A stretch of 64,000 nt of DNA, taken from positions 10,301,701 to 10,365,700 of the forward strand of contig OY855913.1 in the NCBI GenBank assembly GCA_963693305.1, read 5' to 3'. Under the pieces are notes generated by a model that was not told the origin of the DNA, made no database searches, and saw only the letters and a program-made list of their open reading frames with translations. Origin of the DNA: Meandrina meandrites (Eukaryota > Cnidaria > Anthozoa > Scleractinia > Meandrinidae). Each line of letters opens with the position of its first letter. Positions within the stretch are counted from its first letter, which is position 1. This document shows positions 1-64,000 of this stretch, piece by piece. The position numbers were made by a program, and so were the translations under genes.

Positions 1-1277
1 CACGACCAATAAAATTAAATTTATTGACCGATGGACTCAAAATTTCTTGACACATTAAGGTATGATCTTCACAGACTAGGCTTGGATTAATTTTTCCAAA
101 TGAATTTCGAGAATAAAGAATACTTCGGGCAGCAGGTATTTTGACGAAATTCTATGGAATTTTTTAGCAAAATGTCAGAATTCTGAAAAATGAGTAACAC
201 GAAAGATGTAGATTAAAAATTTTAACTGAGACAAGTTCAAAACTGATTAAAAACACCTTGTGATTCTAGAACATCATGCATTGCATGACATTAGCTCAAC
301 GCACTCAAGACCGCGCTCACAACGAGGGTAACATAATTTACTGAAAGCCCAGTAGTACAGTAGTACAGTGAAATGAATAAAGATCCCCACTTCACTGCAA
401 GTTTTCTTTAAACAATGAATGTCTAATTTCTCACTGAACCAGCAGAATTTGATCAGAATTCGAGCAAAATCTGGTCAGCTGCCCGAGCAGAATTTGAGCA
501 GAAAACGCGATATTACGGGTATTGCCGAATTCACCAATCCATCAATCACAATTATTTTTCAAGGCCTATCCAGACCACATTTTTTCCACAGGTGACCCCT
601 AGCATGAATGATATCTCTGGCTTATACTGAGTGGTTGACAGTTATGATCGGTCTCAGGTTCGGCCTGATAGCAGTTTGGTACATACATGACGAACTTAGC
701 CCTCGAAAAAAAATTATGCAAATTAGGCTAAGGGTTGACTGAGTCAACCCATGGCTTATCATTAACTGAAATAGAAGCTTATATTTCGCAAGATTAGCGC
801 GATCAAGGTGCTGCTTTAATTTCGTCGGTAACACCTTCTCAGGTTTATTGAATGACAAAGTACATGCTGAGCGAAACAAAATTCCCTCAACTGTGGCTTT
901 TTTTGACATCAAAAACATTTTCCAGACGCCTTGCCTCGCGAAGATTTCTGTTATTCGCGCGAGGTACTTTCGATCACGTTCGCCCTCGCGTGAATACGCC
1001 GCCAGCTGAACAAGAGTTAAAGAAGCAACGCATGATCTTCTTTTAAAAACAAATTTATTGTTCGAAATAGAAAATTTACACTGTAAGCTCGAAAGATTAA
1101 GTTCGCCTTCTCTAAATGAAAGGAATCAAGTCACAACAATAAGTTCAAACCGGAGATGCACAAAATTAAAAGCAACACGTACATTTTCACTCGAGAGTAA
1201 AGAGACTAAAGTCTTCAAGCAAATAAATTGTTGGCACAAGCAAATTCGTAGTAAGTCACTTTCAACAGTTCAACAGT
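1..1277. other. Non-coding stretch downstream of kinase-like gene
   Basis: I see no convincing gene here. The short open frames have no recognisable domain. Near 430-500 a degenerate motif of the type GAGCAGAATTTGA recurs a few times. A TTTATT at about 1054-1059 would read AATAAA on the minus strand and could serve as the poly(A) signal of the kinase-like gene that ends at 1278. Confidence 0.5.
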
Positions 1278-2246
1278 CTAAAGGGAAGCGCGCAGTTCCA
1301 TTAATGTGGGGCGTTTTGTCGGTTCTTCGCAACACGCTCTTCTTGCCGATTTAATTGATTCGGCTGTTGCGGTCGGTAAAATGTCCAGAACTTCCAATGC
1401 AATTTTTCCTAACGAAAAAATGTCTGATAAAACGCTCTGAGCGCCCTCGCCGCGAACAATTTCGGGAGCGATATGCGGGTACTTCATTCGATATTCCCGC
1501 TGTTTGTTCTCAGACAAAGACATCGGTGGTTTTGGGTCTGAAATCATCCGCGCTTTGCCAAAGTCGATGATGACAGGATTCCACTCCTCTTTTCGCTTTT
1601 CCAGCACAACGTTGTTGGCTTTGAGGTCGTTGTGTAGAATCCCACGCTTGTGGATGTGACCTAGCCCGTTGATGATGTCGCGAAGGATAGCCAGCCAACT
1701 GGGTTTTCCGAGTTCGGCTTTCTTTCGCACTGCGCTTGATAGGGTCAAGCTTCTATCCTTTTCTCCGTGAAACTGAGTGATTAGTCGCAAGGGCTCCTTT
1801 TTAGTTGACACGCCAAACAACAGTGGCAGGCACCGGTGGTCACCCAAATGGCTTATCATCTCAGCCTCGTGGAAAACTTCTTTACGGATGATTTTCGAAG
1901 TCATCTTTTCGCTGACTTTGAATTCCTTGACAGCGACCACGTATCCCCGATAGGTTCCCAGATAACACGAGCCAAATGTCCCTGAACCCAAGAATCTTCC
2001 TCTCACAACTTCTGTTGAACGAATTTCTTTCACGGCTGGGGGACGTGCTCTGCGGCTGTGCGGTTTTCCCGGTAATGGTACTGGTTTTGGGCCGTTTTCC
2101 ACTTCGTTGGGTGGCTCGGCAGCGTCAGCAGCATTCTTTAATGCTTTTTCGGTGGCCTTCTTGTTCCTCCACCTCCTCTTTGCTGTTTTTCGGATCGTTT
2201 TCATCGCATCCTTGTCGTTGATTCTCTTCCGTTTATTCCTGGCCAT
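1278..2246 (-). CDS. Protein-kinase-domain protein, single exon
   Basis: Uninterrupted 322-codon frame. The ATG at 2246 is preferred over the frame's extension to 2342 because the protein then begins with a basic segment (MARNKRKR...) and the extra 32 residues look like untranslated sequence. Residues 1-72 are basic and low in complexity. The kinase domain follows: glycine loop GSGTFG (87-92), beta-3 lysine K107 in VAVKEF, a helix-C glutamate (E127 or E129), catalytic loop HNDLKANN (205-212) with D207, DFG at 228-230 and APE at 260-262. HRD is altered to HND, but the catalytic Asp, Lys and DFG are present, so activity is plausible. The C-lobe is short and ends soon after the RPT motif (312-314). 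I cannot assign it to a named kinase family. The lack of introns, in a window where genes are finely split, hints at a retrocopy or a lineage-specific single-exon family. It is divergent with the zinc-finger gene at 2640. Confidence 0.82.
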   Translation of the reverse strand: MARNKRKRINDKDAMKTIRKTAKRRWRNKKATEKALKNAADAAEPPNEVENGPKPVPLPGKPHSRRARPPAVKEIRSTEVVRGRFLGSGTFGSCYLGTYRGYVVAVKEFKVSEKMTSKIIRKEVFHEAEMISHLGDHRCLPLLFGVSTKKEPLRLITQFHGEKDRSLTLSSAVRKKAELGKPSWLAILRDIINGLGHIHKRGILHNDLKANNVVLEKRKEEWNPVIIDFGKARMISDPKPPMSLSENKQREYRMKYPHIAPEIVRGEGAQSVLSDIFSLGKIALEVLDILPTATAESIKSARRACCEEPTKRPTLMELRASL

Positions 2247-2639
2247 TCCGGAACAGCAATGAAAATTATATACAGTAAAATGGAAAATATCAAAAGGGAA
2301 CTTCAGAAAACTATTTACAGAAAAATATGTACAGGGTATCAATGTGTTCGAGAAATATTTGGAGGGTTCTAAACGCTATGAAGCTGAATCAGTACTGTGA
2401 AGTAAGCACGTGTGCAGTTTTTGAGCTACGAACTTTACGGAAACGGCAATTCCAACAACAAAAGAAACCCCACGAGACAACAATTCCTTTTCGCGGTATT
2501 GACACTTCTTTTGGACTTGATTGGTCAATTCATGGCAAGTTTCCGGAAATCATTAACTATCTGGATCATGATTGGTCATTACTGGTCGTGATTCCCCACG
2601 AACGAAACGTAAGCTAAACAACATGCCTTTGTCTCAAAC
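2247..2639. promoter_or_regulatory. Shared upstream region between divergent genes
   Basis: The kinase-like gene starts leftward at 2246 and the zinc-finger gene starts rightward at 2640, so about 390 bp must hold both promoters. Two ATTGG boxes (inverted CCAAT) lie at 2520-2524 and 2571-2575, each inside GATTGGTCA, which suits NF-Y-type sites. No clear TATA box is seen. A bidirectional promoter is an inference from gene layout. Confidence 0.45.
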
Positions 2640-3743
2640 ATGGCAGTTTACAAAACGCGTTGCGACTTATGCGATTCCGTGTTTAGTACAACTACAGCTT
2701 TGTTACGACACAGAAAGACAAAACATCGCCTTGCGACCCAATTGGTAGCGTATTTGCCGTTTTATAATGGCCAGGAAGAAATACAGCTCCCCCCAAGAAA
2801 CAGGACTGGAAGAAGATCTTCAGACTATAAGAAGTGGATAACTGGTATAGTGGACAGCATCAACTCCTGTCTGCATCCCAAAGCCGCCGGTAGGATTTTT
2901 CTCTTTGTTTGCATGCCCAAATAAATTGTTAAGAGTGCTGTACTGCTTTGCGTGACAAATAACAGCAAATATAAATGAAATCAGAGCGTTTAACATCGTG
3001 ACTGCGGGACTACGGGAGCAGGAAATTAATGTCACGCAATCGTGGCCGGGTATTCTGAAGTCACTCCCGCTTGCCATGTAGCCATGTGCGTTCTATCGCC
3101 AAATTTTACACAAAAGCCAGCCTAAAGCGACCTTCTGCTACATGTAAGCTGAACTCAGTATGACAAGTTGAAATATACATTACAAGAGCTTTCAACTGCG
3201 GTAGGTCCACAAGGTGTTCTTTAAAAATGGCAATAAAAAAACGGTACCCTTAATTTGTTTTCAGGAAAATGGTGTCGTGTTGAAAGACACTTTGTGTCCA
3301 AAGATTTCTTACAAACAATACTCACGGACATGCCAAATGCATTCGTAAACAGTGTAAGAGAGAAGAGGCACTTCCGTCCTCCGGTATGGAGGGAAACATC
3401 CAAAGTTCTTCAATACAGAGACTTTGAAATAAACGACATTGATACCGCCTTTGGACAGCATAGTGCTGTACCATTAACATTCAAGAAGACCTACCTGGGA
3501 AACAAGGAGATAGCCAAGAGTGTCGTTCCACAAAATGCACGAGAAGCCCTTGAGGCCGCGAAAGAACGAGCACGAAGAAAGACCGCCAACGACTCTCCGA
3601 CAATGAAACTGGAAATTGTAGTTGGGCACGGTGATGGAAGAGCAACCCGGGAGTTTGAAGTAATCTGGTGGCCTGAACTTTTTTCCAACGCTACCCATGG
3701 AAAGTTAACACTCCGATTTTATGTGTCCAAAGTGCTGCTTTGA
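2640..3743 (+). CDS. Two-exon single C2H2 zinc-finger protein
   Basis: Exons 2640-2889 and 3265-3743 join in phase 1: the last G of exon 1 plus GA of exon 2 makes a glycine codon. Donor is GTAGGA, acceptor TTTTCAG. The product is about 242 aa. The ATG at 2640 sits in a good context (AACATGG). Residues 8-29 form one C2H2 finger with spacing C-x2-C-x12-H-x4-H (CDLC ... HRKTKH). The rest has no domain I recognise; it includes an R/K-rich segment and an EREAL-type charged helix, and ends in FYVSKVLL. A lone finger with a longer unknown domain could be a DNA- or RNA-binding protein or a fragment of a transposon-related family. AATAAA at 3890-3895 is a likely poly(A) signal. The splice join and finger are well supported; the function is not known. 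Confidence 0.7.
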
Positions 3744-3889
3744 TCAAGTCAGCTGTTTCCTTGTGATTGTAATATTCTTTATCTTGTTTTACCATGGCAA
3801 TCTTAAAGGGAACATACTATTAATAGTGTAAAAATTATTTAACAGGTTTGATGTCTTAAGTGAAATCGCCCGAAACTGCAAATTAAACT

Positions 3890-3895
3890 AATAAA
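3890..3895 (+). terminator. Poly(A) signal AATAAA of zinc-finger gene
   Basis: A canonical AATAAA about 150 nt after the stop codon at 3743. The following T-rich stretch at 3980-4000 fits a downstream element. Confidence 0.45.
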
Positions 3896-4075
3896 TTAAT
3901 TCAATAACAAATGTCTATAATGAACCACTCAGGCTACTCAAAAGAAAGTACTCACAAAAAATGTGAGTGAGTGTTTTACTTTCCTCTTTTTTTTTATATT
4001 TGCTATTCAATATTTGAAGCTATTCTGTTCCTATCTGATATTCCTGTAGTCAGTCAAATTTTGGGTTAAAAAATA

Positions 4076-4755
4076 GTCATTGAAAAAAAATGTTACTGTT
4101 CTACCTTCAGATAACAACAGCCCAAATTGGACTGACTACCCAAGAGAGACAAAACTGGGTAAAAAATATTCATTGAAAAAAATGTTACTGTTCTGCCTTC
4201 AGATAACAACAGTCCATATTGAACTGACTACCCAAGAGAGACAAAACTGGGTTAAAAAATATTCATTGAAAAAAATGTTACTGTTCTGCTTTCAGATAAC
4301 AACAGCCCAAATTGGACTGACTACCCAAGAGAGACAAAACTGGGTTAAAAAATATTCATTGAAAAAAATGTTACTGTTCTGCCTTCAGATAACAACAGCC
4401 CAAATTGGACTGACTACCCAAGAGAGACAAAACTGGGTTAAAAAATATTCATTGAGAAAAAAAAATGTTACTGAGAGAGACAAAACTGGGTTAAAAAATA
4501 TTCATTGAAAAAAAAATGTTACTGTTCTGCCTTCAGATAACAACAGTCCAAATTGAACTGACTACCCAAGAGAGACAAAACTGGGTTAAAAAATATTCAT
4601 TGAGAAAAAAAAAATGTTACTGTTCTGCCTTCAGATAACAACAGCCCAAATTGGACTGACTACCCAAGAGAGACAAAACTGGGTTAAAAAATATTCATTG
4701 AGAAAAAAAAAATGTTACTGTTCTGCCTTCAGATAACAACAGCCTTAAACTGAAC
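4076..4755. repeat. 93-bp minisatellite, array 1
   Basis: Tandem copies of a unit near 93 bp, about seven to eight copies. Successive CATTGA anchors lie at about 4171, 4264 and 4357, exactly 93 bp apart. Each unit has an A-run with ATGTTACTG, the segment TTCAGATAACAACAG, and the segment ACTACCCAAGAGAGACAAAA. One copy near 4465 lacks most of its middle, and copies differ mainly in A-run length. Because 93 is divisible by three, the array keeps a frame open for over 140 codons, but the product is a pure repeat with no domain. Confidence 0.95.
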
Positions 4756-5308
4756 TGACTTCAGGATAAGCTTCAAAGGATATAGCCACCGAATAGCAAA
4801 TACTTAAACGAGATGAAACATTGTCATTGTTCTTGTTTTCAAAATGTAACTTTTTGTCCAAGCTTATATTAGCTATACAAGATTCATTAATCAAGTTTTG
4901 TAAAGAAGTAAAAAAAGATATTTGTTTTTATATAAACAGTGTATACTTAACAGTGTTTTCTTGCCACTGTGCTCTTGACTAGGCAGTAACAGTCAAATAG
5001 GAAGGCAAGATTAGAATAAATTAACAACGCTAGCATTTTTAAAGCTCATCACAGTGTAATAAAGGTTATTTGGAAGACAAGTCCTTGTAGATGTTAAATT
5101 TGTTGTTAAATAAATTCATACAATAGAGAGGATGGTCCGTATTAGTCCGGTCTCTACCTTTCATCCAATTAAGTTCAGAAAAGTAAAACTAAGTAAAAAA
5201 AAAAACTGAGCTTTTTTCTGATGAAATTGTTCCAGGTCACTGAGACACACAAGCTACCTCACCACGACAAGGAACGGACCTTGAGGTAGAAAAGGGGTTA
5301 TGGTTAGA
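4756..5308. other. Unique spacer between the two minisatellite arrays
   Basis: About 550 bp of AT-rich sequence with no gene seen. It breaks one repeat family into two arrays on the same strand, so it is either an insertion or the original sequence between two expansions. Confidence 0.5.
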
Positions 5309-6052
5309 ATTCTGCCTTCAGATAACAACAGCCCAAATTGGACTGACTACCCAAGAGAGACAGACCTGAGTTAAGAAACATTATAAAAAGGAAAAAGATT
5401 AAACAAAATGTTACTGTTCTGCCTTCAGATAACAACAGCCCAAATTGGACTGACTACCCAAGAGAGACAAAACTGGGTTAAAAATATTCATTGAAAAAAA
5501 TGTTACTGTTCTGCCTTCAGATAACAACAGCCCAAATTGGACTGACTACCCAAGAGAGACAAAACTGGGTTAAAAATATTAATTGAAAAAAATGTTACTG
5601 TTCTGCCTTCAGATAACAACAGCCCAAAATGGACTGACTACCCAAGAGAGACAAAACTGGGTTAAAAAATATTCATTGAAAAAAAAAAATGTTACTGTTC
5701 TGCCTTCAGATAACAACAGCCCAAATTGGACTGACTACCCAAGAGAGACAAAACTGGGTTAAAAAATATTCATTGAAAAAAAAATGTTACTGTTCTGCCT
5801 TCAGATAACAACAGCCCAAATTGGACTGACTACCCAAGAGAGACAAAACTGGGTTAAAAAATATTCATTGAAAAAAAAATGTTACTGTTCTGCCTTCAGA
5901 TAACAACAGCCCAAATTGGACTGACTACCCAAGAGAGACAAAACTGGGTTAAAAAATATTCATTGAAAAAAAAATGTTACTGTTCTGCCTTCAGATAACA
6001 ACAGCCCAAATAATTTATTGGACTGACTACCCAAGAGAGACAAAACAGTCAT
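5309..6052. repeat. 93-bp minisatellite, array 2
   Basis: About eight copies of the same unit as array 1 in the same orientation, with spacing from about 90 to 97 bp because A-runs vary. Several neighbouring copies are near identical, which points to recent homogenisation. The last copy carries an extra 8 bp (AATTTATT) at about 6012-6019 and ends 20 bp from the stop codon of the minus-strand transposase/protease gene. The array therefore occupies that gene's 3' UTR and flank. Confidence 0.95.
6014..6019 (-). terminator. Poly(A) signal inside the last minisatellite copy
   Basis: TTTATT on the plus strand reads AATAAA on the minus strand, about 53 nt past the stop of the gene ending at 6072. 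It exists only because this copy has an 8-bp insertion that the other copies lack. Confidence 0.6.
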
Positions 6053-6071
6053 GACTTGAATGTTTAAAGTG

Positions 6072-9000
6072 TCAATTACTCCACTTTAGAATTTGCAACA
6101 TTAACTGCTTCCTGTGGAGATCCATATCAGAGTAACGCCACTGAAAATTGTTAACAGCCAATGGTCCATTTTCGATGAAATCTCTTGCAGCCATAATTAC
6201 ACCAATGCCACAGCTTCCAACACCAATCATTTTTGAATCAACTGGTGCTTGAGATGGCATACCAAAGCGTTTGAAAAGAGAGCAACTCTGCCAAAACCTT
6301 GTTTGAAGGGCTGGCTGGTATGTATACATCTCAAGGAGTAGGTCTAAACAGTGCTTTACAGAAGGAAGTGCAGTTGAAGGGACAGCTGATGTCAGTCCAT
6401 CATCAAAATACAACTCTTGATTTACCAGATCAATGAAGATTAGGCCCCAATGGTTTGGCATGTACACTGGCACCAATATTTGTTGAAGATCATTGACATC
6501 TGCCAACTGACATTCCACCCTTGCACTCAACTGAAGCTGTTGAAAGTTCTTGTCATTTGAGCTCATCCATTCATAAAAATCTGTAGGAAAGTACACTGTG
6601 GCGTTGGTTTCATTTACAGCAGAGACATCTAAAAATTTGCTAATGCAAGTGTCTAAAACAAAGCTGTCAATGTAACGTTCCTCAACCAGATCTGAAAATG
6701 AAGAGGGATCAATCCCCTTGTTTCCAGATCTCAATATTGGGATGGTAGCTGAATTATGCCAAAGAGCAGTTTCCACTTTGATACGGTCTCCAGGAGAGAA
6801 TTTCATCTGTGACAGCCATATATCTTCTGATGACACCTTTCGGTAAACTTCTCTTATCATGCAGAATCGCTTCAAAATTAACAGGGCTCTCTCTGAAAAC
6901 CCTCCCATTCCTGAAATTTCAATACCAGTAGGTTCCTTGCCAGCTTTTCTTTCCCCAGCAAGTAGCTCCAGAGCCCTCTGGATATCACCTTCACAAGGAC
7001 GTTCAGCTAAGGAGAAAGGGTCAGAGTTGGAAGGTTTTCCATACACTGCTTTCAGTGTAGAAGATGATCTACTCAAAGGTGGAATTTTGCTGTGCAGGGC
7101 AGCCATTTCACCTCTTGTTCTGGCCTTCATCATCGCTGCCTGCAGGGCAGTTTGTTGGGATTCTAAAACCCAGTCGCTGTCGTCTTCGATGACATGAACC
7201 TTTTGAGAAGAAGCACTCAACGTGGTGTCTGGTTTAGACTCTGAATAACAACGCTTTGGACATTTTGGTGGGGGGTGTTGTTTAGGCACTGGCTGTGTAG
7301 GTGCTGGCTTGACTTTGGGTGCTGGTTTTTGTGTAGACAATGGCTGATCTTTTGGTACTGGCTTTGGGGCAGGCACTGGCTGTTTCAAAGGTCCTGTTGG
7401 TTGCGATGCCACAGGGTCAGGCTGTAGTCTTGCTGACTCCATTATGTCAGAAATGAAACTGACCTCAGGGGAACAAAAATTTTCCATGGCCACATGTCCC
7501 TCTTTGCCCTTACCATACTGACTTTCCCAGTACTCATGACTATACTCCAACAAAGTTGATGTGACACTGTCATCTACCTTGGTGCCATGCTTGTTATCAT
7601 AATAGTACTTAAGGAAGTCACCACCAAACATTTGTTCAAAAAGATCTGCAACAACCAAAATCCAGGCTTTCTTCTCCTTTGTCCAGGATCTCACATCTAC
7701 GCCTTTCCAGTCAAACCCACGTAAGGTAAACTTGTTCTTCCCTATGATGAAAAATAATAAAACAATTTCAAGGTTACACTGACTTGTTCAGCAGTTAGGA
7801 ATATAACACACATAAATAATCAAAACGTCCTTGAAGTAACTGGTCATTTCCCCTGAAATTCGCCTTACCTGGAACCGTTTCACTCAAACTGAAAGTCGAT
7901 TTCGCCTGATGTTTTCTTAATGTAAATTTAAGAGCAGCTAGTGTATGTCTGGTTTATGTTTTTTTTGTGTGTGTATCTATCATTTAGCCTGGGTTGTAGA
8001 CAAACTTTACCTCATAAATTCTCACACACAGAGTAACACATATATGGTACATATATGGTATACATGAATTACAGTTTACACAACCTTTACACGAAACACA
8101 TTTTTAATCGATCAACTTACAAAGGCCAAGGCAATGAGAAAGCCAGCCTTAAAGAGTTCCCTTGCACTTATTTCTCCTGACACCATTAACTGCTTTCTAA
8201 ATCAAACTTGAGTGAGTACAGGATAATCGACTAGCCGTTTGGGCTAAGTGGCTCGGGGCAAAGGGGATTTAGGATGAAATTGAATGTAAACCGTCCTTGA
8301 CACTGCATCCCTACACTAGCAAGTTCTGCAGCATGCAACTAGCAATAGCAACTGAGCGACGGTGAGTTCTTACACAATAGCTATATAACTCAGTGATGTA
8401 AAATTACTAGCATGCTGGTTATACACGTGGAACCAGAGCATAAATAGAACACCAAGCAAGGTGAAGTAATAATACATAGGAACCGAAATACTACTGGACT
8501 TTAATCTGTGTGTAATACAAGGCTGCCTGAGTCCCAATATATAGGTTTGTGTTTTAGAAGAGCATCACCCCCTAAGGGCCCATGCTTCCCACCAATCAAA
8601 ACAGATACAAACATAATGAAATTATACACACCTGAAACAATGCACGCCCTAGCCTCATGAAATTGGTATCTTAGAGATAAAAGTACAGTTGTATACCAAT
8701 GGGTAAGGATTTGATTCACTGCAAGAAATAATTTTAAATACTTTTTAAATATCACAAGGCTTTCAAGTCTCAAATAACTGAATAATATTTTATACTTGAA
8801 TGACCATCAAGTTGACCTAAAGAGACTGGTAGCAAGACAGATATTTACCTCAAATTCATCAACTTTACTCAAAACTTGCAAGAAAAATATATATAATTAT
8901 ACTTACATGACTGTCCTGGACCAGAGGAATCGTGATTTGTTGCTCTTGAGTACAACTGGCGGTGTAACTTGTGGGAAGACTCAAATCCTTGGCCTGAATA

Positions 9001-12000
9001 TTTATAAAAAGATCGGAATTGCCGCAGAAGCATAGCACTGTGATCCACGACAAGGTGTCCATAATCCCCAGTGCCGAGATGGAGGCCAAATAACTTTTTT
9101 AGCAAAAATCCCCATTCTTTGCACTTCAAGAAAGAAAAAAAAACTATTACCCAGAGGGAATTATTTCTTTATTATCAATAAAAATAGACTGACTTTTTGG
9201 CTAATGAAATAGTCTGGTAAGCTGCAATTGTTTTGCTATAGGCACTGGGTAGGACATTAGCGCTCGCCCACTCGTCCAGGTGAGTGTCAAAACTGTCGGG
9301 CGAGTACAAATCACTGATCACTCAATTTTCAGCCCCAGAATATATTATTCAAAATAAGGGTGAAATTTTACTTTCCAATTTAAAATAGAGAGACCTTGAA
9401 AATGAATTTGGATATTTTTAATTATGTTTGTGGGCAGAGGTGGGGGGGGGGAGGTGTTTGTGTGGAGCTAGGAGACTGGGCAAGTGAAAAATTGTCTAGG
9501 GGAGTACAGCTTGAAAGTTACTCACCCAAATTGCGAGTGCTCCGAAAGTTTAGTTTCCAACCCTACTATAGGCTAAACCAACATACAGTTGTACCTATTT
9601 TTATTGCAGCATATTAACTGCGGCAGAAAGTCTGTATTTTTGCAGCCATACAAAGTTGCACTGGCATAGTTTAAAATGTTAAAAACTTATGCTGTAACAC
9701 ACATTAATTTCACCTTGACATCATGAATGTCGATCAGTTGTTCCTCACAGTCTTCAAACACTTTGTCACGCAATGTTAGGGCAATTTCCCTCCAGTCGCA
9801 GCAAACCTATGGCATGGAATATTAGTATTAAACATGCAGTTAATCAAAAGCTCATTCTGAGCATGTCAGTTATCTACACCAATACACTAGTCTCAAAATG
9901 ACTAAGAATGAAATTGTGTTTATTAATCAATATTGTTGATTGTCTCAAAAAACAAGGAAGTTAGCTATAAACATCAATAACTGTGGCATGTTTTTTTTTT
10001 TAAGCAGAAGTGCACCATTTGACTGCCAAATTAAATAATACATACATAGTTAAATACTTCATTGACATTATAGTAACCTTGCAGTTATTAAACATACCTT
10101 GGTAAAAAACTCAAGTTGAAGTTCTGCAGCATACTTTGCAAATGGATCCGAAACACTGTGTTTAATGTCTTTTTTACCCCTTTTTCGCTTTTTTGCTTTT
10201 GGCTCCTGAGCAACTGGAGGACTGTCATCAAGTTTCAAGAATCTGTCTTCCACTTCTTTTTGTTTATTTACCCAGTAATCCCTGAGATTTTCCAAGAACG
10301 ATTTTAGTTCTGAGGAGAAAAGAGGCTATTAAATAAAATTCAAATGTCCCTAATATGAACAAATATTATATTTTATGGCAATCCTTTCTTTGTTTAGTGA
10401 CTGCAGCATGATTATGCAGCATATCATTATTTTCTGCAATTGTCAGTGCTTTTATCAATTGTTATTTTGTTGTGTTAAACAAGTCATTTGTGCCGAGGTT
10501 TTGATAGTATTTTCATTTATTAGGTACTTTGTAGATGTGCACTCATTCCATTATGAAAATATCCAGACTTCCCAATTCACAAAGTTATTAGTCTAAATTA
10601 ACTCAGTCATTTATACAAATTTCATAATCATGTAGATATGGTACCTCTTGCATCTTCAAGATCAACAGTTTCTTGCCTGGTGCCATAATCTCTGATGAAA
10701 GTTCCCCCTTCAAGCATCTCATTTACAGCCTATAATATAGAAACACAATTATTTGAAGGGGCAGTATCATGGGGATTTCGACGCATGTGTGGTCACAACA
10801 GAGCTAAAATCATGACTAAATAGCTTCGCTCAGTCACAAGATGCGCCTAGAACACGAAGGTGAAAAAAATATTAAGTGACATGTTCAAAGGAGAGCACTT
10901 GGGCAGTTTGAAAACATCTGCCAGATGTTTTCAAATTTTTTTTATTGAAATCTCACACATGCATAATTTATGATAATACCTCTTTTGTTACTTTAGTGGA
11001 CTAATATAGTCATTTTTAACAAAGCTAAACCATTGTTATTAGGTTTCCATTGGTGAAAATATTTCTTTTGACTTTCACTTTTGTAAGTCATGCTTGCAAT
11101 ACTGCACCCCTGTAAGTGCTCTGCTGTATTCCCTTTATAATTGTTGTGGTTTAAATTTATCTTTGGTTTAAAAATTTTCAAACCAGTTTGATTTTTATTT
11201 CCCTTTGTTTCAGATTATGATAATGAATATGAGACAATGAAAAACCAAAATCAAACTGGTTTGAAAATTTTTAAACCAAAGATACATTTAAACCACAACA
11301 TAATCAAACTGATCATAATGATATATAGGAACAAAATCGTTAAATAAGTCTTTACAAACCTACCAATTTTCTTTCTTCAAGATATGTAACAAAGTTCAAA
11401 ATGACTTCTTTTCCAGCTCCAGTGCATTCCTCATAGTACTGGGTAACTTTTTCAATGGGCAGAGATCTTTTTACAATATCTTCAAAATTTTTCAGGATTT
11501 GTCTCTCAGTTGATCCTGTATAAAGAAATGATTCATTACACATGGACATTCCAAGTAACTAAAAAGGGTCATATTTCAAATAATCTTACCATTTCATGTA
11601 GTCATGCCCACATCAATCAACCAATTTTACTTGTATGATCAGTTGCCTCTCTCAAATGTCCCTCAGCTCTCACTCTCTCAGTCATCATAATTTCCTTTAT
11701 TTCATGGAGCCCTCCCCCATAAAACTGCCTATCCCTGTTGACTCCTTTTTGGAACAACAACAATATATTATAATGACCCCCTTTTACATCACTTTTAATT
11801 GATCAATAATGCTTTAATAAATGCCTTTACAGCTCATCATACCTGAAAAAGAGGCCACCTTGATGTTTTTTCTATCGATTTCTGTTTGCTGGCCTTTACG
11901 TTCCTTTATGGTAACACGTGGAAATCCTCTACAGTTTTCTGGCCCGTATTCAGACAAAGCTTCATTCAACTTGTCAAGGGTTCCCACACGATACGCAAAC

Positions 12001-15000
12001 AAACCCAGGGAGCCCAAGAGTTGCTCACAGTTTCGCATTTCGCAATGTAAGGAACAAAGGTTTATACTGGTCAAGTCTTCTTCCAACAGGAAATTAAGGT
12101 CATCCCGTATACCTGAACATCTAAACAAATACAAAATGAAGAATTAAGGCTCACTTAACATGCAATAACAATATTGGGTTGATATAAGCACCACACTGCA
12201 GGCAAGCAATGCAAGCTGCCTTTCTGATTAGCTTGGACAACACTTGGGTTAGGAATTTCTGGCTTGCATGGGTTGCTGCTTATATACCATTTTGAAACTG
12301 CTGAGCTAGAAAACACAAACACAGCTGCTAGGAATAAACAATATATGTTTCACACTTCTGAACATTCATAGTGTTGTGTTACCATGTTGCTAAGTGATGT
12401 AAGGCTATGTGTCTACTAAGTTGTGTTGAGCTTGCAGCTTCCAGTAAATGTACTGAAAACCAGTTTTTGATATTTGTATAAACCATTAACTTTTTAGCAT
12501 TGTTATGGCATTAAATACAAACCACAAAAGATCCCTACCTTCCAATGTTAGCTTTTGATCTTAAGCAGTCTAAACAAGTTTCATCTGGACCAGCACCATG
12601 AGTCGTGCAAGCCTAAAAAATAAATGTAATGCAAACATATGCATCACATTGTTACAAACCTTTGTCAATCACTATCGATCTTCCTTGACAAATGCATGCT
12701 CACTATTGGGTCTAATAGGTCTTTTCCAAACTTCTACTACTTTGCTAATGAGCAAATCTTAATGTCTCTGTACTACCACCCCGTACTACCCCCTGACATA
12801 CACACATATGAACAGAAGACAGTAGCACAACTTTGGAGCAAAAAATTACCACAAAGGGGAGGATGGGGAAAAGGCATTTAATCCAGGTTTAATGCATGAA
12901 TTAATTGTATCACAGGAATCGAAGGAGTGCATGAGCGAGTAAAGAAGTGACAAGTGAAGGAGTGATTTTGCATCCAACAATGTAGTAATAGTCATATATC
13001 AACACAGTCATAAAAACATTTTTATGACTGTGTTGATATATGACTATTACTAAGGCAGTATCTTTCAGTACAAAATTATGTGCCTTGCCTTTTTATGGCA
13101 ACTTATGTGCAACTTATAATTGATTGTAACAGTAATTTGTGAGTATTTATTAATGTTGGCCAATGCCAAGCCTCAACAAAATAAAATAATTTACCCTTAT
13201 TGCATCACAAAATGCGCAGCATTCCACTTCATACCCTTTCCCACCAAGACGGAAGTCCTCATCGTCTTCCTTACTGAGCAGAAGACACAGGGCTTTGTAA
13301 TCCACAGTAACTAAAAAAAAAATTAAGGAAGGAAATGATTGTTTTTAATCTTTAATAATTTAAAGTTTATGCGTAAACTAAACCAGCAAATGAAAAACAA
13401 TATTTATTGCACAATTACCACTAATTTTTACTAAAAGATTTGTCTGGTTCCTTGATAAAAGTGTTTTCAGTGTAGTAGCAAAATGTAAACTGTTAATTAA
13501 AACAAATTTAAGTTTGATTTGCAGCATTGGAGGAGTTTTGCATTTCTAGGAAAGTTTAGATATTTAGCACAAAGCATTAAAAATTGTACCTCCTTCATCA
13601 TGTTTTTGCTACTGCCCACGAAGTGATTACAAGCAAATTTGCTGTAGACAAGTAATCTGCATATGCTATAACTGTTTGTTTGACAATGATATTAAACAGC
13701 ATGTTCATTGTCAGCTGTACATACCTGTGAATGTAATGTTGTACTTCTTTCCATCAACAACAATTCCATGTTTCTTGATAACATTCTTTTGGCAATTAAG
13801 GTTTGACAATAACTGTTTCAGATTTGACCTTTTAAATGTAATAAACAAACATATACGTCAATCAGAAATCTAATAGATGGTAATGATGACAATAAGCTCT
13901 CCATACTGTGAGAGTGTAGTGTAGATTTCACACTGCATTGTATGACCACTTTGTCCATTACATCTTGCAATTGACTTGATACAAGTTACTCTGATATGTG
14001 ATCAAGTTTGATCAAAACATTGTTTACATTGAGTTAAATTAATCCTGACAAGGATAAAATTAAATACATTCAAAACATCTATTTAAATGTTGCACTGTTT
14101 CGGTGTTTGGTACATAATACTGATTTAAAGGGTTTGTTAAAACCTCACCTTTCCTCCTTACAATTTCCAATAGCAATTGGAAGGATTGATAATGCGCTTT
14201 CGGAACTCTTGTTAGCAAAACCGATAGGTGCAAGACCAACAGCTACTTGATCTTTACCTGAAGAAGTTAAAATAAAACAACATATGAATCAAAAGAAATA
14301 GGCTCACAGTAATTTAATTATGTCACTGGTTTTTAAATTAACAAAATACTGATAGTCATGCAAATACATGTTCTAACCAATGACTGATAACAGCAACATT
14401 TGGAGGTACCTGTTGTAATTATAAAATAACATTAATTTTTGTCATAACCTTTTTGCCTACCTCCAAGAGGACGTCCATCCAATTTTATATTGAACTCCAT
14501 GTTATCTGTGTCTTGTGAATAAAGGCGCTGTTCACGTATTGCCCATACAAGAACAGAACTGAGGTTTACATCCCAAGCTTCAAAATTTGCATCATTTATC
14601 TTCTGAATTCTTAATGTTTTCCTCACGATGGAAAAGATAAGCTTTTTCAGAGCAGTAATATCATTCTTGGTTAATAGCAATGGTGTGTCACCAGACCTCT
14701 AAAAAGAAAGGAGAAAAAAAACACCAAAAATATGGTAAGAGTTAAGGTCATTCCCCAGTATTGCATATGTTGGCAAGTCTCGATTTGTTAATTTTAATTT
14801 TGATTGGCTAAAAGGAAGTGCCAGTTTTTTCTACCAATCACAAAGCATACTTCTACAAAACCAAAGCAAATTACTAATTTTATTAATTACTTTTGCAACC
14901 CAAGTGAAAACCGCTGTATCCAAGAAGCAAGAGTAAAATAATTATTTTATAATCAACAACAACGGAATTGCAATATGGTTTTTGAGCTCCCCGGCTGTTC

Positions 15001-16756
15001 TCCAATGATGACGTGTTCCATATTTATGGTCCTTGGTATATACAAACAATAGCCTCCATTTGATGCGAAAATATGCATGGATATTTGTCTGTGGACATTA
15101 TCTTTTCCAAGAAGCGAACAGTTTTCCGAGAGCAAAGCTCAAGGAAAACTGTGAGCTTCATGGAACAGATAAATTCCAAGGACAAATATCCATGCAAATT
15201 TTTGAAACCAAATGGAGGCTATTGTTTTTATTATCCTTAAAATATTTTTTCACAAGGCTGCATTTTGGGAGACCTTTTCTCAAATTAATTCTGTTGGTGC
15301 TCAAAATATTATTAGTCTGTTCAAAATATTTAGTTCTATTAATTTTAACAATCTACTCAGGATAAAAGCTAACGTGCAAACGTTAATCGCAAAGTTCGAA
15401 AATATATCACTTGGGGATATCATCTGACATTCCCCAGTTTTGGCTGCATCATTTGACATGTTAAGACCAATTGCGTGCGCGCAAAATATTTGGTAGATTA
15501 TAAGAACTCACATCCCAAGGCCTGCAAACCAATTAAATGTGGAAATTGCAAATAACCTGGCTATTTTTTTAAAAAAATTAATGCATATCTTTATTATGCG
15601 TGACCTCTTCAGAACAGACACAAATGACACTTCTAACTAATTAAAAAATACTTTTGCTTTTATTTGGTTTTATGTAATGTTTAATTAAATTAATGACTTA
15701 AACTAAAGTAATTTTAAAAATGGGTTTGAAAGAATCACTTACCCCACTCTTTCCAAGTTGAGATAAATTCAGAAGTGTCTGCCATGCCTGGTCCGGAAGC
15801 TTTGCATGCAGCTTGAAGTATAGGAGAACCCATTCAGGAACTCTCATGCTTTGTAAGATCCTGGCGTGTGTTGGCGAGGAAAATAGATCAGAAAAGCCTC
15901 TCTTCCCCTTAGTTTCCATGACGATGTCAACGATCTCGGAAAGTGTATCTCTGACTTGATCTTGGTCATGTTGATCGCCAAAAATAAAACTGTTTCCGAG
16001 AACGCAACCAATTGATTCTTTATACTTCTCAGCAACGTCGCTCAGAGAAGCCATCACTTGTCTGCATTTCCTTTGCACTCTTTTCTTTTTTGTTGTTTTT
16101 CCAATGGTAGGACTGTTCTTCGTTTCATCGATGGAGCTGCAGGAAGAGGATGGCGAAGTTGATGGCGACGAAGAGCACGAGGATTCCTGCTCCGAACAGG
16201 ACGTCGAATCGAAACTTATCTCCATGTCACTCTCCAAATCGCTAATTTTAGCTTGGAGAGACTTAAGCTGCAGCTCAAGGGATTCAATTTTAGCTTTTCT
16301 GTTCTCGAGTTCAATGTTGAGAGCCGAACATTGGCTTGGGCAGAAGTTCCCGCCAGAACCAAGATCGACCTTGCATTTGTCTTCAGCCTCGACATCTAGG
16401 GCGACTGAGTTTAACTTCGTCACCACTGGCTCAAATACGGGTGAGCAAAGCAGACCACCTGATGGAATTTCTTTTCGACGCAGAAGGCCAGCACATAGTC
16501 CAAATGTGGAAGCCACGTACAGGGTACTTGGCATTCTGTTGAACTTCGCCGTGTACGATGATTTGGCGGGCAAAAGTTCCCGCGCAGAAACACTTCGGAT
16601 CTCGTCTGGAAATCTGCTAAATATGTCCCTCTTTGCGAAATCTGTAGGCCGCGCTCCACAGTTCTCCTTGGTAAGAATATACCAATTCTTTCGCGGGTCA
16701 AGTGATGGACTTGTGACCCTCCAAAGATTGGAACCTTGAAAGGGCAAGGCTGCCAT
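6072..16756 (-). CDS. 14-exon RNase-H-like transposase core fused to Ulp1/C48 protease
   Basis: Exons, 5' to 3': 16756-15743, 14698-14461, 14257-14149, 13828-13725, 13310-13195, 12612-12539, 12120-11843, 11515-11364, 10729-10645, 10309-10098, 9806-9714, 9123-8907, 8718-8632, 7741-6072. All introns are GT-AG and all phases match, giving 1482 residues without a stop. Residues 145-178 are a likely coiled coil, 182-209 are Ser-rich and 222-226 are basic (KKKR). Candidate acidic catalytic residues are D412 (IKLDGRPLGG), E579 (SLHCEMRNCE) and E873 (GQGFESSHKLHRQLY). Between the first two lie paired cysteines C520/C523 (CAFC) and C540/C543 (CLDC). A Pro-rich linker (1042-1087) leads to a C48 domain with H1357 (NHW), D1374 (FDDG) and C1437 (GSCGIGV); the usual oxyanion Gln is not obvious. 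This suggests a DNA transposon gene or a domesticated derivative. The fold call rests on motifs. Whether all 14 exons form one transcript is inferred, though exon 13 strengthens the link by joining both sides in phase. Confidence 0.8.
11143..11299. mobile_element. Hairpin MITE, copy 1 (GTTGTGGTTTAAA family)
   Basis: Two arms of about 50 bp are inverted around a short A/T-rich centre, from TTGTGGTTTAAA to TTTAAACCACAA. It lies in the intron between the exons at 11515-11364 and 10729-10645 of the transposase/protease gene. A relative with the same arm order lies at 43991-44127. Confidence 0.75.
12983..13052. repeat. Near-perfect 70-bp palindrome
   Basis: The arm TAGTAATAGTCATATATCAA with its following bases is repeated exactly in inverse after a 2-4 base turn at AAACATTT. 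Arms are about 34 bp. It lies in an intron of the transposase/protease gene and could extrude as a cruciform or be a very short foldback element. Confidence 0.85.
15049..15224. mobile_element. Foldback element in intron 1
   Basis: Imperfect arms start CAATAGCCTCCATTTG and end CAAATGGAGGCTATTG, with matching inner blocks such as GGATATTTGTC against GACAAATATCC. The centre is around 15135. It lies in the first intron of the transposase/protease gene and has no coding capacity. Confidence 0.7.
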
Positions 16757-19680
16757 CTTTGGTTCTTCTTTCTCGATCTCGTCGAGTCCGGCGCTTCAAA
16801 TGGCTTACACATCAAATGCATCATGATTTAACAATTTGAAAATCCCGCCTCAGTAGAATATTACCTTGATCGTAAAATTTTAACTTTTAAAAACAGCTTT
16901 TAAACAAGTACGTACGTCCGACATCGAGCTGTACACAAACGTACACGATCTGCTGACGTGACAGCTAATAACAATGTAAACAATGGCTCCGAGTAGAGCC
17001 TCGCGTTTTGGAAGGCCCTGGGAACAAGGGAACGTTATTATCGGACTTATCGGCGTTGCGCGCCTTTTGTGTAGACAAGATCGGTTTTTTATTACCCGTA
17101 GAAGCTCCCGTTTGCTTCGTTTTTGGAAAGATGAAGTAAGGATCAAATGTTTTAATCTTGGCAGTCATTATTAGTATCTTAACAGCCTTTCGGGGTCGCA
17201 AAGTAAAAAGGCTCGCGCGATCGAAAGCGAATCCACGCGTGTGATCTGGATATCTGTTTTATTTGATACTTGTCTCCCGAAAGCCGAGCTAATTGATGTC
17301 TGTCGCCTTCAGTGGACACATTCCTCTAGCATCTTACAGCTCCTGCGGCGAATTTTTTTCGAGGCCTAAGTTCGTCATGATTGGGCTGATTTGCTTAGTG
17401 TATATTTGAAACTACAGAGTAATTCGTGCAGCTTTTTCTTCTGCCATGAAATTGACATTTTTACTAAAGAAAGGAAAACTATTCGGCTGTTAAAATTAAG
17501 CATGCAATTGTTTGTTATTCTCATGAAACACAGCTTAACTGAATATAAAAATTAGAACACATTATGTAATATAACTTGGAGTTTTAAAGCTTTAATTTGT
17601 TCATGAGAAACAAAGAATATTAGTTAAGTGGAGAGCAGGCACGTAACTGATATAATAATAGATCTAAAAACATTTTCACTGCTTGAGAGCTTTAGAATTC
17701 TTGAAAACTAAGACTTTGAGAGGGTTTTCTCTTAGCCCTAGGCAAGAAGAAAAAAGGCAGAAGTCACGGTTTGGCTGACAAATTTAAACAATTGTTTAGT
17801 ACTCTCATTAAACAAAACTTAAGAATAATAAAATCAGCCGCAATCATAGTGCAGTTTCAATTTATTTATGACAAACACAGAATATTACACAAAATTAAGC
17901 GAAGAACTGATATAAGAACTAGTATTACTTTTTGCGGACCGGGACAGCTTTGGAATAATTGAAAAAGCAGTGAACGTTGTCAAGACATTAAAAGAGTTTT
18001 TGCATTGCCCTAGGCAAAAAGGAAAATATCTGAAGTCAAGGTTTCCATGCACTCATCAATGGAAATGTTATCAACAAACGATGGAAAGACAACAATTTTT
18101 GCAGTTTTGGAACTTTACTTCAACACTTTTATTTAGACAAAAAGAAAGCAAATTCGCTCATTCCTTTAGTATTATACCTAAACTAATATATATGGAAATT
18201 TCACACGTTGGTCGCCTTCGTAATTCTTGCGAGGGCAGTGGCCGTTGTCAAGGATGTCCTCACGCTAAATCAAAAGCATGCGCAGAAGTCACCACTCATC
18301 AATCACCGTACTCAATATGTCATCGGTAACCAACAGAAAGAGCAGATTTCAACGTTTTCTACGCCCATAATAGGTTTTTTAACGCCATCTCTTTTTTAGT
18401 CAAGCTGTATGTTTGCCACGCTGCGACAGGTAGGATTAATTTAAAATTAAGGTGCTAGTTTTTCCAGTTTGTCCTCTTTCAACTCAAATAGCAGCTACAA
18501 TTTAAAAGCCAATCTTTGATTCCTATGTACTTATTTTCTGCAGGTTTTCATCGCTTGAGTTAAGACGTCACCTTGTCCATCTGCAGTGAATGTTGACACA
18601 TTTTCTTCACGAATATTCAAGGTAGGCAGGTGGAAATCAAGGATTTCAGTTCTACCGACTTAGAAAGACAGCCTCTAGCGGTTCAACTAAGATTTGAAAT
18701 TTCAGTTCTTGGTGAACATTTTATGCTACTATAGATTTCTGCTTTAAGTTGGTTGCTGTGAGTATAAGATACGTAGATTTTGTACGTACTGGAAGTGCTT
18801 ATTTTGAAATGTGCAGCTAATGGTATGGCGAACCTCCAGTGTTGTCTGTCGGAGCTATGTTTTTTAATTGATAACTTACTTTAGTATACGTTTATTTTTT
18901 AGTTGAATCATGGACACCAAGTTTCGCCTGTGCATATTCAATAATGGTGAATGGTGAACTGCTTAAATTCAGAAAAATTCCGACGATATAAGCCCTGGCT
19001 TATATTTGTTTATTTTGAAGGTTTTTTGTGGTCTTGCTTGCGGCATGGTGGTGGAGGCTCGGGTGATTATTATTCGGTCCAAACCAAGGCGAGCAAGAAT
19101 TTCCAAGTGCATTTACCGTGGGAAAGAATCCCTCATATATAAACACTTGACTGAATAACCAACACAACCTAAACTTCGATACTTCCCGTGTGAGCTTAAC
19201 CTTGAATAACCTTAGACTATAAACTTGAGTAACCAAGAAGGACTACATTTCCAAAGCACTAACCCAAACATGTCCACAAATGAAGAATATCAAACCGAGC
19301 CAAGGGCTCTTGAATAACTAAGATGAACAACCTTGAGGCTCTGGGCGAGCTTTCGGGCGCTCAAATCACAAGACTTTCACGATAGCTACAAAATTACAAA
19401 CAACTAGTCAAGAAGAAAAACTACTCTACATCTATTCTAAAAATAATATCGCGCTCCATAACAATAATAACAGTACTTTACGTCGACGTAACTTGACACT
19501 TCAATGTTGAACAGACATGGGCACCTAATGATCTGTTGTTTCTCCTTTAAGCATCGATGCATTGTCAAGCCGACAGATTTGATGATCAGAAAATATTAAA
19601 AACGCAACTGGATGTTAACATTAAAATATGGTAGTCAAAATCTATATTGAATATTTCCAGCTTTGTCTTGTTTCTTTCAG
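16757..19680. other. Intergenic region, 5' of transposase/protease gene and tachylectin
   Basis: About 2.9 kb with only short open frames and no domain. It should hold the promoter of the minus-strand gene that starts at 16756, and perhaps the 5' exon (signal peptide) of the tachylectin gene, which I could not find. No terminal inverted repeat matching sequence near 3.7-6.1 kb was seen by eye. Confidence 0.4.
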
Positions 19681-20460
19681 CTGCTCTACCCCAATTTGCC
19701 AGAATCTGTTGTTTGGAGTGACTACAACTGATGGTAAGTTCTACACGAGAACCTTCCCCCAGTATGCTAGCGACAACTGGCTTGGGCATGCCACAGAAAT
19801 AGGAGCAGAAGGTTGGAACGACTTCAAGTTTCTGTTCTTCCACCCAGACGGTACCTTATATGGAGTACTGAATGACAAGTTCTATAAAGGGTCACCGCCT
19901 GATGGTGAATCTGCTAAGGATTGGGTCGCAAAAGCCACGATTGTCGGAATGCTGGATGGAATGGCTTCCAGTTCCTGTTCTTCGGTCCTGAAGGAATGCT
20001 CTATGGCGTTTACAACGACAGGTTTTACAAGAGGAAGCCGCCAGCATACGGCAGTGACAACTGGCTAGGATCCGCCACACTGGTGGGGTCAGGTGGATGG
20101 TCCGTCTTCCAATTCCTTTTCTTCGATCCAGAAGGAATCTTATACGGCGTCGAAAAAGGCAAGTTTCAAAAGAGAAGCCCTCCCACAGCTGCAAATGACA
20201 AGTGGCTTGGATCATCCACGCTCATTGGTACTGGAGGCTGGGACGGTTTTCAGTTCCTTTTCTTCATGAAGGATGCTCAACTGTATGGGGTCAACGATGG
20301 CAAGTTCTACAAGCGATCTCCTCCAACTCATGGAAGTGATGATTGGTTGGGCTCCGCGGAGATGATTGGTTCAGGTGGCTGGAAGGTGTTCAAATTTCTC
20401 ATAACTCCCCTTAAGGACGTTCGCGCTAATTGTTTATGCGCATCCTTACTGCGCACGTAA
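19681..20460 (+). pseudogene. Tachylectin-2-like beta-propeller lectin, frameshifted
   Basis: The exon starts after the acceptor TTTCTTTCAG (ending 19680) with CS-T-PICQNLLFGV. Five repeats of about 47 residues follow, each of the form LYGV...KFYKRSPP...DNWLGSAT.IG.GGW..FQFLFF. This is the five-bladed propeller of tachylectin-2, a secreted lectin that binds N-acetylated sugars and acts in innate immunity. In repeat 2, around 19947-19950, one A appears to be missing (GTCGGAATGCTGG, where the repeats predict GGAAAT), so the frame shifts between blades 2 and 3. Restoring it mentally gives all five blades. The ancestral end is FKFLITPLK followed by TGA, but a TTAA element now sits in the last codons and the frame runs 14 residues into it, stopping at 20460. 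It is a pseudogene, or an intact allele with an assembly error at an A-run. An upstream signal-peptide exon is expected but not located. Confidence 0.88.
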
Positions 20461-21075
20461 TTCCTGTCGCAACGCTACGCCACGTCATGCATCGAGCGCG
20501 CGCTGAGGAAACTTTCCAACCACATATAGGGTGAGTGGCCATTGCGATAACTTCGCTTGCAGTTTGCCTGCTTAAATGGTCGGTGACCCCTACTTTTTTC
20601 TTGACAGATCACTTTTATTAACGATTATCTACGTTTTGTGAGAAAATGAAAAAAATCTATCGATTAAAAGGTTGATTTTTTTTGCCCCACGCACCGTTCG
20701 AATTCCGCTTTTTGATCTTTTCGTTTTGTCTTACGACGGGTTCAAATGCCTCTTCCAGGGCTAAGTTTTGCATAAAAGATGGCAACACTTAAAATTATTT
20801 ACGCAACAGACGCACTTCTTCAAAATATCACCAAGATCATTTGCCCCTGTTTTCTCATCATCGATAATTTAAACTACAAACCTTGAAAGCCGTGCGAAAT
20901 TACGTGCGCCAATTTTTGAAAATCAGGGTAGTTTTCTACAGAATTTATCTCTGAAACGAAGTCGGTGACCCCCACTTTTTTTTTGTATTTCTGAGACAAG
21001 TAACTCATTATCCGTCCTCAGTAAAAAGTTTAGAAAAATCTATCGACTAGAAAATTTTCGCGCGAACGTCCTTAA
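20411..21075. mobile_element. TTAA-flanked MITE inserted in tachylectin stop region
   Basis: TTAA at 20411-20414 and at 21072-21075 flank a 657-bp element with inverted ends GGACGTTCGCGC (20415-20426) and GCGCGAACGTCC (21060-21071). There is no long open frame. Inside, the motif TCGGTGACCC with a T-run occurs twice (near 20580 and 20962) and ATCTATCGA occurs near each, so the element may be internally duplicated. TTAA duplication is typical of piggyBac and Kolobok transposons; this copy is non-autonomous. Confidence 0.88.
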
Positions 21076-24000
21076 GTGAGAACCAGGCGTCACAGCAACA
21101 ATGCAGTCCACAGATGGGAACACAGATTGGATGAAAATGTAGACTGTTAAGCTTAGGGTATATGGGTTTCTGTCTTCATATGTTTTAATTGTGAAGAATA
21201 AAAGGCAAATAACGAGCAATTTTGAGTTCTTCCTTTCTCTACTGATCAACAAACAGATCTGAAACACAAACTGTGGAGACCTTGCCTTGTAATACGACCA
21301 CTCGATGCCATGTGGGGTACTTGATGCCATGTGGGGTCACAGAATGAATTCAATATAGCTGAAAACAAGCCATAGCCTCCCCCTCCCACCACTCTCGAAT
21401 AAATGAAGTCGCTTCTCATCAACCTCTCTAAGGCCCTGTTTACATGGATGAGAGTGACCCGGTTAAATAACACCAAATATGACGTTTTACGCCGTTATCG
21501 AAGCTTTTCGTCCTCAAGGCAATTATATCTTATAATTGATATGCATGATATGCATGTTCTTTTAAATTTACCGAACACAGTCTCCTTCCACTTGGAACAG
21601 TTTTCAGACGCCCAACTAAAATAATGTTAATTTTGTTGACCATTATTGTATTCCCCTGGGGGGGGGGGGGGGGGGAAGGGGGTTGGGGGGGCACTTGACA
21701 TTTAAGCCCCTGCCAAGAAGGGTGCCCTGTCTTGGCAAACAAACTGGGTGGCTGGATTAGGCGGGTAACTCTGTCTCATATGAAAACTCTTTAATGTGTT
21801 TTGAAAAATAATCGTACTAAACGTTGTTTGGTCAACGATTGCTCGCTTAGCTGGTTAGTCCGATTAGCTGGGGCACCCCGGCTCCCTCCATGTCAACAGG
21901 CCCTAGCTAAAACGTGATGTCCTTTGCCTTCACAAGCCTGATTCATCAGAGACAGCTCACGTGTTTTAAAAGGTGCCCTTTGATCTTAAACTACAAAAGT
22001 GCTAACTTTGAATCACTTTGCGTTACGTTCCCGCATATTTGGTTATCGAGTCCCCTAAATTATCCCATACACCCTCGCGAGGCCACTTGGGCTCCAGGCC
22101 ACCATCCTTTTCCAAAGTGAGCTATTCACACAGAAGAGTATGTTAGTTTAGGGAGTGCAAAACGAGCACTAGCGTGAAGTAAGTAGTGTTTGTTAATGAC
22201 TTGCAAAGTTGTATTTCTTTATACGCCAGACATTGCGTTTCTTTCCCTCTTTCTTCAAAAACAGATACTTTGACATGTGTATTCTGGGCAATATTGCACT
22301 TTTAGACAACAAGTTCGATCTATTCATTATGTCTAACTTGGAAATTTCTTTCACAGGGTCTAGCCTGTATTAGAAAGTTACTGAAAGTGAAAACTGTCAC
22401 TTTCTATGTTTTGAGATTTTTGAAACTGCAGGTTGGCCGTTTTATTGCAACATTCCTCGCACAGCCAAAATATTAGTGTGCAAAATTAGAATGGTAGACA
22501 TCAAGAGGCTTGTGCAGCAGAGCAACAGGAATGGAACAGGAAGAAAATCTTGTCACGATCACATCAAATGTTGCTTTACGGCTAAGAGCAAAAATCAAAG
22601 AACGCCCTGCAGTAAGTGGAATTTCTACATTTGAGAGTTGAAACGAAAATTTAGGTTATGTAGGCTTGAAACATGAAGAACAACTGACATCGGTCGTGCT
22701 CAGAAGCCAATATCCATAATGTAGATTTTCCGTATAACTTAGTCGTGCGTTGAGCAGCTACCGTAACTTTTCTACTATTTACTACACTGTAAAAGGGTTT
22801 GATCATTTTCCAGACTGTTTCTTTTTCTCTGTTTCGGGAGCTACATGTACGGTAAGTCAATATGGCCAACATGGCGGTGGAATGGTTCATGAAATCACAA
22901 TAATGATCGAAGGGCCTTTGCAGCGAGTGGTCGTGTTCACCGGAAACATACACCGGAGAGCTTATATTAATACTGTAATTATATTAATATTGTTTTCCAC
23001 CGGCCTGACTTCGTCAAAATTACTGAACCGGTTGTTCACAACGATCGCATTTCTGTTTCCATATGCTCACAGTCGAATCGATAGAGAATGATGAGCCTTT
23101 GCTGGCCAAAGCCAATGTTTAAGTGGTATTACTATAGGTGTAGGAAAGGATTCTGTCTATTTAAGTGTTGATGAAACGACAAGGAACGTTCACCGGAAGC
23201 ACGCACTCGAGTGCAGGGGAGCATATATTGTTTTCCAGTTGACTGCAACGATCGTAAATCTGTTTCCATATGATCACAGTCGATCGAGAATCATGATCCT
23301 TTGTTGGCCATAAACCACTGGTTCAGTGGTAGAAGTGAAGAGTAGCATTCTTTCTATTTCGGGAGCTATTTCGGTAGCTACGGTTAGCCATTCTGGTGAG
23401 AAAAAGTGCAATGATCGAGCTGTCTTTTCTGCGGAGTAATCAAACCAAACAAGCTTAAAATCTTTTTTTTCTTACAATCTCAAAGCTGTGGTCAAGCCGA
23501 TAGGTGACGAAAATAATTAATTCGGAGATATTGTGTTAGTGTACAACTTTTGAGTTGTAAATTTAAATAAACAAAAGTAATATTGAATGAAAGAAATTAA
23601 AAAGCATCAGCCCAGTAGAATTAATTGATCATTCAAGCGAAAGAGTGAAATGAAGAAGAAAGAACTTTGGATTCCACCTTCCAAACTCTCGTCTTCACCA
23701 ACGTTCTTGCCCCTTAGACAATCGGTCTCCGAGTTTCAGGCAAGAGATAGTTTTGCAATACAATGGTCGTAGAAAACGTACAGCTAGTTTTGCAAAATGT
23801 TGCATTGTCGCAAACTTTTTCTGAGACTTCTTGATAAAACCTCCATGGACGCGTGCACCATTAGGCACACAAATTTTATGCCAAAAAAAACTGAAACTTG
23901 GTTATTTATCTTATCTGCATGTTTGCCTGGCTAAATTTATTTAGGTTAATGAAGACATCAAAAAGCAGTATAACGTACATACACAAGATAGCAGCCCTGT

Positions 24001-25030
24001 AGCATTAAAGGGAAAGAGATCTTAGTTTGCAGTTATTTCCCTGTTTATGTAGCAAGCTAGTCGTTATGAAACAGTCCGTTCAACACCTTGCGTTGTTTGT
24101 ATTTAAATACTTTGAAACAGCAACACAGCCCTGAGGCCTAAACCCTCACTCGCTCATATACCATTTTCCATAGAAAAGGTAACCTTTATCATTATTATTA
24201 TTATCACTATTATTATTATTTGGTATACCTTCGAAAGGAAAATGCTATCCCTTTCATATACCTTCAGCACGGATAGTGCATCTCTTTTTCAAAATGTTAA
24301 ATCAAATAACCCCTTAAAATACTTATGAATTGAACGTCGGAGAGTTTGTTCGAGGCATTTTGAAAGGTTCTTTAAATATCTAAATTATATCTAAATTTCC
24401 GCTTCCCTTTTGTGCACAGCATAACGTGAAATCCGTACCCTTTTATAGATCTCCAGCCTGAAAAGTTACCCCTTCATGTGATCGGGGCCTCTTCGTATAG
24501 GAAGTACCCTCCATCCCGGGTTAAACTCTATCTCAAAAACAAAAGCAATAGAGCTAACCTTCTGTTACAACCGCATTTATGGTTTAGTTTGTTTAGTTTA
24601 TTCCACAACATGTTCGAAAGCTCCCCGTCCCAGGAATATATATATATAAACGGCACGCAATGCATGTAGAAGCGATGACGTTTCCACAAAAGTTGCGTTA
24701 TCTTGTAGCGTGACATCCGATATACGACATACGATACAAGGTCAAACGCTGTCTTGAAATTGTTTAGCCCTTTTGTTTAAAAAAAAAATGTAAAGATTTC
24801 TGTTTACTAAATCTGATAAAACACATCAAAAATAATTTGTCTCTTTAGAATTATTCCTTTCTAACTGTCCGGGAGTATTTTGCTTTGAGTTCTACGCGGT
24901 GATTTCTTGTCGAGTTAAACTTGATTTATTTTCCACTGACGTTTATTCCTGAAGTTAGTTCCAACTCCTATTCAGTTCTACAAAACGGTCGATCGCAACA
25001 GACAACAGATCCCGTCCACTCGCACGACGA
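21076..25030. other. Gene-free, repeat-rich region
   Basis: No gene recognised. Contents: a G-run at 21658-21675; a diverged tandem duplication in which about 22830-23110 resembles 23160-23345, shown by shared blocks such as TCACAGTCGA and TTTCGGGAGCTA; and an ATT/TTA-rich stretch near 24190-24220. All open frames are under 115 codons without domains. Confidence 0.5.
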
Positions 25031-25031
25031 C

Positions 25032-25056
25032 ATTAAGCGATGACGTCATCGCTTAA
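25032..25056. promoter_or_regulatory. 24-bp perfect palindrome containing a CRE (TGACGTCA)
   Basis: TTAAGCGATGAC then its inverse GTCATCGCTTAA: a perfect palindrome centred on the ATF/CREB-type octamer TGACGTCA and bounded by TTAA. A near-identical copy lies at about 63343-63364. No gene start is close by, so function is unproven. Confidence 0.5.
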
Positions 25057-25269
25057 AAAAAGGAGTACCTCTTCAACATTTCCCGGTCATAGTCCCTTCT
25101 CCCCACATAAATAGTAAGGCACTCTTGAGGTAAACTCGCGCGTTGTGATTGGCTCTTTCTTGATCGGGATTTTGCCATGCACGGAAACGGTCATTACTTT
25201 GCATACAAAATTTGCAGGTAAAACGAGTGCCATACAATGAACTACTTACTCACCTAGCTTGCTCGAGCC

Positions 25270-25372
25270 GTACTGGGGAATATTGGGCCTCGGTCGTTTT
25301 TGTATGGAACTCGCTGCGCTCGGTCCGTACTGCCACGACCTCGGGCCAATATTCCCCAGTACCGCCCTCGCG
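25270..25372. repeat. Inverted repeat with 27-bp arms
   Basis: The arm GTACTGGGGAATATTGGGCC at 25270 onward is repeated in inverse up to 25372 (GGCCAATATTCCCCAGTAC) around a GC-rich loop with CTCGCTGCGCTCGG. Similar CGCTGCGCTC loops occur in the hairpin near 55395. Confidence 0.7.
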
Positions 25373-25694
25373 CTCGGTTAGTAAGAAGTTTATCTCTTAT
25401 TGACGCTTTGAAAAGGGAAACCAATGCTATGTGAAATTGTCTGGCTTTTCTTACTCGTTTTCGGCGACATGCAGCGACCTCATGTTCTGGTTCTTTTTGC
25501 GCAATTTCTTGATTTCTTGCTTTCAAAGATGTGTTTTTTTAACCGCTGCTCTGCCATATGATTCGCTTTGTAATAAGTTGAAACGTTTCGTGCAAGGAAG
25601 TTTATTAACTGCGCTCTATTTTCACAGTTTCTGAAAAATTTCTGTCGTGAATCTGTATGTTCGGTTAGCGCGTCTTATCGACCAGCCATTAAAT

Positions 25695-26312
25695 TTTTAC
25701 AGTCAAACCGGATGTTCTTTTGATAGGAACTCTGTAATGTTGTGGCGCAATGTTTCAATATTGATTGGGAATTTGCTCGACGCAACTTGCAACTTCCAAC
25801 ACAATTTTGCTCGAGGAAGTTGCCAAGTTCCGGTATTCACTTTTCCGGTATAGAACGTAATAATCCCACCTGTTTCAAAGAAGTACGAAATAATTGCCCT
25901 ATGGTCAACTATTTATTACCAGACGACAAGAAATTATTGACAGGTTTAGTTCAAATTGCCAAACTGGGAATTGCGCTCAAAAACCGGAACTTGCTAGAAC
26001 AAATTTGATTGAAAGTTACAAGTTGCGTCGAGCAAACATTCTAGTTTGCCGATTTGAACTAAACCTGTTGGTAATTTCGTGCCGTCTGTTGATATAATTG
26101 ACCAAAGGGCAATTATTTCCCCCTTCTTCAAAATAGAGGTGGAATTATTACGTTCTATATGGGACTAATGAAAACCGGAACTTGGCAACTTGCTCCAGCA
26201 AATTTGAATTGAAAGTTGCATGTTGCGTGGACCAAACTGCCAATCAATATTGAAACAATGCGCCACAAAATTGCAGAGTTCCTATCACAAGAACATCCGG
26301 TTTGACTGTAAA
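25695..26312. mobile_element. Foldback element, ~300-bp arms
   Basis: It begins TTTACAGTCAAACCGGATGT and ends with the inverse ACATCCGGTTTGACTGTAAA. Blocks pair inward, for example GATAGGAACTC with GAGTTCCTATC and AATATTGATTGG with CCAATCAATATT, to a centre near 26010. Arms differ by scattered substitutions and small indels. No protein domain. It lies just 3' of DPH1. Confidence 0.82.
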
Positions 26313-26584
26313 GTAAGGAAATTTATTCCCTTTTGATCTCTTATGTTACAACAGGCTACCAAAGGCAGCTTCCTTCATTACAAAAGGACCGACGTGATTT
26401 CATTTGGTTTGGATGTTTTAACTGCTTTGTTTTAGTCAGGGCATGAGGTCCCGCCCTGGTTTGCGCGGGCGGTCAATCTCTGCCATGCTCTGTTACTGTC
26501 GCTTGAATCGTCATTTTTCGTCCACCTAGTTCCCAGGGCTTACCAAAGGAAAAGCCCCTGGGAACAAGGTTGATTTTCTGGGTG

Positions 26585-29500
26585 TTATTGTTGACTTGTT
26601 TCATCCTTATTTAACTTATGTAGGTTCTCTCGATGGCATTTTCCACAACATTCGGTGCTTTGTCCATCACAGCCATCTTTTCTATCTGCGTTTGGGGACA
26701 GTTTTTCTGTGTGTAAGTTTTTTCTTCTCCTACTGGCAGACACCTGCTTATTATGCTCATTATTCACGGTCCATGGTCCCAGACTGGCGTTTGCGTAAAA
26801 GTCCATCGGGTAAACCCCTTGCCACTCGATCTCTTCAAGCACAACTGACGCCTGTGGGGTCAACATAAACACTCTAATTAGAGCGGTTCACGGTTCGTAC
26901 TCTTTTGAGCCTTTGAAATTCCATGACTTCTCCAAGTTTTCCATTACCTAAATTTGGCCATTTTCTTGGAAATGGCCTTTCTTTTTGGGTACATTTTTAC
27001 CATCTTCTTCGCGAAAAAAAACCTAGTTTATTTTGTACTTTCTGATAAACATCATTTTCCATGACCTTCCAAGACCCACAATTAAATTCCCTGACTTTCC
27101 AGGCCTGGAAAATGAAATTCAAAAATTACATGACTTTCCAGGTTTACCATGACCCGTACGAACCCTGACGGTTGTGTCCTCAGTAGGAGGTGTATTGGCC
27201 TAATGGTTAGTGTGCTGGACTCCGGATCGGACAGTCCGGGTTCCAGCTCTGTCCAGGGTCATTGAGTTGTGTTCTTGGTCAAGACACTCTTACTCTCATA
27301 GTGCCTCTCTGCACCCACGTGTATAAATGGGTTCAGGCAACTGGAATCACTTGTAACTGGAATCACTTGTCAAAACAAGACCTTGTCACGTCACCCTGTT
27401 CCTTGTGGAGCCTTCTCACGTCACGTCACGTATTGTAACTGGAATCACTTCTCAGAAACAAGACCTTGCCATATTACCCTGGTCTTTGTTGAACCTTGTC
27501 ACGTCACGTCACGTATTGAAACTAGAATCACTTCTCACAAATAAGAATAAGATCTTGTCACATCACCCTTGTCTTTGTGGAACCTTGTCACGCCACGTAT
27601 TGCAACTAGAATCGCTTCTCAGAAACAAGACCTTGTCACATCAACCTGGTCCTTGTGGAACCTTATCACGTCACGTATTGTAACTAGAATCACTTCTCAG
27701 AAACAAGACCATGTCAAGTCACCCTGGTCCTAAGATCCCTGTCACTTCACGGAACATACATGTATTGTAACTGGAAGCAAAAAGACAACCTGAAACACTT
27801 CTCACAAGCAAGACGATTCAAGATGGCGGCTTGTCGTCTAACTGATTGCAATGTGGAGTTGCGACCATAAAACAGACTGCTTTCACAGGCTGCAAGAGTC
27901 GAGTTGCTGTTCGCTACGAGTCAGAATTTAATGTTAAATTGAACTTTTAACTACAAAGTTGATTTACCTCGTAAGGTGACAACAGAGGTTTGGGAAAAGC
28001 GTAGCCCCAGTCAATAGACAATCGTGGACATGCCACTTGAACCCATCTGTAAAATGACATGATAAAATAAGCAGCTACAACCATGGTTACAAGTGTTGGA
28101 AAAATATGATTTACACACATTTTGCCCCTCCCCACCCCTACGCAATGTTAATAAAAAACATCCATCTGACACATAAGAGCGTCTTACCATTTTGCAACAT
28201 TAGAAAGGGGAACGGGGGTACTGACACATAATTAACAGTTATTATGGCCATAATTGCAGCCTTATGTGCCTCCTAGGAGCGATGAGGATTATATATATGG
28301 CCATAATCTCATGCTTTTACGGTGCTTGTAGGTTTCCACTACAAGTTAAGTATCGCAAGAGTGGAACATATTGCGCTAAAAGCTGGACATGGGGTTAAGG
28401 GGTTGGGCTGGGGGATGGGTTTGAGAAAGAAAGTTTTGTTTCATTGTTCACTATTTACAAAACACTAAACTCAGAAAAATATTAAAGAAATGTATTGTGA
28501 AAAAGCTCAGTTGAAAAGTATTCTACCCACAAACATAAATGCAAAGCAAAATCGCCGGGCAAGAGCTACATTATTTCAAAACAACAAGGTCGAGACAGAG
28601 GAAGAAATGAAGTAAGCACTGAGTTCTTTGGCTAAATCATGATTGCCGCAGACATCAGGTTCCAATATTCCCTGACGTTTCCCTGATAAAAATACAATTT
28701 CCCTGACCACATAAATACAAAATGTCAGATAAAGTAGTGACCTCCTGCGTCCGCTTTCAAAATAAAAACATCGCAGAGATCACATTGACCTGAAATGTTT
28801 CTCCCAGCAATCAGTGGTATTAAATCAGAGGCGTTATAATTTCAATTTTCCTTGACATGTCTTCAACGGAACATTTCTCTGATTCAAAATACAATTACCT
28901 AACTTTCCCCCGGCCCTCAAGAATTTTTTGTCCCTGACCATTTCCCGACCTGTACCAACACTGTAATGGCATCCAAATTGAGAACTAAGCGAATTAAAGC
29001 GTTTCGCCCTTTGGCCCAAGACACATATTCGCACTTCCCAACCATATTTTCCCTTGAGTACCACTGGTGGGGATTTCATGAAAGTGTTGCTTAGCAGCAT
29101 TGCGAGGCCAGGTGACGTCAAGCTGATGTCTTATTCTCCGATTGGACAACAAGAATCGGATGATTTTTGGCCGCTGCAACGAGGATTTGCCGAAAACTGC
29201 CGACGTGTCCCGACTGAAAAGGAATCACGTATAACAGAAATGGTCCTCTATGTTGCAGCGAAATAATGTGACAGTAACTTACGCATCAACATCCTCGAAC
29301 AAGCGAAGTTTATCCGGGAAAATTTCAGACATCAACACGATCACATATTCAAGTCCTGCTTTGTTAAACCGCTGCTCCAAATTCTGAAAATAAGAACATA
29401 AAATAGTGACTGTCTAATTCCATTATGGGCCTTAAACTTCAAAATATGAATAAAACATTCATTCGATTTTTTTTTTGTACCAGGTATATCTGGACTTGCC

Positions 29501-32500
29501 CTCCATTTGCTTACATTTTACTGAACGTTCTTAGAGTGCGGTTCAACTGTTTGTAGTGCCATACCTGTAACACTTTTGGACTCCCTTGCCTTCCTAACGT
29601 GCTGAGAATAAGTCCAAATTTCCTGGCCTTCGTTGCTGTGCTTATGGCCTCTTTTCTGGCTTTGAACATGGCGTCGATATCGTAATATTCTCGGGAAAAC
29701 ACTTTACTGTATGGATCATATCTAAAGCAGGAATGAACACCGTTGATCAATTAAACAATGTTCTGATCACAAGCCAAACAAATTGCTCTGTCTGTGAAGT
29801 TGGGAAAGACTATAATACGGTATTGATATTCCTCCTTGTTGGCATGCAATTCCCCCCCCCCCCCCCTTCAGGTCCCCGGGGGAGAACTACTTAATCCAAA
29901 TCATTTTCCATGACCCACAGTTAAATTCCATGACTTTCCAAGCCTTGAAAGTTGTATTGTAAAATCCCATGGCTTCCAGCTTTTCCATGACCCATACAAA
30001 CCCTGTAATATGTGATTCTCAGACCTAACCACAAAATCGATACCCTATTTCAGACCAGATAATACATAGGAACTGCTTCGGTTTGCGTAAATATTTGACA
30101 AGCGTACTTCTCGCAATCATATAAGACAAACCATATCCTATTTCAGTTAAAAAAAAAACTAGTTTAGAAGATCTGAAAGGACAACCAAAAGTAGAGTGAC
30201 AATTAAAGCCCCTTTAAAGTTTTTAAATCCTTCTTACCTGTATGCTGGTGTAGATGGGTTAGCAATCATGACAGCTTCCAGATGAAACCTTCCATCCCCA
30301 AGATAACTAGAACAATGAAGAACGACAAGGTGAGCTTTAAGGGTGCACTGTAAACTCAAGCTTGGACAGCCTAATAGCCAACATGCAGCCATGTCACGTG
30401 CAAATAAAGCAACAATAGGAAACAGGACATTGCTGCATGTAGGCTAACAGCCTGGGCCAGTTGTTCAAAGGGTGTATAACGCTATCCATCAAATAAATTG
30501 CTATCCAGTGGATAAGTATTGGCAAAGCAAACTATGCTATTCGGTGGATAATGATTTATCCAGTGGGTAGCGTTATCCACCCTTTGCACAACCGGGGTCA
30601 CATAGTACAGTCATATACTGTATGATTTACTAGCCCAAAAGTGAGAAAAATGTTGCTTCTAAAGTGAAGGTTAACATCACATTGTTTATTCCCATTTCCA
30701 TCATTACATGCATGTTACATCAAATTAAAACAAATATCAGAAGGACTAAAGCAATAGACGGTGGCACTCAAGATTTCTTTCGCCTGTATTAAACACACAT
30801 GGGACAGCTTAAACATGCTTTCATACTTGAAATGTTTGTCTGCAGCACGTTGATGAACTTTCTTGTACATCAAACAAATAAATAATCTACACTGTACATG
30901 GCACAGAAAAATTGAACAATGAGGGGAGTTGCTTGGACAACAGGTACAGTACTGCTCAGAAATAAACGTCCCAAAATATATGTGAAATAGGCGTATGCCT
31001 ATGCATACATATGTGTATGCATCGCGTATGCCCATTCGCATATATGCGTATGCTATATGAGCTAGCTTATTGTTTTTTTCTTTTGTTCTTCTGTAGTTGA
31101 TTGTTCATTCAATGACCTGACATTGCTGCATTTAAAAGTACATGGAAGAATGACTAAATTGTGAAGTGCCAAAGAGAGCTTCCCACAGTTTTACAAAAAA
31201 TATTAAATGCATTCTGTTACATTTATTTAGAGAACAACTTTTAGAAAGTCTCCGTAAAAATGTGTTATTGGGTATCCACTTTTCGTTCTAATCATTGATT
31301 TAAATCCATCACAAACAGAACCATTTCACTTCTTGCCATGGTTAACACTTCAAGAGAAGTAAACATTCACATGAAACAATTTGTGGCCGGTGCATGCCGT
31401 AGCTTGGAAAGTACAGTCAACTCTGTTCTTACTTACTCTTGTTATTAAGGACAGGAGTTGAACTCCTGGCAGGACAAATCAACTGAAATTAACTCTGGCT
31501 ATCATGAACATTACCTATTACAGACACAAAATTGCAGTCATGAAGGTTTCCACTGCATAACAGAAGTTGAGTATACCCTGCTGTAGGCTCAGCATGCAAA
31601 GAAAGTTCTGTCCAATAACCCAGAGCTAGTGAATTTTATCCATCACTTGCCCAATGAGCAAGTAACATTTCTGGACTTGTTTTTTCACAGATGAAATAAG
31701 GCCACTTAGGAAGGCCTTTGGACTAGTGTACAGTCGTTCCAACTCATCCAATGTGGAAAATCTATTTTTGTCACACCTTGAGGCTAATGGAAATTACTTC
31801 ACCTGCACAATAATTGGTACTACAAAACTTACTTGTACATGTACTTCAGTTAATAATTTTTTTAACAAGGTTTACAGTAAACTCCTCACTCAATATTCTC
31901 CTCACTTAATCTTACATGAATGCATCCTTGTCTTTTATTGTAGGTGCAGTACAGCCCAGAATCTCTCCAGGTGACAATGGCTTACACTGTGGAATCTCCA
32001 CTTTGTAATCTTTACATAAATCTTGATACACAGCCTGCATAATGTACAACAATAACAGTGAAAGTATTGTGGAAGCTTTACTTAAGACCACTGCCATAAG
32101 CACCCGGCTCTGGGTAAGGGCGCCAATGTGAAACCCCCATTGAATTGCACTCATATTTGGTAATATTAAAAGCTCTCATTTAAGCAACCACTGCTGTAAG
32201 TGCCTGGGGGTGCCTTAAGGAATCATCACCTGGTATAAATTTTCCTTTGTGACTAGTCAAAGATCTCGGAATTCAAAGTTCAAGAATGTTTTTTTTTTAA
32301 ACTAGAGAAAAACTGTTACCCTGAGGTGGAGGAAGAAAGCTTAATCTTTTAAGTCCTGGTCAGTGAACAGCCTCTATTGTCTCAGCATGACAATAATGCC
32401 ATGTGGTTTCTTACGAGAGCACATTTTTGTAAGCAACAAGCTCTAGTTACAGCCACACGAGGTGGTCACTTACGTAAGCTTTGACCATAATATCAAACAC

Positions 32501-33093
32501 AAAAGCAAGTGTTTTTGAGCATTCACTGAATTCCACATCACATTTCCAGTCACAATTAGGTACATGCAATTTAACCAAGCAATTTAGGGAATACCAAATT
32601 GTACCAAGGTGAACATTGAACCACATAAACACTATTCATGCACACATACTTGAAGAGTTGCCACAAATTGTATTGTGCTCACTATCGCCAGCGATGTCCC
32701 AGCTTCAAAGTTATGTCTGACTGTGTCAACAAAATGTGTAGCATCAAGTTTGATGTCCACAAATACATATAGCATCTTAATTCCTTTTGTAGAGTCAATA
32801 GGAACTACAAAGAGAGAAAATATTAGTTTTAACTAGACTGTACAAATCAGTCTAAATTTCGCATGTTCTACTTGTAGTAAAGTTGTACATGTAAATTTAT
32901 ATGTAAATGTAACAGCAGACTCACCCAAACAGCTGTGACCATAATGAACCATCAGATCACATCCAAGAGCCCTGGCTGTGAAGTCATCAACACAACATGC
33001 ACCATATGTGACGTCTCCCATGATAACTGTATCACAGCCTGTGAATCTGATGCAATTAACATGCATGTCAGTAAAATGTGAGACTTTATTGGC

Positions 33094-33144
<51 letters not shown>

Positions 33145-33244
33145 CTTCAATCGATCGATCGATCGATCCATCAATCAGTCAATCAATCAATCAATCGAAG
33201 AATGATCAATCAATCAATCAATTGATCAATCAATCGATCGATCG

Positions 33245-33283
<39 letters not shown>

Positions 33284-36200
33284 TTAAGTCAGTCAGTCAA
33301 TTAACTATTAAAGTTGTTTTATTAGGGTAACATGTGACAGTCTTTTGGCCCTCACATTTTCAATCAATTTGGAATTTTATAGAAATGTTGGCATTTGTGA
33401 TTGGAGGGAACCCAGGGAAAAACCCTTGGAGCAAGGACAAGAACCAACAACCGGGATACATACCCAGGTAACGTAATTGTTGGGAGGTGAGCACTTTCGC
33501 CACCCTGCATCCAACACATGCCTCATATTATTGCAGAGGGAAAAAAGTGACCATCATATGATGAGCCATTTTTTTTTTCTCTCAGGATAGAACTTGGTCA
33601 AATAGATTGTATTAAGGTGGCTCGACTGGGTTTTTTAGGGGCAACACCGCTCAAGTTTGAGAACTAACCAGACTGTCATTAACAATGCCATCGAAAAACG
33701 ATCACCACAGCTGAATTAGGTAAAGATGAAAATTTGTTATGACCAGTGTTATTTTGACATCGGAGTTGTCATAGCAACGCAATGACGTCATCACGTTTAT
33801 CAATTTCGTTCGTATTGCTCGGCACCAGGAGATTTTTTCGGAAATCGCTCAAGGGAGCATGTACCTCCTATACCTGCCTCAATGTTGGCAAAGTTTGAAC
33901 AAATTCTGTGAGAGCGTTATCGAAATTTTTGGGGATGAAGTTTCGAGGGTTATAAATACAGCAAAAAACATACTATTGAGATAATAAGGTAATATCTGAA
34001 GAAAACCTCGCGCTTTGGGGATGTAGTTTCATCTCATAGTAGTTTGATGCCATTTAAAATTGTGTATACAAAATTATGGGGATCGCCACGACCGATTGCG
34101 AAAAAACGGATTTGATGAGCGTGCATTCAGGTGCTCTTGTTGCCACTTTTTTATATAATTTGGTCTACACCTACAAATGTGATAATTATTTGGAAACCGC
34201 TCGATGAATTGTTTTAGAAACTTGTCAATCTCGAGGTTTGTCATCAGTTTATATGGCCTGCAAGTTTCAAGGTCATTGAAAACATTTAAGACAATAAAAT
34301 CGGGGCTCCAATGTACTACTTTTCTCTCGCAGATTTTGTGTTTACAAGTGAGTGTCCTCATTATTCACGTGTATTGTTTTTTACTTTCATGTCCACGTGC
34401 ACAACTCAGCAAAAAATTCATTTGCATTAAACAGAACGCTCAATTGCTTTCTAAAAATGTTCGGGAAACATGCTTATATGACTTGAAAACTGTAATAATA
34501 TTTGTTACGCCGTTAGACTGTAATACAGCAATGCCGAGGGTCTCTTTCTCCAGGAAACGAAAAGCTATTTTTGTGTAGAACTGAACAGATCAGGAAAAAA
34601 GTCTAAACTCACTGATAAAATGCAAATGAATTTTTGCTGAGTTGTGCACGTGAAAATGAAAGTTGAATACAATGCCCGTGAACAATGAGGACACTCACTT
34701 GTAAACACAAAATCTGGGAGGAAAAAGTAGTACATTGGAGCCCGATTTTATTGCCTTACGTGTTTTCAATGACCTTGAAACTTGCAGGCCATATAAACTG
34801 ATGACAAACCTCGAGATTGACAAGTTTCTAAAAAAATTCATCGAGCGGTTTCCAAATAATTATCACATTTGTAGGTGTAGACCAAATTATTTACAAAAGT
34901 GGCAACAAGAGCACCTGAATGCACGCTCATCAAATCCGTTTTTTTCGCAATCGGTCGTGGCGATCCCCATAATTTTGTATACACAATTTTAAATGGCATC
35001 AAACTACTATGAGATGAAACTGCATTCCCAAAGCGCGTCGTGTTCTTCAGATATTACCTTATTATCTCAATAGTATGTTTTTTACTGTATTTATGACCCT
35101 CGAAACTTCATCCCCAAAAATTTCGATAACGCTCTCACAGAATTTGTTCAAACTTTGCCAACATTGAGGGAGGTATAGGAGGTACATGCTCCCTTGAGCG
35201 ATTTCCGAAAAAATCTCCTGGTGCCGAGCAATACGAACGAAATTGATAAACGTGATGACGTCATTGCGTTGCTATGACAACTCCGATGTCAAAATAACAC
35301 TGGTCATAACAAATTTTCATCTTTACCTAATTCAGCTGTGGTGATCGTTTTTCGATGGCATTGTTAATGACAGTCTGGTTAGTTCTCAAACTTGAGCGGT
35401 GTTGCCCCTAAAAAACCCAGTCGAGCCACCTTAATACCTGCCAACTTTTTTTTTCTAATCAAAGCCATGGATTCTTATTGTGGAAATGCACATTATTTAA
35501 AAGACAACTCAACCATATCCAAAGACTTCTGAAGACTTTCCAAAGACTTCCTGAAGCTTTCTGAAGACATTTCAAAGATTTCCTAGTCCCAGACCAAGGT
35601 TGTGTTCTGCCAAACACAAACTCATAGCCAGTACTTCTCCCTTCTAAAAAGTGGAGATTTGAGGCCTGGAAATACTGTCATGTGCATTTGTGTACATGGA
35701 CTTTTATTGCATTGGTTCAAGATTACAATCATAGTTTTTGAAAGTGTTAGATAAGGCTAAAAACGCTCAAATTTTTCAGCCAGGTGTGGCAAATTGATCT
35801 GCAGGTGTAAGTAGGTGTGAGATTAAAGTTATTGACACATAGACATGGCACTCGAGCCTTTAATAAGGCATCAGATTTTTTAGGAATGCTGGGGTCAAGT
35901 CTAGAAAGAAAAATAATTACATGTAGAAGGCAACAGTTCACATTTCTTGATGTGACTGAAAAAATGTAAGCTATACAGCCCACTTGTTGACTGTGTCAAG
36001 GGATTATACATGTATGTTTAGAGGTAAAGTCTGTATACGAGCCTAGGGGCCCATCAGGCCGGAGCTTATCCTGGTTTCTGCAGCATGAAGCGACTAAGAG
36101 TATTTCTACTCCCCCCTGGATGGGATGCTAGTCCATCGCAGGGTTAACTTTCCAGATTCGCCGGTACCCATTTACACACCTGGGGGGAGAGAGGTACTGT

Positions 36201-38812
36201 GAGAGTAAAGTGTCTTGCCCAAGAACACAGTATAGCACCCAAGCCAGGAATGAACCCGGACCGTTCGATCCAGAGTTCAGCACACTAACCGTGCATTAGG
36301 CCACTGTGCCTCCCCACATGTATGTTTATTGGAGGAAGATTATTGACAGGCAATGACTCTGACAGGGGCATAGCCAGCTTTCTGAAGAGTTGTAGGGCTG
36401 GCCACATAGGCTTAGTTTACCTTTCCAAAATGTCTGCTATAGTACAAGCAAACAAGAGAAGTCCTTCAGGGAACTGCAATGCCACTGAAATTGTACCACA
36501 ACACAAAAATAATGAATGAATTGACTAAGCAAGCATACAGTCTTACTATTACTTTTATTAGGGCAAAAATTTCCCATTCCATTCAAGCATTATTTATTAA
36601 AAGAAAATTCTTATTAATTGAAATTGACATTAGAAATTTAATTTATATGATGTAGTAACTGTTGGTTTTGAGGAAATAATTATCATTATATACAGTACGT
36701 GTATCGGAGTATTAAATATAAATTCAGTAATCAAATGCTTACACCTAATCAGTATTTCATTTACCTCTTTTAGAGTTTGTTTCTTTGATTCTCCATACAG
36801 TCTTGAAGATTTCAAAATTGTAGTTGGGAGGTAACTGTTATATAAGACAATTTCAGCCACACTTAAAATGAGTTTGTAAAGACTGCATTACACAAGACTT
36901 AAGTTCATACAGTCTTCTTAACTTAATTGCATAAAGTGAAGTCTGCACCCAGGCCCAAATAACCCACAACTGAGGGGCTACATTTATACTTGCAAAAGTT
37001 AGATGGGTGTGCTCCACCAGGGTCAAGGAGCCCCCAACCCTCAGACCAAAAAAAGCTCAAATTTGCTACTCCATCTCAGACTTAAAGTTAAAGGGGCTTT
37101 GTCACAGATTTTAACAGATTTTTGAAAAGCCAAAATTTATATTTGTGTCGAAGGAAACCAAAAAATAATCGTCCATTTTTATTAACAATTGCTATTTTAG
37201 AGTACCAAAACTGTTAACAAGCATCTTTAGCTACACATGGCTACGATGGAAATGGATTACAACTTGAAAAGTTTGGCTAAACTTTTCAAGTTGTTTTTGC
37301 ACGTCTACAAAAAAACGATATTTTTAGCCGTAGTTAGATCTCTATTCACATATTAAGGTTATATCTTCCTTAAGATGTTTAAACGTAATGATTTTCGTGG
37401 GTTAAGTTGCCTACCACTAATTTCAGAACAGTTTAGACCAAAAATCTGTGAAATCCCCGTGACAGAGCTCCTTTAAATTGTATAGCTGATGCCAGAATTG
37501 TTTTAGGTAACCCTAACAGTTTGTTGATACCCATTTTAATAGACTCCATGTTAGAGAGAGACATTGTCAAGATGTGCAGTATTTGTGTCCTAGGGTAAAT
37601 AAACTAATTTCCCAACTACAATAAAAGTCTGATGTATGGAAAAGCAGAAATGAACCAGATAAAAAAGGATAACATCTATGCTCTTGCCCATATTTGTCTT
37701 GGGTTAAGCATTGTGCTTAATTATGGAGCTACACGTATAATGAAAATGAACTGACCAATCATAGCATTTGCAATTCCTCAAACATTTTATGAAGTGTTAT
37801 AATAATTCATGACTGAAAATAAAACTAATAAAACTGATAAAAAATAAATAAAATAAAAAATAAAGAAAATAAAACTAATAATATTGTTATAATAATTGAT
37901 TGTTACATACTGTCCAAAAAAAATTTGCCCATTCTTTACCTGTCTAATGGCATCCTGTAGCTCTACATTGTTGAGAATCTCATCTGGAATTTGCCGCACA
38001 ACCCTCCTGGTATTTGAACCTACCTCTGAAGGGTAATTTAAAAAAAAAGTGAAGAGAGGAGAATATTACCTTCATGTGCTGCACGTCGCATAAAAATGTT
38101 CTGGAATAATTTGTTAAACCCTGCATTTTTGGACAACAGGGTATCAGAATGCGGGACGGAATAATTAAGAGGTGCCTGAGGTCCCATTTGCTCAACCACG
38201 CAGGACAGCTACATGTACAAGATCAAGATAAATGGACAAATAAATTTCCGTGTGCTGCGTGGCACTTTAAAAATACAAAAAAGTTAAAAGAGTTCTCACC
38301 GATGAAGGGCTAAGCCCGAAACGCGTGGAACTTTGAACGTTTTTCAAGGCACTTAATACTCATTTAGTGAGAACTTTTTTAACTTTTCAGCTACAGTACA
38401 TGTACGGTACAGCTGAACTAATATTTGTTACAATTTATGTATTACGAAGAGTTCAATTGTTTGTCCTCTGAGACTATCTCTTCCTCAATACGGCCAAATT
38501 ACCCTTAAACTTTCACTTACATATTGGAATACTTCCACTTTTAGAGTCTAACATGGTGTTCCCATGTGAATAACGGTGAAGGCATTTAATGTAGCTGGCG
38601 GCATGCGACTGTACCAAGAACCGTGACCTTGTGCACGTACTAAATATTGGTTATAATTTTGAAATAAATCACATTATACCTGCAAGTTTGTCTGTGTTTT
38701 GTCCAGCACGAGACTTAGTCCCAACAAATCTTCTTCTAGTGTTGCCCTTAGCAGAAATTCGGGTAATGCTCGTTTCCTTCTTTCCGAGGTCGTCTGGCAT
38801 GGCTTCCGCCAT
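26585..38812 (-). CDS. DPH1: Diphthamide synthase subunit 1 (DPH1), 12 exons
   Basis: DPH1 with DPH2 transfers the 3-amino-3-carboxypropyl group of S-adenosylmethionine to a histidine of elongation factor 2, the first step of diphthamide synthesis, using a [4Fe-4S] non-canonical radical-SAM mechanism in the cytosol. Exons: 38812-38680, 38025-37940, 36834-36765, 36484-36421, 33046-32925, 32804-32650, 32034-31916, 30306-30238, 29721-29565, 29383-29283, 28046-27968, 26851-26585. All are GT-AG and in phase, giving 473 aa (human about 443). Signature blocks seen: [53 protein letters not shown] ([15 protein letters not shown]), [28 protein letters not shown] and [12 protein letters not shown]. Cluster cysteines are expected at C135 or C136, C227 and C365. 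The ATG at 38812 begins MAEAMPDD; a second ATG lies four codons on. The gene is intact; the introns carry most mobile elements of this region. Confidence 0.97.
26887..27168. mobile_element. MITE-like repeat with GGTTCGTAC ends
   Basis: The left end has GGTTCGTAC (about 26892) and the right end GTACGAACC (about 27157), with internal repeated phrases such as CCATGACTTTCCA. Related phrases recur at about 28660-28960 and 29895-30005. The style matches common hAT-type short elements in animal genomes; the superfamily is an inference. Lies in the last DPH1 intron. Confidence 0.5.
27185..27345 (+). mobile_element. tRNA-derived SINE, 5' part
   Basis: It starts GGAGGTGTATTGGCCTAATG and has an A-box-like TGGCCTAATGGTTAG and a B-box-like GGGTTCCAGCTC. 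The body includes CAAGACACTCTTACTCTCA and GTGTATAAATGGGTTC. The same order is found in reverse at 36041-36314, where the copy is longer. Located in a DPH1 intron. Confidence 0.8.
27345..27780. repeat. ~80-bp minisatellite next to SINE
   Basis: About five copies of a unit near 80 bp with the phrases AACTGGAATCACTTCTCA, AACAAGACCTTGTCAC and CTTGTGGAACCTTGTCACGT, at about 27355, 27433, 27515, 27600 and 27680. Copies differ by short indels of CACGT. It starts inside the SINE's 3' end, so it probably grew from it. Confidence 0.85.
30455..30598. mobile_element. Short MITE, TATCCACCCTTTG-type ends
   Basis: The left end (CAGTTGTTCAAAGGGTGTAT, AACGCTATCCA) pairs with the right end (TGGGTAGCGTTATCCACCCT, TTGCACAACCGG). 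About 145 bp, non-coding, in a DPH1 intron. Confidence 0.7.
33096..33285. repeat. (CAAT)n microsatellite
   Basis: About 190 bp of CAAT units broken by runs of CGAT. It lies in the DPH1 intron about 50 bp upstream of the exon 33046-32925. Open frames across it (INQSINQS) are artefacts. Confidence 0.98.
33612..35434. mobile_element. 1.8-kb TTAA-flanked foldback element
   Basis: TTAA at 33612-33615 and 35431-35434 flank arms that start GGTGGCTCGACTGGG and end CCCAGTCGAGCCACC. The arms (about 33616-34430 and 34622-35430) are nearly identical in inverse over about 800 bp, with a spacer of about 190 bp. Both arms keep the same protein-like segment (frames 34361-34074 minus and 34735-34992 plus; [20 protein letters not shown]), which I do not recognise. 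It lies in a DPH1 intron. The high arm identity implies recent formation or arm-to-arm conversion. Confidence 0.92.
36041..36314 (-). mobile_element. tRNA-derived SINE, near full length
   Basis: Read on the minus strand it starts GGAGGCACAGTGGCCTAATG with a B-box-like GGGTTCATTCCTGG, continues through CAAGACACTTTACTCTCACA and a 3' part with AGTCGCTTCATGCTGCAG and AACCAGGATAAGCTCC. About 274 bp. It matches 27185-27345 and the fragment at 47187-47262. In the DPH1 intron between the exons at 36484-36421 and 33046-32925. Confidence 0.85.
37088..37476. mobile_element. TTAA MITE (AGGGGCTTTGTCAC ends)
   Basis: TTAA at 37088-37091 and 37473-37476. The left end AGGGGCTTTGTCACAGATTTT pairs with the right end AAAATCTGTG...GTGACAGAGCTCCT, with about 15 extra bases near the right end. 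Non-coding, 389 bp including TTAAs, in a DPH1 intron. Related in its end sequence to the element at 44489. Confidence 0.8.
38279..38390. other. Stem with hammerhead-like core (GATGA...GAAAC)
   Basis: GTTCTCAC near 38294 and GTGAGAAC near 38370, extended by AGTTAAAAGA/TTTTTAACTTTT, can pair as a stem of about 20 bp. Between them lies CCGATGAAGGGCTAAGCCCG followed by AAACGCG, which resembles the CUGAUGA - stem II - GAAAC core of hammerhead ribozymes, with U4 changed to C. Stem III is not convincing. It is in DPH1 intron 1 and may be a relic of a ribozyme-bearing retroelement. Confidence 0.35.
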
Positions 38813-40876
38813 GTTGTTTTTCTAGCCGCTGACCAGTTTTGATCAATGTCATGTAATGGGCAGGAGATATCCTCCAATTATCTCCAAGTATGTTGCGGTA
38901 TAAAGTTTTTCAAATTTGAAAATTTCAAAGGATTATGTACAAAATGCTTGAAAACAACAGAAATAAAAAGTTCTCTCGGTGGTTAACTTAGAGTGCGAGT
39001 CCCAGAAAGTACTAAGAAATATCAGTGACTCCACAGGTAGCCCAAGCTCCTTTATGAGCCGTCAACATTTCATGCATTACGTAAAAAATTAACAGCGTTA
39101 TTTTATAAGAGTTTGTATGGGAATATAACGATCGTTCAAAATAGTTCAAAATAAGGGAAACGTAAATCAAAAAAATCGACTCACCTGTCCTCTTGTGTGT
39201 ATAACTTGTGTTTTTATTGCGTTAGGAGGCGTTTCAGAGCGATTCCAGGATTTATAATAAACTTAATAAAGAGGAAAACGTGCGCATGCAAGAGCGAAAA
39301 AGTTGTTAAACATGATCCTTGTGAGAAACAAGGACGCATTTTGCATTTCAAGGGCCGTTTTGAGTGATTTGGAGCTATTTTAGCTTATAATAGACCGACA
39401 CGTCTAAAAAGTGTGGTTTTTTGGAAAAACTCCACGAGTCAATCGGTTAAACAAAGTGAAATCCCGCTTTTCGACACTTTCTTGAACCCTTGATTTTCGA
39501 ACAAACGAAAGTCATTTCCATTTCTTCAGCCGAACTCCCCCCCCCCCCCCCCCCATTTTTCCAACTACTCGATTTTTCGAACTAATTTTCGATTCCCGCG
39601 GAGGTTTTTAAAATCGGGATTGGAGTGTGCAATCAAAAGTATCAACATTTAGTTGCAATACGTAAATGAGGTTTCTTCTGGTGATTGTGGTATAGTTACC
39701 GACGTTAGAGTGTAGACTAGAATATCTACGATTGCCATGTGGTGGAAAGGAGATCACAAGATATATAGTGAAATATCTCTGAACTTTCTCAGTGGGATGC
39801 GATTATTGAGAACAGGGAAATCATTGGATGGACTATAGCTACAGATTGTTCACAGCCTGTTTTTTCAGCACAAAGAAAGAACGCAACGGTACAGCGAGCG
39901 AAGCCCGCGAGGGCTTTAGGTGGCGGGTGAAAGAAAGTTGAGATGAACTAATGGTACTTCTTTACATTCTCCTTGATACACCACTAAAATCTTGACAAAT
40001 CACATTTATTCTGCTGAACGCAATGTATGGACAAGAAATTGTTAAAACGCATAATACGTGTACGTTTCTCTTTAAATATTTAATTAAATAAATAGCTACA
40101 AAGTTTTGAAAAATAGAATAGGAAGATTAAAACTGTTATATCATCAAGCGATGTTTTAAAAGCAAAACTGTTGATCCGTGTGCACTACGCACCGGCGTTA
40201 CTGAAGTTAATATATATCTCGACACACCCAAACTGTACTGTAATATCATGTTACTGGTCGTTGCCATTTCAAATGTTACTACACTGAAGAGGAAAGGCCT
40301 CTTCAGTGGAACTACTCTTGCTGCCCCAAGTCAAGACCTAGCTATATGCTAGCTCTACCTAAATTTAGTTTCACAGTCAGGAGAACTAAAAAGCACACAT
40401 CTTTGTAAGCTCAAGTGGTCAGTCTGCTGACTTACTTTCACTTGGTTGGTGATATCGTAAATTCAAACAAAAACTACATTAAAAATACTAATTTTCGGTT
40501 TAAATATTTGCACTGGATTGTGTGCGAATTCTCCCTTTAAAAGTAGACTAGTTAGGTTTGAACAATAAGCGCGCTTCCTGAATAACTTGTACGGGTTTTT
40601 GCCAGGATTTTAAGGTGATTTTAATACTTATCTACTACAAATGAATGAATTTATTACCTGGCCTATAGGTTACCGTAGCCTGCCTGTGAACGTCTCCAGA
40701 TCTTTATAGGCTAAGCTACTTAAGCTTGAGTCTAAAACTTGAGCGACTCTCCATCTTGTCGACTTTTATTTGGAATAGGAAATCGGCTACTTTACCCCCG
40801 ATATTGACTAAATTAGCAATTCTCTACCACAGTTTAAATAAACAGGAGGACATTAATTTACCTCCCCAAAATTGAT
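38813..40876. other. Intergenic region between DPH1 and GLOD4
   Basis: About 2 kb without a gene. It contains the DPH1 promoter side, a C-run at about 39537-39554, and a small palindrome ACTGAAGAGG...CCTCTTCAGT near 40285-40310. No domain-bearing frame seen. Confidence 0.5.
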
Positions 40877-40882
40877 TTTATT
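40877..40882 (-). terminator. GLOD4: Poly(A) signal of GLOD4
   Basis: TTTATT on plus reads AATAAA on minus, 13-18 nt past the GLOD4 stop at 40895, which implies a very short 3' UTR. Confidence 0.6.
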
Positions 40883-40894
40883 GACATATTTTGT

Positions 40895-43800
40895 TTACAG
40901 TGTCCACTTCTTTCGTGTAGCAGACTTGGAGAACCACTCATCGCTCTTATCCTCAGCCATTGCCTAGAAAAACAATAAGACGGAAACCTCATCTTCATTT
41001 GCCTTATGAACAAAGCTCGGTCGGTACTTGGTGGGTATATTTTGAAAATAAAAATCAAGAAATAACCCTCCTATACGATGCAACATCGCGTCCAACATTT
41101 TCAACGTGTGTCCATTATTAGCAAAAGTGCACGCAACGGCCGATAGCTGCCAGCCATTTTTGGGCCTTTTGGCCATCCAATCCCTGACCAGAAAACGACG
41201 ATTTGTTTCTCCAGTTCGACGTTTCTCCCCTTAGAGCAAACGCACGAATCACAAGGAAAAAACTAATTCATCTTAAAGGTGGTTTTCACAAATCGGAGTC
41301 ATATTAAAGCGGAGTCATAAGCTCGACGGAATCGGAGTCGCAATAATCAGAACGTTTTCATTTTCTTCCGATTCCACTTATAACTCCATCGCTTATGATC
41401 CAGTGAAAACAAGCAGAAGCGGAATAAAAAACCAATCACAATGCTAGTCTCACGCCCTCCGAGTTCCTCCTTTTCGACAATCTAGTTTTTACTATAGATC
41501 AGAAGCGACGGAGTCTGCATAAGCGGAATCGAAACTTTGCTTACGACTCCATCGGTTAGATTTTCACTAGTTCATAACGCTCTGTGCTTCTGATTATGAC
41601 TCGGACTCCGAATCCGTCGTTAGTTAGGAGTTATCCCCCCTCCTGCCCCCTACTCCACCGGTTAAAGATCCTTCTTGAAGACCTGTAGAGCACCGAAAAA
41701 TAAAAAGTAACCCGTAAAATATCCGCCGGTTTTGTATTGGTCAGGCTTTCAAGTAAGATGCGCGATATACTCACTGTATTCAAAAGCTCGTCGCCATTAG
41801 GGTCAACTTTTGACAGCTCTCTAAATGCTTCATCGCCAACAAAACAAATTTCATGTCCATCCTGAATGCAGAAAAAAAAATAGCGATTAGAAATCATCAA
41901 TAACTGTCTTTACAAGCTAGTGAGCTGGAATAAATGAAATAATGCGGCCAATCCATTATTAAATACGATCAGATTTCTGAGATTTTGGTGGCTCGTTGGT
42001 GGTAAGATTAAGACGCTTCTACAACTACTTTAACTGCTGTACCGGATCTGCCAAGATGACGACTTCCACTGTCGCCTTCCCCGGCGTGTCTAAACTGACA
42101 AGTGGTGTCAATATTGTGTGGCCAGCTTCTTTCATTGAACGTTCAATAGCCGGTAACTGGTTGCTAGGACACGAGAAAGCGATTCTTCCAAATGCTGTAG
42201 CATGATCCACTGGGCATCCAAAATGAATCAGTTCAAGCTTGCACTTGTCCGAGTCGTACCCCAGTAACGCTTTCGTCCCTGACTGCTCATACACTGTCAT
42301 TCCCAATAACTTCTGCCAGTAGACCAAAGATTTGGCGAGGTCTGAGACTCCAATGGAAACTTTTTTAACCGGGTCTGAGGAAAAATGCAGCAAAATCACG
42401 ACCCTTTTAAATTAAACTGAAATGTAAAGAATATATCGATGGTATCTGTTTTTACCTTGACAATGTCTGACGAATTATGAAAAAATGTAGGTAGCACTGT
42501 TGCGATGTGAGCCAAACCATTGCTACTTGATTAATTTTAAAGCAATCCAATATCTGTTTCCAAGAGGATCTCATTTCATTTGACCAATTAAATCTACTAA
42601 GTTGACATAATTGAATTTTAAGGGTGCATGCTGTAACATGCCTCTTTCTTCCTTCCCCCCCCCCCCCTCCCCCCCACAAGCACACAGTGCTTTCAATAAG
42701 ACTTTAAGTAGGTGGCTGCCCTTGTGCGGGAGTCGTCAGAGAGCAATATAGGGAGATCCATGAATTTAAGCTGGTGATTCGATCACCTCAAAATACCCAC
42801 TGGAGCTACAATCTTGGACAATTCAAATGAGAAATTAGGACCACCCCCCCCCCCCCCCCCCATTTCAATGATGGGAAAATGGGTGTGTTTTGGTTTTTGC
42901 GGCGATTCATCATTGATTCGGGGGGAGGGGGGGTCTAATTTCTCTTTTTATTCCGTCCAAGATTGCAATCTTGGACAATTCAAATGAAAAATTAGGACCA
43001 CCCCTCCCCCCCCATTTCAATGATGGGAAAATGGGCGCGTTTTGGTTTTTGCGGCGATTCATCATTGATTCGGAGGGAGGGGGGGGTCTAATTTCTCTTT
43101 TTATTCTGTCCAAGATTGTAGCTCCGGTGGGTGTTGGGTCTTATTGAAAGCAGTCAGCACATTACACCACTTCTTTTACTAGTTTGGTCATATTTTGGTC
43201 ACATTTCTTCATTTCTTGATTTATTTAGTTATTACATACTTCTCTTCCTTCCTCCTTTTTTCATGATTTAGTGCCTAACACTTTCATATAATGCGAATAT
43301 TACTTATTTTTACTTAGCTTGATTAGCTTTTCTGAGTTATACTGCTGAGTAAATTTACCACTTTATTGTAATTATATAAAAATATGTTTGTAATTTAAAT
43401 CTATTTTTTCATCTGGTAATAAATCAGTTGCGCTGCTGTTGTTGTTGTTAGAACCAATAATAAAGCTGAAATGAGGATGCCGAAACTGAATAATCAAGTT
43501 TTTCCTTTGGAAAGTGGCAATGGCAGTAATCTGGCAGTTAAAGGTCTGCAATAGGGAAAGAGGCTACATTTTCAAGACCGAACATCTGCAGTGGACTATG
43601 TAAGTACCATGGGTGTGACATTGTGTGACCCCCCCCCCCCCCCCCCCCATTTGGAAAATGCTAGCTAAGCCCCCGCTGCCTCTTATGCATTACCAAAGAT
43701 GCTAGCCCAATTTTTTTTTCCAATAACAGTTTTAATAATAGCTAACTAATTATAATTATTATAATGCCAGAAAATTTGTTACCTCCAGTGACATCTTGGT

Positions 43801-46562
43801 CTACCAGCGTAAACTTGTAGCCACCCGGTGCTTGGACAGTAACATAATCACCTCCCTGTTCTGTGACTGGGTAACTGTGCTGTTTTGCATTAGCTACAGC
43901 ATTCTTGGAGTGTACTGTGAAACCCTACATCATAACACACTGCATTACTTAGAATCCTAGGCATGTAATGCGTGCAGATCATGCAGTGCATATGTTGTCG
44001 TTCAATTTTATCCTTGGTTCAAATTTTGTTTTCCTTTGTTTTGGGGTATGGTAATGTATGATAATGAGTTTAAAACAAAGGAAAATAAAATTTGAACCAT
44101 GGATAAAATTGAGCCACAACACATACACATTTCAAGTGTAGGATTCTGGGCATTAAGGGGAGTGACTCTTGACTACCAATTTGCTGCTAAGGAAGGTTTC
44201 TAACTGTCATATCTTGGAAACAAGACCTCATACAGAAAAGCTTTTTGCACTGGTGTGTTCCACTGAAGATTCCTCCCAGAGCTTTAAGCCATGGCCATAT
44301 TTGCAAGTCACGTGACCAGGACAGAAAAAAAAACACTTAAACTCAAACTTAATGGCACTGGTATAGAATTGAAAATTAAAATCAGTGCCAATAGATAAAG
44401 AACCTCCAGATGCTTATGTGACATACTGTTTTCGATTCTATAATTTATCTGAACATTATGGCAATAACACTCATATTTATAGACTTTCTTAAAGGGGCAC
44501 TATCACGGCTGATCATAGAAATTTCTATTTTCTAATTTCCTCAGTATATTTCCAAATGCCACCAAATACATGAATAAATTTGATAAATAGATCCCACAAA
44601 ACAGGATAGAACAGTTATTTTGAGGAAGAAGTACAGGATTGCAAGGATGGAAGTGGATTGCGATTGATTTTTGGACAGGATGTCCAGAATTCAAAGCTGC
44701 CATTCTGGTGAAATTTTGAACATTTTGTTAGTCACTGTTTCCTCTTAGTTGATATTTCTTTGCATTTACCACTGTAAGCCTTTTTTTCTTCCTATTGCAA
44801 GACAATTAAGTACAATTTATAGCAAGCTACAGCCCATTCTTATAAAATATGATATTTCAGCCGTGATAGTGCCCCTTTAAGTAGCCGTTCCTCAGAATAT
44901 AAAGATGACTAGTTGTTATCTCTGATTCGGTTAAAGAAACTGGAACTCTACCATCATTACTGTCAGACTGAACATACAACAGCAGCGACTCCAATATGCT
45001 AACCTGATTAGCCCATCTTCTTGCTCCATATCCACACTGATTCAGTAACCTATTAATTAAGTATTATCATTATTGGTCATCACCTGAAAGTCATTTCCCA
45101 GTTGATATTCTTTAATACCATAGTTGTATGTCAGTTCAACAACAAAGTGATCATCTTCTGGTCCAAAGCCAGCCATTGTTTTACTCCACTTGCCATCATA
45201 AGGTCTGCAGTAAATTTAATAGTATTTTATAATCATAAAATATTGTAGACCTGTCAATATCCTGCATAATGCAAAAAACACATGACTACAGGTTTTAAGT
45301 TTAAACTTTGATCTCTCACTTAATGCATACAGACCAATTTTACAATGTGAACCTAAATGTAGCATAATAATCTGGAGTTCCTAGCTAATCCAAGTTTACT
45401 CTAATAAGATAACCGTGCAGTGTCATGACATAATTTTATAAATTTTTAATTATGCATTTTCCTTCTAGCAAGGGCTCAAGTAGCTGGGAGTGGCTGTATT
45501 TGCTGGATATAAAAATTATAGCTTGCAACAGAATTATTATTTTTTTGCATGTCCAAATCAATAATTCAAGGTCAATACATACCCATTACACGATGCTTTA
45601 CATCCTTCTTCAAATTCTTCATGCCGCAAAATCTACCAACCAAAACACATTCAAAGTCAAGATTTGCTTTTCAAATTAACCCTATTCAGACTGGGCTTTT
45701 TTTGCATTTTTTTTAGACCAGGGGGTGGGGGAGATGGATTCCACCCCCCCCCCCCCCCTCCGTAAGTTCCAAAAAATTAAAGCAATCACAATGAAACTTA
45801 GAAGATACATAGTATGTCCGAAAATCTATCTTTTGATATACCTCACCTGGGATGATGACATCACATCACATGACAATTACATCATGATACTAAAGGTAAC
45901 ATTCTAAATGTTACAGCAGGTGCTAGCCTATGTAGAAGATGGCTGTACACAGGCTAAAATACATGTATAAGCAGGTGCATGATATCAAATATTTTTAATA
46001 ATATATAATAACATGCAGACTGCTGGGTTTAAATATGACACTAAATATGACACTTAACGATGAGTTTCTAAACATACTGAGCTTTGGATAAATAACAAGA
46101 GCAAACAGCCTCGATGCAAACAGAGTGGTCAGATTCTTTAATGTTCAAATTGTATCCATGAGCCAATATAGTGTATGGTAGCACTTAAAGCTAATTTCAA
46201 GCTCTAGTTTACAACTTTGATCAACTCTTAGAAGAAAGAACAAAATACTGAACATTTTAAAACACCAAAACTCTTCGTTCTGTTGTGATCACTCCACAAA
46301 CGTACGATTTCGACGGTTTTGTCCTCGTGTAGCGGTTTACAAGAGCCAACTTAAACAAAGGATTAGATTATATCGTTTTGCTGATATCCTCTTGTGGACA
46401 GAACCCCAGGAGAGAAAAACACTTTATGCCTTAAAAGTACATGTTAAAACCCACGAAATCAATGATACCTACCTTCATTCCAAGAATTTCGCGATAGAAT
46501 TTCACGGTTTCATTTCTGTTGCCAATCTTGAAGACGAAATGTAGAGCTCTTCGGAGAGACAT
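40895..46562 (-). CDS. GLOD4: Glyoxalase domain-containing protein 4 (GLOD4), 7 exons
   Basis: GLOD4 is a conserved protein with two vicinal-oxygen-chelate (glyoxalase/bleomycin-resistance) folds, reported in mitochondria and cytosol; its substrate is not settled. Exons: 46562-46473, 45632-45583, 45204-45084, 43924-43783, 42374-42043, 41861-41775, 40963-40895. All junctions are GT-AG and in phase, giving 296 aa, close to the human length. The protein starts [20 protein letters not shown]. Fold 1 includes [40 protein letters not shown] and [12 protein letters not shown]. Fold 2 starts at [20 protein letters not shown] and holds [38 protein letters not shown], then [20 protein letters not shown]. 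The tail is [20 protein letters not shown]. The gene looks intact. Introns carry a TTAA MITE (44489-44880), a tandemly duplicated palindromic element (42687-43160) and a hairpin MITE (43991-44127). Confidence 0.97.
41278..41630. mobile_element. MITE-like inverted repeat (CGGAGTC-rich ends)
   Basis: The left part (GACGGAATCGGAGTCGCAAT, then AATCAGAACG) pairs loosely with the inverse of the right part (GATTATGACTCGGACTCCGA followed by ATCCGTCG). Inner blocks such as CCATCGCTTATGA and CCATCGGTTAGA are also repeated. Located in the last GLOD4 intron. Confidence 0.5.
42687..43160. mobile_element. Palindromic element with internal tandem duplication
   Basis: Outer ends TGCTTTCAATAAGAC and GTCTTATTGAAAGCA are inverted. 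Inside are two tandem copies (about 42811-42967 and 42960-43118) of a block that runs from a CAATCTTGGACAATTC start through a C-run, TCAATGATGGGAAAATGGG and GCGGCGATTCATCATTGATT to a GGTCTAATTTCTC end. Each block is itself partly palindromic. In a GLOD4 intron. Confidence 0.75.
43991..44127. mobile_element. Hairpin MITE, copy 2
   Basis: Arms GTTGTCGTTCAATTTTATCC and GGATAAAATTGAGCCACAAC are inverted around a short centre. Arm order and motifs (TTGGTTCAAA, TTTCCTTTGTTTT) match the copy at 11143-11299. In a GLOD4 intron. Confidence 0.75.
44489..44880. mobile_element. TTAA MITE (AGGGGCACTATCACGGCTGA ends)
   Basis: TTAA at 44489-44492 and 44877-44880. The inverted ends AGGGGCACTATCACGGCTGA (44493 onward) and TCAGCCGTGATAGTGCCCCT (to 44876) are close to perfect for 20 bp. 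384-bp interior without coding capacity. A single end of the same type, TTAAAGGGGCACTGTCAC, lies at about 47934. In a GLOD4 intron. Confidence 0.88.
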
Positions 46563-48568
46563 TTTGACCAACAAGTGTTGCGTGACGAGATGGCAAGCGT
46601 GTGCAAGGAATGAGCCTCAAGGGATTGTGGGAGACCAAATGTCAGACGCGGATCAGTCACGCAATACTGAACAAACCAAATAACAATGCGTATTTAAAAA
46701 TCCAGTACCTGCTGATCGTAAAGTAAAGTCAGCGTTCGAGGCCAGTTGGCTGAAATTTTCGATTCCCGGATTTTTTTCGGTAGCAAAATTTGGCAAGTAA
46801 TTTTTTTGGTGGCTTGATTTCAGTGGCGATTTTTTGGCGTATTAAAAATTACAATCTAAAGATTCGTGGTAGTGCCTTAGTTCTGCGAATAAAGCACAAA
46901 CAAAGGAGTGTTCTTGGTTGTCTCTTGTGTTGTTAAAATGACTACCAGACGAGGGAAAGATAAAATCAGATGGCATCATGAATAAACACACACGAACATT
47001 CAATTTCTAATGTTTTTCGTTGTGTTATATCATTTAACCCTTTCTGAAATTTTGAAGGGTCAGAAATTTGGCATGGGATTTTTTGGGGGTTAATTTTTGG
47101 TCCAGGGATTTTTTTGGGTCTTGATTTTTGCCCCCATTCGATCATCCCCGTCACTTGAAATCCCAAGTACCCCCCCCCCCCCCCCCCCGGGACTTATCCT
47201 AGTTTCCGCAGCATGAAGCGACTAGGAGTATTCTACTCCTCCCTGGATGGGATGCTGTTCTATTGTGCTTATTCTATTTTGGAAGCTGAAGAGAGGGCGG
47301 AGGCCCTTATATTTTTTTTGACATAACATATCAATGTGAAAAGAAGAAGAAATATATTTTGTTTGAACGAGTTGCGCCCTGGCATGGTAGGACGACTCGT
47401 GCGGGAATGATGTGAGCAATTCCAAAGGTGGATGAATGAAGATGAACAATCGGGTTAATCTCAATGTGCTCTGAATGTTCCGTAACTGAAACAGAATAGG
47501 GACACTTACTGGAAGAGGGGGACTTATTGGAACAAGGGCGCTTACAAAACAGGGGTACTTACTTTTATGATAGGGTCGCTTATTTACAAAAGTACATAAT
47601 TTGGACTGTTCACTGCACCCAACATACAGTGCGATAATCCTTGGATCTTGTCCAACGGATGCCAACTACTACTACGCTTAAAGGGAGGGGTTATTTGAAG
47701 AAAAGCTCTTGACGAACCATTACGGACGGTATATCTCTGGTCTTACGTGAGTCGCTACTTGAGATAGGCACATGATGGGAACATGCGCAACTTCTTTGAT
47801 CAGACTGGAAAAAGTCCCATTCAGACCGATTTTACCGAATGCGACAAAAATACGGCAAGTCTGCGTCACCAATCGTTTTCTGTAAATGAAACCTACAACT
47901 TGCATACGATTGCCGCGTACCCGCGTACGACATTAAAGGGGCACTGTCACTGGGATTTTTATGTTTTGGGGTGGAAACGTGCTAAAAAGATGAAATGAAA
48001 TGCTTTTTCACGTACACAGAATACTCCCAGAGAAGTAAATCTATTGATTTTCTCAAAGGAAAAACAAACCATAGTCAGTTACGATTTTTCCACGAAACAA
48101 AGGAAAACCCTGAAAAAAAAATCAGCCTGATGATTTCAAGTTGCAGGCATTCGCATCCTGGTGATCCGCAGCCAAACATATTTAATTATAGTCTCAGAGA
48201 ACTGGTTGGGTAGTTTTGAGCGAAACTGAACCAGTATTTTTGGGTCTCCTGTGATTAGAATGTCTTTTGACTGTTCTAGAGCATTTTAACCCTTACCTAA
48301 AATGTTACAAGGAGAACACTTGCTGCTACGCTTGATACACTCGACTGTTCGACAAATGGAAACCAAAATGGCTTTCACCGGTCTCAATCACTCGTTTCTC
48401 TTCAATTTTATCTAATCACCGAAAACGGTCCGTGCTAAAACCCAAAATGACCGATGACGCTTTCAAACGGAAATCCCTCACACAGTTTTATTTTAAAATG
48501 TATAGGAAACTAGATAATACAGAAGTTAACGAGCCCTTTGTAAAGAACAATATTCCGCTCCAGAATTG
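46563..48568. other. Intergenic region with SINE fragment and C-run
   Basis: No gene recognised. It holds the GLOD4 promoter side, a repeat rich in GGATTTTTTT phrases (46760-47120), a C-run at 47170-47188 followed at once by a minus-strand SINE fragment (47187-47262, CCGCAGCATGAAGCGACTAG), and a lone TTAA-MITE end at 47934. Confidence 0.5.
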
Positions 48569-49057
48569 TTAGTAAAAGTAAAAACATTTATTGACACGAC
48601 AACACTCAACATTATGTTTAATACAAAATTCATCTTTCAGTAAGGAAGTAATTTTTACTAGTTTTGAGTGCCACACCTGTAGTTTGCTTGAAAACAGATA
48701 TTTCTCACAAGGATGTTTGCAAATACGCTCTCGTTGCATTGTAAATGTCAATGTTATGAAACGTTTGCCGCCTTTTTTCTGTGTCAGTAGAGTAAAAAAT
48801 TTCCACTGCACAATCTTGAAGAACTCGTCAACACTGAAGATAAAAAGCAAACATTAAAATTAGCGACTGCTTTGTTATTTCAAAATCTACGTTAGTATTC
48901 TACTAGCAGTATTTTGAGGGTGAGCGAGGTGGTTACCAAGCATGCTCCTTCCTTTGGCATTCCTTCTGGAATCCAAGATGCCGACTATAAACAACGCGAA
49001 GCATATTTACCCAGCTAAAACGCCTGCAATGTAGGTTACAGTTGATGCCGTCTTCAT
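48569..49057 (-). CDS. Possible small two-exon gene, unrecognised
   Basis: Exons 49057-49011 and 48833-48569 would join in phase (GG plus T makes glycine) and give about 103 aa: it starts MKTASTVTYIAGVLAGVDEFF and runs to a stop at 48569. Donor is GTAAAT, acceptor TTATCTTCAG. The first 20 residues are mildly hydrophobic and could be a signal anchor. The second half is basic with several cysteines but shows no domain. The 3' part could be untranslated sequence read by chance. I do not recognise the protein. Confidence 0.28.
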
Positions 49058-49553
49058 CTTCTTTGCAATCTTGTCTATCCTCAGAGAGAACAAGCGAGAG
49101 AACAGCTATTTAAACGAGAAAAGGAGATGGAGCGGACGAAACATGGTACACGTGCTACGTGTTGTCTTAAGTTGAGACCCTGAGCTTGAGTCTCTGAGTC
49201 TCCGAGAGTGATGAGATTGCAAAACTGATAAATTGAAAAATGTCCTTTTTCCGGAGCACAGTTTTAATACGTAATCAAAAGAGACCGAGACACCTATTGC
49301 AAAATAGAAATAAGAAAAAAGATGATGGGATGAAGATTTTTTTGCCCCGTGGGATGGTTTCCAAATTTACTTTAACAGGGCATTAACCCAGCGGGGATTT
49401 GGTGTATAGTAACTATTGCCAACTACCGGCACCCAAACACACGTAAAAATATTATTTTAATTAGCCTAGCCGCGAAAGACATAGCACACGCCCAAATATG
49501 GACTTCTAGAACAACTTATAATTACCACCGTACAGTTAGTCAAGGAAACCTAC

Positions 49554-52500
49554 CTATGATTGCCCCTCATAATAGAAACGCCATACAATGTAGTGCAATG
49601 TGTCGTTTCGTATTTTCAGACCTGGTTGTTTCCTCTGACGTTTTTCGCGTTCGGTTGAGATAAGAATGCCACATGACTTCATTGCATCATCGACGTTTGC
49701 CTCTGGTTTGTTCAGTTGCAGAGGCCATGAGGGTGATCTTTTGATCATGGGCGGAACCTTTTTGGGCGGCAGTTTTGGACGTTTAGGGTTGTCATCTTGA
49801 TAGGTGTCTTCCTCTTCACCGTCGGAATCTGAACCATAAACTCCCCAATATTCCTCATCAGATTCGTCTTCTTGATCCGATTCTGCCTCGTAAGATTTCC
49901 GTGTGTATTCATAATTGTCTGATCCTGTATCATCAAAGCCCCATGTTTTCACATACTCTTCTTCTGTCACGTCATCACATTCTGGCCAGAGGCACTCGTT
50001 GAAGATGTAGACGTCCAGAGGTGTATCTTCGGCATGACCGTATTTTGCTGGTCCAAACTTGTCTTCCATTTCCTTACTATTCTTCTTATCCTTTTCCTTT
50101 TTTCGTTCGGCCAGTCTTTGCTCCCTCAGTTCAGGATTAGTCGTCCTTAGCAGTCGGCATGAAAATAGTCCTTCTCTCTTAAACCTCGTACATCCATCCC
50201 AAAATGAATCAATACCCTGGGTCCACGAAAACGATCGCTTTAGTTTACTTGCGTTCCGCCCGCTAGAAACTAGTCGTCGTGGTTCTGAACCGGATGAGCT
50301 GGTTTGTCCACATTTGGCGGCATCTTCATTCTCTTGGTCTGTAGACTTGGCCGTGTCATTTCCGTTAGAATTCCCTCGCTGTTGATCACCGTCCTTAGAG
50401 ATTCTGACAGATCCTGGGTCAGTGTTATCCAGATCACCCCTGTTGAGCTCGGCGTGAGAATCACTCTGGCTAACCTCATCAAGCTCGCAGTTGTTACCAT
50501 TTAAAGTTGTCCATTCTGCTAAATTAAGCAGGTTCTCGATTGTCTTGGATTCGTGAACTGGCGAAAAAACAAACAAATTATGGTAATTTGCCAATTTCAA
50601 TATGATTTCCTGATGAGTCGAATCCAAATACTAACCTCCTAACGGGCACATTTCAGGGATCTTTAAAAAAAAACTTTTATATATTTTGTCACTTTTTGAC
50701 TTAGCCAAACACGCGAAATGAAAAAAAAAAAAAAAAAGAGAGAGAGAAATGTGGACTAAAGATTCTGCTAAAATCTGTATCTTGTATCGTTTTCTTTTCT
50801 CTCGCTCTTTTGGGAGGAGGGTGGTGGAGGCTTACATTATAGAACTTATAGCAAAAGATAGCACATGGGTGCGGGCGAAACCAATGGCCGATAATACCAA
50901 ATAAAGCAGGCAATTTTCTACGGTTCATAAGGTTTGGCACTTTCGACCGAAAAATATGAATCTCTTACCTGGATTTCCAAAACTGAAAGGAACGTCGAGC
51001 CGTTTAGCGCTTGGAACACAACAAGTGAGTGCCGACGACATAGAAGATAGGAATCTGCCAAGTCTGCCGGGCTTCGTCTCTTGTTTTAATGAGCTTGCTT
51101 CATTAACTTCCTTTACGCTCTCTGATTCCGCCAAATCGCGTCCGCTGCAGTTGTTACAAGACGTTTCTGGTGATGTTGCAGATCCTGCCATCATTTGGTG
51201 GACAGTTTCTTCATCCTCGGAGGCCGAGTCATTTCCAATAAAGAATTTCCTTGTATCTCGATGCCCATTGCCTTCATCTGCGCTCTCTTTACAAGATCCG
51301 TTAACAAAAGCCGGGGCAAACTTAGATTGTGTCTGAGTTTGAGGCTGTGAGGCAATTTTCTCCACATCGGTACCTAAGTCCCGTTTGTCCGCTTTAGTTA
51401 TCCTTTCCGTCCGTTGTGTCCCAGGCGCCTTCTGTTCTCTTTGTAGATTAGTCACGCGAGTACAGAAATCACTCCCCTGAACGTTTCTTAACTCGCCCTG
51501 TCTGTCCTGGGTGTTGTCATTTGTATTGGACTTTGTTAAACCAATAATGTCCTCAATTGTTTGTGATCCATAAACTAAACCATAAAATAAACCGAAAATG
51601 TTAGTTAGTACATAGTCGATTCTACAAAAAATGCAGATATACAGTGCGGGGAAAAAATCACCACTCATTTAATCAACGATCTAGGCTTGTTAAACGCGCG
51701 CTCTTACCGCGTGATCAGATGTACTGCAGGAGACTATGGCTACTTATATTATGACGTCACTCTGCATGTATGGTTCATGGGCCATGTTTGATCAAATTAA
51801 AGACATAGGGTATACATGAACTAATGAAAACGCTCGAGCGAGTTTAGCGGAGCTCGAAAGTTCTTTTGCTAAACATCAACAGTTGTTTTTTCACATTCTT
51901 TCTTTCGTGTTGCATCACAGTATGCTAACACGCGCGTGCATTTCTAATCAAACAAGAAGTTGCTAGCAACTTAAAACCGCGCTTAATTTTTTTGTTAATT
52001 AACGGCTTTCTTTCTCAAAAGTCACGGTTTAACTAAATCTGTTTGCACTCTAAGTAAAGGACTAGCAAAGTAGTCACGCGAGTCACACAATCCGAGGCTA
52101 TCTTCAGCTTGGGGTTATTTCCTTTGTAACGTAACCCCTGCACGTTCTGGCACGCTCAATTGTTTACTTTTGCAAATATTTCATTTCCCGTCAAATCCCT
52201 CAACTTGCTTCGATAAAACAGCCAAAGAATCCACTTCAATTGCCTAAACCAACAAGCAATACTCAAAGAAGTGCAAATAAATTAATCACCGTCGCTGCTG
52301 CCGATACAAACTTGCAAAGAAAACGTTATCTTATTTCTTTAGGTAGCGAAAGGGAAACCTGCAATATCAGCGCATTCCATAGCTGACCTAATACCTTTTT
52401 TAGTGTATTCAATATAACCTTGAGTCCAACGCTTCGACTGCCAAAGAAAATATACTTTATACACAATAAAGAAAAGACTACCCGTAACATTAATCTGTAA

Positions 52501-54313
52501 TCATAAATCCGTTTGCCCTATGAGTAAAGGACTAGCAAAGTAGTTACGTGAGTTACACAATCCAATATTGCACAATCGCTCATAGCCGTTGTGAAATTTA
52601 AGATGACGTAATGGTCTTAATCTGGAACTTCGTTTAAGGCATGTATGGGCATGAATTAAACAAAAAGGGAAACAAACATATGTTTCTTTTATAGCTTGAA
52701 AATTTATTATTTTCTTTGAGTCAAATATTTAAAGATGAACATTTCAAAATGCTGGTGCTAAGTTAAGACCAAAGCATTCGCAGAATTCCATAAGTAACTA
52801 ATTAATAGCTTTTAAAAATGGCGTGACTCGAAGTCTGGGGGATGTTACTCAATGCCTTGTGAAAGTGAAAGTTGCAACGTCAGCGCATTCTTTGACAAGA
52901 ACGTAATGCTGTTTACCGATAAATTCAAGCCCGCTTAAATATACTTTCCTTCATATCCAAAGATGTCAAACGCTTAAGAAACAGGTATTTCACATAAAAC
53001 AGCAAAATAACAGCCAAAATATTCGTAAAGTTTCCGTTGGTTGATACCTTTCAAACGCTGGCCGAGTGTTGTCAATAATATTGCGTGACTCGAGGTCTGG
53101 CCGAGTGGGGGCATCAGTCTACTCACCGACAAAAAAAAAAACTCCGTGCAGAGCAAGAACCGCGCTCTGCCCATGGTCGCGCGGTTAAAAACCATGCGCG
53201 ATACTTAATTAATCAGAGAAAAAAAATATCAGTTGCGAAGAAAGCCCGTCTTTGATCAGGCGGTTTCGCAGAAATGCCGAAGATATTTTGATTGTCGCCG
53301 TCCAATCAGCAGCAAGTATGAGAACTCCGATTACGTCATGCTACTGACTTCACGCTGACGTCACGTTTCTTAGCAACCTTGATCAAAAAATATATATATA
53401 CCTTATTATAGGAAATTAACGCTTCATGAAATTAACGCGAATTTGGAAAATTCGCGTTAATTTAAGTCGCGTTAATTTTTGTGAGCGTTAATTTCCGCGC
53501 CCTTATTTTAGTGGAGCGTTAATTTCCGCGCCATTAATTAAGTGGATTGTTAACTTGGACTTTTTTTTAGCATTGTTTTATCAGGGTGGAGATCAACCGG
53601 CATCGTCGGCGCTGAAAAGAACGCTCGAAGTATCGAGATTGGTTTGGGTTTTGGATTTTGTTAACTTGTTAACAGTGTGTTGCAATAAATTTGTTCCTGT
53701 TGTCTTTACAAGTTCCATTTCTTTCTGTGGTCGCGTTAATTTCCTTCATTTTGAAATTTTTGCACCTCTTTCGCGTTAATTTCCTCTATTGGAAAGTAAT
53801 TTTTCCTTCACATCGCGTTAATTTAAGTCGCGTTAATTTCCAATACCTTAATTAACACGAGCGTTAATTTCCTATGATAAGGTATATATTTTTCATTTCT
53901 ATCAAGTCTCGGCCGTTCCTCGGTGTCCGCTCGCCACACTCATTACACTTTGTTATTATTTTCATTTCTCCTACCGTTTTGAAGAGCGTTTTATGATAGA
54001 AGATTAATAAAAGGAAACAATACACAGTCTCACCTGGATTTTCAAAGCTGAAGGGAACGTTGTAACGCCTTTGTTTCGGAATGCAGCCTGCCGTGATGAC
54101 AGACAAAACAGCAGTAAAGAATCTCTGCACTCTTCCGGGTCGCATTTGCAGTTCCCGCTTTCTTCTTTGTCGGATATTTCTGATCCGTTCAAATTTTCCC
54201 TGAAAAAAAAATTAAAATATAATGACTTCGATGAGCGAAATGGTGAAATAGCTACTAAATACCACTTTTTCACAACAAATACCATTTTAAATCAAACAAT
54301 TTTGACTTACCAT
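49554..54313 (-). CDS. Acidic disordered protein with duplicated module, 4 exons
   Basis: Exons: ...54313-54311 (start ATG, the last three bases of a 5' UTR exon), 54199-54034, 51574-50969, 50557-49554. Phases match at each GT-AG junction, giving about 592 aa. The start codon ends exactly at the exon-1 donor (CCCAAAATG|GTAAGT). Exons 2 and 3 end in paralogous blocks: RPGRVQRFFTAVLSVITAGC...VPFSFENP and KPGRLGRFLSSMSSALTCCV...VPFSFGNP. Exons 3 and 4 start alike with V-x-x-S-x-T-I-E (VYGSQTIEDI and VHESKTIENL). The rest is rich in Ser, Asp and Glu with low-complexity acidic stretches (SDSDGEEEDTYQDD) and a basic KRPKLPPKK patch. I do not recognise the family. The recurring phase-1 boundaries show that the modules spread by exon duplication. 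It may be a nuclear or signalling scaffold, but this is a guess. Confidence 0.62.
53392..53890. mobile_element. ~500-bp element rich in GCGTTAATTT repeats
   Basis: Ends TATACCTTATTATAGGAAAT and ATTTCCTATGATAAGGTATA are inverted. The motif GCGTTAATTT recurs about ten times in both orientations, for example near 53450, 53470, 53490, 53520, 53770, 53815 and 53830. A partial open frame in the middle shows no domain. It lies in the second intron of the disordered-protein gene, just 3' of exon 2 (54199-54034). Confidence 0.75.
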
Positions 54314-55035
54314 TTTGGGAATGTTGCTTATTCGCAAACGCTCGAGACCGCAGTAAGTTTTAACCTCTTTTCATACACGCATACAATTTCTTTGTCTTCG
54401 TGTGAACTCTAACGCATACGTTCTGGACTGATGAACTGGCGTCTTTCTTTGTGACGTTACTTTGTAGAATGTACGCGCGCTGATCGTACGCGCACGCGCT
54501 CGATGGATTGATCGCGTTTAGCCTCTTTTATCATATGCCTTCCGGTCCTTCAGCTCACCATCACTTTCCAAAGTTGGTTTCCCACTGCGCAAAACTAACG
54601 TGTAATCCAACACAACGGCAATTAGAAATGTTCTAATGAAGTTTACTTTCCGTGTCCCATTTTAGTCTGAAGTTTCTAACCGTTAACAATCACTTCTGAC
54701 TCACGTAACGTAAATATAAAATGTGAGTTCTTCACATTTAAGATACTAGAGAGCTTTCAGGCGTATTTGAGCCACGGGCGGCTGCCGGAAATGGAACCTT
54801 CTCGTCTTCAGCGCTTATTGTCAGCTTTTTGTTCATAAATTCAAGTTGTAAGTTCTAAAATGAAAGCTTTCTAACTTATTTTCGGAGGCAAAAGTTCGCC
54901 AATACCTTAAACATTCACCTTCCGTGGCTCCAAAACGTCACACGGCTGTGTGCTTAAGCTCTCTACTGAGAAGAATGCGCCCCACAAATTTCGGGAAGAT
55001 CGGAAAAAGACACTTCTCTTTGAAATAAAAATTTT
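54314..55035. other. 5' flank of disordered-protein gene
   Basis: Part of a 5' UTR exon (up to about 54350) is expected here, then promoter sequence. No TATA box is obvious. A cluster of alternating CGCG/CGCAC bases lies at 54470-54500. No other gene seen. Confidence 0.35.
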
Positions 55036-55039
55036 TTAT

Positions 55040-55464
55040 TATATAAACTGCAGTGGTATAGCGAGTGGTAGCAAATCGAGAAAAATGGTATCACAGATGT
55101 GTGGATAAAAATGGTATCCACACATGTGTGATATCATTTTTTACCAATCAGCTCACAGAGTTTGCCATGTTACAATGCTCAATGGGCCAAGGTTTATCGA
55201 TATTAAGTCGAAACATCTTCGGATCTTCCTCGGCAATCTTCGGGAATGAAATCTTCGGAAAATGTCGGAAATCTTCGGAAAATCGTCAAAAACCTCGTTA
55301 TTAGTAGGTTTATAAAATAAACAGAACAATACATGGTTGCTTGGAGATATGAAATTTATCTTCTCGTGTTCAAATCGATATCTCACTCGTTCGCTGCGCT
55401 CACTCGTGAGATATCGAGTTGAACACTCGAAGATAAATTTCACATCTCCGCGCAACCATGTATT
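55040..55464. mobile_element. Composite hairpin MITE, copy A
   Basis: At 55328-55464, ends AATACATGGTTGC and GCAACCATGTATT flank arms GGAGATATGAAATTTATCTT and the inverse, around a CTCGTTCGCTGCGCTCACTC loop. At 55043-55155 lies a block with its own palindrome (GTGTGGATAAAAATGGTATC and inverse). The same block is found inverted in copy B (56992-57190), where both parts are contiguous. Confidence 0.75.
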
Positions 55465-56040
55465 ATCCTCTATATATTTAAGGGGAAATATATATGCAAA
55501 TATAAAAGTCAATAATTTGATATTGCCTACTGCAACTGCCTTTGAGATATATGAAGTGGAGAGCCACGCATGTTTAAGAAATTGGTCACATTTTTCCATG
55601 GCCTACACTCTTAGACCATAGAAATAGCGTCATTAAATGTTCAAACTTCAAGTCGAACCAAGAGCTCTTAGGCACCAGGCTTACTAAACCCCTTCAAAGA
55701 GGTTTTTCTCCATTTACTACAACTTTGTAGAACTTCAACAATTCTTTTGACAGTCCGGAAACGGACGATAATATTTTACCTTCTAAAGTGTTTTACAATT
55801 GGTCATAGCATGCCGTAGCATGGACTTTCGATCATTTGTGGCAAGAAAAACTGAGGTGCCATGGTGGAAACGTTTTCAAGGAAAACAATCTTTTTAATCC
55901 GTCCTTTGTTAATGTGGTCCGTTAGCCTCTTGATCCACTCGCTCGAGCTAGGGTACTATATTATGCAGGAATTTTTTAAATATTTAATTATCTTGTATAA
56001 AAATGTTGTCCCCGTATTAATTATTTTATATCGATTTTAT

Positions 56041-56075
56041 AGGAAAATCCATTACCTGACGAGGGAATTCCACGT

Positions 56076-56152
<77 letters not shown>

Positions 56153-56187
56153 ACGTGGAATTCACGAGTCAGGTAATTGATTTTCCT
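56041..56187. repeat. 147-bp near-perfect palindrome
   Basis: Arms of about 70 bp run from AGGAAAATCCATTACCTGAC to GTCAGGTAATTGATTTTCCT with the centre CGAATCGCTTCGCGATTCG near 56113. Only a few mismatches are seen in the outer third. No coding capacity. Confidence 0.9.
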
Positions 56188-56406
56188 TGAATCGCATAAC
56201 CTTTTAAAAATGAAAATGTGGTGAATGTTGCGAATTTAAGCGCTGCCTCACTTTCAAGTCGCAATACCGCGCTGAATACCCTCGCATCTCTAGCCAATCA
56301 GAGCGCGAGAATTCTTTGAGCTATGCGATTCTGACTTATATCCATATTCATTTGTGTACCTCACCCATTGGCAAGCAAACCAACTGAAATGGATGGCGCT
56401 TACCAA

Positions 56407-56563
56407 TAGCCCAATTTCGATTTTGTAAAATTCAGCCTAAAACAACAGACATCACTACGAGGCTCCGGGGAATAAACCCCACAAACTCTCTTGTTTATTC
56501 CCCGGAGCCTCGTACTGAGATCTATTGTTTTAGGCTGAATTTTAATATATCGAAATTGGGCTA
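56407..56563. repeat. 157-bp palindrome (TAGCCCAATTTCGA ends)
   Basis: Ends TAGCCCAATTTCGA and TCGAAATTGGGCTA flank arms that include GAGGCTCCGGGGAATAAAC and GTTTATTCCCCGGAGCCTC, around a short ACAAACTCTCTT loop. A hairpin MITE is the likely origin. Confidence 0.85.
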
Positions 56564-56991
56564 TATTTTAATTCGGTTTTCCTTGATGGAAGACGAAGTA
56601 GGAGCAATTTACAAATGATGCAGAGTTTATCGGCTGTTCGTACCAACGAAACGGCTACCTCAAAACGTACTTGGAGTCTACAATTTCTCATTGAAATCAT
56701 CCAGAAATTATTACTCTCCCATTTGTTTTGCAATTACAATTAGTGCACGCGACATGACCGAAAGGTGATCTGGGTATTCACTGAAATTTTGCACACTGGC
56801 CTGGAGGAAATGTACAAGTTTGTATTTTTGAACGTGGACAATTTGTTTCCCTCTCAGGAGGCCTGTCTTTTACTGTCGCGTGCCTTTGAGTTAGGAAAAT
56901 TCTTCTTAAATTCAGAGTGGCCAAACGTACCTTGTTTCCACATGTCTGAAGAGAAAGAAAGCGTCCAAATTTGCGTTTATTATGTCGTTGG

Positions 56992-57190
56992 ATAATACAT
57001 GTTTGCGAGGAGATATGAAATTTATCTTCGAGTGTTCAACTCGATATCTCACGAGTGAGCGCGTGAGCTGATTGGTAAAAAATGATATCACACATGTGTG
57101 GATACCATTTTTATCCACACATGTGTGATACCATTTTTCTCGATTTGCTATCACTCCACTCGCTATACCACTGCAGTTTATATAATAAAT
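56992..57190. mobile_element. Composite hairpin MITE, copy B
   Basis: It has the block GGAGATATGAAATTTATCTT then CGAGTGTTCAACTCGATATC, followed directly by the block that in copy A lies at 55043-55155, here in the opposite orientation (GATATCACACATGTGTGGAT, ACTCGCTATACCACTGCAG). It is the longer representative of the family. Confidence 0.7.
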
Positions 57191-57973
57191 CTCATTAGTA
57201 TTCAACATGTGCAGTAGCTCAATATTTGTACCCATACTACCTTTCGGTCTAGTCGCGTGCACTTGTGCGCTTTTTTCCGACAACGTTTCTCGAAATAGCT
57301 GTATATCTTTGTTTTGAAATACTAAGAAATTAATTTCCAATTTTCTAACATCTCCCGTTTGTACCATTTTATCAGCCCAGTCCCTAGACACCTTCTCTCG
57401 GGCAAGCGCAAAGTACACATAAGAGCCTGGGGATGTCATGAAATTTTGCGCCAAATCGAGTCAGCGTCACGGAATACCTTGGTACTAGGCCCTAGTGCCT
57501 TCAAGTGGGCATGTCGGAAGAAAAAGGCATCAGATCATCTCAGAAAACATTCTAGACTAAAAACTAAACTCTTCTAAACAGTGTTTGAAAACAACTACGG
57601 AGAGTTTTCATGTTCATCTTTAGCATTTGGCATCTTCACAGCCGGTCTAGACAAGTTTTAGCAAACGATACATATGAGCACAAAGTGTAAGATCAGCCAA
57701 AGCTCTAGATACATTCCATTCAAAGCGAAAATCACGCGAAGTGTACTGAGGCCTTGCTTCCAGGCTGAAATGCAATCACTGTTGTAAAGGTTCCAAGGCA
57801 TCCACCAGTCGTAGTGCGGTTCGAAAATAGGCTTTTTCCGGCGCAAAGAGCTCTGGAGCACTTTATACGTCTTGATGTCGAGCGATAGACCTCAACCTTT
57901 TTGAGTACAGGGCGAACAATTTCACTGGATACTAATCATCATTTTCACTTGCTCAGCTCATTTTGTACTAGGC
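57191..57973. other. Flank with no gene seen
   Basis: About 780 bp. The minus-strand open frame that crosses 56912-57454 is partly inside MITE copy B and has no domain. This region may hold the 3' UTR of the minus-strand gene that ends at 57974. Confidence 0.4.
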
Positions 57974-59028
57974 CTATTGATTGTTGGTTGGGACAGTAGA
58001 ACTCTCTTCACCGTCCACATCCAGCGAATCGCAACTACCACCATCTCTGTTTAGCTCAGACCCTTTTTCGTCGCTCATCCTTCCCTCGGCTTTGTTCTCG
58101 TCTTCCATTCCTTTCTGAATTGCTTTTCTCGCAGCATCCTTACAGGACTCCCAGAATGTCTTCAGAGCACCATTCTTGTCGGAACAGAAGTCCTCCAGTT
58201 CACCCCTCAGTGTGTTAGCCGCTTCACTGTCACCAGTGGCTGCGGACCGCCATCGTTTGGTCAACATGTAATTATGCATCCAGTAAAAGCCCCAGGGCAC
58301 GCCAATCGTGAACGCGTCTTCCTCTTCGTCCAAGTTTGAGATTCGCACAAAGGCGACACCGCTCGTGTGCACGTAGTCGTTCGCACGACACTGCACGGGC
58401 GTCACTTGCACCATCGGCGAGCTCACGTGCATCGAGCCATACGGCGAATCCCGGACGAAACCAAACCTTAACAAAAATAAACCAAAGAACAAGGGTGAAC
58501 ATTCTTTGGTAAGTTGCCCTCATTCTTATTGCCCTTTAAGAAATAAAGTTCCTCCCGGTATATCTTCTTGACGGATATAGGCAAAAAAGGTAAAAAGGTA
58601 AAGGTAAAGCAACTTTATTTATACACGGTTTGTGTTTAAAGCTAGAAGCTTGTGGGGCCGTGTATATGAAACAAATATTAAATAAACATAACATGATTAA
58701 AAATCCCAACTGGCAGGAGGCAGACCAGTTGGCTATTTACAAGCATGACCGAGGATTTGAACTCGGGACAACCGAGAACAAATTCAGATAGTGGTCAGAA
58801 CGGGACTTGAACCCGGGACCTCCGGATTTCAAGTCCGGCGCTCTAACCACTTGGCCATGCTGCCTCCAGGCGTGAATCACAAGTGAGATTTAGTTGAAAG
58901 TAGCGGAAGGCGGGAGGTGCTTCTAGACTTACTTCAAGTCGAAAGGGCTTTTAGAAAGTTTAAGGTGCTTCCTAGAGAGCCAGTCAAATATTCCGAGGTC
59001 GAACACTGTCACCGTTGTGCTCTGTGTC
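57974..59028 (-). CDS. 3' part of unrecognised gene (two exons)
   Basis: Exon A is 59028-58933 (or starts at 59021) and exon B 58466-57974. Exon A ends AA and exon B starts G, making lysine, so phase 2 matches; donor GTAAGT, acceptor TTTGTTAAG. The joined protein reads TVTVFDLGIFDWLSRKHLKL then FGFVRDSPYGSMHVSSPMVQ, AFVRISNLDEEEDAFTIGVP and WGFYWMHNYMLTKRW, and ends with a charged helix and an acidic Ser-rich tail (STVPTNNQ stop). It looks like a folded beta-rich domain followed by a flexible tail, but I do not recognise it. The 5' exons are missing: CAG repeats lie directly upstream. The candidate exon at 62463-62631 may belong to it, although the phases do not join directly. Confidence 0.55.
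58588..58867 (-). mobile_element. tRNA-headed SINE of a second family
   Basis: On the minus strand: GGAGGCAGCATGGCCAAGTG, A box TGGCCAAGTGGTTAG, an anticodon-like arm CCGGACTTGAAATCCGG, B box GGGTTCAAGTCCC, then a body with GAGTTCAAATCCTCGG and CCAACTGGTCTGCC, and a tail of TTTACC repeats. The head resembles a Ser-type tRNA (TGA) but the acceptor ends do not pair, so it is a SINE and not a tRNA gene. It lies in the intron between exons A and B of the unrecognised gene. Confidence 0.82.
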
Positions 59029-59097
59029 CTTGAAAGTTAATGCGATCCAGCCAGCAGCAAAATATAGGTTTCTAACTAAACGCTGTGGATGGACCAC

Positions 59098-59295
59098 CAA
59101 TGGCAGCAGCCGTAGCAATAGCAGCAGCAGCAGAAGCAGCCGTAGCAATAGCAGCAGCAGCCTTTGCAATAGCAGCATGCAGCAGCCGTTGCAATAGCAG
59201 CAGCAGCAGCCGTAGAAATAGCAGAGCGGCAGCCGTAGCAATAGCAGCAGCAGCAGCAGCAGCAGCAGCCGTAGCAACAGCAGCAGCAGTAGTAG
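59098..59295. repeat. (CAG)n-type trinucleotide repeat
   Basis: About 200 bp of AGC/CAG units interrupted by a regular GCCGTAGCAATAGCAGC motif. Long Ala, Ser or Leu frames in all directions are artefacts of the repeat. It is just upstream of exon A of the minus-strand gene. Confidence 0.95.
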
Positions 59296-59299
59296 TACA

Positions 59300-60370
59300 T
59301 TTTACAGCACCTTTCACACCAGAAGTATTCACCTACCTTTAACTAAGCTTACCACCATTAATGATCAGTACTGGAAACACATAATGGCAATATTATAGTT
59401 TGGCAAGCATGCAGAGCGTTTTCATATGACGTCACGGCAGCCATATTGGTGTTCCAAAACAAAGAAACAGCCACCGGGAATTAAACTCTATTTTTATGCA
59501 AAAATGGTCTTTTGTTTTAGTAAACCAATATGGCCGCTGGTCACGTGAGTGAAAACGCTCTATAGCACTCTACTAACAAGGCTAACGCAAGGTAACCAAG
59601 GAAACTACAGACACCTGTTACAAAAGAGAAAAGCGTTTTGAGATGGCTTTTACATTTAATTCAAAATAGGGCCTTGCACAAAAGTTTTGCTTACGTGCAT
59701 TTACACCAGAACTCGTTTTGAAACAGAAGAAAGCAACTCGACAATGAGCTAATCTTACAAAAGGATCTGCAAACGAAACAATTACCTTTGAAGAATAGCT
59801 TCTAAGAATAAAAACATTCTTGGCCTTCTTGTAGAAGAATCAAAATCTAACAAAACAATGGTAAAAATAAAATAGATTAGTGGGTACGATTGCTATTTTT
59901 TTATGTATTAACGTGTTAAGATCAGTCTCAACAGAAGCTTAAATTGCGGAGGATGAATACTATAACACACGATAACCTAGTTGATTGTTTCTAACATCGA
60001 TCACATCGAAGTTGCCTGCCTTGTCTCTTTCTCTTACTTTTGTTTGGGGTCGGTGACGGCTAGCGAGGAATTAACGACCAAAAAAACCCATAAAATCGCA
60101 AAATACCTCCCAAAAGAAAAAAGATAAGTGAACTTTATTTATCTGGCTTACAGTAGATCACAATTTGGGATTAAAAGATGCAAAATCCAGTATTTTATGG
60201 AGCATTTCTTGCGATCAGTTGGATCAAGCCGAGGTCAGTCGTTACAAATTACAGTGAATGTATGAGATCAAATAGCGCGTACCGTGACGCTTACGTCACA
60301 CAGTCTCAAACACAGAGCCTTGTCTGCCTGTGCATCGATGTGAGCACTTTCCTGGTGCTCAGAGTTGCAA
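59300..60370. other. Region with no gene seen
   Basis: About 1 kb. No domain-bearing frame. A short block with GTTTTCATATGACGTCACGG and its loose inverse near CACGTGAGTGAAAACGCTCT (59415-59565) may be a small MITE. Confidence 0.4.
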
Positions 60371-60782
60371 CGACTCCTAAAGGGAGCCTCCACTCTTACG
60401 ACAAGTTGACGTTGAATTGTTTGAAATAATGCCAAAATTCTAAATTTTACAGGTCAAGGGAGAAATAAAATTTTTTAGTAGCAGTAAATGGAAAAGTTTA
60501 TGGCTTTAAATTTCCCGCGCGCCGCTATTTTGGATTTTATGACGTGTTATGGTTGCCGCTATTGTTTGGAAGCAGAGGATCTTTTGTGTGAAACAATTGG
60601 GGCAACCATTACACTTCATAAATTCCAAAATGGCGGCGCGGGGGAAATTTAAAAGCCATAAACTGTTCCATTTTTTTTTACTATTAAATGTTATTTCTCC
60701 CTTGACCTGTAACATTTGGAAATAAGGCATTATTTCAAACAATTCAACGTCAACTCGTCGTAAAAGCGGAGGTTCCCTTTAA
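60371..60782. mobile_element. MITE abutting the TTAA foldback element
   Basis: The left end CTAAAGGGAGCCTCC with GACGTTGAATTGTTTGAAAT pairs with the right end ATTTCAAACAATTCAACGTC ... GGAGGTTCCCTTTAA. Inner arms include CCATAAAC and AAATTTCCCGCGCGCCGC. The right TTAA (60779-60782) is also the left TTAA of the next element; the left duplication appears decayed to CTAA. Confidence 0.8.
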
Positions 60783-62391
60783 GGTGTCTCTCTACAGTTT
60801 TTTCTGGACCATACCAACCATTTTCATTTGGCCGTTTAGCAAACTTCCCGGACTCGGATCGATGTGAAATTTACACCAAATATTGGAATTGGATTGAAGT
60901 TTGATATGATATATTTTTTAGGAAAATCGATATTTCCATGGCAATGACAAGCAGAAAAACAAGATATCAGTTAAACTTGAATTCTACGCGAAAAAAATTT
61001 GACGTAAAAAAATTAACACTAGTATCTGAAACTATGGTGTACTGCACATCAAATATGCAAGAATAAAAAAATTCTGTATGTTTGATTTCGAATAAATCGA
61101 AAATATATTTCAAACCATGCTTTTTGCATTATAATGATAAACTGACCGAGATGCAGAAACTGCTTTGATGAAATTACTTAGAAATAACACCAAAATGTGT
61201 ATTTAACTTATCTTTCGTCGCCGTGAAAGTTTTGTTGATTTTCGTTATCGCGATCCCGAGAACTGGATTTTTTCATACGGTCACTACCAATGTAATTTTT
61301 GGTAAATTTTCTACTTTTAGCGCTTTTTCAAAAATCTCCAAAACGGCTCCAACGATTTTTTTAAAACTTTCGCAACACATGCTTGATAATGCAAAGAATT
61401 CAATTCCAAAGTTTTATTAATGTTGATTTACTGGAACACGTCCAAATTTATCCTTAAAGAAGGCGTTCGAACCGACAAAAAAGTCGCGTTACAAATTCAG
61501 CGTTCGAAATTTATGCTAAAATATTCAAATCAATGTTTTTTTACATTCCATCGAGTGAGCAAAAGAGTGAGGGAAAAACACAATATTGAAAACAATAGCA
61601 ACGAACTGTATTTATCAAGATGGAATGTAAAAAACATTGATTTGAATATTTTAGCATAAATTGCGAACGCTGAATTTGTATCGCAACTTTTTCGTCGGTT
61701 CGAACGCCTTCTTTAAGGATAACTTTGGACGTGTTCCAATAAATCAACGTTAATAAAACTTTGGAATTAAATTCTTTGCATTATCAAGCATGTGTTGTGA
61801 AAGTTTTAAAAAAATCGTTGGAGCCGTTTTGGAGATTTTCGAAAAAGCGCTAAAAGTAGAAAATTTACCAAGAATTACATTGGTAGTAACCGTATGAAAA
61901 AATCCAATTCTCGGGATCGCGATAACGAAAATCAACACAACTTTCACGGCGACGAAAGATAAGTTACATACACATTTTGGTGTTATTTCGAAATAATTTC
62001 ATCAAAGCAGTGTCTTCAAATCGGTCCGTTTATCATTATAATGCAAAAAGCATGGTTTGAAATATATTTTCGATTTATTCGAAATCAAACATACAGATTT
62101 TTTTTATTCTTGTGTAATTGATGTGCAGTACACCACAGTTTCAGATACTGGTGTTAGTTTTTCTACGTCAAATCTTATTCGCGTAGAATTCAAGTTTAAC
62201 TGATATCCAGTTTTTCTGTTTATCGTTACCATGGAAATATCGATTTTCCTTAGAAATATATTATATCAAACTTCAATCCAATTCCAATATCTGGTGTAAA
62301 TTTCACATCGATCCGAGTCCGGGAAGTTTGCTAAACGGCCAAATGAAAATGTTTGGTATGGTCCAGAAAAAACTGTAGAGAGACACCTTAA
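60779..62391. mobile_element. 1.6-kb TTAA-flanked foldback element
   Basis: TTAA at 60779-60782 and 62388-62391 flank ends GGTGTCTCTCTACAG and CTGTAGAGAGACACC. Arms of about 750 bp are almost identical in inverse (about 60783-61545 and 61640-62387). The centre, near 61590, is about 90 bp. The same 65-codon frame occurs once in each arm (61223-61420 plus; 61947-61750 minus), as expected of a foldback. No transposase domain seen. Confidence 0.93.
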
Positions 62392-62462
62392 ACAAGAGGC
62401 CCATGTGTTGTGTTGCTTTCTAGAACTTAGCTGAGTTTTCTGTTCTTTGTTCTTAGTCGTAC

Positions 62463-62631
62463 CTTTAAACAAGCTGCCTGCGTCTGCAGTACAGTTGGAC
62501 AAGTTCAGTGGAATGAAGACCGGCAAACGGAAAGGGTCTACATTTCTACCATCAGGATCCGGGAATGGACTCACTGGAACGGGGACTATGTGAAATCCAC
62601 AAGACGGCGCTTTCCGAGACCACGAATGAAC
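62463..62631 (-). CDS. Candidate internal exon, unrecognised
   Basis: Between acceptor ATATCCCCAG and donor GTACGA, 169 bp stay open: VHSWSRKAPSCGFHIVPVPV, then SPFPDPDGRNVDPFRLPVFI, then PLNLSNCTADAGSLFKG. The composition is protein-like. It starts in phase 0 and ends in phase 1. It may be a 5' exon of the gene at 57974-59028, but another exon would be needed to bring the phases together. Confidence 0.4.
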
Positions 62632-64000
62632 CTGGGGATATCAAACGTAAAGTTAATGACGGCAGTTTGATTAACTATTCAAGGGCTCTCTTTTACAAGT
62701 TTATTTCAGTCTCATATTTACGGAGGTTTTATGGTTTGCGTGAAATTAAACCAAAGGAACAAAACCTGACAAATCACATTAAACATTAAGGACGTAATAA
62801 ACCAATCAGAACTGTTAAAACATTGAACCAGCGTCAAACGCGGGAAAACACGTGCAAATCAAATGACGATTGGTTAATGTTGTGTTTCTGATTAGTTTTG
62901 GAGTGAGAACTTTTCACGATGGTTTTGAATCAGTAACCGTAAAAGCTCTATTAAGGGACGGTCCATTATTTGTTGCTGGAGGGGGCGGGGAGGGAAAATC
63001 CTGAAAAAAATTGTTTGCAATAGCAAAAAAGCCTAGATAAATTGTTTGCAGACAAGAAAAAAACTGTCTGCAGGAAGATGCTAGCTACCGGAAAAAACTG
63101 CTGGAACAGACGACGACGCGGAAAAAATTGTTTGCCTTGGCAAAATTTTCATTCCCCCCCCCCCCCCCCCCCCCCACTTAAAAAAATAATAGTCCGTCCC
63201 TACTTCCCCCTCTCTGACACACTCCCCACACCTGGAAATTCATTTTGTTTAAATAAGCACACCTCCCCCCTCCCCTTAACGGGAGAACAGGGCCATTTAT
63301 AAACAAATCAAAGGGCCCTATTAGGCCACGACTGTTTTTTTTAAGCGATGACGTCATCGTTTAATGTGTTCGTACGAGTTCTTGTCGCTTTTATTTACCA
63401 AGTGACGAATTAAATCGTCGAAGTCGAACGTGCATCACTTGTAAGGATCTATACGGATTTACGTTGTTTTTCATTTTGTTTTGCATTGCTTGTAAAAGAA
63501 GCAAGCTCCGAGCAGACAAATTCATTCAAGTTTACGTGTTTTCGTGCTAGCGTGTGTACACTCTTTTCCCTGTACAGCGTGTACGATTGACGTTCAATTT
63601 CCGGAATGTGTTTTGATAGTGCCATGAGCATGATAAGTTTGATCATGCATTCTTTGATTGCTGTGAAGATTAACGTCGCATAAAATTTATTTTGAAACCG
63701 GCTGCGTTGACCTTTGTCGCGTGAGACTGATAATCTTCTGTCAGCTAGCGATTACAAAAACTTCGCTTTCAATTTCGCTTTCACCGTTTTTCTATAGAGT
63801 AGAAACAACATACACCTGATTTAAGGTAGAATAAAAATAGAATATGTTTGCAATCGATTTTCAAATTATCATCACATACCCATCAAAACAAAACCATCAG
63901 CGCCTAAAGTAAAATGGTCTGTCATCGGTCTTAACAAACCCCAACGTCAAACCACAGGGAGCCCGGACAAACTGTTTGTTTGCACATTAGCATTTTTGTG
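62632..64000. other. Right flank with no gene seen
   Basis: Contains a C-run (63156-63176) inside a block with TTGTTTGC repeats, and a second copy of the CRE palindrome near 63343 (AAGCGATGACGTCATCGTTT). No domain-bearing frame. Confidence 0.45.

Follow-up and report, generated by a model that had tools for sequence, protein, structure and literature searches.

A multicopy transposon of Meandrina meandrites carrying transposase–C48 protease, kinase and zinc-finger genes

The window, a stretch of 64,000 nucleotides of Meandrina meandrites DNA (contig OY855913.1, positions 10,301,701 to 10,365,700), contains a 14-exon gene that encodes the transposase of a DNA transposon present in several copies, and that is one of three genes of this element. 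Overall, the observations are best explained by an autonomous cut-and-paste DNA transposon, a reading we hold to be very probable. The features, in window positions, are as follows.

686-17379, no strand: whole element, 16,694 bp; limits set by aligning the C5, C7 and C6 copies
686..712, plus: kinase-side terminal inverted repeat (TIR), CATGACGAACTTAGCCCTCGAAAAAAA; 26 of its 27 bases match the opposite end
1278..2246, minus: protein kinase gene, 322 aa; Pkinase E=3.7e-28
2640..3743, plus: C2H2 zinc-finger gene, 242 aa; exons 2640-2889 and 3265-3743, GT-AG intron
4062..6046, no strand: 93-95 bp minisatellite arrays at 4062-4760 and about 5310-6046, separating the accessory genes from the transposase gene
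6072..16756, minus: transposase–C48 gene, 1482 aa; exons 1-7 at 16756-15743, 14698-14461, 14257-14149, 13828-13725, 13310-13195, 12612-12539 and 12120-11843; exons 8-14 at 11515-11364, 10729-10645, 10309-10098, 9806-9714, 9123-8907, 8718-8632 and 7741-6072
6072..6866, minus: C48/Ulp1 protease domain (H1357, D1373/D1374, Q1424, C1437)
8632..14698, minus: candidate RAG1/CMCT-like core, exons 2-13, from conservation and comparison with RAG1
17353..17379, minus: transposase-side TIR, where the C5 and C7 alignments stop exactly

Element boundaries and copies

On the kinase side, the C5 alignment starts exactly at 686 and that of C6 one base later, while the C7 alignment runs 4 bases further out because the flanks agree by chance. 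On the transposase side, the C6 alignment stops 3 bases earlier than those of C5 and C7, its last bases being altered. The termini read CATGACG...CGTCATG and are of the CA..TG type. Past the shared 27-bp repeat, the two ends differ, with ATGCAAATTAG on the kinase side and a CGCCGCAGGAG-like sequence on the transposase side. Across the assembly (551 Mb, 56 contigs), the TIR pattern occurs at 195 places with up to 3 mismatches, compared with 0 for a reversed-pattern control. The initial annotation had rightly pointed to one intact split gene and to a little-studied transposon group, but its scope was too narrow, as the real unit is the TIR-bounded, multicopy element at 686-17379 with its three genes. 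The TIRs, the element boundaries and the two further genes had been missed there.

A count of genomic copies, proposed earlier as a check, yielded four close copies, each on its own contig (the window copy, C5, C7 and C6). C5 and C7 retain all 13 introns and the reading frame, whereas C6 is rearranged, with no match to exons 3-11 and 13 and partial matches to exons 2 and 14. The minisatellite arrays are also present in C5, C7 and C6. Among three divergent relatives that we inspected, two share the layout and carry the same type of TIR at both ends, at lengths of 16,093 bp (C1:30843324-30859416) and 16,928 bp (C8:10892049-10908976); the third was the relative at C2:21.58M.

We found no description of the element in the literature covered, including the accessible parts of PMC10045372, PMC10294476 and PMC3212892; Repbase, which may name it, lay outside that scope. 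A search for relatives among 5.8 billion proteins returned 7668 candidates, none at E<=0.001. Searches of viral contigs and of prokaryote genome contigs, whose reach is limited to close relatives, returned none.

Structure and conservation of the three genes

Rebuilding the 14-exon model reproduced the exons, frame and coordinates first proposed for it: all 13 introns are GT-AG, and the 4449 nt encode 1482 codons plus a stop, running from 16756 to 6072 on the minus strand. The model exceeds what chance would give: in the C5 and C7 copies, the exon lengths are identical, AG and GT flank every intron, and there is no internal stop. The mismatch is 0.97% in exons versus 1.57-1.60% in introns, which additionally have 72-92 bases deleted. 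The dN/dS of the transposase is 0.35 both for C11 versus C5 and for C11 versus C7; between C5 and C7 the ratio is 0.56, from just 6 changes and at a dS of 0.002. All dN/dS values reported here rest on few changes. Of the selection or recent activity originally suggested, recent activity is borne out.

Comparative evidence indicates that the protease exon probably belongs to the transposase gene. In the relative at C8:10.89M, exons 2-13 lie in order, each at 54-92% identity (exon 1 falls outside the stretch), and the protease exon adjoins them at 51% and 54% identity. Two more distant relatives match less completely within the stretches taken: exons 6 and 10 have no match at C2:21.58M, nor do exons 2, 3, 4, 6 and 13 at C4:23.11M.

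The host-like structure of 14 exons and a dN/dS below 1 could also be expected of a domesticated host gene, in which a host function maintains the transposase–protease fusion at a single locus. This alternative, raised in the initial annotation, finds no support: the gene is part of an element that has TIRs at its limits and recurs as four closely related copies, each on a separate contig. Their ends coincide, exactly for three copies and to within 1-3 bp for C6, the C5 and C7 transposases have barely diverged, and the TIRs are common to many other places, all of which makes domestication extremely improbable. A transposon gene remains our reading of the locus.

The kinase frame carries the kinase motifs VAVK, HND, DFG and APE, and is open in the C5, C7 and C6 copies. 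The nearest solved chains are the kinase domains of EGFR, LIMK1, Src-family members and B-raf. The zinc-finger gene is open in C5 and C6, and in C7 with one extra codon; its zf-C2H2_6 match (E=3.9e-4) is under the gathering score.

DNA transposons often capture genes, and both accessory genes might accordingly be passengers outside the transposition system. Consistent with this, at 1e-30 a kinase match is missing from 7 of the 18 core loci, and the zinc-finger gene was seen in the close copies and one 82% copy only. The distribution of the kinase argues otherwise: its 14 genome matches at E<=1e-30, which reach down to 35% identity, group into 12 loci, and at every one of these there is also a match to the transposase core or to exon 14. 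The kinase occupies the same place in divergent relatives. Its dN/dS for C11 versus C5 is 0.15, which also speaks against a passenger; the two changes between C11 and C6 both alter the amino acid. For the zinc-finger gene, the ratio for C11 versus C5 is 0.19, from 5 changes. We therefore consider passenger status unlikely and favor accessory genes that take part in the transposition system.

Protease domain and RAG1/CMCT-like core

The protein was initially described as one gene that joins a transposase-like core to a C-terminal SUMO-protease-type domain, behind a coiled-coil N-terminus. The single gene and the protease held up. A 5-member profile aligns with SENP1 at E=5.7e-15 over positions 35-263 of 266, identifying the domain as C48, and the catalytic H-D-Q-C set (H139, D155/D156, Q206 and C219 of alignment A3) is invariant in 5/5 rows. 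PF02902 is matched by 2/5 family members, and not by the window sequence alone; the relative L005 matches C48 at E=1.6e-4, above the cut-off. In the C2/C3/C8:12.40M subfamily, C48 went undetected because the match to exon 14 stops after roughly its first 90 residues. The coiled coil can be placed at about 145-178, from sub-threshold Pfam matches, and the RNase-H-like nature of the core is backed by motifs and pairwise comparison only.

In targeted comparisons, though not in database-wide searches, the core appears to resemble RAG1 and the CMCT transposases, and we regard it as a candidate member of that branch. Its putative catalytic residues are D412, D492 and E873, of which D492 is the least certain. 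Further motifs are C520/C523, forming C(2)C; LHCEMRN from 576; H848/H853, forming H(4)H; and H904. C520/C523 are kept in 4/4 rows that cover the position, and H(4)H in 4/5, the first H being missing in one; a decayed exon-12 copy (L083) has R in place of E. RAG1 was chosen for comparison from a resemblance of motifs. Locally, the window core aligns best with RAG1 over the H-H-E region, at a score of 55 that 4/1000 and, in a second run, 7/1000 shuffles reached. The relative at C2:21.58M aligns to RAG1 768-992 with a score of 82 (0/1000 shuffles; BLASTP E=6e-5 in a single comparison).

These motifs could instead be convergent, or a general zinc-clamp pattern, in a core that belongs to another DDE superfamily. 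Pfam found no RAG1 domain (PF12940) in the window protein or the 8 rows of the relatives' alignment, whereas a stretch of mouse RAG1, the positive control, scored 2.6e-195; PDB-wide searches with the core did not find RAG1 similarity, and no Pfam transposase resembled the core. An hhalign comparison with RAG1 was weak (P=0.053, probability 1%), and, compared with RAG1 by itself, the stretch holding D492, C(2)C and LHC fell short of significance (560/5000 shuffles). In the MAFFT alignment, RAG1 D708 lies opposite E516 rather than D492, leaving the second catalytic D unaligned with that of RAG1, and RAG1 D600 is outside the compared stretch. LHCEMRN had been considered as the site of the second D and was dropped; as RAG1 D708 precedes C(2)C, D492 became the candidate. 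The absence of a target-site duplication (TSD), unlike in the CMCT clade, also favors another superfamily. Against it stand the final part of the core, where E comes 20 residues after H(4)H and HW comes next, in the order and spacing of RAG1, the shared LHC[DE]xxN, the alignment of the C2:21.58M relative and the CA..TG termini. On balance we judge placement in another superfamily to be rather unlikely, and retain the RAG1/CMCT branch as the candidate.

Insertion, proposed mechanism and related systems

The element seems to insert without a TSD. No duplication of at least 3 bp was found at any of 14 insertions, and one of 2 bp at 1/14, against a partner-swapped chance of 5/182. An insertion in a 32-bp satellite has a junction without duplication and with 2 bp missing. 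Since CATG...CATG is read at most ends seen, the palindrome could be taken as the 4-bp TSD of an ordinary insertion. The single insertion with a known empty site, with the satellite monomer GCATAATAATGACTG at its junction, lacks CATG and disfavors that reading, which we consider very improbable; insertion without duplication remains preferred. Membership of KDZ (Zisupton, Dileera, Kyakuja) was rejected, as TSDs of 7 and 8 bp occur at 0/14 insertions; the part of PMC12730594 available gives 7-8 bp for that group.

We propose that the transposase would bind both ends, which differ beyond their shared repeat, cut via a D-D-E site of RAG1/CMCT type that a zinc clamp holds in place, and join the ends to target DNA with no lasting stagger. 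The C48 domain could strip SUMO, or some modifier akin to it, either from the transposase or from chromatin and repair factors of the host, so that DNA cutting may be coupled to SUMO control, as first suggested. The kinase might tune host repair or the transposase. The small zinc-finger protein may act as a DNA-binding helper or regulator. More tentatively, and as a possibility we rate somewhat below even, the element may represent a new animal DNA transposon superfamily on the RAG1/CMCT branch, marked by TSD-less insertion, asymmetric ends and its own modifier switchboard, that is, a transposase-fused SUMO protease and a dedicated kinase that divergent subfamilies have retained. RAG signals have a heptamer-12-nonamer layout. 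Bolder still, the element ends, readable as the 7-base CATGACG, a 12-base spacer and G plus an A-run of about 9 bases, might echo it. TSD-less insertion would be unusual on this branch and bears on DNA joining by RAG-like enzymes. Ulp1/C48 domains occur in several transposon groups; with C48 joined to a RAG1/CMCT-like transposase in open-frame, recently copied elements that keep the kinase, roles of deSUMOylation and phosphorylation become testable.

Spy elements are short and have a Harbinger-like core. They share with this element the absence of a TSD, Spy (PHIS group) being known from a title as DNA transposons without one.

Plant CACTA-ULP elements have CACTA termini. Those described in the available part of PMC2528002 (Cactavine-2, -3, -4, -5 and -13, and rice proteins with Tnp2 and ULP1) are CMC-type transposons with a Ulp1 domain, and share this domain and the CMC-type likeness with our element. 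They differ in their plant hosts and in Tnp2, for which our element has no Pfam match, and a kinase goes unmentioned in that part of the paper.

Ginger1, mostly from Hydra, likewise has a transposase with a C-terminal Ulp1 domain and up to 4 introns, as far as the accessible text of PMC2836005 describes it. Its elements measure 2.6-7.1 kb with TIRs of 44-270 bp, versus 16,694 bp and 27 bp here, and have a Gypsy-integrase-like core; a Pfam scan at E<=5 found no integrase domain in our element. Ulp1 domains are also reported for Mutator-like elements (PMC2836005; PMC13317346, both in part). In MULE/Kaonashi (Vandal), Ulp1 sits in VANC-type KIU genes according to the same portion of PMC13317346; a Ulp1 domain in a DNA transposon is thus shared, while the window protein has no MULE match in Pfam. 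In fungal IS3EU, of another superfamily, the transposase is accompanied by a kinase gene as here, but one for an alpha-kinase rather than the Pkinase type (PMC12730594, in part).

A likeness in motifs is seen with RAG1, Transib and the CMCT clade (EnSpm-CACTA, Mirage, Chapaev, Transib, Plavaka, ESTA, Lanisha). According to the part of PMC12730594 available, members of this clade have C(2)C and H(3-4)H motifs lying between the second D and E, mostly CA..TG termini and TSDs of 2 to 5 bp. The element has the C(2)C, the H(4)H and the termini, and with mouse RAG1 it shares LHC[DE], H(4)H, E at +20 and HW. It differs in its lack of a TSD and of a Pfam RAG1 match, in its C-terminal C48 domain and in its kinase gene. 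The transposase–Ulp1 fusion is already known from Ginger1, MULE and plant CACTA-ULP elements; the kinase and the TSD-less insertion are the unusual parts.

Element boundaries, gene content and genomic copies

The predicted transposase–protease gene lies within an element of 16,694 bp, bounded in the window by a 27-nt terminal inverted repeat (TIR; 686–712 paired with 17353–17379). The close copy on contig C5 aligns to the window from exactly 686 to 17379; the C7 copy has the same limits, save four outer bases common by chance, and the C6 alignment stops 1–3 bases from either element end. Two further genes lie within these boundaries:

Further genes of the element (window coordinates)
1278–2246, minus strand: kinase gene (Pkinase, E=3.7e-28)
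2640–2889 and 3265–3743, plus strand: two-exon C2H2 zinc-finger gene (E=3.9e-4, under the Pfam gathering score)

The frames of all three genes are open in the window copy (contig C11), C5 and C7, with one codon more in the C7 zinc-finger gene. In C6 the kinase and zinc-finger frames are also open, and the transposase gene is rearranged. Between C11 and C5, dN/dS was 0.35 for the transposase (43 nucleotide differences), 0.15 for the kinase (12) and 0.19 for the zinc finger (5); copy pairs with fewer changes gave 0.56–0.58 or had zero synonymous changes. The dS of 0.002 between the C5 and C7 transposases indicates recent copying, in line with the recent activity suggested in the initial annotation. 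The element is a real three-gene transposon, copied recently.

Copies were counted across the 551-Mb assembly (56 contigs), yielding four close copies together with more diverged relatives. With up to three mismatches allowed, the TIR pattern has 195 matches in the assembly (99 in forward and 96 in reverse orientation), compared with none for the reversed control pattern. Among the 100 matches listed, eight are exact: seven are ends of the four close copies, whose eighth end carries 2 mismatches, and one is a further end at C6:27600598. The matches listed also include facing-end pairs with a spacing of about 0.4–8.4 kb, less than a full element would span. Three relatives, C2:21.58M included, were examined for their ends, and two were delimited by the same TIR type, with at most two substitutions across the 16 bases sought: C1:30843324–30859416 (16,093 bp) and C8:10892049–10908976 (16,928 bp). 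At E≤1e-30 the kinase retrieved 14 matches, representing 12 loci with identities down to 35%, all 12 of which have matches to exon 14 or to the transposase core (exons 2–13). The core itself was found at 18 loci (matches grouped by place), 11 with a kinase at E≤1e-30 and seven without, the latter possibly being fragments. All four close copies have the zinc-finger gene, which also matched the C1:43.11M copy at 83% across residues 83–193.

Arrays of a 93–95 bp minisatellite unit occupy 4062–4760 and 5310–6046 within the element, and other copies have them too. Elsewhere in the window, plus-strand ORFs at 19625–20460 contain repeated GW..FQFLFF...LYGV units, which we take to resemble tectonin-type lectin repeats, and a tRNA match exceeding the Rfam gathering score lies at 58792–58864 (minus strand).

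The transposase gene and its RAG1-like core

Rebuilding the gene from sequence recovered the 14 exons where the initial annotation had placed them, with GT-AG at every intron and 4449 nt encoding 1482 codons plus a stop. Exon lengths and splice dinucleotides are identical in C5 and C7, without internal stops. Exons diverge by 0.97% versus 1.57–1.60% for introns, where 72–92 bases are deleted. Exons 2–13 are collinear in the C8:10.89M relative (54–92% identity); in the stretches taken from more distant relatives, 2 of these 12 lack a match at C2:21.58M and 5 at C4:23.11M. At the sequence level, copies and relatives support the predicted 14-exon model, protease exon included. A hairpin with 75-nt arms lies in intron 8 (11142–11300) and appears to be a later insertion into the window copy, as the C5 and C7 alignments skip from 11141 to 11300; two further intronic hairpins lie at 12983–13052 (34-nt perfect arms) and 15059–15211 (75-nt arms, 80%).

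The claim of a transposase-like core held in its RAG1-type motifs and pairwise alignment, but neither Pfam nor PDB-wide searches returned a match. Read against RAG1, the core shows D412, D492, C520/C523, LHCEMRN from 576, H848/H853, E873 and H904, the candidate E873 lying 20 residues past H853. Mouse RAG1 has CxxC, LHCDIGN, H(4)H, E at 20 residues and HHW. MAFFT aligned these motifs, yet placed RAG1 D708 opposite E516 rather than D492, leaving the second catalytic D uncertain. Against a 311-aa RAG1 stretch, outside which D600 lies, the window core aligned best in the H-H-E region, with a local alignment score of 55 reached in 4/1000 and 7/1000 shuffles (two runs). The H-H-E region alone, picked post hoc, gave 0/5000, the D492-to-LHC region 560/5000, the N-terminal part 947/1000 and the exon-14 part 419/1000. 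For the five of eight family-alignment rows of at least 150 aa, the shuffle counts were 7, 16, 0, 18 and 21 of 1000; the zero row, C2:21.58M, aligned with RAG1 768–992 and gave E=6e-5 in a single BLASTP comparison. Profile comparison of the family with RAG1 by hhalign gave P=0.053 (probability 1%). On this evidence, the core is likely, though unproven, to be homologous to the RAG1/CMCT branch of transposases.

The C48 protease domain

The C-terminal SUMO-protease-type domain was borne out by a five-member profile, which matched SENP1 over nearly the entire domain (E=5.7e-15); all five members share an unchanged catalytic set of H, D, Q and C. Pfam matched the protease in two of the five members and not in the window sequence by itself. 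In the C2/C3/C8:12.40M subfamily, matches to exon 14 end after about the first 90 residues, so the protease is not seen there.

Two intronless ORFs with a Pfam chromodomain, L021 (G000:C1:44527001–44532200, 1478 aa) and L022 (G000:C9:18446001–18452000, 1668 aa), are 28% and 25% identical, respectively, to the window protease in their C-terminal region and have the same catalytic residues. Their upstream parts look different from that of the window element, and whole-ORF Pfam scans gave no C48 match. Judged by sequence, they apparently form a second transposon group carrying this kind of protease.

Insertion and comparison with known transposons

Target-site duplications (TSDs) were sought from 16 end pairs, of which 14 were kept, two having been removed for sharing their flanks with another pair. 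This set did not include the C6 copy, whose ends are altered, or L043, which has the flanks of L042. None of the 14 insertions has a TSD of at least 3 bp, and one has a 2-bp flank match, within chance. An insertion in a 32-bp satellite, whose monomers provide the empty site, shows no duplication and 2 bp missing. L042 and L043 (G000:C5, near 39441250 and 39444890) hold a short element with the same TIRs inside this satellite, with identical flanks at both nearby places, as if satellite copying had carried the element along.

Most likely, the transposase would bring both element ends together and cut with a zinc-clamped D-D-E site, and insertion would leave no lasting stagger. The protease and kinase, whose frames are open, would probably regulate the transposase or the state of host chromatin or repair, targets that we infer.

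The element resembles the CMCT clade in its motifs and CA..TG termini. However, the clade makes duplications of 2–5 bp, according to the available portion of its description (PMC12730594), whereas none of at least 3 bp was found here, and we therefore do not assign the element to this clade. No published description of its combination was found in the literature searched, with Repbase outside the scope, and the element is possibly a new lineage. In the available portions of the respective reports, Ulp1 domains are described on Ginger1 and Mutator transposons (PMC2836005), Vandal/KIU (PMC13317346), CACTA-ULP (PMC2528002) and Cryptons of oomycetes (PMC3212892), and a transposase occurs together with an alpha-kinase in IS3EU of fungi (PMC12730594).
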